In this document: one piece after another, positions 1 to 64,000 of the stretch
Layout: each line of letters opens with the position of its first letter
Position numbering within the stretch: the stretch's first letter is position 1
From: Patagioenas fasciata
Taxonomy: Eukaryota; Chordata; Aves; Columbiformes; Columbidae
Direction: 5' to 3'
DNA length: 64,000 nucleotides
Assembly (NCBI RefSeq): GCF_037038585.1
Contig: NC_092540.1
Location: forward strand, 10,404,501 to 10,468,500
Translations under genes and position numbers: made by a program
Notes under the pieces: model-generated
Seen by the model: only the letters and a program-made list of their open reading frames with translations
What the model was told of the DNA's origin: nothing
The model's database searches: none

Positions 1-2985
1 CATGGGGATACCCCCTTTGTCCCCAGGGCCCATTGTGACATCCCAGGACCCCCCTTTGTCCCCAGGGCCATTGTGAAATCCTGGGGACCCCTTTTGTCCC
101 CAGGGCCCATTGTGGCACCATGGGGAACCCCTTTGTCACTGGGGGCCATTGTGACATTCCAGGATTCCACTTTGTCCCCAGGGCTCGTTCTGACACCTTG
201 GGGACTCCCATTGTCCCCAGGGCCCATTGTGACATCCCAGGACCCCACTTTGTCCCCAGGGCTTATTGTGACATCTGGGGGACGCCCTTGTCCCCAGGAC
301 CCATCGTGGCACCGTGGGGACCCTCCTTGTCACTTGGGCCCATTGTGACGTCCCAGAACCCGCCATTGTCCCCAGGGCCCATTGTAACATCCTGCGGACC
401 CCCCGTTGTCCCCAGGGCCCATTGTGACATTCAGGGGACCCACCATTGTCCTCAGGGCCCATTGTGACGTCCCAGGACCCCCCATTGTCCCCAGGGCCCA
501 TTGTGACATCCTCAGCACCCCCTTGTCCCCAGGGCCCATTGTGATATTCAGGGGACCCCTCTTTTTCCCCAGGGCCCATTGTGACATCCTGGGGACCCCC
601 CTTGTCCCCAGGGCCCATTGTGACGTCCCAGAACCCGCCATTGTCCCCAGGGCCCATTGTGACATCCTGGGGATCCCTGCTTGTCCCCAGGGCCCATTGG
701 GACGTCCCAGGACCCGCTATTGTCCCCAGGGCCCATTGTGACATCCTGGGGATCCCTCCTAGTCCCCAGGGCCCATTGGGACGTCCCAGGACCCCCATTG
801 TCCCCAGGGCCCATTGTGACATTCAGGGGCCCCCGTTTGTCACAGGGGCCCATTGTGACATCCCAGGACCCCACTTGTCCCCAGGACCCATTGTGACACT
901 ATAGGGACCCCCCTTTGTGCCCAGTGACCATTGTGACACCGTGGGTACCACCCTTGTCCGCACGGCCCATTGTGACATCCTAGGGACACCCCCTTGTCTC
1001 CAGGGCCCATTGTGACATCCTGGGAATCCCTCCTTGTCCCCAGGGCCCATTGTGACATTCAGGGGACCCCTCTTTGTCCCCAGGGCCCATTGTGACATCC
1101 TGGGGATCCCTCATTGTCCCCAGGGCCCATTGTGACATCCTGGGGACCCCCTCTTGTCACTGGGGCCCATTGTGACGTCCCAGGACCCCCCATTGTCCCC
1201 AGGGCCCATTGTGACATTCAGGGGACCCCTCTTTGTCCCCAGGGGCCATTGTGACGTCTAACGACCCCCCATTGTCCCCAGGGCCCATTGTGACATCCTG
1301 GGGATCCCTCCTTGTCCTCAGGGCCCATTGTGACATCCCAGGACCGCCCATTGTCCCCAGGGCCCATTGTGACATTCAGGGGACCCCTCTTTGTCCCCAG
1401 GGCCCATTGTGACATCCTGGGGATCCCTCATTGTCCCCAGGGCCCATTGTGACGTCCCAGCACCCCCCATTGTCCCCAGGACCTATTGTGACATTCAGGG
1501 GAGCCCCTTTGTCACTGGGGCCCATTGTGACACCATGGAGACCCCCGCTTGTCCTCAGGGTCCATTGTGTCATCCTGGGCACCCCCCATTTTCCCCAGGA
1601 CCCATTGTGACATCCTGGCCACCCCCTTGCTCCCAGGGCCCATTGTGGCACCATGGGGATACCCCCTTTGTCCCCAGGGCCCATTGTGACATCCCAGGAC
1701 CCCCCTTTGTCCCCAGGGCCATTGTGAAATCCTGGGGACCCCTTTTGTCCCCAGGGCCCATTGTGGCACCATGGGGAACCCCTTTGTCACTGGGGGCCAT
1801 TGTGACATTCCAGGATTCCACTTTGTCCCCAGGGCTCGTTCTGACACCTTGGGGACTCCCATTGTCCCCAGGGCCCATTGTGACATCCCAGGACCCCACT
1901 TTGTCCCCAGGGCTTATTGTGACATCTGGGGGACGCCCTTGTCCCCAGGACCCATCGTGGCACCGTGGGGACCCTCCTTGTCACTTGGGCCCATTGTGAC
2001 GTCCCAGAACCCGCCATTGTCCCCAGGGCCCATTGTAACATCCTGCGGACCCCCCGTTGTCCCCAGGGCCCATTGTGACATTCAGGGGACCCACCATTGT
2101 CCTCAGGGCCCATTGTGACGTCCCAGGACCCCCCATTGTCCCCAGGGCCCATTGTGACATCCTCAGCACCCCCTTGTCCCCAGGGCCCATTGTGATATTC
2201 AGGGGACCCCTCTTTTTCCCCAGGGCCCATTGTGACATCCTGGGGACCCCCCTTGTCCCCAGGGCCCATTGTGACGTCCCAGAACCCGCCATTGTCCCCA
2301 GGGCCCATTGTGACATCCTGGGGATCCCTGCTTGTCCCCAGGGCCCATTGGGACGTCCCAGGACCCGCTATTGTCCCCAGGGCCCATTGTGACATCCTGG
2401 GGATCCCTCCTAGTCCCCAGGGCCCATTGGGACGTCCCAGGACCCCCATTGTCCCCAGGGCCCATTGTGACATTCAGGGGCCCCCGTTTGTCACTGGGGC
2501 CCATTGTGACATCCCAGGACCCCACTTGTCCCCAGGACCCATTGTGACACTATAGGGACCCCCCTTTGTGCCCAGTGACCATTGTGACACCGTGGGTACC
2601 ACCCTTGTCCGCACGGCCCATTGTGACATCCTAGGGACACCCCCTTGTCTCCAGGGCCCATTGTGACATCCTGGGAATCCCTCCTTGTCCCCAGGGCCCA
2701 TTGTGACATTCAGGGGACCCCTCTTTGTCCCCAGGGCCCATTGTGACATCCTGGGGATCCCTCATTGTCCCCAGGGCCCATTGTGACGTCCCAGGACCCC
2801 CCATTGTCCCCAGGACCTATTGTGACATTCAGGGGAGCCCCTTTGTCACTGGGGCCCATTGTGACACCATGGAGACCCCCGCTTGTCCTCAGGGTCCATT
2901 GTGACATCCTGGGCACCCCCCATTTTCCACAGGACCCATTGTGACATCCTGGCCACCCCCTTGCTCCCAGGGCCCGTTGTGGCAC
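1..2985 (+). repeat. Higher-order duplication in A, 1651-bp period
   Basis: Sequence from position 1 recurs from 1652 with the same order of unit variants. Over the first 1.1 kb the copies are nearly identical; I saw one substitution (CACAGGGG against CACTGGGG, near 841 and 2492). The second copy then lacks about 317 bp (about eight units) corresponding to roughly 1112-1430 and rejoins at about 2769. The right boundary is approximate because the next units are also similar. Confidence 0.85.
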
Positions 2986-5900
2986 CATGGGGACACCCCC
3001 TTTGTCCCCAGGACCCATTGTGACATCCCAGGACCCCCCTTTGTCCCCAGGGCCATTGTAGCACCATGGGGACCCCCTTTGACCCCAGGGCCGATTGTGG
3101 CACCATGGCAACCCCTTTTGTCCCCAGGGCCCATTGTGACATTCTTGGACCCCACTTTGTCCCCAGGGCCTATTGTGACACCATGGGGACCCCTCCTTGT
3201 CACTGGGGACCCATTGTGACACCATGGGGACCCCCCCTTGTCCTCAGGACTCATTCTCACATCCTGGACACCCCCCATTGTCCCCAGGGCCCATTGTGAC
3301 ATCCACTGCACCCCCTTGTCCCCAGGGCCCATTGTGACATTCAGGGGACCCCTCTTTGTCCCCAGGGCCCATTGTGACATCCTGGGGTCCCCCCCTTGTC
3401 CCCAGGGCCCATTGAGACGTCCCAGGACCCCCCACTGTCCCCAGGGCCCATTGTGACATTCAGGGGACCCCCTTTGTCCCCAGGGCCCATTCTGATACCG
3501 TGGGGACCCCCTTTGTCCCCAGGGCCCATTGTGACATTCAGGGGACGCTCTTTGTCCACAGGGCCCATTGTGACATCCTGGGGACCCTCCTTGTCCCCAG
3601 AGCCCATTGTAACATCCAGGGGACCCCCTTTGTCCCCAGGGCCCATTGTGGCACCATGAGGACCCTCTTTGTCACTGGGGCCCATTGTGACATCCCAGGA
3701 CCCCCCTTTGTCCCCAGGGCCCATTGTGACATCCTGGGGACCCTCCTTGTCCCCAGAGCCCATTGTGACATCCCAGGACCCCACTTTGTCCCCAGGGCTT
3801 ATTGTGACACCATGGGGATCTCCCTTGTCCCCAGGGCCCATTGTGACATTCCAGGACCCCCCTTTGTCCCCAGTGCTATTGTGAAATCCTGGGGACCCCT
3901 TTTGTCCCCAGGGCCCATTGTGACACCGTGGGGAACCCCTTTGTCACTGGGGGCCATTGTGACATTCCAGGATTTCACTTTGTCCCCAGGGCTCGTTCTG
4001 ACACCTTGGGGACTCCCATTGTCCCCAGGGCCCATTGTGACATCCTGGGCAACCCCATTGTCCCCAGGGCCCATTGTGACATCCTGGGGACCCCCATTGT
4101 CCCCAAGGCCCATTGTGACATTCCAGGACCCCCCATTGTCCCCAGGGCCCATTGTGACATCCACTGCACCCCCTTGTCCCCAGGGCCCATTGTGACATTC
4201 AGGGGACCCCTCTTTGTCCCCAGGGCCCATTGTGACATCCTGGGGACCCCCATTGTCACTGGGGCCCATTGTGACGTCCCAGGACCCCCCATTGTCCCCA
4301 GGGCCCATTGTGACATCCTGGGGATCCCTCCTTGTCCCCAGGGCCCATTGTGACGTCTTAGGACCCCCCATTGTCCCCAAGGCCCATTGCGACATTCAGG
4401 GGACGCCTCTTTGTACCCAGGACACATTGTGGCATCCTGGGGACCCCCCCTTGTCCCCAGGGCCCATTGTGACATCCTGGGGATCCCTCCTTGTCCCCAG
4501 GGCCTATTGTGATGTCCCAGGACCCCCCATTGTCCTCCGGACCCATTGTAACATTCAGGGAACCCCTTTGTCACTGGGGCCCATTGTGACATCCCAGGAC
4601 CGCCCATTGTCCCCAGGGCCCATTGTGACATCCTGGGGACCCCATTTTCCCCAGGACCCATTGTGACCCTATGGGGACCCCCCCTTGTTCCCAGGGCCCA
4701 TTGTGACACCGTGGGTACCACCCTTGACCGCAGGGCTCATTGTGACATCGCAGGACCCCCCTTTGTCCCCAGAGCCCATTGTGACATACAGGGGACCCCC
4801 TTTGTCCCCAGGGCCCATTGTGACATCGCAGGACCCACCCTGGTCCCCAGGGCCCATTGTGACATCCTGGGCACCCCTTTTGTCCCCACGGCCCATTGTG
4901 GCACCATGGGGACCCCCTTTGTCACTGGGGCCCATTGTGACATCCCAGGACCCCACTTTGTCCCCAGGGCTGATTGTGACGTCCCAGGGCCCCTCTGTGT
5001 CCCCAGGGCCCATTGTGACACTTTAGGGACCCCTCTTTGTCCCCAGGGCCCATTGTGACATCCTGGAGACCCCCCCTTGTCCCCAGGGCCCATTGTGACG
5101 TCCCAGGACCGCCCTCTGTTCCCAGGGCTCATTGTGACTTCCAGGGGATCCCCCCTTGTCCCCAGGGCTGATTGTGACGTCCTAGGGCCCCTCTGTGTCC
5201 CCAAGGCCCATTGTGACATCCCAGGACCCCCATTGTCCCCAGGGCCCATTGTGACATCCTCGGCACCCCCTTGTCCCCAGGGCCCATTGTGACATTCAGG
5301 GGACCCCTCTTTGTCCCCAGGGCCCATTGTGACATCCTGGGGACCCCCTCTTGTCCCCAGGGCCCATTGTGACATTCAGGGGACCCCCCTTTGTCTCCAG
5401 GACATATTGTGAGACCGTGGGGACCTCATTAGTCCCCAGGGCCCATTGTGACATCCTAGGGATCCCCTCTTGTCCCCAGGGCCCATTGTGACGTCCCAGG
5501 ACCCCCCATTGTCCCCAGGGCCCATTGTGACCTCCTCGGCACCCCCTTGTCCCTAGGGCCCATTGTGACATTCACGGGACCCCCCATTGTCCCCAGGGCC
5601 CATTCTGATATGGTGGGGACCGCCTTTGTCTCCAGGGCCCATTGTGACATCCTGGGGACCCTCCTTGTCCCCAGAGCCCATTGTGACATCCAGGGGAACC
5701 CCCTTGTCCCCAGGGCCCATTGTGGCACCATGGGGACCCCCTTTGTCACTGGGGCCCATTGTGACATCCCAGGACCCCCCTTTGTCCCCAGGGCCCATTG
5801 GGACATCCTGGGGACCCCCATTGTCCCTAGGGCCCATTGTGACATTCCAGGACCCCCCATTGTCCCCAGGGCCCATTGTGACATCCACTGCACCCCCTTG

Positions 5901-8900
5901 TCCCCAGGGCCCATTGTGACATTCAGGGGACCCGCCATTGTCCCCAGGGCCCATTGTGACATCCTGGGGACCCCCCCTTGTCACTCGGGCCCATTGTGAT
6001 GCCCCAGGACCCCCCATTGTCCCCAGGGCCCATTGTGACATTCAGGGCACCCCCTTGTCCCCAGGGTCCATTGTGACATTCCAGGGACGCCTCTTTGTAC
6101 CCAGGGCACGCTGTGACATCCTGGGGACCCCCCCTTATCCCCAGGGCCCATTGTGACATCCCAGGACCCCCCATAGTCCCCAGGGCCCATTGTGACATCC
6201 TGGGGATCGCTCCTTGTCCCCAGGGCCCATTTTGATGTCCTAGGACCCCCCATTGTCCCCAGGACCCATTGTGGCATTCAGGGGGACCCCCTTTGTCTCT
6301 GGGGCCCATTGTGACATCCCAGGACCCCACATTGTCCCCAGGGCCCATTGTGACATCCTGGGGACCCCACTTGTCCCCAGGACCCATTGTGACACTATGG
6401 GGACATCCACTTGTGCCCAGGGCCCATTGTGGCACTGTGGGTACCACCCTTGTCCGCAGGGCTCATTGTGACATCCCAGGACCCCCCATTGTCCCCAGGG
6501 CCCATTGTGACATTCAGGGGACCCCCCTTTGTCGCCAGGGCCCATTCTGATACCGTGGGGACCCCGTTTGTCCCCAGGGCCCATTGTGACATCCTGGGGA
6601 TCCTCCGTGTCTCCAGAGCCCATTGTGACATCCAGGGGACCCCCTTTGTCCCCAGGGCCCATTGTGGCACCATAGGGACCCACTTTGTCACTGGGGCCCA
6701 TTGTGACATCCCAGGACCCCCCCTGGTCCCCAGGGCCCATTGTGACATCCGGCGGACCCCCCTTTGTCCCTAGGGCCCATTGTGACATCCTGGGGACCCG
6801 TTTCTCCCCACGGCGTATTGTGGCACCATGGGGACTCCCCCTTGTCACTGGGGGCCCATTGTGACACCATGGAGACCCCTGCTTGTCCTCAGGGTCCATT
6901 GTGACATCCTGGGCACCCCCTTGCTCCCAGGGCCCATTGTGGCACCATGGGGATACCCCCTTGTCCCCAGGGCCCATTGTGACATTCTAGGACCCCACTT
7001 TGTCCCCAGGGCCTATTGTGACACCATGGGGACCCCTCCTTGTCCTCAGGACTCATTCTCACATCCTGGGTACCCCCCATTGTCCCCAGGGCCCATTGTG
7101 ACATCGTGGGGACCCCACTTGTCCCCAGGGTCCATTGTGACACTATGGGGACCCCGCCTTGTGCCCAGGGCCCATAGTGACACCGTGGGTACCACCCTTG
7201 TCTGCAGGGCTCATTGTGACATCCCAGGACCCCCCATTGTCCCCAGGGCCCATTGTGACATTCAGGGGACCCCCTTTGTCCCCAGAGCCCATTGTGACAT
7301 GCTGGGGACGCTCTTTGTCCCCAGGGCCCATTGTGACATCCTGGGGACCCCCTTTGTCCCCAGGGCCCATTGTGGCACCATAGGGACCCCCTTTGTCACT
7401 GGGGCCCATTGTGACATTCCAGGCCCCCCCTGGTCCCCAGGCCCCATTGTGACATCCTGGGGACCCCCTTTGTCCCAGGACTTCATTGTGACATCCTGGG
7501 GACCCCCCTTGTCCTCAGGGTCCATTGTGACAGCCCAGGACCTTACATTGTCCCCAGGGCCCATTGTGTTATCTGGGGGAACCCCTTGTTTCCAAGGCCC
7601 ATTGTGACATCCTGGGGACCCACCCTTGTCCCCAGGGCCCATTGTGACATCCCAGGACCCCCCATTGTCCCCAGGGCCCATTGTGACATCCTCGGCACCC
7701 CCTTGTCCCCAGGGCCCATTGTGACATTCAGGGGACTCCTCTTTGTCCCCAGGGCCCATTGTGACATCCTGGGGATCCCTCCTTGACCCCAGGGCCCATT
7801 GTGACGTCCCAGGACCCCCCATTGTCCCCAGGACCTATTGTGACATCCTGGCCACCCCCTTGCTCCCAGGGCGCATTGTGGCACCATGGGGACACCCCCT
7901 TGTCCCCGGTGCCCATTGTGACATCCCAGGACCCCCCTTTGTCCCCAGGAGCCATTGTAGCACCATGGGGACCACTTTTGTCCCCAGGGCCCATTGTGAC
8001 ATTCTAGGACCCCACTTTGTCCCCAGGGCCTATTGTGACACCATGGGGACCCCTCCTTGTCCTCAGGACTCATTCTCACATCCTGGGCACCCGCCATTGT
8101 CCCCAGGGCCCATTGTGACATCCTGGGGACCCTCATTGTCCTCAGGGTCCATTGTGACATCCTGGGCACCCCCCATTTTCCCCAGGACCCATTGTGACAT
8201 CCTGGCCACCCCCTTGCTCCCAGGGCCCGTTGTGGCACCATGGGGACACCCCCTTTGACCCCAGGGCCCATTGTGGCACCATGGCAAGCCCTTTTGTCCC
8301 CAGGGCCCATTGTGACATTCTTGGACCCCACTTTGTCCCCAGGGCCTATTGTGACACCATGGGGACACCTCCTTGTCACTGGGGACCCATTGTGACACCA
8401 TGGGGACCCCCCCTTGTCCTCAGGACTCATTCTCACATCCTGGACACCCCCCATTGTCCCCAGGGCCCATCGTGACATCCACTGCACCCCCTTGTCCCCA
8501 GGGCCCATTGTGACATTCAGGGGACCCCTCTTTGTCCCCAGGGCCCATTGTGACATGCTGGGGACGCTCTTTGTCCCCAGGGCCCATTGTGACATCCTGG
8601 GGACCCCCTTGTCCCCAGTGCCTATTGTGAAATCCTGGGCACCCCCTTTGTCCCCAGGGCCCATTGTGACATTCCAGGACACCCCTTGTCCCCATGGCCC
8701 ATTGTGAAATCCTGGGGACCTCCTTTGTCCCCAGGGCCCATTGTGACGTCCCAGGACCCCCCTTTGTCCCCAGGGTCCATTGTGACATCCTGGGGACCCT
8801 CTTTGTCCCCAGGGCCCATTGTGACAGGGTGGGGACTCCCTTTGTCCCCAGGGCCCATTGTGACATCTCAGGATCCCCCTTTGTCCCCAGGGCCCATTGT

Positions 8901-9502
8901 GACATCTCAGGACACCCCAATTGTTTCCAGGGCCCATTGTGACATCCTGGGGACCGCCCAGTTGTCTCCAGGGCCCATTGTGGCATCCTGGGTACCCCTT
9001 TTATCCCCGGGGCCCATTGTGACATCCTGGGGACTCCCCTTGTCACTGGGGACCCATTGTGACACCATGGGGACCACCCCTTTCTCCCCAGTGCCCATTG
9101 TGACATCCTGGGGACCCCTTTGTCCCCAGAGCCCATTGTGACATCCTGGTGAGCCCCCTTTGTCCCCAGGGCCCATTGTGACATCCCAGGACCCCCCTTT
9201 GTCACCAGGGCCCATTGTGACGTCCCAGGACCCCTCTTTGTCCCCAGGGCCCATTGTGACATCCCCGGACCCCCCATTGTCCCCAGAGCCCATTGTGACA
9301 TCCTTGGGACCCCCATTGTCCCCAGGGCCCATTGTGACATTCAGGGGACAGCCTTTTTCCCAAGGGCCCATTGTGACACCATCGGGACCCCCGTTGTCCC
9401 CAGGGCCAATTGTGACACCATGGGGACCCTCCTCGTCACTGCGGACCCATTGTGACACCATGGGGACCTGCCCTTGTCCTCAGGGCCCATTGTGACATCC
9501 TG

Positions 9503-9978
9503 GGGACCCTCTTGTCCCCAGGGCCCATAGTTGCACCCTGGGGACCCCCTCTTTATTCCCAGTGCCCATTGTGACATCCCAGGACCCCCCTATGTCCCCA
9601 GGGCCCATTGTGACACCATGGGGACACCCCTTTGACTCCAGGGCCCATTGTCAAATCCCAGGACCTCCCAATTGTCCCCAGGGCCCATTGTGACATCCTG
9701 GGGACCCGCCCTTGTCCGCAGGGCCCATTGTGACATCCTGGGGACCCTCTTGTCCCCAGGGCCCATAGTTGCACCCTGGGGACCCCCTCTTTATTCCCAG
9801 TGCCCATTGTGACATCCCAGGACCCCCCTATGTCCCCAGGGCCCATTGTGACACCATGGGGACACCCCTTTGACTCCAGGGCCCATTGTCACATCCCAGG
9901 ACCTCCCAATTGTCCCCAGGGCCCATTGTGACATCCTGGGGACCCGCCCTTGTCTGCAGGGCCCATTGTGAAGTCCCA
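9503..9978 (+). repeat. 238-bp local duplication (six A units)
   Basis: A block starting with the rare variant CCCATAGTTGCACCCTGGGG at about 9525 recurs 238 bp later at about 9763, with the same rare neighbours (TTTATTCCCAG, CCCCTATGTCC, TTTGACTCC). The copies differ by a few bases. This is typical unequal-exchange growth inside a minisatellite. Confidence 0.8.
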
Positions 9979-12810
9979 GGACCCCCTTTGTCCCCAGGGC
10001 CCATTGTGACATCCTGGGGACCCCCCTTGTCACTGGGGACCCATTGTATACACCATGGGGACCCCCATTGTCCCCAGGGCCCATTGTGACATCCTGGGGA
10101 CCCCCCTTGTCACTGGTGACCCATTGTGACACCATGGGGACCCCCGTTTGTCCCCAGGGCTCATTGTGACATCCCAGGACCTCCCATTGTCCCCAGGGCC
10201 CATTGTGACATCATGGGGACCGCCTTGTCCCTCTGGCCCGTTGTGGCACCGTGGGGACCTCCTTTGTCCCCAGGGCCCATTGTGACACCATGGGGACCCC
10301 TTTTGTCACTGTGGTCCAATGTGACATCCCAGGACCCCACTTTGTACCCAAGGCCCATTGTGACACCGTGGGGACCCCCCTTGTCTCCAGGACCCACCGT
10401 GGCACCGTGGGGACCACCCTTGTCACTGGGACCCATTGTAACACTATGGGGATCCCCCCTTGTCCCCAGAGCCCATTGTGACATCCTGGGGACCCCCTTG
10501 TTCCCCATGGCCCACTGTGATGTCCCAGGACCCCCCCTTGTCCCCAGAGCCCATTGTGACATCCTGGGGACGCCCTTTTTCCCCAGGACCCATTGTGGCA
10601 CCATTGGGACCCCCTTTGTCACTGGGGCCCATTGTGACTTCCCAGGACCTCACTTTGTCCCCAGGGCCCATTGTGACTTCCGGGGGACCCCCTTTGTCAC
10701 CAGGGCCCATTGTGACGTCCCAGGACCCCCCTTTGTCCCCAGGGCCCATTGTGACGTCCCCGGACCCCCCATTGTCCCCAGACCCATTGTGACATCTTGG
10801 GGACCCCCTTTGTCCCCAGGGCCCATTGTGACATTCAGGGGACAGCCTTTGTCCCAAGGGCCCATTGTGACACCGTTGGAATCCCCGTTGTCCTCAGAGC
10901 CCATTGTGACATCCTGGGAACCCCCTTTGTGCCCAGGGCCCATTGTGACATTTCAGGACCCCACTTTGTCCCCAGGGCCCATTGTGACATCCTGGAGACG
11001 CCCTTTGTCCCCAGAGCCCGTTGTGACATCTAAGGACCCCCCAATTGTGCCCAGGGCTCATTGTGACATCCCAGGACCCCCCATTGTCCCCAGGGCCCAT
11101 TGTGATGTCCCAGGCCCCCCCTTTGTCCCCAGGGCCTATTTTGACATCCTGGGGACCCCCCTTTGTCCCTAGGGCCCGTTGTGACATCCTGGGGACCTCG
11201 TTTGTCACTAGGGTCCATTGTGGCACCATGGGGATGCCCTTTGTCCCCAGGACCCATTGTGACATCCTGGGCACCCCCTTTGTCCCCAGGGCCTATTGTG
11301 ACAGGGTGGGGACTCCCTTTGTCCCTAGGGCCCATTGTGACATCCTGGGGACCTCGTTTGTCCCCAGGGTCCATTGTGGCACCATGGGGACCCCCTTTGT
11401 CCCCAGGGCCCATTGTGAAATCCTGGGGACCCCCTTTGTCCCCAGGACCCATTGTGACATCCTGGGCACACCCTTTGTCCCCAGGGCCTATTGTGACAGT
11501 GTGGGGACTCCCTTTGTCCCCAGGGTCCATTGTGAAATTCTGGGGACCCCCTTTGTCCCCAGGGCCCATTGTGACATCCTGGGGACCCCACTTTGTTCCC
11601 AGGACCCATTGTGATGTCCACAATGGCCCCGTTGTCCCAAGGGGTCATTGTGACATACTGGGGACCTCCTTTGTCCCCAGGGCCCATTGTGACGTCCCTG
11701 GACCCTCCATTTTTCCAAGAGCCCATTGTGACATCCTGGCGACCCCGCTTTTTCCTCAGGGCCCATTGTGGCACCATGGGGAGCCCCCCTGTCTCCAGGG
11801 CCCATTGTGACATTTAGGGGACTCATCTTTGTCCCCAGGGCCCATTGTGACATCCCAGGACCCCCCTTTGTCCCCAGGGCCCGTTGTGACATCCTGGGGA
11901 CCTCGTTTGTCACTAGGGTCCATTGTGGCACCATGGGGATGCCCTTTGTCCCCAGGACCCATTGTGACATCCTGGGGACCCCCTTTGTCCCCAGGGCCCA
12001 TTTTGGCACCACAGGGACGCCCTTTGTCACTGGGGCCCATTGTGACATCCCAGGACACCCCTTGTCTCCAGGGCCCTTTGTGACATTCAGGGGACCCCTC
12101 TTTGTCCCCAGGGCCCGTTGTTGCATCCTGGGGTCCCCCCTTGTCCCCAGGGCCCATTTTGACATTCAGGAGAGCCCTCTTTGTCCCCAGGGCCTGTTGT
12201 GACATCCTGGGGACCCCCTTTGTCACTGGGGCCCATTGTGACATCCCAGGACCCCCCTTTGTCTGCAGGTCCCAATGTGACATTCAGGGGACCCCACTTT
12301 GTCCCCAGGGCCCACTGTGACGTCCTAGGACCTCCCTTTGTCCCCAGGGCCCATTGTGACACCGTGGGGACCCCCTGTTTTCCCCAGGGCCCATTGTGAC
12401 ATCTGGTGGACCCCCTTGTCCCCAGGCCCCATCGTGGAACCGTGGGGACCCTCCTTGTCACTAGGGCCCATTGTGACACCATGGGGAACCCTCTTGTCAC
12501 TGCGGACGCATTGTGACACAATGGGGACCCCACCTTTGTCTCAAGTGCCCATTGTGACATCCTGGGGACCCCCTTTATCCCCAGGACCCATTGTGACGTC
12601 CCAGGACCCCATTTGTCCCCAGGGCCCATTGTGACATCCCAGGGCCCCACTTTGTCCCCAGGGCCCATTGTTACAGGGTGGGACCCCCCTTGTCCCCAGG
12701 GCCCATTGTGACATCCTGGTGACTCCCTTTGTCCCCAGGGCCCATTGTGGCACCATGGGGACCCTCTTTGTCACTGGGGCCCATTGTGACATCCCAGGAC
12801 CCCACTTTGT

Positions 12811-13085
12811 CTTAGAAGGTCACTGATCGGACTACTGGTACATCCTGACTCTGCTTTCTCAATAAACATTGAAGAACACCTGGGGTTTGTTTGCTCCAAG
12901 GGAAAACTTCCCTGCCACGGTTCCTGGTTCCCGGTCCTGTTTCCCGGTCCGGTTTGGCTTCGCTATCAGAACAGCTGCTGCCTCCACAGCCGCGCTCAAA
13001 GTCCCCGTTGTGACACCGGGATGGCGGGAGAAGGGGGGTGGCGGGGGCGGCAGCGGCGGCGATTGGGGGGGGGCAGTCGGGGCTG
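12811..13085 (+). other. Non-repetitive palindrome arm segment, left
   Basis: About 275 bp of complex sequence joins minisatellite A to the 68-bp array. It carries an AATAAA at 12861-12866 followed by a GT-rich stretch (TGGGGTTTGTTTG). It then becomes GC-rich with repeated CCGGT elements (TTCCCGGTCC) and ends at an ATGGCGGGAG near 13021. A near-identical inverted copy lies at 17395-17665. It resembles a gene 3' end followed by a CpG-rich stretch, but no coding frame is convincing. Confidence 0.7.
12861..12866 (+). terminator. Candidate polyadenylation signal AATAAA, left arm
   Basis: A canonical AATAAA is followed 17-35 nt later by a GT-rich downstream element, TGGGGTTTGTTTG. That spacing suits cleavage near 12880. 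It would end a plus-strand transcript that has crossed minisatellite A. Its inverted twin is at 17610-17615. Confidence 0.5.
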
Positions 13086-13660
13086 GGCGGACAAGCGGCG
13101 GCTGCTGCGGCTCCTCAGGCAGCGACAGCAGCAGCGATCGGGGGGACGTGGGGGGCGGACAAGCGGCGGCTGCTGCGGCTCCTCAGGCAGCGACAGCAGC
13201 AGCGATCGGGGGGACGTGGGGGGCGGACAAGCGGCGGCTCCTGCGGCTCCTCAGGCAGCGACAGCAGCAGCGATCGGGGGGACGTGGGGGGGCGGACAAG
13301 CGGCGGCTCCTGCGGCTCCTCAGGCAGCGACAGCAGCAGCGATCGGGGGGACGTGGGGGGCGGACAAGCGGCGGCTGCTGCGGCTCCTCGGGCAGCGACA
13401 GCAGCAGCGATCGGGGGGACGTGGAGGGGCGGACAAGCGGCGGCTGCTGCGGCTCCTCGGGCAGCGACAGCAGCAGCGATCGGGGGGACGTGGGGGGGCG
13501 GAAAAGCGGCGGCTGCTGCGGCTCCTCAGGCAGCGACAGCAGCAGCGATCGGGGGGACGTGGGGGGCGGACAAGCGGCGGCTGCTGCGGCTCCTCAGGCA
13601 GCGACAGCAGCAGCGATCGGGGGGACGTGGGGGGCGGACAAGCGGCGGCTCCTCCGGCCG
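13086..13660 (+). repeat. 68-bp CpG-rich tandem array, left arm (about 8 units)
   Basis: Units of 68-69 bp start at GGCGGACAAGCGGCGG, pass through GACAGCAGCAGCGATCGG and end in GGGGGACGTGGGG. I count eight full units and a ninth partial one. Each unit holds G-runs on the plus strand and many CpGs. One unit reads GGCGGAAAAG instead of GGCGGACAAG (about 13499). The array is open in all plus frames, but the unit alternates between 68 and 69 bp, so no frame is maintained; I do not call a gene. Confidence 0.9.
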
Positions 13661-13906
13661 CGGCCAGGACGTGGCTTCGCCGGCACCGGGGCCCGAGACC
13701 GCGCGCTGTGGGGCTGCGGGGCGGGTGTGGGGCCGGGGGTCTCCGGGGGTCCCGCAGCGGCTGCTGTGGGGCGGGATGGGGCGGCTGTGGAATTACCTGT
13801 GGGGCACTCATGGGGCTGCTGTAGGGGTCTTAAGAGGCATGTCTGGAGCACTTATGGGGCGACTATGGGGCAGGTGCTGGGCTGCTACAGCGGGACCTGT
13901 GGGGCA
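13661..13906 (+). other. GC-rich inner end of left palindrome arm
   Basis: This is complex GC-rich sequence between the 68-bp array and the palindrome spacer, shared with 16159-16424 in inverted form. The left copy has GCAGCGGCTGC where the right has GCAGCGGCCGC. No gene is recognised. A CAG/GTATGT donor-like site sits five bases outside its inner edge, at 13911/13912. Confidence 0.6.
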
Positions 13907-14455
13907 CCCAGGTATGTGCACCCAGCACCGCGTGCACGCACACGCAGCTACACACTGATGTGTAAGCAAACACGTGGCCACACACACGCACACTTCCACA
14001 AGCGTGCCCAGTCCCATCTATTGACAGAAAGACGTACGTGAAATGTACTGACATGCTCGAGGGTAAACACGTGCGTGGATGTTTGGCACACTGCACACAC
14101 GCACACGTCTGAACGATAATGCTCCAGCTTTAGCATAAATGGAGCTGACATCAAGGCACTCACATGTGGACAGACCAACGTTTATAGGCACTAAGGCTTT
14201 CGCGCACAGGTTCGTCCAAGAACAGGCACATACCTGCAGGCACCTCCGAATGTGTGTTCTGTGCATTCTCTTAAGGGACGCTAGATGGCAGCAAAGACCA
14301 TGAAATTATTAACCTCAGTCTAACCCTAGGTTTATGACATTTTTTCTTACTATAGATGCGTTTGATGCTAAAAATTCCCCCAAATTGTAATGAATATGCG
14401 ATAATTGTGTGAATACAAGCATCGCAAGAGCATCCAGTTTTTGGAGCACTTATGG
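13907..14455. other. Unique palindrome spacer, left part
   Basis: Single-copy sequence begins with a CA/CG-rich stretch (repeated CACACGCACAC) and becomes more AT-rich. It contains the CTCF-like site described separately. No supported coding frame is present. The donor-like CAG/GTATGT at 13909-13917 and a good acceptor-like pyrimidine tract plus CAG at 14841-14843 could define an intron of a non-coding plus-strand transcript, but nothing else supports this. Confidence 0.5.
14278..14292 (+). promoter_or_regulatory. CTCF-like binding site
   Basis: ACGCTAGATGGCAGC matches 13 of 15 positions of the vertebrate CTCF core consensus CCASYAGRKGGCRSY, including the AGATGGCAGC part. It lies in unique DNA between the two palindrome arms. 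This is a motif match only; occupancy is inferred. Confidence 0.45.
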
Positions 14456-14459
14456 AACA

Positions 14460-14660
14460 TGATAAAGCCAGGCAGAGCCTGACAAAGCGCGACAGAGCCC
14501 AACAGGGCTTGACAGAGCCTGATAGAACTCAACAGGGGCCGACAAATCCCGACAGCGCCTGACAGCGAACAGTGGAGTCTGGCAGGGCCTGACAGAGGCT
14601 GTCACAGCACGACAGAGCCAGAGGAGCCTGACAGAGCCCAGCAAACCCGACAGGAATAGA
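14460..14660 (+). repeat. Degenerate 10-11 bp repeat (GACAGAGCCT type)
   Basis: About twenty diverged copies of a GACAGAGCC(T/C) unit run in tandem, with variants such as GACAAAGCG, AACAGGGCT and GACAGCGCCT. It is not related to minisatellite A or satellite B. Confidence 0.75.
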
Positions 14661-14865
14661 CAAGGCCTGGGTGCACAGACCTGGGTGCGTGTGGAAAGGT
14701 TTCTGCCTGTTTTCCAGTGAGGAATGGTGTGTGTGCACGTGGACAAACAGAAGGCGAAGCAGCTCGGTTCCAACACTGAAGAAGGCTGTACAGTCACGTA
14801 GACACGGGGGCTGCTCCACTCCTGCTCTCCTGCTCTCTTGCAGGACACAGAGGCCTCAGAGCCCT

Positions 14866-14885
14866 GTTCAGTTCAGTTCAGTTCC
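14866..14885 (+). repeat. GTTCA pentanucleotide microsatellite
   Basis: Three perfect GTTCA units are followed by GTTCC. It is a short simple repeat in the palindrome spacer. Confidence 0.8.
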
Positions 14886-14899
14886 ATACAATGTTCACT

Positions 14900-15530
14900 G
14901 ACTGCAAGAAAATCCCTCAAATCCCCCACAATGTGGGGCTCAAAAGGGAGTCCCCCTGAAAAGAGGGGGTCACAGTCCAAAAATGCCTGAAAATTCCTGG
15001 GGGAGGATAAAACTTATTAAACCCTGTAAATATGAGCGTGAGAATTTCAAACAGAGACAAGTCTGTCGTTTGTATTTATATATTGCAGAATGGTATTCAT
15101 GTAGATATAAAATGGTTTTAAAATAAAACCCCTTTTCTACTCTGTTATATAAAGGATTTGAGAATGTAAAAAATTTCTGTTGATGGTTTTAAGAATACAA
15201 ACATCTTATCTATTTGTAGATTAAAAAGTGAAGGACTTGAAAAAGAAAAAAATATCTAGATAGGAACTTAAAATAGAAAAAAGTGTGAGTAGGCAGAGCT
15301 CTGTATAATTACTACGTGTTACATAGTCTAAATAGGTAATAAATATCATCTATATATATCCACTCACACCCGTATACATACCTTTAATTTATTAATAAAT
15401 GTAAATCGATATCCCAGTCTAAATATATATAATTGTAAATATGTCAAAATCTGTAAATTTGAAAAGATACCTGAGTGTTAAAATGGAAGTTTAAATGTAT
15501 TTAAGTGTAAATAGACACCGGATCAGAGCG
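14900..15530. other. AT-rich tract in palindrome spacer
   Basis: About 600 bp is strongly AT-rich, in sharp contrast to everything around it. It contains an AATAAA near 15122 and a TATATATATCC stretch near 15350, but no coding frame and no recognised transposon. It separates the left spacer from the CpG island. The position midway between palindrome arms suits a spacer that resists hairpin collapse or acts as a DNA-unwinding region; that is inference. Confidence 0.55.
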
Positions 15531-15539
15531 TAGCGGGGG

Positions 15540-15920
15540 ACAAACGGGGACGGGTGATGATAGGCGGAGAGAATGGAAATTGACGTGCTTAGCTGGCCAA
15601 TCAGATTGCGGAGAGGGAAGAGAAGGGGCGGGCCGCGGGGGAGGGGTTGTCTCGAGGGCTTCCCAATGCGCATGCGCAGAAATGGGCGCTGCGAGGTGCA
15701 CGGGGCGCTCTCGGAACCACGTGCGCGCACCGTTGGAGCCCGGAGCGGACTCGCTGCGCCGCTGTTTCTGCGAGGCCCCGGGGAGTGCCCGGCCCGGCCC
15801 CGCCCGGCCCGCTCCGCTCCGTCTCAGAGCCGCCTGGAGAGCCGGGTCGGGCAGCCCCTTCTCGGCTCCACCTCTTCCCGAGCTAAGCCACGCCCCCTTG
15901 GGGCCGTGCCATGTTGACCG
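15540..15920. promoter_or_regulatory. CpG-island promoter in palindrome spacer
   Basis: This GC- and CpG-rich stretch has a dense set of promoter elements. These are a CCAAT box in GGCCAATCAG (15595-15604), a GC box GGGGCGGG (15625-15632), the perfect NRF1 palindrome TGCGCATGCGCA (15667-15678), an E-box CACGTG (15718-15723) and further GC boxes after 15780. There is no TATA box. The arrangement is typical of TATA-less, often bidirectional housekeeping promoters. I cannot identify a first exon on either side, so the target transcript is unknown. Confidence 0.65.
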
Positions 15921-16158
15921 CACCCTCTCCCTACCCCAAGAGGCTCCTCCCATGGGGGCGTGCCCCAGAGAATGCCCGCCCCCAGACCACCTCCCATGGG
16001 GCGTGACACAGAGGCTCCGCCCCCCCGAGGGGCTCCCCGTGGGCGTGCCCTCTCAGTACCCGCCCCTCGGCACTGACCCCACCCCATGTAGGCGGGGCCA
16101 CACCCAGCTGCCCCCTCCCATCTGTGACCCATAACCAACCCCATAGCAGCCCTATGGC
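15921..16158. other. GC-rich right part of palindrome spacer
   Basis: This stretch contains several GGGCGTG(C/T)C and CTCCCATGGGG motifs that look like a weak tandem repeat. It runs to the right palindrome arm. I see no gene. Confidence 0.5.
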
Positions 16159-16423
16159 TGCCCCACAGGTCCCGCTGTAGCAGCCCAGCACCTGCCCCAT
16201 AGTCGCCCCATAAGTGCTCCAGACATGCCTCTTAAGACCCCTACAGCAGCCCCATGAGTGCCCCACAGGTAATTCCACAGCCGCCCCATCCCGCCCCACA
16301 GCGGCCGCTGCGGGACCCCCGGAGACCCCCGGCCCCACACCCGCCCCGCAGCCCCACAGCGCGCGGTCTCGGGCCCCGGTGCCGGCGAAGCCACGTCCTG
16401 GCCGCGGCCGGAGGAGCCGCCGC

Positions 16424-17395
16424 TTGTCCGCCCCCCACGTCCCCCCGATCGCTGCTGCTGTCGCTGCCTGAGGAGCCGCAGGAGCCGCCGCTTGTCCGCC
16501 CCCCACGTCCCCCCGATCGCTGCTGCTGTCGCTGCCTGAGGAGCCGCAGGAGCCGCCGCTTGTCCGCCCCCCACGTCCCCCCGATCGCTGCTGCTGTCGC
16601 TGCCTGAGGAGCCGCAGCAGCCGCCGCTTGTCCGCCCCCCACGTCCCCGCGATCGCTGCTGCTGTCGCTGCCTGAGGAGCCGCAGCAGCCGCCGCTTGTC
16701 CGCCCCCCACGTCCCCCCGATCGCTGCTGCTGTCGCTGCCTGAGGAGCCGCAGCAGCCGCCGCTTGTCCGCCCCCCCACGTCCCCCCGATCGCTGCTGCT
16801 GTCGCTGCCTGAGGAGCCGCAGCAGCCGCCGCTTGTCCGGCCCCCCACGTCCCCCCGATCGCTGCTGCTGTCGCTGCCTGAGGAGCCGCAGCAGCCGCCG
16901 CTTGTCCGCCCCCCACGTCCCCCCGATCGCTGCTGCTGTCGCTGCCTGAGGAGCCGCAGCAGCCGCCGCTTGTCCGCCCCCCCCACGTCCCCCCGATCGC
17001 TGCTGCTGTCGCTGCCTGAGGAGCCGCAGCAGCCGCCGCTTGTCCGGCCCCCCACGTCCCCCCGATCGCTGCTGCTGTCGCTGCCTGAGGAGCCGCAGCA
17101 GCCGCCGCTTGTCCGCCCCCCACGTCCCCCCGATCGCTGCTGCTGTCGCTGCCTGAGGAGCCGCAGCAGCCGCCGCTTGTCCGCCCCCCACGTCCCCCCG
17201 ATCGCTGCTGCTGTCGCTGCCTGAGGAGCCGCAGCAGCCGCCGCTTGTCCGCCCCCCCACGTCCCCCCGATCGCTGCTGCTGTCGCTGCCTGAGGAGCCG
17301 CAGCAGCCGCCGCTTGTCCGCCCCCCACGTCCCCCCGATCGCTGCTGCTGTCGCTGCCTGAGGAGCCGCAGCAGCCGCCGCTTGTCCGCCCAGCC
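16424..17395 (-). repeat. 68-bp CpG-rich tandem array, right arm (about 14 units)
   Basis: This is the same 68-69 bp unit as at 13086-13660, inverted, in about fourteen full copies against eight on the left. Two units carry CTTGTCCGGCC instead of CTTGTCCGCCC (about 16832 and 17040). One has CCCCGCGATCG instead of CCCCCCGATCG (about 16648). The size difference between arms (about 411 bp) equals six units, so the array changed length after the palindrome formed. Confidence 0.9.
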
Positions 17396-17664
17396 CCGAC
17401 TGCCCCCCCCCAATCGCCGCCGCTGCCGCCCCCGCCACCCCCCTTCTCCCGCCATACCGGTGTCACAACGGGGACTTTGAGCGCGGCTGTGGAGGCAGCA
17501 GCTGTTCTGATAGCGAAGCCAAACCGGACCGGGAAACAGGACCGGGAACCAGGAACCGTGGCAGGGAAGTTTTCCCTTGGAGCAAACAAACCCCAGGTGT
17601 TCTTCAATGTTTATTGAGAAAGCAGAGTCAGGATGTACCAGTAGTCCGATCAGTGACCTTCTAA
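17395..17664 (-). other. Non-repetitive palindrome arm segment, right
   Basis: This is the inverted partner of 12811-13085. The one substitution I see is ACCGGTATGG against ACCGGGATGG on the left. The near identity of this non-selected sequence implies recent duplication or gene conversion between the arms. Confidence 0.7.
17610..17615 (-). terminator. Candidate polyadenylation signal AATAAA, right arm
   Basis: TTTATT on the plus strand is AATAAA on the minus strand, followed on that strand by the same GT-rich element as on the left. With its twin at 12861-12866, it would terminate transcripts running inward from the flanking minisatellites toward the palindrome centre. Confidence 0.5.
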
Positions 17665-20600
17665 GACAAAGTGGGGTCCTGGGATGTCACAATGGGCCCC
17701 AGTGACAAAGAGGGTCCCCATGGTGCCACAATGGGCCCTGGGGACAAGGGGGGTCCCACCCTGTAACAATGGTCCCTGGGGACAAACGGGGTCCTGGGAC
17801 GTCACAATGGGTCCTGGGGATAAAGGGGGTCCCCAGGATGTCACAATGGGCACTTGAGACAAAGGTGGAGTCCCCATTGTGTCACAATGCATCCCCAGTG
17901 ACAAGAGGGTTCCCCATGGTGTCACAATGGGCCCTGGGGACAATTGGGGGTCCTGGGATGTCACAATGGGCCCTGAGGACAACAGGGGGTCCCCACGGTG
18001 TCAAAATGGGCCCTGGTGACATACGGGGCAGCCCAGGATGTCACAATGGGCCCTGGGGACAAAGAGGGGTCCCCAGGATGTTCACAATGGGCCCTGGAGA
18101 CAGTGGGGGGTCCAGAAATGTCACAATGGGCCCTGGGGACAAAGGGGGCTCCCCAGGATGTCACAATGGGCTCTGGGGACACAGGGGGTCCCCACGGTGT
18201 CACAATGCACCCTGGGGACAATGGGGGGTCCTGGGACGTCACAATGGGCCCTGGGGACACAGGGGTCCCAAGGATGTGATAATGGGCTCTGGGGACAAGT
18301 GGGGTCCCCAGGATGTCACAATGGGCACTGGGGAGAAAGGGGTGGTCCCCATGGTGTCACAATGGGCCCTAGTGACAAGGAGGGTCCCCACGGTTCCACA
18401 ATGGGCCCTGGGGACAAGGGGGTCCACCAGATGTCACAATGGGTCCTGGGGAAAACAGTGGATCCCCACGGTGTCACAATGGGCCCTGGGGACAAAGGGA
18501 GGTCCTAGGACGTCACAGTGGGCCCTGGGGACAAAGTGGGGTCCCCTGAATGTCACAATGGGACCTGCAGACAAAGGGGGGTCCTGGGATGTAACAATGG
18601 GCCCCAGTGACAAAGAGGGTCCCCAGGATGTCACAACAGGCCCTGGGGACAAAGAGGGCTCTCCTGAATGTCAAAATGGGCCCTGGGGACAAGGGGGGAC
18701 CCCAGGATGCAACAACGGGCCCTGGGGACAAAGAGGGGTCCCCTGAATGTCACAAAGGGCCCTGGGGACAAGGGGGTGTCCTGGGATGTCACAATGGACC
18801 CTGGGGACAAATAGCAGTTCCCTGAATATCACAATGGGCCCTGGAGACAAGGGGTGTCCTGGGATGTCACAATGGGCCCCAGTGACAAAGGGCGTCCCTA
18901 TGGTGCCAAAATGGGCCCTGGGGACAAAGGGGGTCCCCAGGAAGTCACAATGGGCCCTGGGGAAAAAGGGGGGTCCTGGGATGTCACAATGGGACCTGGG
19001 ACAACGGGGGGTCCCCAGGATGTCACAATGGGCCCTGGGGACAATTGGGGGATCCTGGGATGTCACAATGGGCCCTGGGGACAAAGAGGAGTCCCCTAAA
19101 TGTCACAATGGGCCCTGGAGACAGAGGGGCTCCCCATGGTGCCACAATGGGCCCTGAGGAAAAAGCGGGGTCGCCAGGACGTCACAATGGGCTCTTGGAA
19201 AAATGGAGGGTCCTGGGACGTCACAATGGGCCCTGGGGACAAAGGAGGTCCCCAGGATGTCACAATGACCCCTTGGGACAACGGGGCCATTGTGGACATC
19301 ACAATGGGTCCTGGGAACAAAGTGGGGTCCCCAGGATGGCACAATGGGCCCTGGAGACAAAGGGGTTCCCCACCCTATCACAATGGGCCTTGGGGACAAA
19401 GGGGGGTCCCCAGGATGTCACAATAGGCCCTGGGAACAAAGAGGGGTCCCCTGAATGTCACAATGGGCCCTGGGGACAAAGGGGGGTCCTAAGGATGTCA
19501 CAATAAGCCCTGGAAACAACTGGGGGGTCCTGAGATGTCACAATGGGCCCTGGGGACAAAGGGGGTCCCCAGAATTTCACAATGGACCCTGGGGACAAAG
19601 GGAGTCCCCACCCTGTCACAATAGGCCCTGGGGACAAAGGGGGTGCCCAGGATGTCACAATGGACCCTGGGGACAAAGGGGGTCCTGTGATGTCACAATG
19701 GGCCCTGGGGACAAAGGGGGTCCCGACCCTGTCACAATAGGCCCTGGGGACAAAGGGGGTGCCCAGGATGTCACAATGGGTCCTGGGGACAAAGGGCATC
19801 CCCATGGTGCCACAATGGACCCTAGTGACAAACGAGGTCCCCAGGATGTCACAACGGGCCCTAGGGACAAAGGGGGGTCCCCAGGATCTCACAATGGACC
19901 CTGGGGACAAAGGGGGGGCCTGGGACGTCACAATGGGCCCTGGGGACAATGGGGGGTCCTGGGATGTCACAATGAGCCCTGGGCACAATTGGGGGGTCCT
20001 TAGATGTCACAACGGGCTCTGGGGACAAAGGGCGTCTCCAGGATGTCACAATGGGCCCTGGGGACAAAGTGGGGTACTGAAATGTCACAATGGGCCCTGG
20101 GCACAAAGGGGGTTCCCAGGATGTCACAATGGGCTCTGGGGACAACGGGGATTCCAACGGTGTCACAATGGGCCCTTGGGACAAAGGCTGTCCCCTGAAT
20201 GTCACAATGGGCCCTGGGGACAAAGGGGGTCCCTAGGATGTCACAATGGGTCTGGGGACAATGGGGGGTCCGGGGACGTCACAATGGGCCCTGGGGACAA
20301 AGTGAGGTCCTGGGAAGTCACAATGGGCCCCAGTGACAAAGGGGGTCCCAATGGTGCCACAATGGGTCCTGGGGAAAAAGGGCGTCCCCAGGATGTCACA
20401 ATGGGCCCTGGGGACAAGGGGGGGTCCTGGGACATCACAGTGGGCCCTGGGGAACAAGGGGTCCCCAGGATGTCACAATGGGCTCTGGGGACAAGGGGGG
20501 GTCCTGGGACATCACAGTGGGCCCTGGGGAACAAGGGGGTCCCCAGGATGTCACAATGGGCTCTGTTGACAAGGGGGGCCCCCACGGTGTCACAATGGGC

Positions 20601-23472
20601 CTTGGGTACAAAGTGGGGTCCTGGGATTTCACATTGGACCACAGTGACAAAAGGGGTCCCCATGGTGTCACAATGGGCCCTGGGGACAAAGGAGGAACCC
20701 ACGGTGCCACAACGGGTCAGAGGGACAAGGCGGTCCCCATGATGTCACAATGGGCCCTGGGGACAATGGGAGGTCCTGGGATGTCACAATGAGCCCTGGG
20801 GACAAACGGGGGTCCCCATGGTGTCACAATGGGTCACCAGTGACAAGGGGGGGTCCCCAGGATGTCACAATGGGCCCTGGGGACAATGGGGGGTCCGGGG
20901 ATGTCACAATGGGCCCTGAGGACAAAGAGGGGTCCTGGGACGTCACAATGGGCCCTGGTGACAAAGGGGGGTCCTGGGATGTCACAATGGGCCCTGGGGA
21001 CAAAGGGGGCTCACCAGGATGTCACAATGGGCTCTGGGGACAAAGGGGTCCCCAGGATGTCACAATGGGCACTGGGGAGAAAGGGGTGGTCCCCATGGTG
21101 TCACAATGGGTCCCCAGTGACAAGGGGAGTCCCCAGGATGCCACAATGGGCCCTGGGGACAACTGGGCGGTCCCCAGGATGTCACAATGGGCCCTGGAAA
21201 CAATTGGGGTGTCCTGAGATGTCACAATGGGCCCTGGGGACAAAGGGGGATCCTGGGACATCACAATGGCCCCTGGGGACAAATGGAGTCCCCACCCTGT
21301 CACAATGGGCCCTGGGGACAAAGGGGGGTCCTGGGACGTCACAATGGGCCCTGGGGACAAAGGAGGTCCCCAGGATTTCACAATGGGCCATGGGGACAAG
21401 GGGTGTCCTGGAATGTCACAATGGGCCCTGGGGACAAAGGGGGTGCCCAGGATTTCACAATAGGCACTGGGGACAAGGGGGTCCCCAGGATGTCACAATG
21501 GGCCCTGGGGATGACGGGGGGTCCTGGGACGTCACAATGGGCCCTGGGGACAATGGGGGGTCTTGGGATGTCACAATGAGCCCTGGGCACAACTGGGAGG
21601 TCCCTAAATGTCACAATGGGCCCTGGGGACAAAGGGGGTCCCCACGGTGTCACAATGGGCCCAGGGGACAGAGGGGAGTACCCAGGATGTCACAACGGGC
21701 TCTGGGGACCAGGGGCGTCCCGAGGATGTCACAATGGGCCCTGGGGACAAAGTGGGGTCCTGGGAGGTCACAATGGGCCCTGGGGACAAAGGGGGTTTCC
21801 AGGATGTCACAATGGGCTCTGGGGACAACAGAGGTCCCGACGGTGTCACAATGGGCCCTTGGGACAAAGGCTGTCCCCTGGATGTCACAATGGGCCCTGG
21901 GGACAATGGGGGTCCCCAGGATGTCACAATGGACCCTGGGGACAATGGGGGGTCCGGGGACATCACAATGGGCCCTGGGGACAAAGGGGGTCCCCAGGAT
22001 GTCACAATGGACCTTCAGTATAAAGTGGGGTCCTGGGATGTCACAATGGGCCCTGGGGACAAAGGGGGGTCCTGGGACGTCACAATGGGCCCTGCGGATC
22101 AAGGATGGTGCCCTGGATATCACAATGGGCTCTGGGGACAATGGGGGGTCCTGGAATGTCACAATGGGCCCTAGGGACAAAGGGGGTCCCCAGGTTGTCA
22201 CAATGGGCCCTGGGGACAAAAGGACCCCACGGTGTCACAATGGCTCTGGGGACAAAGGGGGTCCTCAGGATGTCACAATGGGCCCTGGGGACAAGGGGGA
22301 TACCCACGGTTTCAAAATGGGCCCTGGGGACAAAGAGGGGTCCCCAGGATTTTACAATGGACCCTGGGGACAAAGGGGGGTCCTGGGACATCACAATGGG
22401 CCCTGGGGACAAAGGGTTCCCCAGGATGTCACAATGGGCTCTGGGGACAAAGGAGGTCCCCAGGATGACACAATGGGCCCTGAGGATGACGGGGGTCCTG
22501 GGACGTCACAATGGGCCCTGGGGACAATGGGACGTCCTGATATGTTACAATGAACCCTGGGCACAATTGGGGGGTCCTTAGATGCCACAATGGGCCCTGT
22601 GGACAAAGGGGGTCCCCACGGTGTCACAATGGGCTCTGGGGACAAAGGGGAGTCCCCAGTATGTCACAATGGGCCCTGGAGACAATGGCGGGTCCTGGGA
22701 TGTCACAATGGGCCCTGGGGACAACGGGGGTCCCGACGGTGTTACAATGGGCCCTAGGGACAAAGGCTGTCCCCTGAATGTCACAATGGGCCCTGTGGAC
22801 AATGGGGGTCCCCAGGATGTCACAATGGGCTCTGGGGACAATGGGGGATCCGGGGACGTCACAATGGGCCCTGGGGACAAAGGGGGTCCCCAGGACGTCA
22901 CAATGGGCCCCAGTGACAATTGGGGTCCCAATGGTGCCACAGTGGGTCCTGGGGACAAAGGGGGTCCCCAGGATGTCACAATGGGCACTGGGGACAAGGG
23001 GGGGTCCCCAGGATATCACAATGGGCTCTGGGGACAAGGGGGGGTCCCCATAGTGTTACAATGGGTCCCCAGTGACAAGGGGGGTCCCCAGGATGTCACA
23101 ATGGGCCCTTAGGACAAGGGGGGTCCCCAAGGTGTCACAATGGGCCCTGGGGACAATGGGGAGTCCTAGCACATCACAACAGGCGTGGGGACAAGGGGGA
23201 TCTCCACCCTGTCACAATGGGCCCTGGGGACAAAGGGGGGTCCTGGGATATCACAATTGGCCCTGGGGACAAAGGGGGTCCCCATGGTGCCACAATGGGC
23301 CCTGGGGACAAAGGGGAGTCCCCAGGATGTCACAATGGGCCCTGAGGACAAGGGGAGGTCCCCATGGTGTCACAATGGGTCCTCAGTGAGAAGGGGGTCC
23401 CCCATGGTGTCACAATGGGCCCTGGGGACAAGGGGGATCCCCAGGGTGTCACAATGGACCCTGGGGAGAAGG
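17665..23472 (-). repeat. Minisatellite A, second block (inverted)
   Basis: This is the same 39-40 bp unit in the opposite orientation to block 1, about 147 copies by length. The hairpin-forming strand is the plus strand here. It ends abruptly at about 23472, where GGGGAGAAGGGTTTAGGGGG passes into satellite B. The 563-codon open frame at 20862-22553 is the 13-residue translation of the unit and is not called as a gene. Confidence 0.95.
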
Positions 23473-26400
23473 GTTTAGGGGGTTGTGTTAGGGGGTTGGA
23501 GGATTAGGTGGTGCAGGATTTGGGGGTGCAAGGATTTTGCGGGGCCTGATTTGTGGCTGCAGAGTCTGGGGTTGCAGGTTCCAGGGGTGCAGGATTTGGG
23601 GGTTCAGGGTTTAGGGCAGTAGGATATTTGGGTGCAGGAGTTTGGGGTGCCGGGTTTGGGGGCCAGGATTTGGGGTTGCAGGATTTAGGGGTGCAGTGGT
23701 TTGGAGTGCAGTGTTTTGGGGTGCAGGGTTTGGGGAAGGAGGATATGGGGGTGCAGGGTTTAGGGTGCAGGATCTTGGGGTGCAGGGGTTTGGGGTGGAG
23801 GGCTTGGTAGGGCAGGATTTGGGGGTGGAAAGTTTATTGGGTAGGGCTGGGGGTGCAGGATTTGGGGGTGAAGGGGTTGTGGGGTGCAGGGTTGTGGGGT
23901 GCAGGGTTTGGGAGATCGGTACGTGGGGCTGGAGGATTTGGGGGTGCAGGGTTTGGAGCAGCAGAATCTGGGGGTGCAGAGTTGGGGGGTGCAAGATTGG
24001 GGGTAGCAGGGTTTTGGGGAGCAGGGTTTAGGGGTCAGGCTTTACGGGGACAGGGTTTGGGGGGCAGGGTTGGGAGGGATGATTTTGGGGTGCAGGGTTT
24101 AGGGCAGCAGGATCTTGGGGTGAAGGGGTTTGGTGTGAAGGGTTGGGTAGGACAGGATTTGGGGTGCAGGTTTTTAGGGTGCAACTTGTGGGGGTCAGGA
24201 TTTGGGGTGCAGAGTTTAGTGGTGCAGGGTTTGGGGGTGCAGGTCTTGGGGAGGCAGAATTAGGGTGCAAGACGTGAGGGTGCAGGGTTTGGGGGTTTGG
24301 GACGTGGGGCTGGAGGATTTGGGGGTGCAGGATTTGGGGTGCAGTGTGGGGGGGTGCAAGATCTTCGGGTGTACGAGCTTTGGGTGTGGGATTTGAAGGA
24401 CAATGATTTGGGGGTGCAGGGATTGGGGGTGTAGGGTTTTGGGGTTGCTGCGTTTGGAGATTCGGGATGTGGAGGTCAAGGATTTAGGGGTACAAGGGCT
24501 GGTTGCAGGATTTGGGGTGCAGGGTTTGGTTGCAGGAATTGGGGTGCAGGGTTTGAAGTGCAGGGCTAAAGGGGGCAGGATTTGGAGGTGCAAGATTTGG
24601 TGGTCTGGGGTACTGGGCTGCAGGGTTTTGGGGTGCGGGATTTGGGGGTGCAGGTTCCATGTCTTTAGGAACTGGGCGGGGAGGGTTTCTTGGTGCGGAC
24701 TTTTGAGTGCAAGTTTGAGGGGCCTTGATTTTGGGGTGCATGGTTTGGGGGGCAGAATTCCGGGTGTAAGGTTTTGAGGTGCAGGACTTGGGGTGCAGGT
24801 TTCACACGTTCAGGAACTGGGGCTGCAGAGGTTGGGGGTGCAGCGTTGTGGGCTGCAGGGTTGAAGGGTGCAGGATTTAGGGGTACAGGTTTTGGGGGTG
24901 CAGGAGCTGGGGGTGCAGGCTGTAGGGATCAGAATATGGGGGTGCAGGGTTCTGGGGTGCAGGATCTGGGTGAGCAGGCTGTTGGGGTACAGAACCTTGT
25001 AGGTCAGCGTTTAGAGGCAGGATTTGGGGGTGCAGGGCTTTGGGGTGAGGGGTCTGGGGTGAGGGGTCTGGGGTGAGGGGTTCAGGTGTTCAGCACCTGG
25101 GGGTGCAGGACTTAGGGGGTTGGAGGATTTGGGGGTGCAGGGATATGGGGTGCAACTTGTGGGGTGCAGGGTTTTGGGTATAGGGTTTTGGGGTGCAGAG
25201 TTTTGGGGGGGAGGATTGGGGGAGCAGGGTTTCAGGGTGCAAGGTTCAGTGGTGCAGGGTTCTGGGGGTGCAGGGTTTAGCGCCAGCATTGGGGGTGCAG
25301 GGTTTGGGATTGCAGGGTGTTGGGGGAAGGATCTGGGGGTACAAGATTGGGGGTAGCAGGGTTTTGGGGAGCAGGGTTTCGGGGTCAGGATTTAGGGGGA
25401 CAGGGTTTGGGGGGCAGGGCTGGGAGGGATGATTTTGGGGTGCAGGGTTTAGGGCAGGAGGATCTTGGGGTGAAGGGGTTTGGGGTGAAGGGTTGGGTAG
25501 GACAGGACTTGGGGTGCACGATTTTAGGGTGCAACTTGTGTGGGCAGGATTTGGGGTCCAGGAGGTTGGGGGTGCAGGGTTTGGGGTGTAGGATTTAGTG
25601 GAGCAGGGACTGGGGGTGAAGGTCTTGTGGAGGCAGAATTGGGGGTGCAGGTCTTGGGGAGGCAGAATTGGGGGTGCAGATTTTGGGTGTTCAGGACCTG
25701 GGGGTGCTGGATTTGGGGATGTAGGTTTTGGGGGGTAGATTTTGGGGTGCTGGGTTTGGGACATGGGTCTGGAGGATTTGGGGGTGCAGGGTTAAGGGGT
25801 TTAGGATTTTGGGGTGCACAGTTTAGGGTGCACGTTCTGGGCATGTATGATTTGAGAGTGCAGGGCTTTGGGGTACAGGATTTGGGGTGCAGGGTTTTGG
25901 GGTCAGGATCTGGGGGTGCAGGGTGTTGGGGAGAAGGATTTGGGGGTGCAGCATTTTGAAGTGCAGGGTTTGGAGGAGGGAGGTTTTGGGGGTGAAAGAT
26001 TTGGTGGTTCAGGTTTTGGGGGTGCAGTGTTAAGAGGGTGGAGGATTAGGGGTGCAGGATTTGGGGGTGCACTGTTTGGGGGTGCAGGGTTTAGAAGTCA
26101 GGTCTCAGAGTGCAGCGTTTGGGGTGCAGGGGTTTGGTGGGAAATTTAAGGTTGCAGAGTGTGGGGTGCACAGGACTGGGGCTCAGGATTTGGGGGTGCG
26201 GGGTTTCAGGGTTCAGGATTTGGAGGTGTGGAGGTTTGGGGTGCAGGGGATGGGGGTGAAGGATCTGAGGGTGTAGGGTGGTGGGGGAAGGATTTGGGGG
26301 TGAGAGATTTGGGGTGCAGGATTTGGCGGTGCAGAGTTTTGGGAGGCAAGGATCTGGGGCTGCAGGATTTGGGGGTTCAGTGTTTAGGGCAGCACAATCT

Positions 26401-26915
26401 TGGGGTGCAGGGGTTTGCAGTGAAAGGTTTGGTAGGGCAGGATTTGGGGTGCAGGATTCTGGGGTGCTGGTTTGGGGTACAGGATTTGGTGTTGCAGGGA
26501 TGGGGTTGAAGGGCTTGGGTTTCCAGGCCTTTGAGGTGCAAGGTTTGGGAGGGAATTCTTTGGGGTGCAGGGTTTGGGGGCAGGGTTTGGGGGTGTAGGG
26601 TATAGGACGGAAGGATTTGGGAATGCAGGGTTTGGGGTGCAGGTTTCGGGGTTCAGGAAGGTAGGAAGGGCAGGATTAGGGGGTGCAAGGTTTCAGTTGT
26701 AGGGTTTAGGGGTGCAGAGTTTGGTAGGGCCGAATTTGGGGGTGCAGGATTTGGGGCGCAGGGTTTGGGAAGACAGGATCGGGGGTGGAGGATTTGGGGG
26801 TGCAGGACTGAGGGGCAGGGTTTTGGTGCAGGGCTTGGGGTCAGGATCTGGGGTGCAGGTTTGGGAAGAGTATTTTGGGGTGCAGGATTTTGGGTGCCGT
26901 GTCTGCGGGGCAGGT
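23473..26915 (+). repeat. Satellite B, first block (G-rich on plus strand)
   Basis: This is a degenerate tandem array of a roughly 13-15 bp unit of the form TTTGGGGGTGCAGGA, with runs of four or more G in almost every unit and frequent TTTAGGG variants. Longer modules are shared with other B blocks; the segment at about 26050-26590 recurs inverted at 27033-27560, 30740-31290 and 34735-35110, and directly at 57531-58010. Open frames rich in G, V, Q and W are repeat artefacts. The G-run density predicts strong G-quadruplex potential on this strand. Confidence 0.92.
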
Positions 26916-27032
26916 TTGGGGTGATCACTGCTGATCCGCACACACTCGCTCTCTCTGGTATTCACCTCCACTCCTGCTCCTCCACCTCCCCACTGTTCTC
27001 TCCACCTCCTCTCTTCTCGTTGCCTACAGCCC
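26916..27032. other. Non-repeat island at satellite B strand switch
   Basis: About 115 bp of complex sequence lies between the two orientations of satellite B. It begins with GGTGATCACTGCTGATCCGC and ACACACTC, the same flank that follows satellite B at about 58346-58375, and then diverges into a CT-rich stretch. I infer that it is a remnant of the gene flank found at the right end of the window. Confidence 0.7.
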
Positions 27033-30000
27033 CAAACCCTGCCCCCAAACCCTGCACCCCAAAGAATTCCCTTCCAAACCTTGCACCTCCAAATCCTGCA
27101 CCTCAAAGGCCTGGAAACCCAAGCCCTTCAACCCCATCCCTGCAACACCAAATCCTGTACCCCAAACCAGCACCCCAGAATCCTGCACCCCAAATCCTGC
27201 CTACCAAACCTTTCACTGCAAACCCCTGCACCCCAAGATTGTGCTGCCCTAAACACTGAACCCCCAAATCCTGCAGCCCCAGATCCTTGCCTCCCAAAAC
27301 TCTGCACCCCCAAATCCTGCACCCAAATCTCTCACCCCCACCACCCTGCACTCCCAACCCCTGCACCCCAAAGCTCCACACCTCCAAATCCTGAACCCTG
27401 AAACCCCGCACCCCCAAATCCTGAGCCCCAGTCCTGTGCACCCCACACTCTGCAACCTTAAATCTCCCAAGCCCCTGCACCCCAAATGCTGCACTCTGAG
27501 ACCTGACTTCTAAACCCTGCACCCCCAAACAGTGCACCCCCAAATCCTGAAGCCCCAGATCCTTCCCTCCCATACCCTGCAGCCCCAAATCCTGAACCCC
27601 CAGATCCTGAATTCCAGGATCTTGCAGCCCCAGACCCTGCAGCCCCAAATCAGACACACGAACACCCTGCACCCCCAAATCTTGCACCTCTAAGCCTCCA
27701 CCCCTTAACACTGCACCCCCAAATCTTTCACCCCAAAACCTCAACCCAGAACCCTGTACCCCAAAACCCTACACCTCCAAATCCTGAACCCTTAAACCCT
27801 GCACCCCCAGATCCTCCCCCCAAATGAATGCACCCCCAAAACCTGCACCCCCAGATCCTGCTGCCCCATACCCCGCACCCCAAACTCTGCACCCAGAAAT
27901 CCTGCACTCTCATAACCCTGCACCTCAAACAATTCCCTTAACACTGCACCCCCAAAACCTGTAACCCCAATCGCTGCACCCCCAGGTCCTGTCCCCAAAC
28001 TCTGCACTGCCAGATCCTGCCCCCCATAACCCTTAAAACCCAAATATTGCACCCCCAGATCCTTCCTCAACACCCTGCACCCCCAAATTCCCCACCGAAA
28101 ACCTGCACCCCAGATCCTGCAGCACCAAGTTCTGTGCCCTGAAGCCCTGCACTGAAAATCCTGCCCCCCAACTCTGCACTTCCAAATCCTGCACCCCCAA
28201 ATCCTGCATCCCTAAACCCTGCACCCCCAAATCCTTCAACCCCCAAAGCCAATGCGCTGCCAAACCCTGGACCCCCAGATCCTGCACCCCAGAACCCTGC
28301 ACGTTGAAATCCTGCACCCCCAAACCCTGCAGCCCAGAACCCTGTACCCGATATCCTGCCGCCCCACAACTTGCACCCCCAAACCTGCAACCCCAAATAC
28401 TGCACCCCAAATCCTGCATCTTGAAACCCTGCTCCCCTAAATCCTTCCTCCCAAGCCATGATTCCCCAAAAACTGTAATACCAAATCCTGCACCCCCAAA
28501 TCCTGCACCCCAAAATTGTTCCCCCAAACCATTCACCCCCGAATCTTTTATGTCCAAACCTGTCCCCCAAAACCTTGCACCCCTGAACTCTGCTCCCCCA
28601 AAGCCGGCCTGCGAAACCTTGTCAACCAATTCCATCACCCCCAGATCCTGCTCCCCAAACCCTGCACCCAAAATCCTGCCCCACAAACCCTGCGCCCTCA
28701 GATCCTTCCTTACCCAACCCTGCACCCCCAAATCCTCCAACCCCCAAGTCCTGAACACCTGAACCCTGCACCCCCAACTCCTCACCCCAAAGCCCTGCAC
28801 CCCCAAATCCTGCCTCTAAACCCTAAACAACAAGGTTCTGCACCCCAAACCCTGCTCCCCCAGATCCTACTCCCCAGATCCTGCACCCCAGAATCCTGCA
28901 CCCCCATGCTGTGATCCCTGCACCCCCAGATCCTTCCCTCCCAAAACCCATAGCCCCATAACCCTGCACCCCAAAACGCTGCACCTCCAGATCGTGAACC
29001 TTTAAACCCTGCACCCCAAATCCTTCCTCCCCAAAACCTGCACCCCAAAACCCTACAATCCCAGATCTTGCACCTGCAAATCTCTGCACTCCACAACCCT
29101 GCACCCTCAAATCCTGCACCCCTATATCCTGCCCCCCAAAACCCTGGCACCTCCAAACCCTTGACCCCCAAATCCTGCAACCCTAAACCAGGCACCCCCA
29201 AACCCTTCCCCACCAAACCCTGCACCCCTCAGACCCTGAAGCCCAAATCCCTCTCTCAAAGCCTCTGCACCCCTTAAATCCTGCACCCCTGAAATCCTGT
29301 TCCCTAAGACTCTGCAGCCACAGGTCCTGAACCCCAAACCCCTGCACCCCAAAATACTGCACCCCAATCCCTGCAGGCCAACCCCGGCACCCCAGAGCCC
29401 TTCAACGCAAAATCCCGCACCCCCAGTTCCTGAACACGCAAATCCTGCCCTCCTAAACCCCGCACCCCAAAACCTGCCCCCAACACTGCACCCCAAAGCC
29501 CAGCACCCCAAGACCCTTCATCCCCAAACCCTGAGCCCCCAAATCATGCACCTCCAGATCCTGACCCCCAAAACCCTGCACCCACAAACACTGCACCCCC
29601 ATATCCTGCACCCCAAGATCCTGCTACCCTAAACCCTGAACCCCCAAATCCTGCACCCCCGATTCCTCTCTCACAAGCCCTGCACCCCAAAACTCTGCAC
29701 CCCCAAATCCTCTCCCCCCAAACAATGCACCTGGAACCTTGAACCCGCAAAGCCTGCACGCCCAGGTCCTGAACACCTGAACCCTGCCCCCGCAAATCCT
29801 TTAACCCCCAAACCCAGCACCCCAAACCCTGTACCCCCAGATCGTTCCCCAAACACCCTGCACCCCCAAACCCTGCACCCCAAATTCCTGCCCTGCCAAG
29901 CCCTTCACCCAAACCCCCGCACCCTTAAATCCTGCACCCCTAAACCCTGCACACCAAATCCTGCACCTCCAGATCCTTCTTTCCTTCCTTCCTTCCTAAA

Positions 30001-33000
30001 GCCTGCACCCCAAATCCTGCCCTACCAAACCCTTCACCCCAAACCCCTGCACCCCACATTCTTGCTCCCCCTAATCCTGCCATCCCAAACCCTGCACCCC
30101 AAATTTTGCCCCCCAAACCCTGATCCCTGAACGACTGCACCTCCAAACCCTGTACCCCCAAATCCTTCCCCAACACCCTGCGCCCCCAAACCCTGCACCC
30201 CTAAGCCTGAACCCTAAATCCCTCACCCAAAACCCCTGCAGCCCCAAACCCTGCACCCCAAGATCCTGCTCCCCTAAATCTTGAACAACCAAACCTTGCA
30301 CCCTCAAATCTTGCACCCCCAAACCCAGCACACCCAAATCTCGCAGCACCAAACCCTACACCCCAAATCCTGCACCCCTAAATTCATCCCTACCAAACTT
30401 TGCACCCCTAAACCCTGAAATCTCACACCCCCTGATCCTGCCCTCCCAAATCCTGAGCCCTGCACCCCCAAAGCCTGCATTCCCAAACGCAGCACCCCCA
30501 GGTCCTGAACACCCAAACACTGCACCCCCAAATTAGGCAGCCCCATACCCAGCACCCCAAAATCCTCCATTCACAAACTCTGCACCCCCCAAACCTGGAT
30601 CCCCACATGTGCACCCCCAAAATCATGCTCCCCTGAAACGCTGCACTTCAAAACCCTGCACCCCCAAATCCTTCCCCCAAAACCCTGCCCCCCAAACCCT
30701 ACACCCCAAGGTCCTTCCCCCACCTCCTGGAACCCCAAACCCTGCACCCCAAAGAATTCCCTCCCAAACCTTGCACCTCCAAATCCTGCACCTCAAAGGC
30801 CTGGAAACCCAAGCCCTTCAACCCCATCCCTGCAACACCAAATCCTGTACCCCAAAACCCAGCACCCCAGAATCCGGCACCCCAAATCCTGCCTACCAAA
30901 CCTTTCACTGCAAACCCCTGCACCCCAAGATTGTGCTGCCCTAAACACTGAACCCCCAAATCCTGCAGCCCCAGATCCTTGCCTCCCAAAACTCTGCACT
31001 GCCAAATCCTGCACCCCAAATCTCTCACCCCCAAATCCTTCCCCCACCACCCTACACCCTCAGATCCTTCACCCCCATCCCCTGCACCCCAAAACTCCAC
31101 ACCTCCAAATCCTGAACCCTGAAACCCTGCACCCCCAAATCCTGTGCCCCAGTCCTGTGAACCCCACACTCTGCAACCTTAAATTTCCCCCCAAGCCCCT
31201 GCACCCCAAACGCTGCACTCTTAGACCTGACTTCTAAACCCTGCACCCCCAAACAGTGCACCCCCAAATCCTGAAGCCCCAGGTCCTGAACACCCAAAAT
31301 CTGCACCCCCAATTCTGCCTCCACAAGACCTTCACCCCCAGTCCCTGCTCCACAAATCCTACACCCCCAAACCCTGCACCCCCAACCTCCTGGACCCCAA
31401 ATCCTGCCCCCACAAGTTGCACCCTAAAATCCTGCACCCCAAATCCTGTCCTACCCAACCCTTCAGCCCAAACCCCTTCACCCCAAGATCCTGCTGCCCT
31501 AAACCCTGCACCCCCAAATCATCCCTCCCAGCCCTGCCCCCCAAACCCTGTCCCCCTAAAGCCTGACCCCGAAACCCTGCTCCCCAAAACCCTGCTACCC
31601 CAAATCTTGTACCCCTAGATCCTTCCCCCACACCCTGCAATCCCAAACCCTGCACCCCCAATTCTGTCTCCCCAAACCCTTCACCCCCAAAACCCTGCAC
31701 CACTGAACCTTGCACCCTGAAACCCCGTGCTCCACAAGTTGCACCCTAAAAGCCCGAAGCCCCAAAACCTGTACCCCCAGATCCTTCCCTCCCAAACCCG
31801 GCACCCTGAAATCCCTCACCCCAAAGCCATGCTCCCCAAATCCTGCCCTACCGAACCTTGCACTACAAACCCCTACACCCCAAAATCCTGCACGCTTAAA
31901 CCCTGCAGCCCCACATCCCACCTAACCCTGCCCCCCAAATCCTTCCCCCTGACCCTGCACCCTGAAACCCTTCACCCCCACATCATACACCCCCAAACCC
32001 TGCCCCCCGAAAGCATTCACCCCCTAACACTGCACCCCCAAATCCTGGAACCCCAAACCTTGATTTCCCAAACCCTGCGCCCCAAAACCCTGCGCTTCCA
32101 AACCTTGCACCCCCTGATCCTGCACCCCAAAACCCAGCACCCCAGACCCCTGCACACCTAAATTCTGCACCCCCAGGTCCTAAACATGTGAACCCTGCAC
32201 CCACAAACCCTGTGCCCCGAATTCCTCCATCCCCACGTCATGAACCCCCAAACTCTGCTCCCCAAAATCCTGCACCCCCAAACCCTGCCCTTCTAGATCC
32301 TGCTCCCCAATACCCTGCACCCTCAGGTTCTGAACCCGCAAATCCTGCCCCCCCAACCCCTGCCCTACCAAACCCTTCAGCCCAAACCCTGCCCCCCCAG
32401 ATCCTTCTCTCCCAAATCCTGCACCCCACATTGTGCTGTCCAAACTGTGTCCCCCGAGGTCCTGACCCTTCCAAACCTGCACCCCCAAATTCTGCCTCCC
32501 CAAGCCTGCACCCCCAAACCCTGTACTCCAAAATCCTGCACTCCCAAGCCCGGATCCCCCGAAATCCTGCCCACCCAGACCCTGCACCCCGAAATTCTGC
32601 CCCACACAAACTTATCCCCCCAGCCCTGATTGCCCTAATCCTGCACCCCAGATCCCTGCCCCCAAACCCTTCACCCCAAACCTGGCATCCCAAACCCTGC
32701 CCCCCAAATATCTCACCCCCAGATCCTTCCCCACTGCCTTTCACCCCCAGATCCTGACCCCCAAACCCCGCACCCCCAAATCCTTCACCCCCAAACCAAT
32801 GCAACCCACACTGCGCAACGTTAAATTTCCCCCCAAACCCCTGCACCCCAAACCCCTGATCTCCCAAACTCTGCACCCCAGAACCCCGCACCCCCACATT
32901 CTGCCAACAAACCCCTGCCCCCCAGGCTCTGCAGCCCTAAATCGTGCACCTCCTCATCCGGCCCCCCAAACAATGCACCCCCAGATCCTTCCTCAACACC

Positions 33001-35690
33001 CTGCACCCCAAATTCCCCACCCAAACCCCTGCACCCACAAGTCCTGTACCCCAAAGCCCTGCACCAAAAATTCTGCCCCCCAACTCTGCACTCCCAAATC
33101 CTGCACCCCCACATCCTGCACCCTGAAACCCTGTGTCCCCCAGTCCTCCACCCCCAAAACCAATGCACCACCAAACCCTGCACCCCAAATCCCTGCAACC
33201 CCAAATCCCAACTAACCCTGCACCCCAAAATCCTCCACTCCAAAGCCCTGCACCTCCAGATCCTTCCCTCAAACCCTGAACACCTGAACCCTGCACCTCA
33301 AAACCCTGCACCCCAAATCCTGACCCCCAGATAATGTCCCCAAAACCCCTACATCTCCGATTCTTCCCCCTAAGCTCTGCACCCTTAAAACGTGCACCCC
33401 TAAATCCTTCCTCCCAAGCCATGAACCCCTCAAACCTGTGATACCAAACCCTGCAACCCTGAACCCTGCGCCCCCAAACCCTGCACATCCCATAATCCTG
33501 TACCCCCAGATACTGCTCCCCAAAACCCTGCACCCCCAAACTGTATACCCGAAATGCTGCCATCCCCAAACTTGCACCCCAAACCCTGCACCCCAAAATC
33601 AAGTCCTCCCCCAACTTGCACTCAAAACACTGCCCCCTAAGCTTTGCACCCCCAAATGCTGACCCCCAAACCCCGTGCCCCCAAATCCCACCACCCTAAA
33701 TCCTTCCCCCTAATCAATGCACTTCCAAACCTTGCACCCCCAAATCCTCAACCCCATGTCCTGAACCCCAAAACCCTGCACCAATTCTGCCTCCCCAAAC
33801 CCGGTACCCACGGGTTCTGCACCCCAAACTCTGCACCCACAGGTTCTGAACCCCAAACTCCTGCTCCCCCAAGCCCTGCCCCCCAAACTCTGCACCCTCA
33901 ATTCCCGCACTACCAAACCCTGCACCCCCAGATCCCTCACCCAGACCTGCACCCCAAATCTGGCCTCACCCAGCCCTGTGCCCCAAAACCATGAAACCCA
34001 AAAACCTGCACCCTAAATCCTGCACCCCAAATCAGGTACCCCAGATGCCGCATTCCCAAATCCTGCACCCCCAGATCCTGCACCCCAAAACCTTCACCAC
34101 AAACCCTGCACCCTCCACCACCTTAACACTGCACGCCCAAACCCTGCACCCCCAAATCCTGCACCCCAAATCCTGCTCCTTCAAAGCCTTTGCCCCCCAA
34201 TTTTACCCCCCTAGACCTGCACCCCCAAGCCTTTCTCCCTAAAACCCTACAAACCCAAATTCTGCACCCTAAACCCTGCACCCCCAGATCCTTCCTGCAA
34301 GACTCTGCACCCCAAAATCAAGCACCCCAGATCCCGCACTTCAAAACACTGCATCCCTGAACCCCAAACACTAGATCCTGCCCCCACCAATCCTGCTCTA
34401 TCATCCTCTTCAGCCCAAGCCCCTGCACCCCAAATTCCGGTTACCCTAAACCCTGAAACGCCAAATCCTGCACCCAGATACTGCAGCCCAAAGCGAGCAC
34501 CCTAAAATCAAGTCCCCCCAAAACCTGCACTGAAAATGCTGAACCCCAAATCCTGCCCCCCAGATCCTGCACCCTCAGATCCTCCTGCCAAAAACCCTGC
34601 ACCCCAAACCCTGAACTCCCAAACTCTGCACCCAGAGCCCTGCACCCTCAAATCCTGCACCCCCAGTTCCTGAACACATGAACCCTGCACTCCCAAACCT
34701 CACCCAAAAGTCCTGCACCTGCGTATCCTGCTCTACCAAACCCTTCAGTGCAGACCCCTGCACCCCAAGATTGTGCTGCCCTAAACACTGAACCCCCAAA
34801 TCCTGCAGCCCCAGATCCTTGCCTCCCAAAACTCTGCACCCCCAAATCCTGCACCCCAAATCTCTCACCCCCAAATCCTTCCCCCACCACCCTGCAGCCT
34901 CAAATCCTTCACCCCATCCCCTGCACCCCAAAACTCCACACCTCCAAATCCTGAACCCTGAAACCCCGCACCCCCAAATCCTGTGCCCCAGTCCTGTGCA
35001 CCCCACACTCTGCAACCTTAAATTTCCCCCCAAGCCCCTGCACCCCAAACGCTGCACTCTGAGACCTGACTTCTAAACCCTGCACCCCCAACAGTGCACC
35101 CCCAAATCCTGCAACCCCAGATCCTTCCCTCCCATACCCTGCACCCCCAAATCCTGAACCCCCACAAATCCTGCACCACTAATCTTCCACGCCCTTAACA
35201 CTGCACCCCCAAAACCAGCACCACCAAATCCTTCACCCCCAAAACCTCCCTCCTCCAAACCCTGCACTTCAAAATGCTGCACCCCCAAATCCTTCTCCCC
35301 AACATCCTGCACCCCCAGATCCTGACCCCAAAACCCTGCATCCCAAATCCTGTACCCCAAAGCCCTGCACTCTCAAATCATACATGCCCAGAACGTGCAC
35401 CCTAAACTGTGCACCCCAAAATCCTAAACCCCTTAACCCTGCACCCCCAAAACCTGTACCCCAGATCCTTCCCCCCCATAACTGGCACCCTGAAATCCCT
35501 CACCCCAAATCCCTGCACCCTCAAATCCTCCAGCCCACAAGTCCTGCACCCCCAGGTCCTGAACACCTGAACCCTGCAGACCCAAATGCTGCACCCAGAA
35601 CTCTTGGTGCCCAAATCCCTGCACCCAAAAGTCTGTCTCCCGAACCTTCACACCAAAGCCCTGCACCCCAATATCCAAAAGCATCCTCTT
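27033..35690 (-). repeat. Satellite B, second block (inverted, C-rich on plus strand)
   Basis: The same unit as 23473-26915 appears as CCTGCACCCCCAAATCC on the plus strand, over about 8.7 kb. The first part (27033-27560) mirrors 26060-26590, making a smaller palindrome centred near 26810. A module of about 400-550 bp with a recognisable order of variants (for example GATTGTGCTGCCCTAAACAC and ACTCTGCAACCTTAAAT) recurs at 27060, 30740 and 34735. No gene is present. Confidence 0.92.
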
Positions 35691-35729
35691 GTGACTGGCC
35701 CAGATGCTCCGTGCATCCTTGGCATAGAG
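35691..35729. other. Short unique gap between arrays
   Basis: About 40 bp of complex sequence lies between satellite B and the next simple repeat. Nothing is recognised in it. Confidence 0.5.
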
Positions 35730-35855
35730 CACCATCATCATCCAACCACCATCATCATCCAACCACCACCATCATCATCCAACCACCACCATCATCATCC
35801 AACCACCATCATCATCCAACCACCATCATCATCCAACCATCATCATCATCATCCA
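35730..35855 (+). repeat. CATCATCCAACCAC-type microsatellite
   Basis: Repeats of CATCATCATCCAACCAC with variable numbers of CAT and CCA triplets make up this stretch. It is short and imperfect. Confidence 0.9.
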
Positions 35856-36067
35856 ACCAACCAATCCTGAACCCAACCAATGACCCCATCACCCAATCAG
35901 TGACTCCACAACCCAACCAATGACCCCATCATTCAACCAATGACCCCATCACCCAATCAGTGACCCCATGACCCAACCAATGACCCCATCATTCAACCAA
36001 TGACCCCATTATTCAACTAATGACCCCATCACCCAACCAGTGACTCCATGACCCAACCAATGACCCC
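35856..36067 (+). repeat. AACCAATGACCCCATC tandem repeat (about 20 bp)
   Basis: A roughly 20-bp unit, CCAATGACCCCATCA(C/T)(C/T)CAA, alternates with a CCAATCAGTGAC variant. It ends directly at retroviral pol sequence near 36068, so the 5' break of the retroelement lies in or next to this array. Confidence 0.9.
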
Positions 36068-36074
36068 AGGGACC

Positions 36075-36819
36075 ACAGTGCTACCATCTGCCATGGGCTG
36101 ATCCAGACCACGCTGGAGCAAGGTGAAGCTCCAGAACACTTGCAATACATTGATGACATCATCGTATGGGGCGACACAGCGAAAGAAGTCTTCAAAAAAG
36201 GTGAGAGAATAATTCCTATTCTTTTGGATGCTGGTTTTGCCATAAAACGAAGCAAGGTCAAGGGACATGCACGGGAGATCCAGTTTTTAGGAATAAAATG
36301 GCAAGATGGCCGTCGTCAGATCCCAATGGAGGTGATCAACAAAACTACAGCAATGTCTCCACCTACTAATAAAAAGGAGACACAGACTTTCTTGGGCGTT
36401 GTAGGTTTTTGGAGAATGCACTTTCCTGACTACAGCCACATTGTGAGCCTCTCTATCGAGTGACTCGTAAAAAGAACCAATTTGAGTGGGGCCCTGAACA
36501 ACGCCAAGCCTTTGAACAAATGAAGCGTGAGATAACTCATGCGGTGGCCCTGGGACCAGTCCGAACTGGACTAGATGTTAAAAATGTGCTCTACACCGCA
36601 GCCGGAGATAATGGACTTACCTGGAGCCTCTGGCAGAAAGCACCAGGAGAAACCCGAGGTCGAACCTTAGGTTTTTGGAGTCGAGGATACAAAGGATATG
36701 AGGCCAACTGTACTGCAACTGAAAAGGAGATACTGGCAGCATATGAAGGAGTTGGAGCTGCTTCAGAAGTGATCGGCACTGAAGCACAGCTCCTCCTGCA
36801 CCTCGACTGCCAGTGCTGA
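36075..36819 (+). pseudogene. pol: Retroviral reverse transcriptase, C-terminal part (broken)
   Basis: The frame enters partway through the RT palm domain. The YIDD catalytic motif, a form of YxDD, is at 36146-36157. The thumb and connection parts follow, with FLGIKW and a later FLGVVGFWRMHFPDY. A frameshift near 36450 moves the reading to the frame used from 36460 (RKKNQFEWGPEQRQAFEQMK). A second frameshift near 36795 ends that frame at 36819. The fingers and the first catalytic aspartate of RT lie upstream of the break and are absent. No functional product is possible. Confidence 0.88.
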
Positions 36820-37540
36820 GCTGGGTGTTCAAAGGGACGGTTCCCTCTCCACATCATGCAGCCGAAGTTACATGGAGTAAATGGATTGCACTGATCACGC
36901 AATGAGCTCGAATTGGGAGTCCCAACCGTCCAGGGATATTAGAAGTGATTACAGACTGGCCAGAAAGCAAAGACTTTGGGATGTCTCCAGATGAGGAGGA
37001 AGTAAAACGTGCTGAAGAAGCACCACCATATAATCCGCTTTCAGAGACTGATAAGCAGTGTGCACTGTTCACAGGTGGATCCTGTCGTCTGTAGGAAAAC
37101 ATCGAAGGTGAAAGCTGCTGTGTGGAGTCCCACACGACAAGTTACAGAAGCCACTGAAGGACAAGGTGAATCCAGTCAGTTTGCAGCAGTGAAAGCCATC
37201 CAGCTGGCTTTGGACATTGCCGAACGAGAGAAGTGGCCAATGCTTTGTCTCTATACTGACTCATGGATGGGAGCAAATGCCTTGTGGGGGTGGCTACGGC
37301 AATGGAAGAAAAGTAACTGGCAGCGCAGAGGTGAAACCATTGGGAACCACGCTGTGGCAAGACATTGCTGCTCGGCTGGAGAGCCTGCCTGGGGAAGTTG
37401 GTCATGTAGATGCTCATGTGCCTAAAAGTCGAGCCACCGAGGAACATCGAAACAACCAACAAGCAGATCAAGCTGCTAAGATTAAAGTAGCTGAGGTGGA
37501 CTTGGACTGGCAACATAAAGGTGAACTTTTCCTAGCTCGG
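36820..37540 (+). pseudogene. pol: Retroviral RNase H region (broken)
   Basis: RNase H would remove RNA from RNA-DNA hybrids during reverse transcription. The first motif reads FTGGS at 37068-37082, with glycine (37074-37076) where the family has its first catalytic aspartate. A stop follows at 37092-37094, and the frame changes before AAVWSPTRQVTEATE. The later YTDSW motif (about 37253-37267) is kept. Another frameshift near 37330-37360 leads to the HVDAHVPKSR segment (about 37400-37430). An additional stop lies near 36901. The domain is inactive on both motif and frame grounds. Confidence 0.85.
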
Positions 37541-38398
37541 TGGGCCCATGGTGCTTCAGGGCATCAAGGTAGAGATGCAACATGAAAATGGGCTCGTGAT
37601 CGAGGGGTGGATTTAACTATGGACACTGTTTCACAGGTTATTCATGAATGTGAAACTTGCGCCGAAATCAAACAAGCAAAACGGTTAAAACCTGTATGGT
37701 ATGGGGGGCGATGGTTAAAGTGTAAGTATGGAGAAGCTTGGCAGATTGATTATATTACACTTCCACAAACACGTCAAGGTAAGCGTTATGTACTTACAAT
37801 GGTGGAAGCAACCACTGGATGGTTGGAAACATCTGCCGTACCTCCTGCTACAGCCCGAAATACCATCTTGGGCCTTGAGAAGCAAGTCCTTTGGTGGCCG
37901 GGTACGCCAGAAAGAATTGAATCAGACAATGGTACTCATTTCAAAAACAGTATTATAGACAATTGGGCCAAAGAACATGGTATTGAGTGGGTGTATCATA
38001 TTCCATATCATGCACCAGCCTCTGGGAAAACTGAAAGGTGCAATGGTTTGTTAAAAACTACACTAAAGGCACTTGGTGGTGGAGCCTTTAAAAACTGGGA
38101 TTCACATTTAGCAAAAGCCACTTGGTTGGTCAACACCAGGGGATCAACCAATCGAGCCGGGCCTGCCCAATCAGAAATTCTATGGACTGTGGAAGGAGAT
38201 AAAGTCCCTGTAGTACACATGGAAAATATCTTAGGAAAGGCAGTCTGGGTTCCTCCTGCCTCAGGCACAGGCAAACCTATTCGTGGGATTGTTTTTGCCC
38301 AGGGACCTGGCAGCACCTGGTGGGTGATGCTTAAGGATGGAGAAGTTCGGTGTGCACCTCAAGGGGATTTGATTTTAGGTGAAAATGTGCAATGCTGA
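37541..38398 (+). pseudogene. pol: Retroviral integrase with one internal stop
   Basis: Integrase joins viral DNA to host DNA. The N-terminal HHCC zinc finger is visible: histidines at 37547-37549 and 37562-37564 (HxxxxH), and CETC as the CxxC pair at codons 15-18 of the 263-codon frame that opens at 37607. A TGA at 37583-37585 interrupts the finger in the same frame. Downstream, the 263-codon frame is open to its end and keeps the full D,D(35)E triad: D48 (WQIDYI), D107 (ESDNGTHF) and E143 (GKTERCNGLL). The C-terminal domain ends at LILGENVQC. It is the best-preserved part of the element. Confidence 0.88.
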
Positions 38399-38763
38399 AC
38401 TGTACGATGTGAATTGCCGCACTAACAATGTTTAATAAGTGTCTTTCAGATCAAGACAATGGTGATGAAACCAGCGCTGGCTTCTTCGAGTGGCGCCCGA
38501 CACCTTCTTGGAAGTTGGTGTCCTTAACCCACCAACAGGGGTCATGAGATGCACTTGGACCATTTTCCCTGCCCTGGGAGACTGTGGTGACAAAATGAAC
38601 TTAATGAACTTTTCAAAGGATGGTCCACTGATTAATTACTCCTGTGTATATATGTACATATGTATATATATATATATAGTAGTAGTGATTAATTAGATTG
38701 TATTGATAGATTGTATTGATAAGGTTTAAGTATTCAGTGAATGTCATATGATAAGGGGTGGAA
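38399..38763 (+). other. Retroviral 3' noncoding stretch without env
   Basis: This lies between the integrase stop and the LTR. It contains no envelope-like frame, a TATATA-rich simple repeat at about 38646-38680, and the polypurine tract AAGGGGTGGAA at 38753-38763, the usual primer for plus-strand DNA synthesis. Confidence 0.75.
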
Positions 38764-39423
38764 TGTCCTGGTTTTGTTAAAAACAAGTTTCTCTTTTAGT
38801 GAATTTGCCTGTTCAGCTCAAGCCTTCATGTCAGCTGCATTTTCCTGGAGAACCAGACACATGTTTTGGTTAAACCCAGCAAGGGAATGAAAACTTATTG
38901 ACAAGCACAGATGGACATCTCGCGAGAGGGGCAACGAGAAACTGGTGATCGAGAGACTGACCAACGGTGAATAACATTCCATTCACGTGAATACTTCATA
39001 TAAAAGTGGGAGATCACGAGGATCTCGCCCCTTTTCCCTTTCTCCCTTTTTTCCTCATGGCTGACATCAGGAGAGGACCTTGCTGGTCGTCCCTGCGAAC
39101 TGAGGCCAGTGAGAGACTGAATCCAGCTCCGGTTGGCTGCAGAGTCTGATCCAGGACTTTGGGTGCTGGCTCTGCAGTTGCTCAGACTTACAAGATTGGT
39201 TTTGTATATTTGTATTATTTTCTCTGTTCTCATCAGTAGCATCAGTAAAACATCTTGAACTTTTCCAGCTCTCTCCCCTCTGTGCTTCTTCCCCTCCCGA
39301 TCGCCTGTGCTGAGTGGGAAGGGGGGAGAGGGAGGGGCAAAAGGGGGAATTGGGGGGGGGAGAGGAGGTTGACAACACATCTGCCAGGGTTTGATTGTCA
39401 CCCCGCAATCCTAACCCTCGACA
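38764..39423 (+). repeat. Retroviral 3' LTR, 660 bp
   Basis: It starts TGTCCTGGTTTTG right after the polypurine tract and ends CCTCGACA, giving a 4-bp TGTC/GACA terminal inverted repeat. A TATA box TATAAAAG is at 38999-39006 and an AGTAAA polyadenylation variant at 39244-39249, placed as expected for U3-R-U5. A G-rich run occupies 39319-39366. The next base starts a minisatellite A unit, so the provirus or its LTR integrated into, or recombined with, the array. Confidence 0.88.
38999..39006 (+). promoter_or_regulatory. LTR TATA box
   Basis: TATAAAAG lies about 245 bp before the AGTAAA of the same LTR. It would be the promoter of the 3' LTR and could drive transcription into the adjacent minisatellite A block. 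Confidence 0.65.
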
Positions 39424-39439
39424 GGGACAAAGGGGGTCC

Positions 39440-42400
39440 CCAGGATGTCACAATGGGCCCTGGGGACAAAGAGGGGTCCCCTGAATGTCACAATGGGCCC
39501 TGGGGACAAGGGGGTGCCGAGGATGTCACAATGGGCCCTGGGGACAATGGGGGTCCTGGGACGTCACAATGGGCCCTGGGGACACAGAGGGGCCCTGGGA
39601 CGTCACAATCAGTCCTGGGGACAAGGTGGGGTCCCCTGAGAGTCACAATGAGCCCTGGGAAGAGAGGGGGCTCCCAAGGACATCACAATGGGCCCTGGGA
39701 ACAATGGGGGGTCCTGGGACGTCACAATTGGCCCTGGGGACAAGGGGGGGTACCCATAGTGTCACAATGGGTCCTGGGGAAAAATGGGGTCCCCAGGATG
39801 TCACAATGGGCCCTGGGGACAATGTGGGGTCCTGGGATGTCACAATGGGCCCCAGTGACAAAGGGGGTCCCCTGAATGTTACAATAGGTCCTGAGGACAG
39901 TGGGGGGTCCTGGGACGTCACAATGGGCCGTGGGGACAAGGAGGGATCCCCAGGATGTCACAATGGGCCCTGGGGACAACGGGGGGTCCTAAGATGTCAC
40001 AATGGGCCCTGGGGCCAACCAGGGATCCCCAGGATGTCACAATGGGCCCTGGACACAATGGGGGGTCCTGGGACGTCACAATGGGCCCCGTTGACAAGGG
40101 GGCATCCCCAGGATGTCAAAATGCGCCCTGGGGCCCAGGGGGGTCCTGCGATGTCACAATGGGCCCTGGGGACAAAGGGAGTCCCCTGGATGTCACAATG
40201 GACTCTGGGGACAAAGGGGATCCCCACGGTATCAGAATGGGCCCTGGGGACAAAGGGGGGTCCTGCGATGTCACAATGAGCCCTGTGGACAAGGGTGGTA
40301 CCCACGGTGTCACAATGGGCCCTGGGCACAAGGGGGGGTCCCCATAGTGTCACAATGGGTCCTGGGGACAAGTGGGGTCCCCAGGATGTGACAATGTGTC
40401 CTGGGGACAATGTGGGGTCCTGGGATGTCACAATGGGCCCCAGTGACAAAGGGGTCCCCTGAATGTCAGAATGGGTCCTAGGGACAATGGGGGGTCCAGG
40501 GACGTCAGAACGGGCACTGGGGACAAGGAGGGATCCCCAGGATGTCACAATGGGCCCTGGGGACAATGGGGGGTCCTGGGACGTCACAATGGGCCCCAGT
40601 GACAAGGGGGGGTCCCCAGGATGTCACAATGGGCCCTGGGGACAAAGAGGGGTCCCCTGAATGTCACAATGGGCCCTGGTGACAAGGGGGTGCAGTGGAT
40701 GTCACAATGGGCCCTGGGGACAATGGGGGGGTCCTGGAAAGTCACAATGGGCCCTGGGGACAATGGGGGTCCCCAGGATGTCACAATGGGCCCTGGGGAC
40801 AATGGGGTTGCCCAGGATGTCACAATGGGCCCTGGGGACAATGGGAGTCCCCAAGGTGTCAGAACGAGCCCTGGGGACAAAGTGGAATCCTGGAATGTCA
40901 CAATGGCCCCCAGTGACAAAGGGGTTCCCCATGGTGTCACAATGGGCCCTGGGGACAAAAGGGGTCCCCAGGATTTCACAATAGCACTGGGGACAAAGGG
41001 GGGTCATGGGATGTCACAATGGGCCCTGGGGACAAGGGAGATCCCCATGGTGTCACAATAAGCCCTGGGGACAAAGTGTGGTCCTGGGATGTCACAATGG
41101 GCTCTGGGGACAAGGAGGATCCCCAGGATGTCACAATGGCCCCCAGTGACAAAGGGGTTCCCCATGGTGTCACAATGGGCCCTGGGGACAAAAGGGGTCG
41201 CCAGGATTTCACAATAGCACTGGGGACAAAGGGGGGTCATGGGATGTCACAATGGGCCCCAGTGACAAAGAGGGTCCTCATGGTGCCACAATGGGCCCTG
41301 GGGACAAAGGGGGTCCCCAGGATGTCACAATGGGCTCTGGGGACAAGGAGGGTCCCCAGGATGTCACAATGGGCCCTGTGGACAAAGGGGGTCCCCACAG
41401 TATCAGAATAGGCCCTGGGGACAAAGGGGGGTCCCCTAAATGTCACAATGGGTCCTGGGGACAATGGGGGGTCCTGGGACATCACAATGGGCCCTGGGGA
41501 CAAGAGGGGGTCCCCAGGATGTCACAATGGGCCCTGGGGACAAAGAGGAGTCCCCTGAATGTCACAATGGGCCCTGGGGACAAGGGGGTGCCGAGGAAGT
41601 CACAATGGGCCCTGGGGACAATGGGGGTCCTGGGACGTCACAATGGGCCCTGGGGACACAGAGGGGCCCTGGGACGTCACAATCAGTCCTGGGGACAAGG
41701 TGGGGTCCCCTGAGAGTCACAATGAGCCCTGGGAAGAGAGGGGGCTCCCAAGGACATCACAATGGGCCCTGGGAACAATGGGGGGTCCTGGGACGTCACA
41801 ATTGGCCCTGGGGACAAGGGGGGGTACCCATAGTGTCACAATGGGTCCTGGGGAAAAATGGGGTCCCCAGGATGTCACAATGGGCCCTGGGGACAATGTG
41901 GGGTCCTGGGATGTCACAATGGGCCCCAGTGACAAAGGGGGTCCCCTGAATGTTACAATAGGTCCTGAGGACAGTGGGGGGTCCTGGGACGTCACAATGG
42001 GCCGTGGGGACAAGGAGGGATCCCCAGGATGTCACAATGGGCCCTGGGGACAACGGGGGGTCCTAAGACGTCACAATGGGCCCTGGGGCCAAGCAGGGAT
42101 CCCCAGGATGTCACAATGGGCCCTGGACACAATGGGGGGTCCTGGGACGTCACAATGGGCCCCGTTGACAAGGGGGCATCCCCAGGATGTCAAAATGCGC
42201 CCTGGGGCCCAGGGGGGTCCTGCGATGTCACAATGGGCCCTGGGGACAAAGGGGATCCCCACGGTATCAGAATGGGCCCTGGGGACAAAGGGGGGTCCTG
42301 CGATGTCACAATGAGCCCTGTGGACAAGGGTGGTACCCACGGTGTCACAATGGGCCCTGGGCACAAGGGGGGGTCCCCATAGTGTCACAATGGGTCCTGG

Positions 42401-43308
42401 GGACAAGTGGGGTCCCCAGGATGTGACAATGTGTCCTGGGGACAATGTGGGGTCCTGGGATGTCACAATGGGCCCCAGTGACAAAGGGGTCCCCTGAATG
42501 TCAGAATGGGTCCTAGGGACAATGGGGGGTCCAGGGACGTCAGAACGGGCACTGGGGACAAGGAGGGATCCCCAGGATGTCACAATGGGCCCTGGGGACA
42601 ATGGGGGGTCCTGGGACGTCACAATGGGCCCCAGTGACAAGGGGGGGTCCCCAGGATGTCACAATGGGCCCTGGGGACAAAGAGGGGTCCCCTGAATGTC
42701 ACAATGGGCCCTGGGGACAAGGGGGTGCAGTGGATGTCACAATGGGCCCTGGGGACAATGGGGGGTCCTGGAAAGTCACAATGGGCCCTGGGGACAATGG
42801 GGGTCCCCAGGATGTCACAATGGGCCCTGGGGACAATGGGGTTGCCCAGGATGTCACAATGGGCCCTGGGGACAATGGGAGTCCCCAAGGTGTCAGAACG
42901 AGCCCTGGGGACAAAGTGGAATCCTGGAATGTCACAATGGCCCCCAGTGACAAAGGGGTTCCCCATGGTGTCACAATGGGCCCTGGGGACAAAAGGGGTC
43001 CCCAGGATTTCACAATACCACTGGGGACAAAGGGGGGTCATGGGATGTCACAATGGGCCCCAGTGACAAAGAGGGTCCTCATGGTGCCACAATGGGCCCT
43101 GGGGACAAAGGGGGTCCCCAGGATGTCACAATGGGCTCTGGGGACAAGGAGGGTCCCCAGGATGTCACAATGGGCCCTGTGGACAAAGGGGGTCCCCACG
43201 GTATCAGAATGGGCCCTGGGGACAAAGGGGGGTCCCCTGAATGTCACAATGGGCCCTGGGGACAATGGGGGGTCCTGGGACATCACAATGGGCCCTGGGG
43301 TCAAGGGG
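39440..43308 (-). repeat. Higher-order duplication in A, 2.07-kb block
   Basis: The order of variant units in 39440-41510 recurs from about 41514, offset 2074 bp. The second copy lacks one 39-bp unit near 42238 (offset then 2035 bp) and about 238 bp corresponding to an internal duplication near 40984-41222 of the first. Rare variants such as CCTGGGGCCCAGGGGGG and GCCCCGTTGACAAGG occur at matching places. Confidence 0.85.
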
Positions 43309-46300
43309 GGGTCCCCAGGATGTCACAATGGGCCCTGGGGACAAAGAGGGGTCCCCTGAATGTCACAATGGGCCCTGGGTACAAGGGGGTGCAGTGGATG
43401 TCACAATGGGCCCTGGGGACAATGGGGGGTGTCCAGGATGTGAGAATGAGTCCTGAGGACAAGGGGGGGTCCCCATGGTGTCACAATGGGTCCCCAGTGA
43501 CAAGGAGGGGTCCCCATGGTGTCACAATAGGCCCTGGGGACAAAGTGGGGTCCAAGAATGTCACAATGGGCCCTGGGGACAAAAGGGGTTGCCATGGTGC
43601 CACAATGGGCCATGGGGTCAAAGGGGACCCCATGGTGCTACAATGGCCCTGGGTACAAAGGGGGGTCCTGGGATGTCACAATGGGCCCTGGGGACAAACG
43701 GAGTGTCCCCACGGTGCCACAACGGGCCCTGGGAGCAAGGGGGTGGCCCCAGGATGTCACAATGGGTCCTGGGGAAAATGTAAGGTCCTGGGCTGTCACA
43801 ATGGACCCTGAGGACAAGGGGGGTCCCCAGGATGTCACAATGAAGTCTTGGGACAAAGGGGTCCCCAGGATGTCACAATGGGGCCTGGGGACCAGGGGGG
43901 GTCCTGGGATGTCACAATGGGCCCCAGTGACAAAGGGGGTCCCTATGGTGCCACAATGGGCCCTGGGGACAAAGGGGGTCCCCTGGATGTCAGAGTGGGC
44001 TCTGGGGACAAGGAGGGTCCCCAGGATGTCACAATGGGCCCTGGGGACAAAGAGCATCCCCAGCATGTTACAATGGGCCCTGGGGATAAAAGGGGGTCCC
44101 CACGGTATCAGAATGGGCCCTGGGGACAAAGGGGGGTCCCCTGAATGTCACAATGGGCCCTGGGGACAATGGGGGGTCCTGGGATGAAACAATGAGCCCT
44201 GCAGACAAGGGTGGTACCCACGGTGTCACAATGGGCACTGGGCACAAGGGGGGGTCCCCATAGTGTCACAATGGGTCCTGGGGACAAGTGGGGTCCCCAG
44301 GATGTCACAATGGGCCCTGGGGACTAAGAGGGGTCCGCAGAATGTCACAATGGGCCCTGGGGACAAGGGGGTGCAGAGGATGTCACAATGGGCCCTGGGG
44401 ACAATGGGGGGTCCCCTGAATGTCAAAATGGGCCCCAGTGACAAGGAGGGATTCCCAGGATGTCACAATGGGCCCTGGAGATAAGGGGGTGTCCCCAGGA
44501 TGTCACAAGAGCCCTGGGGACAATGTGGGGTCCTGGGATGTCACAATGGGCCCCAGTGACAAACGGGGGCCCCTGAAAGTCACAATGGGCCCTGGGGACA
44601 ATGGGGGTCCTGGGACGTCCCAATTGGCCCTGGGGACAAGCAGGGATCCCCAGGATGTCACAATGGGCCCTGGGGACAATGGCGGGTCCTGGGACGTCAC
44701 AATGGGCCCTGGGGACAAGGGGGGGTCCCCAGGATGTCACAATGGGCCCTGGGGAAAAAGAGGGGTCCCCTGAATTTCACAATGGGCCCTGGGGACAATG
44801 GGGGGTCCTGGGATGTCACAATGGGCCCTGGGGACAAAGGGGCCCCCTGAATGTCACAATGGGTCCTGGGGACAATGGTGGGTCCTGGGACGTCACAATG
44901 GGCCCTGGGGACAAGGAGGGATCCCCAGGATGTCACAATGGGCCCTGGGGACAATGGGGGGTCCTGGGACGTCACAATGGGCCCCAGTGACAAGGGGGGG
45001 TTCCCAGGATGTCACAGTGTGCCCTGGGTACAAAGAGGCGTCCCCGGAATGTCACAATGGGCCCTGGGGACAAGGGGGGGTCCCCAGGATGTCACAATGG
45101 GCCCTGGGGACAAAGAGGGGTCCCCTGAATGTCACAATGGGCCCTGGGGACAAGGGGGTGCCCTGAATGTCACAATGGGCCCTGGGGACAATGGGGTTGC
45201 CCAGGATGTCACAATGGGCCCTGGGGACAATGGAAGTCCCCAAGGTGTCAGAACGAGCCCTGGGGACAAAGTGGAATCCTGGAATGTCACAATGGCCCCC
45301 AGTGACAAAGGGGTTCCCCATGGTGTCACAATGGGCCCTGGGGACAAAAGGGGTCCCCAGGATTTCGCAATAGCACTGGGGACAAAGGGGGGTCATGGGA
45401 TGTCACAATGGGCCTTGGGGACACAGAGGGGCCCTAGGACGTCACAATCAGCCCTGGGGACAAGGGGGGGTCCCCTGAAAGTCACAATGAGCCCTGGGAA
45501 CAGAGGGGGCTCCCCAGGACATCACAATGGGCCCTGGGAACAATGGGCGGTCCTGGGACGTCACAATGGGCCCTGGGGACAAGGGGGCGTCTCCAGGATG
45601 TCACAATGGGCCCTGGGGACAAAGAGGGGTCCCTAAAGTGTCACAATGGGCCCTGGGGACACAGAGGGGCCCTGGGATGTCACAATGGGCCCCAGTGACA
45701 AAGGGGGTCCCCATAGTGCCACAATGGGCCGTGGGGACAAAAGGGGTGCCCAGGATGTCACAATGGGCCCTGGGGACCAGGGTGGTCCTGCGATGTCACA
45801 ATGGGCCCTGGGGACAAAGGGTGTCCCCTGGTTTTCACAATGGGCTCTGGGGACAAAGGGGGGTCCTGCGATGTCACAATGAGCCCTGCGGTCAAGGGTG
45901 GTACCCACGGTGTCACAATGGGCCCTGGGAACAAGGGGGGTTCCCTATAGTGTCACAATGGGCCCTGGGGAAAATGGGGTCCCCAGGATGTCACAATGGG
46001 CCCTGGGGACAATGTGGGGTCCTGGGATGTCACAATGGGCCGCAGTGACAAAGGGGTTCCCTGAATGTTACAATGGGTCCTAAGGACAATGGGGGTCCTG
46101 GGACGTCACAATGGGCCCTGGGGTCAAGGAGGGGTCCCCAGGATGTCACAATGGGCCCTGGGGACAAGGGGGGGTCCCCAGGATGTCACAATGTGCCCTG
46201 GGTACAAAGAGGCGTCCCCGAATGTCGCAATGGGCCCTGGGACAAGGTGGGGTCCTAAGACGTCACAATGGGCTCTGGGGCCAAGCAGGGATCCCCAGGA

Positions 46301-49300
46301 TGTCACAATGGGCCCTGGAGACAATGGGGGGTCCTGGGACGTCACAATGGGTCCCGGTGACAAGGGGGCATCCCCAGGATGTCAAAATGCGCCCTGGGGC
46401 CCAGGGTGGTCCTGCGATGTCACAATGGGCCCTGGGGACAAAGGGGGTCCCCTGGATGTCACAATGGGCTCTGGGGACAAAGGGGATCCCCACGGTATCA
46501 GAATGGGCCCTGAGGACAAAGGTGGGTCCTGGGATGTCACAATGAGCCCTGCGGACAAGGGTGGTACCCACGGTGTCACAATAGGCCCTGGGAACAAGGG
46601 GGGGTCCCCATAGTGTCACAATGGGCCCTGGGGACAAGCGGGGGTCTCCATGGTGTCACAATGGGCCCCAGTGACAAAGGGGCTCCCCTGAATGTCACAG
46701 TAGGTTCTGGGGACAATGGGGGGTGCTGGGACGTCACAATGGGCCCTGGGGACAACGAGGGATCCCCAGGATGTCACAATGGGCCCTGGGGACAAGGGGG
46801 TGCAGAGGATGTCACAATGGGCCCTGGGGACAATGTGGGGTCCTGGGATGTCACAATGGGCCCTGGGGACAAGGAGGGATCCCCAGGATGTCACAATGGG
46901 CCCTGGGGACAAAGAGGGGTCCCCTGAATGTCACAATGGGCCCTGGAGAAAATGGGGGGTCCTGGGACGTCACAATGAGCCCTGCGGACAAGGGGGGGTC
47001 CCCATGGTGTCACAATGGGTCCTGGGGACAAGTGGGGTCCCCAGGATGTCACAATGGGCCCTGGGGACAATGTGGGGTCCTGTGATGTCACAATGGGCCC
47101 CAGTGACAAAGGGGGTCCCCTGAATGTCACAATGGGTCCTGGGGACAAACAGGGGTCCCCTGAATGTCACAATGGGCCCTGGGGACAAGGGGGTGCCGAG
47201 GATGTCACAATGGGCCCTGGGGACAATGGGGGGTCCTGGGACGTCACAATGGACCCTGCGGACAAGGAGGGATCCCCAGGATGTCACAATGGGCCCTGGG
47301 GACACTGGGGGGTCCTGAGACGTCACAATGAGCCCTGCGGACAAGGGGGGGTCCCCATGGTGTCACAATGGGTCCTGGGGACAAGTGGGGTCCCCAGGAT
47401 GTCACAATGGGCCCTGGGGACAATGTGGGGTCCTGTGATGTCACAATGGGCCCCAGTGACAAAGGGGGTCCCCTGAATGTCACAATGGGTCCTGGGGACA
47501 ATGGGGGGTCCTGGGACGTCACAATGGGCCCTGGGGAAAAGGAGGGATCCCCAGGATGTCACAATGGGCCCTGGGGACAATGGAGTGTCCTGGGACGTCA
47601 CAATGGGCCCTGGGGACAAGGAGGGATCCCCAGGATGTCACAATGGGCCCTGGGGACAATGGGCGGTCCTGGGACGTCACAATGGGCCCTGAGGACAAGG
47701 AGGAATCCCCAGGATGTCACAATGGGCCCTGGGGACAATGGAGGGTCCTGGGACGTCACAATGGGCCCTGGGGACAAGAGGGGGTCCCCTGGATGTCACA
47801 ATGGGCTCTGGGGAGAAGGAGGGTCCCCAGGACGTCACAATGGGCCTTGGGACAAAGGGGGGTGTCGACGGTGTCACAATGGGCCCCAGTGTCAAAGGGG
47901 GTCCCCATGGTGCCACAATGGGCCCTGGAGACAAAGGGGGTCCCTTGGATGTCACAATGGGCTCTGGGGACAAGGAGGGTCCCCAGGATGTCACAATGGG
48001 CCGTGGGGACAAGGAGGGATCCCCAGGATGTCAAAATGGGCCCTGGGGACAATGGGGGGTCCTGGGACGTCACAATGGCCCCAGTGACAAGAGGGGGTCC
48101 CCAGGATGTCACAATGGGCCCTGGGGACAAAGAGGGGTCCCCTGAATGTCACAATGGGCCCTGGGGACAATGGGGGGTCCTGGGACGTCACAATGGCCCC
48201 AGTGACAAGAGGGGGTCCCCAGGATGTCACAATGGGCCCTGGGAACAAACAGGGGTCCCCTGAATGTCACAATGGGCCCTGGGGACAAGGGGGTGCAGAG
48301 GATGTCACAATGGGCCCTGGGGACAATGGGGGGTCCTGGGACGTCACAATGGGCCCTGCGGACAAGGAGGGATCCCCAGGATGTCACAATGGGCCCTGGG
48401 GACAATGGGGGGTCCTGGGATGTCACAATGAGCCCTGGGGACAAGGAGGGATCCCCAGGATGTCAAAATGGGCCCTGGGAACAAGGGGGGGTCCCCATAG
48501 TGTCACAATGGGCCCTGGGGACAAGGATGGATCCCCAGGATGTCACAATGGGCCCTGGGAACAATGGGGGGTCCTGGGACGTCACAATGGGCTGTGGGGA
48601 CAAGGGGGGGTCCCCAGGATGTCACAATGTGCCCTGGGTTTCAAAGAGGCGTCCCCTGAATGTCACAATGGGCCCTGGGGACAATGGGGGGTCCTAAGAC
48701 GTCACAATGGGCCCTGAGGACAAGGAGGGATCCCCAGGATGTCACAATGGGCCCTGGGGACAATGGGGGGTCCTGGGACGTCACAATGTGCCCCAGTGAC
48801 AAGGGGGGGTCCCCAGGATGTCACAATGGGCCCTGGGGACAAAGAGGGGTCCCCTGAATGTCACAATGGGCCCTGGGGACAAGGGGGTGCAGTGGATGTC
48901 ACAATGGGCCCTGGGGACAATGGGGGGTCCTGGAATGTCACAATGGACCCTGGGGACAAAGGGGATGTCCACATGGTGCCACAATGGGCCCTGGGAGCAA
49001 GGGGGTCCCCAGGATGTCACAAAGGGTCCTGGGGACAATGGGAGGTGCCCAAGATGTCACAATGGACCCTGAGGACAAGCAGGGGTCTCCATGGTGTCAC
49101 AATGGGTCCCCAGTGACAAGGGGGGGTCCCCATGGTGTCACAATGGGCCCTGGGGACAAACGTGGTTCCCCTCAATATCAAAATGGGTCCTGGGGAAAAA
49201 GTGGGCTCCTCGGATGTCACAATGGACACTGGGGACAACGGGAGGTCCTGGGACGTCACAATGGGCCCTGGGGACAAAGTTGGTCCCCACGATGTCTCAA

Positions 49301-50786
49301 TGAGCCCCAGTGACAAAGGGGGGTCCCCAGGATGTCACAATGGGCCGTGGGGACAATGAGGGGTCCTGGGACATCACAATGGGTCCTGGGGACAAGGGGG
49401 GGACCCCTGAATGTCACAATGGGCCCTGGGGACAATGTGGGGTCCTGGGATGTCACAATGGGCCCCAGTGCCAAAGGGGGTCCCCTGAATGTCACAATGG
49501 GCCCTGGGGACAAGGGGGGTGTCCCCTGAATGTCACAATGGGCCCTGGGGACAATGTGGGGTCCTGGGATGTCACAATGGGCCCCAGTGACAAAGGGGGT
49601 CCCCTGAATGTCACAATGGGCTCTAGGGACAATGGGGGGTCCTGGGAAGTCACAATGGGCCCTGGGGACAAGGGGGGTGTCCCCTGAATGTCACAATGGG
49701 CCCTGAAGAGAAAGGGGGTCCCCAGGATGTCAAAATGGGCCTTGGGGACAAAGTGGGGTTCTTGGATATCACAATGTGACACAGTGCAAAAGGGGTCCCT
49801 ATGGTGCCACAATGAGCCCTGGGGACAAAGGGAGGTCCCTAGGATGTCACAATGGGCCCTTGGGACAATGGGGTTCCTGGGATGTCACAACGGGTCCCCA
49901 GTGACAAAGGGGGTCCCCAGGATGTCTCAATGGGCCCTGAGGACAATGGGAGGTCCCCATGGTGTCACAAAGGGTCCCCAGTGACAAGGGATGTCCCCAC
50001 GGTGCCAGGATGGGTCCTGCGGACAAGGAGGTCCCCAGGATGTCACCATGGGCCCTGTGGACAAAGGGGGTCCCCAGGATGTCACAATGGGCCCTGGGGA
50101 CAAAGAGGCTCCCCAGGTTGTCACAATGGGACCTGGGGACAAGGGGGTCCCCAGGAACTCACAATGGGCTCTGGGGACAATGGAGGTTCCCCAGGATGTT
50201 CACAATAGGCCCTGAGGACAAGGGGTGGTCCCCATGGTGTCACAATGGGTCCTCAGTGACAAGGGGGTCCCCAAGGTGTCACAATGGGCCCTGGGAACAA
50301 CGGGGAGTCCTGGGACGTAACAATAGGCCCTAGGGACAAAGGGGGTCCCCACGGTGTTACAATGGTCCCGGGTGACAAAGGGGGATGCCCAGGATGTCAC
50401 AATGGGCCCTGAGGCAAGGAGGGGTCTCCATGGTGTCACAATGGGTCCCCAGTGACAAGGAGGGTCCCCATGGTGTCACGATGGGTCCTGGGGACAAGGG
50501 GGTCCCCAGGATGTAAGAATGAACCCTGGGGACAATGGGGGGTCCTGGGACGTCACAATGGGTCCTGGGGACAAAGGGTGTCTCCAGGATGTCACAATGG
50601 GCTCTGGGGACAATGCAGGGTACTGGGACGTCACAATGGGTCCTTAGGACAAAGAGGGGTCCCCAGGATGTCACAATGGGCCCTGGGGACAATGTGGGGT
50701 CCTGTGATGTCACAATGGGCCCCAGTGACAAAGGGGGTGCCCTGAATGTCACAATGGGCCCTGGGGACAATGGGGGGGGTCTTGGG

Positions 50787-51258
50787 ACGTCACAATGGGC
50801 CCTGGGGACAAGAGGGGGTCCCCAGGATGTCACAATGGGCCCTGGGGACAAAGAGGTGTCCCCTGAATGTCACAATGGGCCCTGGGGACAAGGGGGTGCA
50901 GAGGATGTCACAATAGGCCCTGGGGACAATGGGGGGTCCTGGGACGTCACAATGGGCCCTGGGGACAAGGAGGGATCCCCAGTATGTCACAATGGGCCCT
51001 GGGGACAATGGGGGGTCCTGGGACGTCACAATGGGCCCTGGGGACAAGAGGGGGTCCCCAGGATGTCACAATGGGCCCTGGGGACAAAGAGGTGTCCCCT
51101 GAATGTCACAATGGGCCCTGGGGACAAGGGGGTGCAGAGGATGTCACAATAGGCCCTGGGGACAATGGGGGGTCCTGGGACGTCACAATGGGCCCTGGGG
51201 ACAAGGAGGGATCCCCAGGATGTCACAATGGACCATCGGGACAATGGGGGGTCCCGGG
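50787..51258 (-). repeat. 236-bp local duplication (six A units)
   Basis: A six-unit block with the rare variants AAAGAGGTGTCCCCTG and CACAATAGGCCC occurs at about 50787 and again 236 bp later. The copies look almost identical apart from CAGTATGTC against CAGGATGTC. Confidence 0.85.
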
Positions 51259-51829
51259 ACATCACAATGGGCCCGGGGAACAAAGGGGTTCCCCAGGATG
51301 TCACAATGGGCCCTGGGGACAAAGAGGGGCCCTACAACGTCACAATCAGCCCTGGCTACATGGGGGGATCCCCTGAAAGTCACAATGAGCCTTGGGAGCA
51401 GAGGGGGCTCCCCAGGACGTCACAATGGGCCCTGGGAACAATGGGGGTCCCCAGGATGTCACAATGGGACCTGGGGACAAGGGGGTCCCCAGGACTCACA
51501 GTGGGCTCTGGGGACAATGGAGGTTCCCCAGGATGTTCAAAATAGGCCCTGAGGACAAGGGGTGGTCCCCATGGTGTCACAACGGGTCCCCAGTGACAAG
51601 GGGGGTCCCCAAGTGTCACAATGGGCCCTGGGGACAATGGGGGGTCCCCTGAATGTCAAAATGGGCCCTGGGGACAAAGGGGAGGTCCCCATGGTGTCAC
51701 AATGGGCCCAAGTGACAAGGAGGGTCCCCACGGTGCCACGATGGGTCCTGGGGACAAGGGGGTCCCCCAGATGTCACAATGGGCCCTGGGGACAATGGGG
51801 TTGCCCAGGATGTCACAATGGACCCTGGG

Positions 51830-54800
51830 GACAAAGGGGGATCCCCAGGATGTCACAATGGGCCCTGGGGACCAGGGGGGTCCTGCGATGTCACAATGGG
51901 CCCTGGGGAGAAAGGGGGTCCCCTGGATGTCACAATGGGCTCTGGGGACAAGGAGGGTCCCCAGGATGTCACAATGACTCCTGCGGACAAGGCGGGTGTC
52001 GATGGTTTCACAATGGGCCCTGGGAACAAGGTGGGGTCCCCATAGTGTCGCAATGGGTCCTGGGGACAAGTGGGGTCCCCAGGATGTCACAATGGGTCCT
52101 GGGGACAATGTGGGGTCCTGGGATGTCACAATGGGCCCCAGTGACAAAGGGGTTCCCCATGGTGCCACAATGGTCCCTGGGGACAAAGGGGGTCCCCAGG
52201 ATTTGACAATAGCACTGGGGACAAATGGGGGTCATGGGATGTCACAGTGGGCCCTGGGGACAAGGGAGGTCCCCATGGTGTCACAATAAGCCCTGGGGAC
52301 AAAGTGGGGTGTTGGGATGTCACTATGGGCCCCAGTGACAAAAGGGGGTCCCCATGGTGCCACAATGGGCCGTGGGGACAAGGGGGGGTACTGCAATGTC
52401 ACAATGGGCCCTGGGGAGAAAGGGGGTCCCCTGGATGTCACAATGGGCTCTGGGGACAAGGAGTGTCCCCAGGATGTCACAATGGGCCCTGGGGACAAAC
52501 GGGGGTGTCGACGGTGTCAAAATGGGTCCTGGGGACAAAGGGCGTCCCCAGGATGTCACGATATGCCCTGGGGACAAAGGGGGTCCCCACGGTATCAGAA
52601 TGGGCCCTGGGGACAAAGGGGGGTCCCCTGAATGTCACAATGGGCCCTGGGGACAATGGGGGTCCTGGGATGTCACAATGAGCCCTGCGGACAAGGGTGG
52701 TACCCACAGTGTCACAATGGGCCCTGGGCACAAGGGGTGGTCCCCATAGTGTCACAATGGGTCCTGGGGACAAGTGGGGTCCCCAGGATGTCACAATAGG
52801 TCCTGGGGACAATGTGGGGTCCTGGGATGTCACAATGGGCCCCAGTGACAAAGGGGGTCCCCTCAATGTCACAATGGGTCCTGGGAACAATGTGGGGTCC
52901 TGGGACGTCACAATGGGCCCTGGGGACAAGGAGGGATCCCCAGGATGTCACAATGGGCCCTGGGGACAATGGGGGGTCCTGGGACGTCACAATGGGCCCT
53001 GGGGACAAGGGGGGGTCCCCAGGATGTCACAATGGGCCCTGAGGACAAAGAGGGGTCCCCTGAATGTCACAATGGGCCCTGGGGACAAGGGCGTGCCGAG
53101 GATGTCACAATGGGCCCTGGGGACAATGGGGGGTCCTGGAATGTCACAATGGGCACTGGGGACTATGGGGGTCCCCAGGATGTCACAATGGGCCTTGGGG
53201 ACAATAGGAGGTTCTGGGATGTCACAATGGGCCCTGGGGACAATGGGGGGTGCCCAGGATGTGAAAATGAGTCCTGAGGACATGGGGGGGTCCCCATGGT
53301 GTCACAATGGGTCCCCAGTGACAAGGAGGGGTCCCCATGGTGTCACAATAGGCCCTGGGGACAATGGGGTCCCCTGAATGTCACAATGGGCCCCAGTGAC
53401 AAAGGGGGTCCCCAGGACGTCACAATGGGCCCTGGGGACAAGGAGGGATCCACAGGATGTCACAATGGGCCCTGGGGACAATGGGGGGTCCTGGGACGTC
53501 ACAATGGGCCCTGGGGACAAGAGGGGGTCCCCAGGATGTCACAATGGGCCCTGGGGACAAAGAGGGGTCCCCTCAATGTCACAATGGGCCCTGGGGACAA
53601 GGCGGTGCCGAGGATGTCACAATGGGCCCTGGGGACAAGGGGGGGTCCCCAGGATGTCACAATGGGCCCTGGGGACAAAGAGGGGTCTCTAAAGTGTCAC
53701 AATGGGCCCTGGGGACACAGAGGGGCCCTAGGACGTCACAATCAGCCCTGGGGACAAGGGGGGGGTCCCCTGAAAGTCACAATGAGCCCTGGGAACAGAG
53801 GGGGTCCCCAGGACGTCACAATGGGCCCTAGGAACAATGGGGGTCCCTTGAAGGTCACAATGGGCCCTGGGGACAATGGTGGGTGTCCTGAATGTCAAAA
53901 TGGGCCCTGGGGACAAAGGGGGGGTCCGCAGGATGTCACAATGGGCACTGGGGACAAAGGGGGAGTCCCCATGGTGTCACAATGGGCCCAAGTGACAAGG
54001 AGGGCACCCACGGTGCCACGATGGGTCCTGGGGACAAGGGGGTCCCCCAGATGTCGCAATGGGCCCTGGGGACATTGGGGTTGCCCAGGATGTCACAATG
54101 GGCCCTGGGGACAATGGTGGGTCCCCTGAATGTCAAAATGGGCCCTGGGGACAAAGGGGGGTAGCAGGATGTCACAATGGGCACTGGGGACAAAGGGGGA
54201 TCCCCAGGATGTCACAATGGGCCCTGGGGACCAGGGGGGTCCTGCGATGTCACAATGGGCCCTGGGGAGAAAGGGGGTCCCCTGGATGTCACAATGGGCT
54301 CTGGGGACAAGGAGGGTCCCCAGGATGTCACAATGACTCCTGCGGACAAGGCGGGTGTCGATGGTTTCACAATGGGCCCTGGGAACAAGGTGGGGTCCCC
54401 ATAGTGTCGCAATGGGTCCTGGGGACAAGTGGGGTCCCCAGGATGTCACAATGGGTCCTGGGGACAATGTGGGGTCCTGGGATGTCACAATGGGCCCCAG
54501 TGACAAAGGGGTTCCCCATGGTGCCACAATGGTCCCTGGGGACAAAGGGGGTCCCCAGGATTTGACAATAGCACTGGGGACAAATGGGGGTCATGGGATG
54601 TCACAGTGGGCCCTGGGGACAAGGGAGGTCCCCATGGTGTCACAATAAGCCCTGGGGACAAAGTGGGGTGTTGGGATGTCACTATGGGCCCCAGTGACAA
54701 AAGGGGGTCCCCATGGTGCCACAATGGGCCGTGGGGACAAGGGGGGGTACTGCAATGTCACAATGGGCCCTGGGGAGAAAGGGGGTCCCCTGGATGTCAC

Positions 54801-56547
54801 AATGGGCTCTGGGGACAAGGAGTGTCCCCAGGATGTCACAATGGGCCCTGGGGACAAACGGGGGTGTCGACGGTGTCAAAATGGGTCCTGGGGACAAAGG
54901 GCGTCCCCAGGATGTCACGATATGCCCTGGGGACAAAGGGGGTCCCCACGGTATCAGAATGGGCCCTGGGGACAAAGGGGGGTCCCCTGAATGTCACAAT
55001 GGGCCCTGGGGACAATGGGGGTCCTGGGATGTCACAATGAGCCCTGCGGACAAGGGTGGTACCCACAGTGTCACAATGGGCCCTGGGCACAAGGGGTGGT
55101 CCCCATAGTGTCACAATGGGTCCTGGGGACAAGTGGGGTCCCCAGGATGTCACAATAGGTCCTGGGGACAATGTGGGGTCCTGGGATGTCACAATGGGCC
55201 CCAGTGACAAAGGGGGTCCCCTCAATGTCACAATGGGTCCTGGGAACAATGTGGGGTCCTGGGACGTCACAATGGGCCCTGGGGACAAGGAGGGATCCCC
55301 AGGATGTCACAATGGGCCCTGGGGACAATGGGGGGTCCTGGGACGTCACAATGGGCCCTGGGGACAAGGGGGGGTCCCCAGGATGTCACAATGGGCCCTG
55401 AGGACAAAGAGGGGTCCCCTGAATGTCACAATGGGCCCTGGGGACAAGGGCGTGCCGAGGATGTCACAATGGGCCCTGGGGACAATGGGGGGTCCTGGAA
55501 TGTCACAATGGGCACTGGGGACTATGGGGGTCCCCAGGATGTCACAATGGGCCTTGGGGACAATAGGAGGTTCTGGGATGTCACAATGGGCCCTGGGGAC
55601 AATGGGGGGTGCCCAGGATGTGAAAATGAGTCCTGAGGACATGGGGGGGTCCCCATGGTGTCACAATGGGTCCCCAGTGACAAGGAGGGGTCCCCATGGT
55701 GTCACAATAGGCCCTGGGGACAATGGGGTCCCCTGAATGTCACAATGGGCCCCAGTGACAAAGGGGGTCCCCAGGACGTCACAATGGGCCCTGGGGACAA
55801 GGAGGGATCCACAGGATGTCACAATGGGCCCTGGGGACAATGGGGGGTCCTGGGACGTCACAATGGGCCCTGGGGACAAGAGGGGGTCCCCAGGATGTCA
55901 CAATGGGCCCTGGGGACAAAGAGGGGTCCCCTCAATGTCACAATGGGCCCTGGGGACAAGGCGGTGCCGAGGATGTCACAATGGGCCCTGGGGACAAGGG
56001 GGGGTCCCCAGGATGTCACAATGGGCCCTGGGGACAAAGAGGGGTCTCTAAAGTGTCACAATGGGCCCTGGGGACACAGAGGGGCCCTAGGACGTCACAA
56101 TCAGCCCTGGGGACAAGGGGGGGGTCCCCTGAAAGTCACAATGAGCCCTGGGAACAGAGGGGGTCCCCAGGACGTCACAATGGGCCCTAGGAACAATGGG
56201 GGTCCCTTGAAGGTCACAATGGGCCCTGGGGACAATGGTGGGTGTCCTGAATGTCAAAATGGGCCCTGGGGACAAAGGGGGGGTCCGCAGGATGTCACAA
56301 TGGGCACTGGGGACAAAGGGGGAGTCCCCATGGTGTCACAATGGGCCCAAGTGACAAGGAGGGCACCCACGGTGCCACGATGGGTCCTGGGGACAAGGGG
56401 GTCCCCCAGATGTCGCAATGGGCCCTGGGGACATTGGGGTTGCCCAGGATGTCACAATGGGCCCTGGGGACAATGGTGGGTCCCCTGAATGTCAAAATGG
56501 GCCCTGGGGACAAAGGGGGGTAGCAGGATGTCACAATGGGCACTGGG
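51830..56547 (-). repeat. Two apparently identical 2359-bp blocks in A
   Basis: 51830-54188 and 54189-56547 carry the same series of about 60 units. All translated stretches that I compared between the copies are identical, including a 277-codon one, so the blocks show no visible difference. They end at the same junction, AATGGGCACTGGGGACAA. This is either a very recent tandem duplication or an assembly duplication. Confidence 0.9.
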
Positions 56548-57530
56548 GACAATGGGAGTCCCCAAGGTGTCAGAACGAGCCCTGGGGACAAAGTGGAATC
56601 CTGGGATGTCACAATGGCCCCCAGTGACAAAGGGGTTCCCCATGGTGCCACAATGGGCCCTGGGCACAAAGGGGGTCCCCAGGATTTCACAATAGCACTG
56701 GGGACAAAGGGGGGTCACGGGATGTCACAATGGGCCCTGGGGACAAGGGAGGTCCCCATGGTGTCACAATAAGCCCTGGGGACAAAGTGGGGTCCTGGGA
56801 TGTCACAATGGGCCCCAGTGACAAAGGGGGTGCCCTGAATGTCACAATGGGTCCTGAAGACAATGGGGGGTCCTGGGACGTCACAATGGGCCCTGGGGAC
56901 AAGGAGGGATCCCCAGGATGTCACAATGGGCCCTGGGGACAAGGTGGGGTCCCCAGGATGTCACAATGTGCCCTGGGTACAAAGAGGCGTCCCCTGAATG
57001 TCGCAATGGGCCCTGGGGACAAGGGGGGGTCCTGGGACGTCACAATGGGCCCCAGTGACAAGGGGGGGTCCCCAGGATGTCACAATGTGCCCTGGGGACA
57101 AAGAGGCGTCCCCGGAATGTCACAATGGGCCCTGGGGACAAGGGGGTGCCCTGAATGTCACAATGGGCCCTGGGGACAGTGGGGGGTCCTAAGACGTCAC
57201 AATGGGCCCTGGGGACAAGGAGGGATCCTGGGACGTCATAATAGGCCCCAGTGACAAGGGGGGGTCCCCAGGATGTCACAATGGGCCCTGGGGACAAAGA
57301 GGGGTCCCCAGGATGTCAAAATGGGCCCTGGGGACAATGGGGGGTCCTAAGACGTCACAATGAACCCTGGGGACAACGGGGGGTCCTGGGACATCACAAT
57401 GGGCCCCAGTGACAAGGGGGGGTCCCCAGGATGTCACAATGGGCCCTGGGGACAAAGAGGAGTCCCCTGAATGTCACAATGGGCCCTGGGGACAATAGGA
57501 GGTTCTGGGATGTCACAATGGGCCCTTGGG

Positions 57531-58365
57531 GTTTAGAAGTCAGGTCTAAGAGTGCAGCGTTTGGGATGCAGGGGCTTGGGGGGAAATTTAAGGTTGCAGA
57601 GTGTGGGGTTCACAGGACTGGGGCACAGGATTTGGGGGTGCGGGGTTTCAGGGTTCAGGATTTGGAGGTGTGGAGTTTTGGGGTGCAGGGGTTGGGAGTG
57701 CAGGGTGGTGGGGGTGAGAGATTTGGGTGCAGGATTTGGGGGTGCAGAGTCTTGGGAGGCAAGGATCCGGGTCTTCAGGATTTGGGGGTTCAGTGTTTAG
57801 GGCAGCACAATCTTGGGGTGCAGGGGTTTGCAGTGAAAGGTTTGGTAGGCAGGATTTGGGGTGCAGGATTCTGGGGTGCTGGGTTTGGGGTACAGGATTT
57901 GGTGTTGCAGGGATGGGGTTGAAGGGCTTGGGTTTCCAGGCCTTTGAGGTGCAGGATTTGGAGGTGCAGGGTTTGGGAGGGAATTCTTTGGGGTGCAGGG
58001 TTTGGGGGCAGGTTTAGGGGTGGAGGGTATAGGACGGAAAGATTTGGGAATGCAGGGTTTGGGGTGCAGGTTTCGGGGTTCAGGAAGGTAGGGAGGGCAG
58101 GATTAGGGGGTGCAAGGTTTCAGTTGTAGGGTTTAGGGGTGCAGAGTTTGGTAGGGCCGAATTTGGGGGTGCAGGATCTGGGGTGCAGGGTTTGGGAAGA
58201 CAGGATCGGGGGTGGAGGATTTGGGGATGCAGGATTGAGGGGCAGGGTTTTGGTGCAGGGCTTGGGGTCAGGATCTGGGGTGCAGGTTTGGGAAGAGTAT
58301 TTTGGGGTGCAGGATTTTGGGTGCCGTGTCTGCGGGGCAGGTTTGGGGTGATCACTGCTGATCCG
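57531..58365 (+). repeat. Satellite B, third block
   Basis: About 835 bp of G-rich satellite B in the same orientation as block 1. It matches 26084-26930 in variant order (GTTTAGAAGTCAGGTCT, GGGTGCCGTGTCTGCGGGG) but lacks some internal units. The same short non-repeat flank follows both blocks. Confidence 0.92.
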
Positions 58366-58411
58366 CACACACTCTCTCTCTCTTTCCCCATTGTCCCCAA
58401 TGCCCCCTTAC

Positions 58412-58503
58412 CTGTCTCACCTCCCTCTCCAGCTCCGCTCCCACCCCCCCAATCCCCCTCAGCGGGGCCAGCCCGGGGTGCAGCTCCTGCAACGGCTCCT
58501 CCT
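58412..58503 (-). CDS. Candidate coding exon 2 (92 nt) of unidentified gene
   Basis: On the minus strand this segment begins after AATGCAG and ends at GACAG/GTAAGG, a good splice donor. Joined to the upstream candidate exon (58633-58663) it keeps the frame: that exon ends one base into a codon and this one supplies the other two. The peptide continues EEEPLQELHPGLAPLRGIGG and ends ELEREVRQ, with no stop. The total would be 41 codons, ending in phase 0. The acceptor lacks a good pyrimidine tract, which weakens the call. The next exon would lie beyond satellite B. I do not recognise the protein. Confidence 0.33.
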
Positions 58504-58632
58504 CTGCATTCATTAACAATTAACACCCTCAGCAGCGCTAATTAACACCCCCCCCACCCCCCCATATCCCCGCTGCCCCCTAATTACCCCCTAATTCGCG
58601 CTAATCACCCCTAATTCCCCCTCATTACTCAC

Positions 58633-58663
58633 CCAGCAGCCCCTCGATGTCCGCAGCCGCCAT
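58633..58663 (-). CDS. Candidate first coding exon of unidentified gene
   Basis: On the minus strand, GGGCAAGATGGCGGCTGCGG holds an ATG with purine at -3 and G at +4. It then reads MAADIEGLL, and a splice donor TGG/GTGAGTAATG follows after 31 coding bases. The start codon sits inside CAAGATGGCGGC, the YY1 motif that often overlaps translation starts of housekeeping genes. A GC-rich upstream region with E2F-type elements supports a real promoter and first exon. The product is not identified; the coding run is too short for family assignment. Confidence 0.5.
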
Positions 58664-58665
58664 CT
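58651..58665 (-). promoter_or_regulatory. YY1-type element over start codon
   Basis: AAGATGGCGGC on the minus strand fits the YY1 consensus (AAnATGGCGGC). YY1 sites of this form commonly lie just downstream of the transcription start and cover the initiator ATG. Confidence 0.55.
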
Positions 58666-58794
58666 TGCCCCGCCGGGAGGGCCACAAACCACCTCAAAAT
58701 TGACCCAAAATAGCGCTTTTTCAACCCAAAACCCTCCCGCTGAGGCTCCCCGAGCTGTGTCCCCAAAGCCCCCGCTGTTGTCACCTCGGGAAAA

Positions 58795-58860
58795 GCGCGA
58801 AAAAAGCGGCCCCGGAGGTCCCCGCGCTTCGTTTCGCGCTCTGAGGGAAAGCGCGGGAAA
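58795..58860 (-). promoter_or_regulatory. Cluster of three E2F-type sites
   Basis: GCGCGAAA (58795-58802), TTTCGCGC (58832-58839) and GCGGGAAA (58853-58860) each fit the E2F consensus TTTSSCGC in one orientation. They lie 130-200 bp upstream of the candidate ATG at 58663. This suggests a cell-cycle-regulated promoter; binding is inferred. Confidence 0.45.
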
Positions 58861-58867
58861 ACGAGCG

Positions 58868-59335
58868 GAGACGGAAAGAGCCGAGCGGAGCCGAATGGGC
58901 CCGAGCGGAGCCGAATGGGCCCGAGCGGAGCCGAACGGCGCCCGAGCGGAGCCGAATGGGCCCGAGCGGAGCCGAGCGGGCCCGAGCGGAGCCGAGCGGC
59001 GCCCGAGCGGAGCCGAATGGGCCCGAGCGGAGCCGAACGGCACCCGAGCGGAGCCGAACGGCGCCCGAGTCCCGGCCGGGGCCGAACGCACCCGAAGGGA
59101 CCCGAAGTCTTCCCGAAGGGGTCCGAGTGGAGCCGAACGCACCCGAAGGGACCCGAACCCACCCGAGTGGACCCGAACCCACCCGAAGGGGCCCGAACCC
59201 ACCCGAGTGGACCCGAACCCACCCGAAGGGGCCCGAACCCACCCGAAGGAGCCCGAACCCACCCGAGTGGACCCGCACCCACCCGAAGGGGCCCGAAGTC
59301 TCCCCGAAGGGACCCGAACCCACCCGAAAGTGCCC
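58868..59335. repeat. GC-rich tandem repeats of CCGAGCGGAGCCGAA and CCCGAACCCACCCGA types
   Basis: Two related arrays are fused. Up to about 59070 the unit is about 20 bp, GCCGAATGGGCCCGAGCGGA with variants. After that it is ACCCGAACCCACCCGA(G/A)(T/G)GG, about 22 bp. Long open frames on both strands (for example 58591-59790 minus) follow from the stop-free composition and are not called. Confidence 0.9.
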
Positions 59336-59384
59336 CAAAAGGCGCCAAACTCCCAAATCCCCCCCTTTTTACCCCAAAACCCGT

Positions 59385-59582
59385 GTTCCGCTCCCCCCCC
59401 GGCCCCTCCTCTTCCTCCCCCCCCCCCCCCACTTTCTCCCCCTTTTCCCGCCTCACGATAGTTTTCCGCCGCGGCGGCGGCTGCGAGCGAGGCCACGCCC
59501 CCTTCCTCAGGCGGCGGCCAATGGGAAGGGGGGGGTGCGTGGCCACGCCCACTGTGCGTGGCGTGCGCGGGGGCGGCTCCGA
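59385..59582. promoter_or_regulatory. Second CpG-rich promoter-like segment
   Basis: After C-rich runs at 59393-59430, this stretch holds a (GCG)n-like segment (CCGCCGCGGCGGCGGC, 59467-59482), two GCCACGCCC boxes (about 59491 and 59541) and a CCAAT box in GGCGGCCAATGGG (about 59513-59525). There is no TATA box. It may be the distal promoter of the minus-strand gene or a divergent promoter. The target is unknown. Confidence 0.4.
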
Positions 59583-59584
59583 GA

Positions 59585-59795
59585 GGAGCCGAAGATACAC
59601 GAAGGGAGCCGAAGGGACCCGAGGGGACCCGAACGCACCCGAAGGGACCCGAACGCACCCGAAGGGACCCGAGTGGGACCCGAACGCACCCGAAGGGACC
59701 CGAGGGGACCCGAACACACCCGAAGGGACCCGAAGGGACCCGAGTGGGGCCCGAACTCACCCGAAGGGACCCGAGGGGACCCGAACGCACTTAGG
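59585..59795 (+). repeat. GGGACCCGAACGCACCCGAA tandem repeat
   Basis: A roughly 10-20 bp GGGACCCGA unit alternates with ACGCACCCGAA. It is related to the array at 59070-59335 and separated from it by the promoter-like segment. Confidence 0.88.
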
Positions 59796-59875
59796 GGGCT
59801 CCATGAGTCACTTATGGGTCACTATGGGGCACTCCTGGGTCCCTAAGGGGGAAATTATGGGGGTCTATGGGGAGT

Positions 59876-60035
59876 TCAGGAGGGACCCAGGAGTACCCCA
59901 AGGGACCCAGGAGTACCCCAAAGGACCCAGGAGTTCAGGAGGGACCCAGGAGTGCCCCAAAGGACCCAGGAGTTCAGGAGGGACCCAGGAGTGCCCCAAA
60001 GGACCCAGGAGTGCCCCAAAGGACCCAGGAGTACC
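59876..60035 (+). repeat. GGGACCCAGGAGTACCCCAA tandem repeat
   Basis: About seven units of 20-30 bp, AAGGGACCCAGGAGT(A/G)CCCC, some with an inserted TCAGGA. The sequence between this and the next array (60036-60090) is T-rich and unremarkable. Confidence 0.88.
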
Positions 60036-60093
60036 CAAATGTGTTGTGTTTTGTTTTTTCTCTCTTGTTTATGTCCTCTTTTACCTGAAATGG

Positions 60094-60559
60094 GACAATG
60101 GGGGCAATGGGGGGCAATGGGAGTCAATGGGGGCAATGGGGATCAATGGGGGGCAATGGGGGCAATGGGGATCAATGGGGGGCAATGGGGATCAATGAGG
60201 ATCAATGGGGGGCAATGGGGGGCAATGGGGATCAATGCGTCAACGGGGTCAATGGGGGTCAATGGGAGTCAATGGGTCAATGGGGTCAATGGGGTCAATG
60301 GGGTCAATGGGTCAATGGGTCAATGGGGGTCAATGGGGGTCAATGGGAGTCAATGGGGTCAATGGGTCAATGGGATCAATGGGGGTCAATGGGGTCAATG
60401 GGGATCAATGGGGTCAATGGGGGTCAATGGGAGTCAGCGGGGTCAATGGGGTCAATGGGATCAATGGGGCAATGGGGTCAATGGGTCAATGGGGATCAAT
60501 GGGTCAATGGGAGTCAATGGGGTCAATGGGGGTCAATGGGGTCAATGGGGATCAATGGG
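60094..60559 (+). repeat. GGGGTCAATG / GGGGATCAATG short tandem repeat
   Basis: About 465 bp of 9-12 bp units built on CAATGGG, with GGTCAATGGG, GGATCAATGGG and GGGGCAATGGG forms. It runs straight into the 3' tail of the CR1 element. Confidence 0.92.
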
Positions 60560-60575
60560 TCACAGTATCACAGTA

Positions 60576-62978
60576 TCACAGTATGTTTGGGATTGGAAGG
60601 GACCTCAAAAGATCATCCAGTCCAATCCCCCTGCTGGAGCAGGAACGCCTAGGTGAGGTCGCACAGGAAGGTGTCCAGGCGGGTTTGAATGTCTCCAGGG
60701 AAGGAGACTCCACAACCTCCCTGGGTAGCCTGTTCCAGTGCTCTGTTACCCTCACTGAGAAGAAGTTCTTTCTCAAATTTAAGTGGAACCTCTTGTGTTC
60801 CAGCTTGATCCCATTGCCCCTTGTCCTATCATTGTTTGCCACTGAGAAGAGCCTGACTCCATCCTCATGGCACTCACCCTTTATATATTTATAAACATTA
60901 ATAAGGTCACCCCTCAGTCTCCTCTTCTCCAAACTAAAGAGCCCCAGCTCCCTCAGCCTTTCTTCATAAGGGAGATGCTCCACTCCCTTAATCATCTTTG
61001 TTGCCCTACGCTGGACCCTCTCCAGCAGTTCCCTGTCCTTCTGGAACTGAGGGGCCCAGAACTGAACACAATATTCCAGATGGGGTCTCACCAGGGCGGA
61101 GTAGAGGGGAAGGAGGACCTCTCTCGATCTACTGACCACCCCCCTTGTAATACACCCAAGGATGCCATTGGCCTTCCTGGCCACAAGGGCCCAGTGCTGG
61201 CTCATGGGCATCCTGTTGTCCACCAGGACCCCCAGGTCCCTTTCCCCTACACTGCTCTCTAATAGGTCATCCCCCAACCTATACTGGAACCTGGGGTTGT
61301 TCCTGCCCAGATGCAGGACTCTGCACTTGCCCTTGTTAAATTCCATCAGGTTATCCCCCGCCCAACTCTCCAGTCTGTCCAGGTCCCGCTGGATGGCAGC
61401 ACAGCTTCCAGTGTCAGCCACTCCTCCCAGCTTAGTGTCATCAGCAAACTTGCTGATAGTACACTCAATTCCCTCGTCTAAATCATTAATGAATATATTG
61501 AATAATATTGGCCCCAGTACTGACCCCTGAGGCACTGCACTAGATACTGGCCTCCAACTGGACTCCGCACCATTGACCACCACTCTCTGGCTTCTCTCTT
61601 TAAGCCAGTTTGCAACCCACCTCACTACTCTATTGTCCAGACCACACCTCCTCAATTTAGCTGTGAGGATGCTGTGAGGGACTGTGTCAAAGGCTTTACT
61701 GAAGTCAAGGTAGACCACATCCACCGCTCTGCCATCACCCATCCACCTTGGTACATTCTCATAAAAGGCTATGAGGTTGGTCAAGCATGACTTACCCTTG
61801 GTAAAGCCATGCTGACTGCCCCTAATGACCCTCTTATCCCTGATGTGCCTTGAGATGCCACCAAGGATAAGCTGTTCCATTACTTTCCCAGGGACAGAGG
61901 TGAGGCTGACCGCTCTATAATTACCCGGGTCCTCCTTCTTGCCCTTTTTGAAGACTGCAGTGACATTTGCTTTCCTCCAATCCTCGGGCACCTCTCCCGT
62001 TTCCCAAGACTTGGCAAAAATGATGGATAGCGGTCCAGCAATGACTTCAGCCAGCTCCCTCAGCACCCGCGGGTGCATCCCATCTGGGCCCATGGATTTA
62101 TGGATGTCCAGACTACTTTATTGTTCCCTAACCCAGTCCTCATCGACTAAAGCAAACTCCTCCATTGACCTGGCTTCATCCGGGGTCTCAGGGGTACAGG
62201 GCTCCCCAGGACAGCCTCCAGCGGAGCAGACAGAGACAAAGGCGGCATTCAGCAATTCTGCCTTCTCTGTGTCTTCTGCCACCAGGGCACCCACCTCATT
62301 CATCAGTGGGCCTACATTGCCTCTGGTATTAGTTTTATCTGCTGTGTATTTGAAAAAGTTCTTCTTGCTGTCCTTGACCCCTCTCGCCAGCTGTAATTCT
62401 AAGGAGGCCTTGGCTACCCTAGCTGCCTTCCTGCATCCTCTAACAGCAGCCTTATATTCCTCCCAAGTGGCCAGCCCCTGCTTCCATGACCTGTAAACTT
62501 GCCTCTTCTGCTTGAGCATACCCAACAGATCCCTATTCAACCACGCAGGCCTCCTGGCTCCCTTCCTCGACTTCCTGCGTGTGGGGATGCTCTGATCCTG
62601 AGCACGGAAGAAGCAATCTCTGAATGCAATCCAGCTCTCTTGGGCCCCTTTTCCTTCAAGCAGTCTTGCCCATGGGATTTCCCCCAGCAGTTGCTTGAAA
62701 AGGCCGAAATTAGCCCTGCCAAAGTCCAGGGTTGCAATTCTACTTGCTATTCTGTTCCTGCCACACGAGATGCTGAACTCCACCATCTCGTGGTCACTGC
62801 AACCCAGGCAGCCCTCGACCTTTACTGCTTCGACCAGACCCTCTTTGTTAGTGAGGATGAGATCCAGCAGTGCACCTCTCCTGGTCGGCTCCTCCACCAT
62901 CTGCATGAGGAAGTTATCATCAATGCGCTGGAGGAACCTCCTGGGCTGTGCTGGCTGGCTGAATGGTCCTTCCAGCAA
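60576..62978 (-). pseudogene. CR1 ORF2 reverse transcriptase with one in-frame stop
   Basis: The frame from 62978 to 60576 is interrupted only by a TAA at 62118-62120. The upstream part carries the linker after the endonuclease (RRGALLDLILTNKEGLVEAV, then GCSDHEMVEF). Downstream, a 505-residue run starting at 62093 contains the complete RT domain: LDFSKAFD at 129-136, VPQGSVLGP at 187-195 and FADD at 216-219. The C-terminal region follows, with [11 protein letters not shown] and [14 protein letters not shown], ending at the 8-bp tail. RT copies element RNA at the target site. The stop lies in the linker before the RT core, so it would remove RT from a full-length product. Confidence 0.92.
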
Positions 62979-63370
62979 ACATCAGGGGAGTTAAAATCAC
63001 CCACAACAACCAGGGCCTGTGACTGTGAGGCCACTCTCAGCTGCGCATAGAAGGCCTCATCAACTTCCTCAGCCTGATCTGGTGGCCTGTAATAGACACC
63101 TACAATATCACCCCTGCCAGCCTGTCCCTTGATCCTGACCCATACACTCTCGACTCGTTCCTCATCCGCTCCTGGGCAGAATTTAGTACATTGCAGTTGC
63201 TCTCTCACATAGAGAGCAGCTCCACCACCACTCCTGGCTGACCTGTGTTTCCTGCTGGCAGAATGTCTCACAGCCCCACTGAGGAGGGCAGGGGGTGGGA
63301 GATGGGAGCGCGTTTCAGTTTCCAGATCCCAGGACAGAGCCCAAACCATCCTGCCCTTGAACTCTGGCAT
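62950..63370 (-). pseudogene. CR1 ORF2 endonuclease, partial and frameshifted
   Basis: In the frame from 63370 the strand encodes RSGGGAALYVREQL, VGVYYRPPDQ and VVVGDFNSPDVCW. These are the central and C-terminal motifs of the APE-type endonuclease that nicks target DNA. The frame then diverges from the RT frame between about 62945 and 62985. The N-terminal metal-binding part is not recognisable, so the element is truncated here or the upstream sequence is host DNA. Confidence 0.85.
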
Positions 63371-63410
63371 CCCACTTCCTGAGATGCAAAGCTGGTGGGC
63401 CTTCTGTGGA

Positions 63411-64000
63411 CAATCATGTTAAAAGGCATCCTTCAAGTGTTTGTGTATTTGTCTAGGAATGTCAGTTTTTAAAGAAAAATGAAAGTTTACCAGGCTAATA
63501 TTTAAATATCTGTAAAATAGCACTCTGCATCAGTGGTAGTCCCTCTGGCAATGATACCTAAATAGGTATTTGCACTATAAGGCTTCGTACCTCATCCACA
63601 AGCACACATCTACGTGGATCAGATGCAGGGTGGTCTGGCAAACGTCACCTTTGTGTCCCCAGGCGCACGGACACTGCTCATGTGCCTCTGCAGAGAGTGG
63701 CAGGAGCTGGATCCCCTTCTCGGGACAGACTCCTTCCAGGAGAGACACAGACACAGGGGGAACTCATCAGGGCTTTACGGCATTTCACTCGGCATCAGTT
63801 TTGACACATTGGGTGCTGTCCTGTGACTGCCCTTTCTGCACAAATGGTCATAAAGAGACAACCATTTAGTAAGACATGGCCATAAAGGGGCTGTTATGGA
63901 CTAGACAGCTCACCATGAACTCTGGAGAGAGCGAGGAAGTTCATAATAAGCACCAGGAAGAACCAAGAAGCTCAAGGCCTCTTCTGAAGAGCGGGAGGCC
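63411..64000. other. Unassigned moderate-GC sequence
   Basis: I see no conserved coding frame, RNA gene or tandem repeat. The last part, from CATAAAGGGGC followed by TGTTATGGACTAGACAGC near 63892, looks like a polypurine tract followed by an LTR start, but the sequence ends before this can be tested. Confidence 0.4.

Follow-up and report, generated by a model that had tools for sequence, protein, structure and literature searches.

The palindrome analysed here, which lies in a window of 64,000 nucleotides (the whole stretch of Patagioenas fasciata DNA that was examined), probably belongs to a young family of palindromic amplicons, dispersed and high in copy number, whose members sit in minisatellite-rich blocks near scaffold ends and are exchanged between chromosomes. 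Assembled copies of it number a few hundred and are distributed across many scaffolds. Of these, 21 were read, namely the window and 20 others picked from the 40 best scorers; they are young, and their arms match other copies better than they match each other.

Layout of the palindrome and its surroundings

Self-comparison of the window places at 13911-16154 an asymmetric core of 2,244 bp, not mirrored, with inverted arms on either side. The features of the window are listed below, with the satellites and minisatellites taken from tandem repeat searches.

11-12811, minus strand: 39-bp satellite in the left (inverted) orientation, 326 copies by TRF, the inner ~4 kb belonging to the left arm
12812-13910, plus strand: left non-satellite arm, with terminal-exon-like segment, 68-bp array and inner segment, 97-98% identical to the right arm
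12816-12866, plus strand: terminal-exon-like segment facing the core, preceded directly by an AG acceptor and holding 10 codons, a stop and AATAAA; 619 genome copies
13085-13658, plus strand: GC-rich 68-bp tandem array, 8.4 copies
13911-16154, plus strand: palindrome core, asymmetric, 264 genome copies by 46-base probe
15550-15800, plus strand: putative promoter-like stretch in the core, with CCAAT at 15597, an NRF1-type site at 15667 and an E-box at 15718
16155-17664, minus strand: right non-satellite arm, mirroring the left one and carrying a 14.4-copy 68-bp array at 16407-17391 and a mirrored terminal-exon-like segment near 17610-17669
17665-23467, plus strand: 39-bp satellite in the right orientation, the inner ~3.5 kb belonging to the right arm
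23500-26956, plus strand: 15-bp minisatellite
27023-35596, minus strand: 15-bp minisatellite in the opposite orientation
36074-39333, plus strand: endogenous retrovirus remnant, 5'-truncated and frame-disrupted, with a reverse transcriptase piece, an integrase piece and an LTR-like 3' end
39424-57531, plus strand: 39-bp satellite
57619-58350, plus strand: 15-bp minisatellite
58412-58663, minus strand: gene-like module reading towards the satellites, with splice-like motifs and putative coding status

An earlier note on this DNA had described reverse-complement arms round a core, and alignment of the arms bears this out: two non-satellite blocks match in inverted orientation at 99% (13493-13910/16155-16572 and 12721-13223/17253-17755), and among gapped alignments of the non-satellite arms, which span 1.1-1.5 kb, the two longest give 97.2% and 98.4%. 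In the satellite part of the arms, inverted blocks reach about 8996/21167, so that the limits of 8600-21490 proposed earlier are about right. These blocks are mostly 93-97% identical, the lowest being 86% (11861-12244/18668-19051); as satellite tiles compared with unrelated satellite give a baseline of about 83%, a match of 93-97% is beyond chance. Near-identity over 5.3 kb, as had been claimed for the arms, holds for the inner 1.1-1.5 kb only and not for the 2.1 kb of 39-bp satellite that follow, where the window arms are 85-98% alike per 300-bp tile. Likewise, the core that had been called unique and 2.25 kb long has that size and is unmirrored, but it is not unique in the genome. The 68-bp unit is present in 8.4 copies in the left arm versus 14.4 in the right, in agreement with the earlier observation that the embedded arrays differ in copy number.

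The promoter previously assigned to the core is best described as promoter-like: the stretch is CpG-rich (observed/expected 1.28 in bin 15400-15599 and 1.01 in bin 15600-15799) and combines CCAAT, NRF1-type and E-box motifs, the NRF1-type site being the only one that a motif scan finds in the window. Positions are from the window scan, and the definitions of these motifs and of the CTCF motif are those that we take to be standard. Whether the core holds a CTCF-like site, as also proposed, is uncertain. The window contains a single occurrence of a 12-base sub-motif, at 14281; there the assumed 15-base consensus has two mismatches, a score that five other places in the window equal. By eye, the list of open reading frames shows no convincing protein-coding frame in the core, and the long frames across the 68-bp arrays exist because the repeat is without stops. 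The window gives no Rfam match for structural RNA at gathering scores.

Both the AG and the AATAAA of the terminal-exon-like segment are present in 42/42 arms of the 21 copies. On the minus strand of the gene-like module, putative exon 1 occupies 58633-58663 (donor GTGAGT) and putative exon 2 58412-58503 (donor GTAAGG); the region 58340-58900 is high-copy, with the best 40 scored matches all at 99-100%. The 42-residue concatenation of putative exons 1 and 2 has no Pfam match, and the 51-residue spliced peptide finds nothing credible in the PDB (one match, E 4.1). Exon-like columns are no more conserved than their surroundings (6/51 versus 18/247 variable), which gives coding constraint no support. 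The stretch 26087-26956 copies 57529-58383 at 92% identity and stops where the gene-like module would go on. The retrovirus remnant, whose limits were read from the sequence, has separate pieces that match Pfam rve and, with a score below its cut-off, RVT_1, and is itself high-copy, the best 40 scored matches, window included, all being at 96-100%. The remnant and the gene-like module are found largely on the same scaffolds as the palindrome copies.

These elements may be read as one long gene-like unit that runs from two putative exons at 58.4-58.7 kb, through a stretch filled with minisatellite and the retrovirus remnant, to a terminal exon at 17.66 kb. The unit would meet a second copy of the terminal exon tail-to-tail round the 2.24-kb core, which carries a promoter-like stretch of its own.

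Copies across the assembly

In the 1.45-Gb assembly that contains the window, shown by alpha-A globin to be that of a bird, a 46-base core probe (at most two mismatches) has 264 copies and its control none; those listed fall on 29 scaffolds, which are assembly units and not named chromosomes. The terminal-exon-like segment (at most three mismatches) has 619 copies in this assembly, again with none for the control, and their split into 311 forward and 308 reverse is as predicted by paired inverted copies. On scaffold C28, each of the 26 perfect terminal-exon matches has a listed perfect core at most 5 kb away, and 10/10 inverted terminal-exon pairs bracket such a core. All 20 fetched copies share the layout of the window, the satellite flips orientation across the core in 21/21 copies, window included, and the inner and outer arm segments can be aligned in 42/42 arms. 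The copies are alike over stretches of about 10 kb, with a mean pairwise core divergence of 0.56%, and differ by single-nucleotide variants. Counts of a 68-bp anchor range from 1 to 14 per arm in the 21 copies; array length varies freely from one copy to another, and the change in array length proposed in the earlier note is supported. An assembly fold-back was rejected on the asymmetric core, the unequal array lengths of the arms and the layout common to 20/20 fetched copies; the core and the common layout make such a join unlikely.

Among listed copies on scaffolds of known length (6-25 Mb), distances to an end are 0.2-3.7 Mb; copies are also found at 55 Mb on scaffold C6. Orientation follows the scaffold end in 62/83 copies on 14 scaffolds (p 7e-6), and 13/13 untied scaffolds lean to the same orientation relative to their end, C33 and C35 by one or two copies. 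Adjacent listed copies form 43 pairs of the same and 37 of different orientation; as orientation is locally mixed, the polarity is a bias and not a rule. Long-range collinearity between scaffolds, hinted at by common marker spacings, was dropped together with an apparent 408-kb mirror between C305 and C32, since randomisation puts the spacings of 60 kb-1.2 Mb at chance (6 versus 6.8 expected); those of 5-60 kb are weakly above it (4 versus 1.4, with 18/300 randomisations reaching 4).

Likeness between arms and between copies

The arms of a given palindrome are closer to the arms of other copies than to each other. The best match of a satellite-arm tile is the same arm of another copy in 245/284 cases, solely another copy's opposite arm in 37/284, and its own opposite arm in 5/284 (ties included), with the proviso that the test picks the best of 20 partners and so favours other copies. 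Mean tile identities from narrow-band alignment differ little (0.823 between left and right arms within a copy; 0.851 left to left, 0.841 right to right and 0.828 left to right between copies), and left-right substitutions are as frequent within a copy (4.8 and 4.0) as between copies (4.9 and 4.1, respectively). The proposal that gene conversion inside the palindrome is the main cause of arm identity is not upheld by these comparisons. Some left-right exchange does occur, as seen in the 37/284 tiles and in copy L025. For 19/21 copies the nearest relative is on another scaffold, the sample holding only two same-scaffold pairs. Variants look reshuffled between copies: 38% of 378 site pairs show all four gametes, falling to 21% for sites less than 200 bp apart (permutation p 0.0004). 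Across distance, r2 shows no clear decay (permutation p 0.14).

Alternative explanations

A sex-chromosome ampliconic palindrome with arms kept alike by gene conversion within it, as suggested earlier, would account for long high-identity arms with unequal arrays, for the copies with unusually similar arms (L025, 96%) and for the variants common to left and right arms across the family. We hold it to be very improbable, as 264 copies, those listed on 29 scaffolds, do not look like a family confined to one sex chromosome, best matches to the own opposite arm are rare and left-right differences are as large within a copy as from copy to copy. Sex linkage, which finds no support because the listed copies lie on 29 scaffolds, is itself unlikely.

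Foldback/Galileo transposons carry long inverted repeats round a core, with internal tandem repeats. Spread of such an element by transposition, as in Drosophila, would fit inverted arms built of subrepeats round a short and promoter-like core, and the dispersal and youth of the copies. It is nevertheless a distinctly unlikely origin: the immediate flanks are not unrelated target DNA but satellite, which flips across the core in all 21 copies; several groups of copies have flanks that stay collinear over some 3.6 kb outward, and four copies on four scaffolds have the left satellite-to-unique junction in common, in place of fixed ends with unrelated flanks; and no transposase-like frame was recognised by eye in the list of open reading frames. 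We regard it as unlikely, too, that the family is mostly an artefact of assembly, produced by fold-back joins, or by haplotigs and false duplications that multiply a smaller number of real palindromes. On scaffold C36, three marker pairs share a base-exact offset of 1,711,263 bp and two an offset of 1,303,806 bp, which speaks for it, as do scaffold lengths that are multiples of 2,500 bases in 4/19 examined, and the C36 repeat points to a false duplication that may inflate the copy counts. Two haplotypes, however, explain at most a halving of 264 copies listed on 29 scaffolds, array lengths vary freely between copies, and single-nucleotide variants separate the copies.

Relation to known systems

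On the preferred reading of a dispersed, exchanging amplicon family, copies would spread and be homogenised through gene conversion or non-allelic exchange from one chromosome to another, while array lengths would drift. Microchromosomes crowd together in the nucleus, which makes exchange between their ends plausible (PMC8609325). More tentatively, many chromosome ends might make up a single exchanging community, within which a promoter-bearing palindromic amplicon moves about and is homogenised, preferably oriented towards the scaffold end. A crossover between inverted arms would turn the core round and might give rise to inversions or Robertsonian-type exchanges.

The closest parallel may be chicken dot chromosomes, for which testis-expressed amplicons in pericentromeric heterochromatin are described, including OR29G with 386 intact copies on chr29 (PMC9974502). 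There, many gene-like copies lie in satellite-rich heterochromatic blocks on small chromosomes, to which the satellite-rich blocks here may correspond; genes are described there as amplified chromosome by chromosome, whereas the copies listed here are of a single palindromic unit on 29 scaffolds; the string 'palindrom' has no occurrence in the main text of that paper (PMC9974502). That our units are transcribed, for example in testis as in these chicken amplicons, would be a guess. Also in chicken dot chromosomes, another paper describes intron 'sequence stuttering', a local tandem expansion of variable length (PMC12954441); the 39-bp and 15-bp arrays similarly lie between putative exons 2 and 3, but stuttering is local to each gene and the expanded unit here is dispersed. 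Less certainly, a likeness may be drawn to human acrocentric short arms, where pseudo-homologous regions with recombination signals are reported on five chromosomes with rDNA, and inverted duplications are mentioned (PMC10172130). The likeness would lie in near-identical sequence on heterologous chromosomes, as the spread over scaffolds suggests here; unlike the rDNA-bearing human arms, the bird window is without an Rfam match, its exchange is deduced from one assembly, and marker spacings give no long common blocks above chance.

A literature search found no 39-bp avian microchromosome satellite, nothing recognised as matching the palindromic unit was met in the literature on palindromes and microchromosomes, and core and satellite words had no match in IMG/VR, where records close to their own genome may be left out. 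In duck, 38 repeat-rich palindromes of 15.2-345.5 kb, said to be without robustly expressed genes, lie on chrW (PMC7787181), in contrast to the 29 listed scaffolds here; near-identical palindromes in birds need not imply sex linkage. If the inter-chromosomal reading is true, a 46-base probe with 264 targets would offer a handle on whether the ends of bird microchromosomes recombine with one another.

Organization of the Palindrome

The window spans positions 10404501–10468500 of scaffold C28. Minisatellite makes up most of its sequence, and the features are arranged as follows.

11–12811, 17665–23467 and 39424–57531: 39-bp satellite
13911–16154: palindrome core; moving outward on either side come the inner segment, the GC-rich 68-bp array and the outer segment, beyond which lies satellite
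23500–26923, 27023–35596 and 57619–58350: 15-bp minisatellite unit
60576–62117, minus strand: LINE-type reverse transcriptase (RVT_1, family match) in a 513-aa frame, which we take to be of CR1 type

The satellite reverses orientation from one side of the core to the other, and the inverted blocks extend to about 8996 and 21167, bearing out both the observation and the coordinates (8600–21490) of the palindrome described in the earlier note. Its "near-identical" arms are so in the inner part, where the non-satellite arms match at 97–98%, but not outward, the first 2.1 kb of the satellite arms matching at 85–98% per tile, with unrelated satellite at ~83%. In one copy fetched from elsewhere in the assembly (L014) the satellite of the right flank reverses once more no farther than ~1 kb from the palindrome, and thus nested inversions exist.

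A promoter and a CTCF-like site had been proposed for the core. CpG observed/expected is 1.28 at 15400–15599 and 1.01 at 15600–15799, and scanning for CCAAT, NRF1-type and E-box patterns returned a CCAAT motif at 15597, the sole NRF1-type motif of the window at 15667 and, at 15718, one of four E-boxes in the core. At 14278 the CTCF-like site matches a 12-base sub-motif exactly, the sole such match in the window; against the full consensus, however, it has two mismatches, like five other places.

Copy Number and Orientation across the Genome

Genome-wide searches covered the 1.45-Gb assembly in 359 contigs. The assembly is that of a bird: an alpha-globin exon on C19, translated and compared with PDB sequences, has six fused two-copy hemoglobin constructs as its top matches, followed by single chains named alpha-A hemoglobin, which are probably avian entries. 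With the full core as query the best 40 scored matches, window included, were all at 99–100% and spread over 20 scaffolds, while a pattern count allowing up to 2 mismatches gave 264 copies (106 forward, 158 reverse; control 0), so that the core is not unique as had been thought. The first 100 of these places, as listed, all match perfectly and fall on 20 scaffolds; their median spacing, over 80 intervals, is 182 kb. Pooling both listings places cores on at least 29 scaffolds, which makes the sex-chromosome reading of the earlier note unlikely. The outer segment (up to 3 mismatches) matched 619 times (311 forward, 308 reverse; control 0). On C28, the scaffold of the window, all 26 perfect outer-segment matches lie within 5 kb of a listed core, and 10 cores are bracketed by 10 inverted outer pairs (perfect matches only, six of which are left over). 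The palindrome thus seems to be how this repeat ordinarily occurs, and not a local event.

Part of the count may be artificial: on C36, three marker pairs recur at an offset of exactly 1,711,263 bp and two at exactly 1,303,806 bp, probably through false duplication during assembly. This would lower the true number, and is unlikely to turn 264 copies into one. We favor, as the best reading of the sequence, a young amplicon shared between chromosomes. It would work like the chicken dot-chromosome amplicons (PMC9974502) and perhaps like the human acrocentric pseudo-homologous regions (PMC10172130), as a candidate member of either kind.

Exchange of chromosome ends predicts a polarity of the copies, and transposition predicts none. 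Of the 100 listed copies, 83 entered the polarity test: those on ten scaffolds >6 Mb of known length and those on C6, C13, C21 and C22, whose far end was inferred from copy position; the 17 copies on C14, C15, C16, C19, C27 and C34 (length unknown or <6 Mb) were left out. Among the 83, 62 lie on the minus strand close to the scaffold start or on the plus strand close to its far end (Fisher p 7e-6), with the caveat that copies sharing a scaffold do not count as independent and repeat scaffolding may err. All 13 untied scaffolds show the same lean, C33 and C35 with a margin of just one or two copies (C31 is tied), and the full-core search places, tested separately, point in the same direction (29/39, p 0.0007). 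Adjacent listed copies share orientation in 43 cases and differ in 37.

Probable Exchange between Copies and between Arms

Twenty copies, drawn from the 40 best scorers, were read in 10-kb stretches, giving 21 cores with that of the window. These measure 2,243–2,245 bp each, hold 75 variable columns and diverge pairwise by 0.56% on average; for 19 of 21 the closest relative is on a different scaffold, in a sample holding only two same-scaffold pairs. All four combinations occur in 38% of 378 pairs of non-singleton variants; where the two variants are <200 bp apart the share falls to 21% (permutation p 0.0004), and it correlates with distance (p 0.012). Decay of r2, taken by itself, is not significant in the 21 cores (p 0.14). 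On this showing reticulation between copies is likely, not proven.

Arm-to-arm conversion had also been proposed. Comparing left with right arm inside a single copy gives 4.8 substitutions for the inner segment and 4.0 for the outer, and comparing them across copies gives 4.9 and 4.1; same-arm values between copies are 6.1 (left) and 1.3 (right) for the inner and 2.8 and 5.2 for the outer segment. Among 294 satellite-arm tiles, 284 were matched at ≥90%: the best match is the same arm of another copy in 245, only another copy's opposite arm in 37 and the own opposite arm in 5 (ties included), in a test that takes the best of many partners and is thereby biased toward other copies. Plain mean identities, computed by narrow-band alignment, lie close together: 0.823 within copies against 0.851, 0.841 and 0.828 between them. 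Of the 14 tiles from the window itself, 12 find a counterpart in another copy, on varying scaffolds, at 98.7–100%, and two reach only 91–94%. One inner-arm column tells 20 of 21 left arms from right arms, and other variants are common to both, so the arms have exchanged sequence at some point in the family's history. The two arms of copy L025 are 96% alike.

Flanks are collinear for ~3.6 kb outward in several groups of copies, and one satellite-to-unique junction is common to the left flanks of four copies on four scaffolds (L013, L020, L023 and L026). The left flank of L023 holds a possible signal-peptide-like ORF (MVLTLFLLLVSLPARDAQA). Marker spacings common to several scaffolds hinted at longer blocks, but randomization puts those of 60 kb–1.2 Mb at chance (6 observed vs 6.8 expected) and those of 5–60 kb only weakly above it (4 vs 1.4, reached in 18 of 300 randomizations); large shared blocks are therefore not claimed.

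Retrovirus Remnant and Gene-Like Module

At 36074–39333 lies a 5′-truncated, high-copy retrovirus remnant among satellites, whose best 40 scored matches are at 96–100%; three, at 96%, are on C8, C10 and C12, scaffolds without a listed core. A GC-rich gene-like module carrying 10- and 20-bp repeats occupies 58350–59900, and the best 40 scored matches of 58340–58900 are at 99–100%, giving at least 40 copies. The order outer segment, remnant, module is seen twice on C28 (9351685, 9368848, 9400229; in the window, 10421976, 10440700, 10462840).

On the minus strand the module reads ATG GCG GCT GCG GAC ATC GAG GGG CTG CTG G followed by the donor GTGAGT, and a second putative exon terminates at GTAAGG. 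Tens of kilobases beyond, oriented toward the core, are an AG acceptor, ten codons, a stop and AATAAA, with acceptor and AATAAA kept in 42 of 42 arms. Together these suggest a small putative transcription unit with a minisatellite-filled intron. Its coding function is hypothetical: across the arms of 21 copies exon columns are no more conserved than neighboring columns, and the predicted exon product gave no family match. On the right-arm side, the block adjoining the module is copied at 26087–26956 (92%), and the copy ends where the module would continue.
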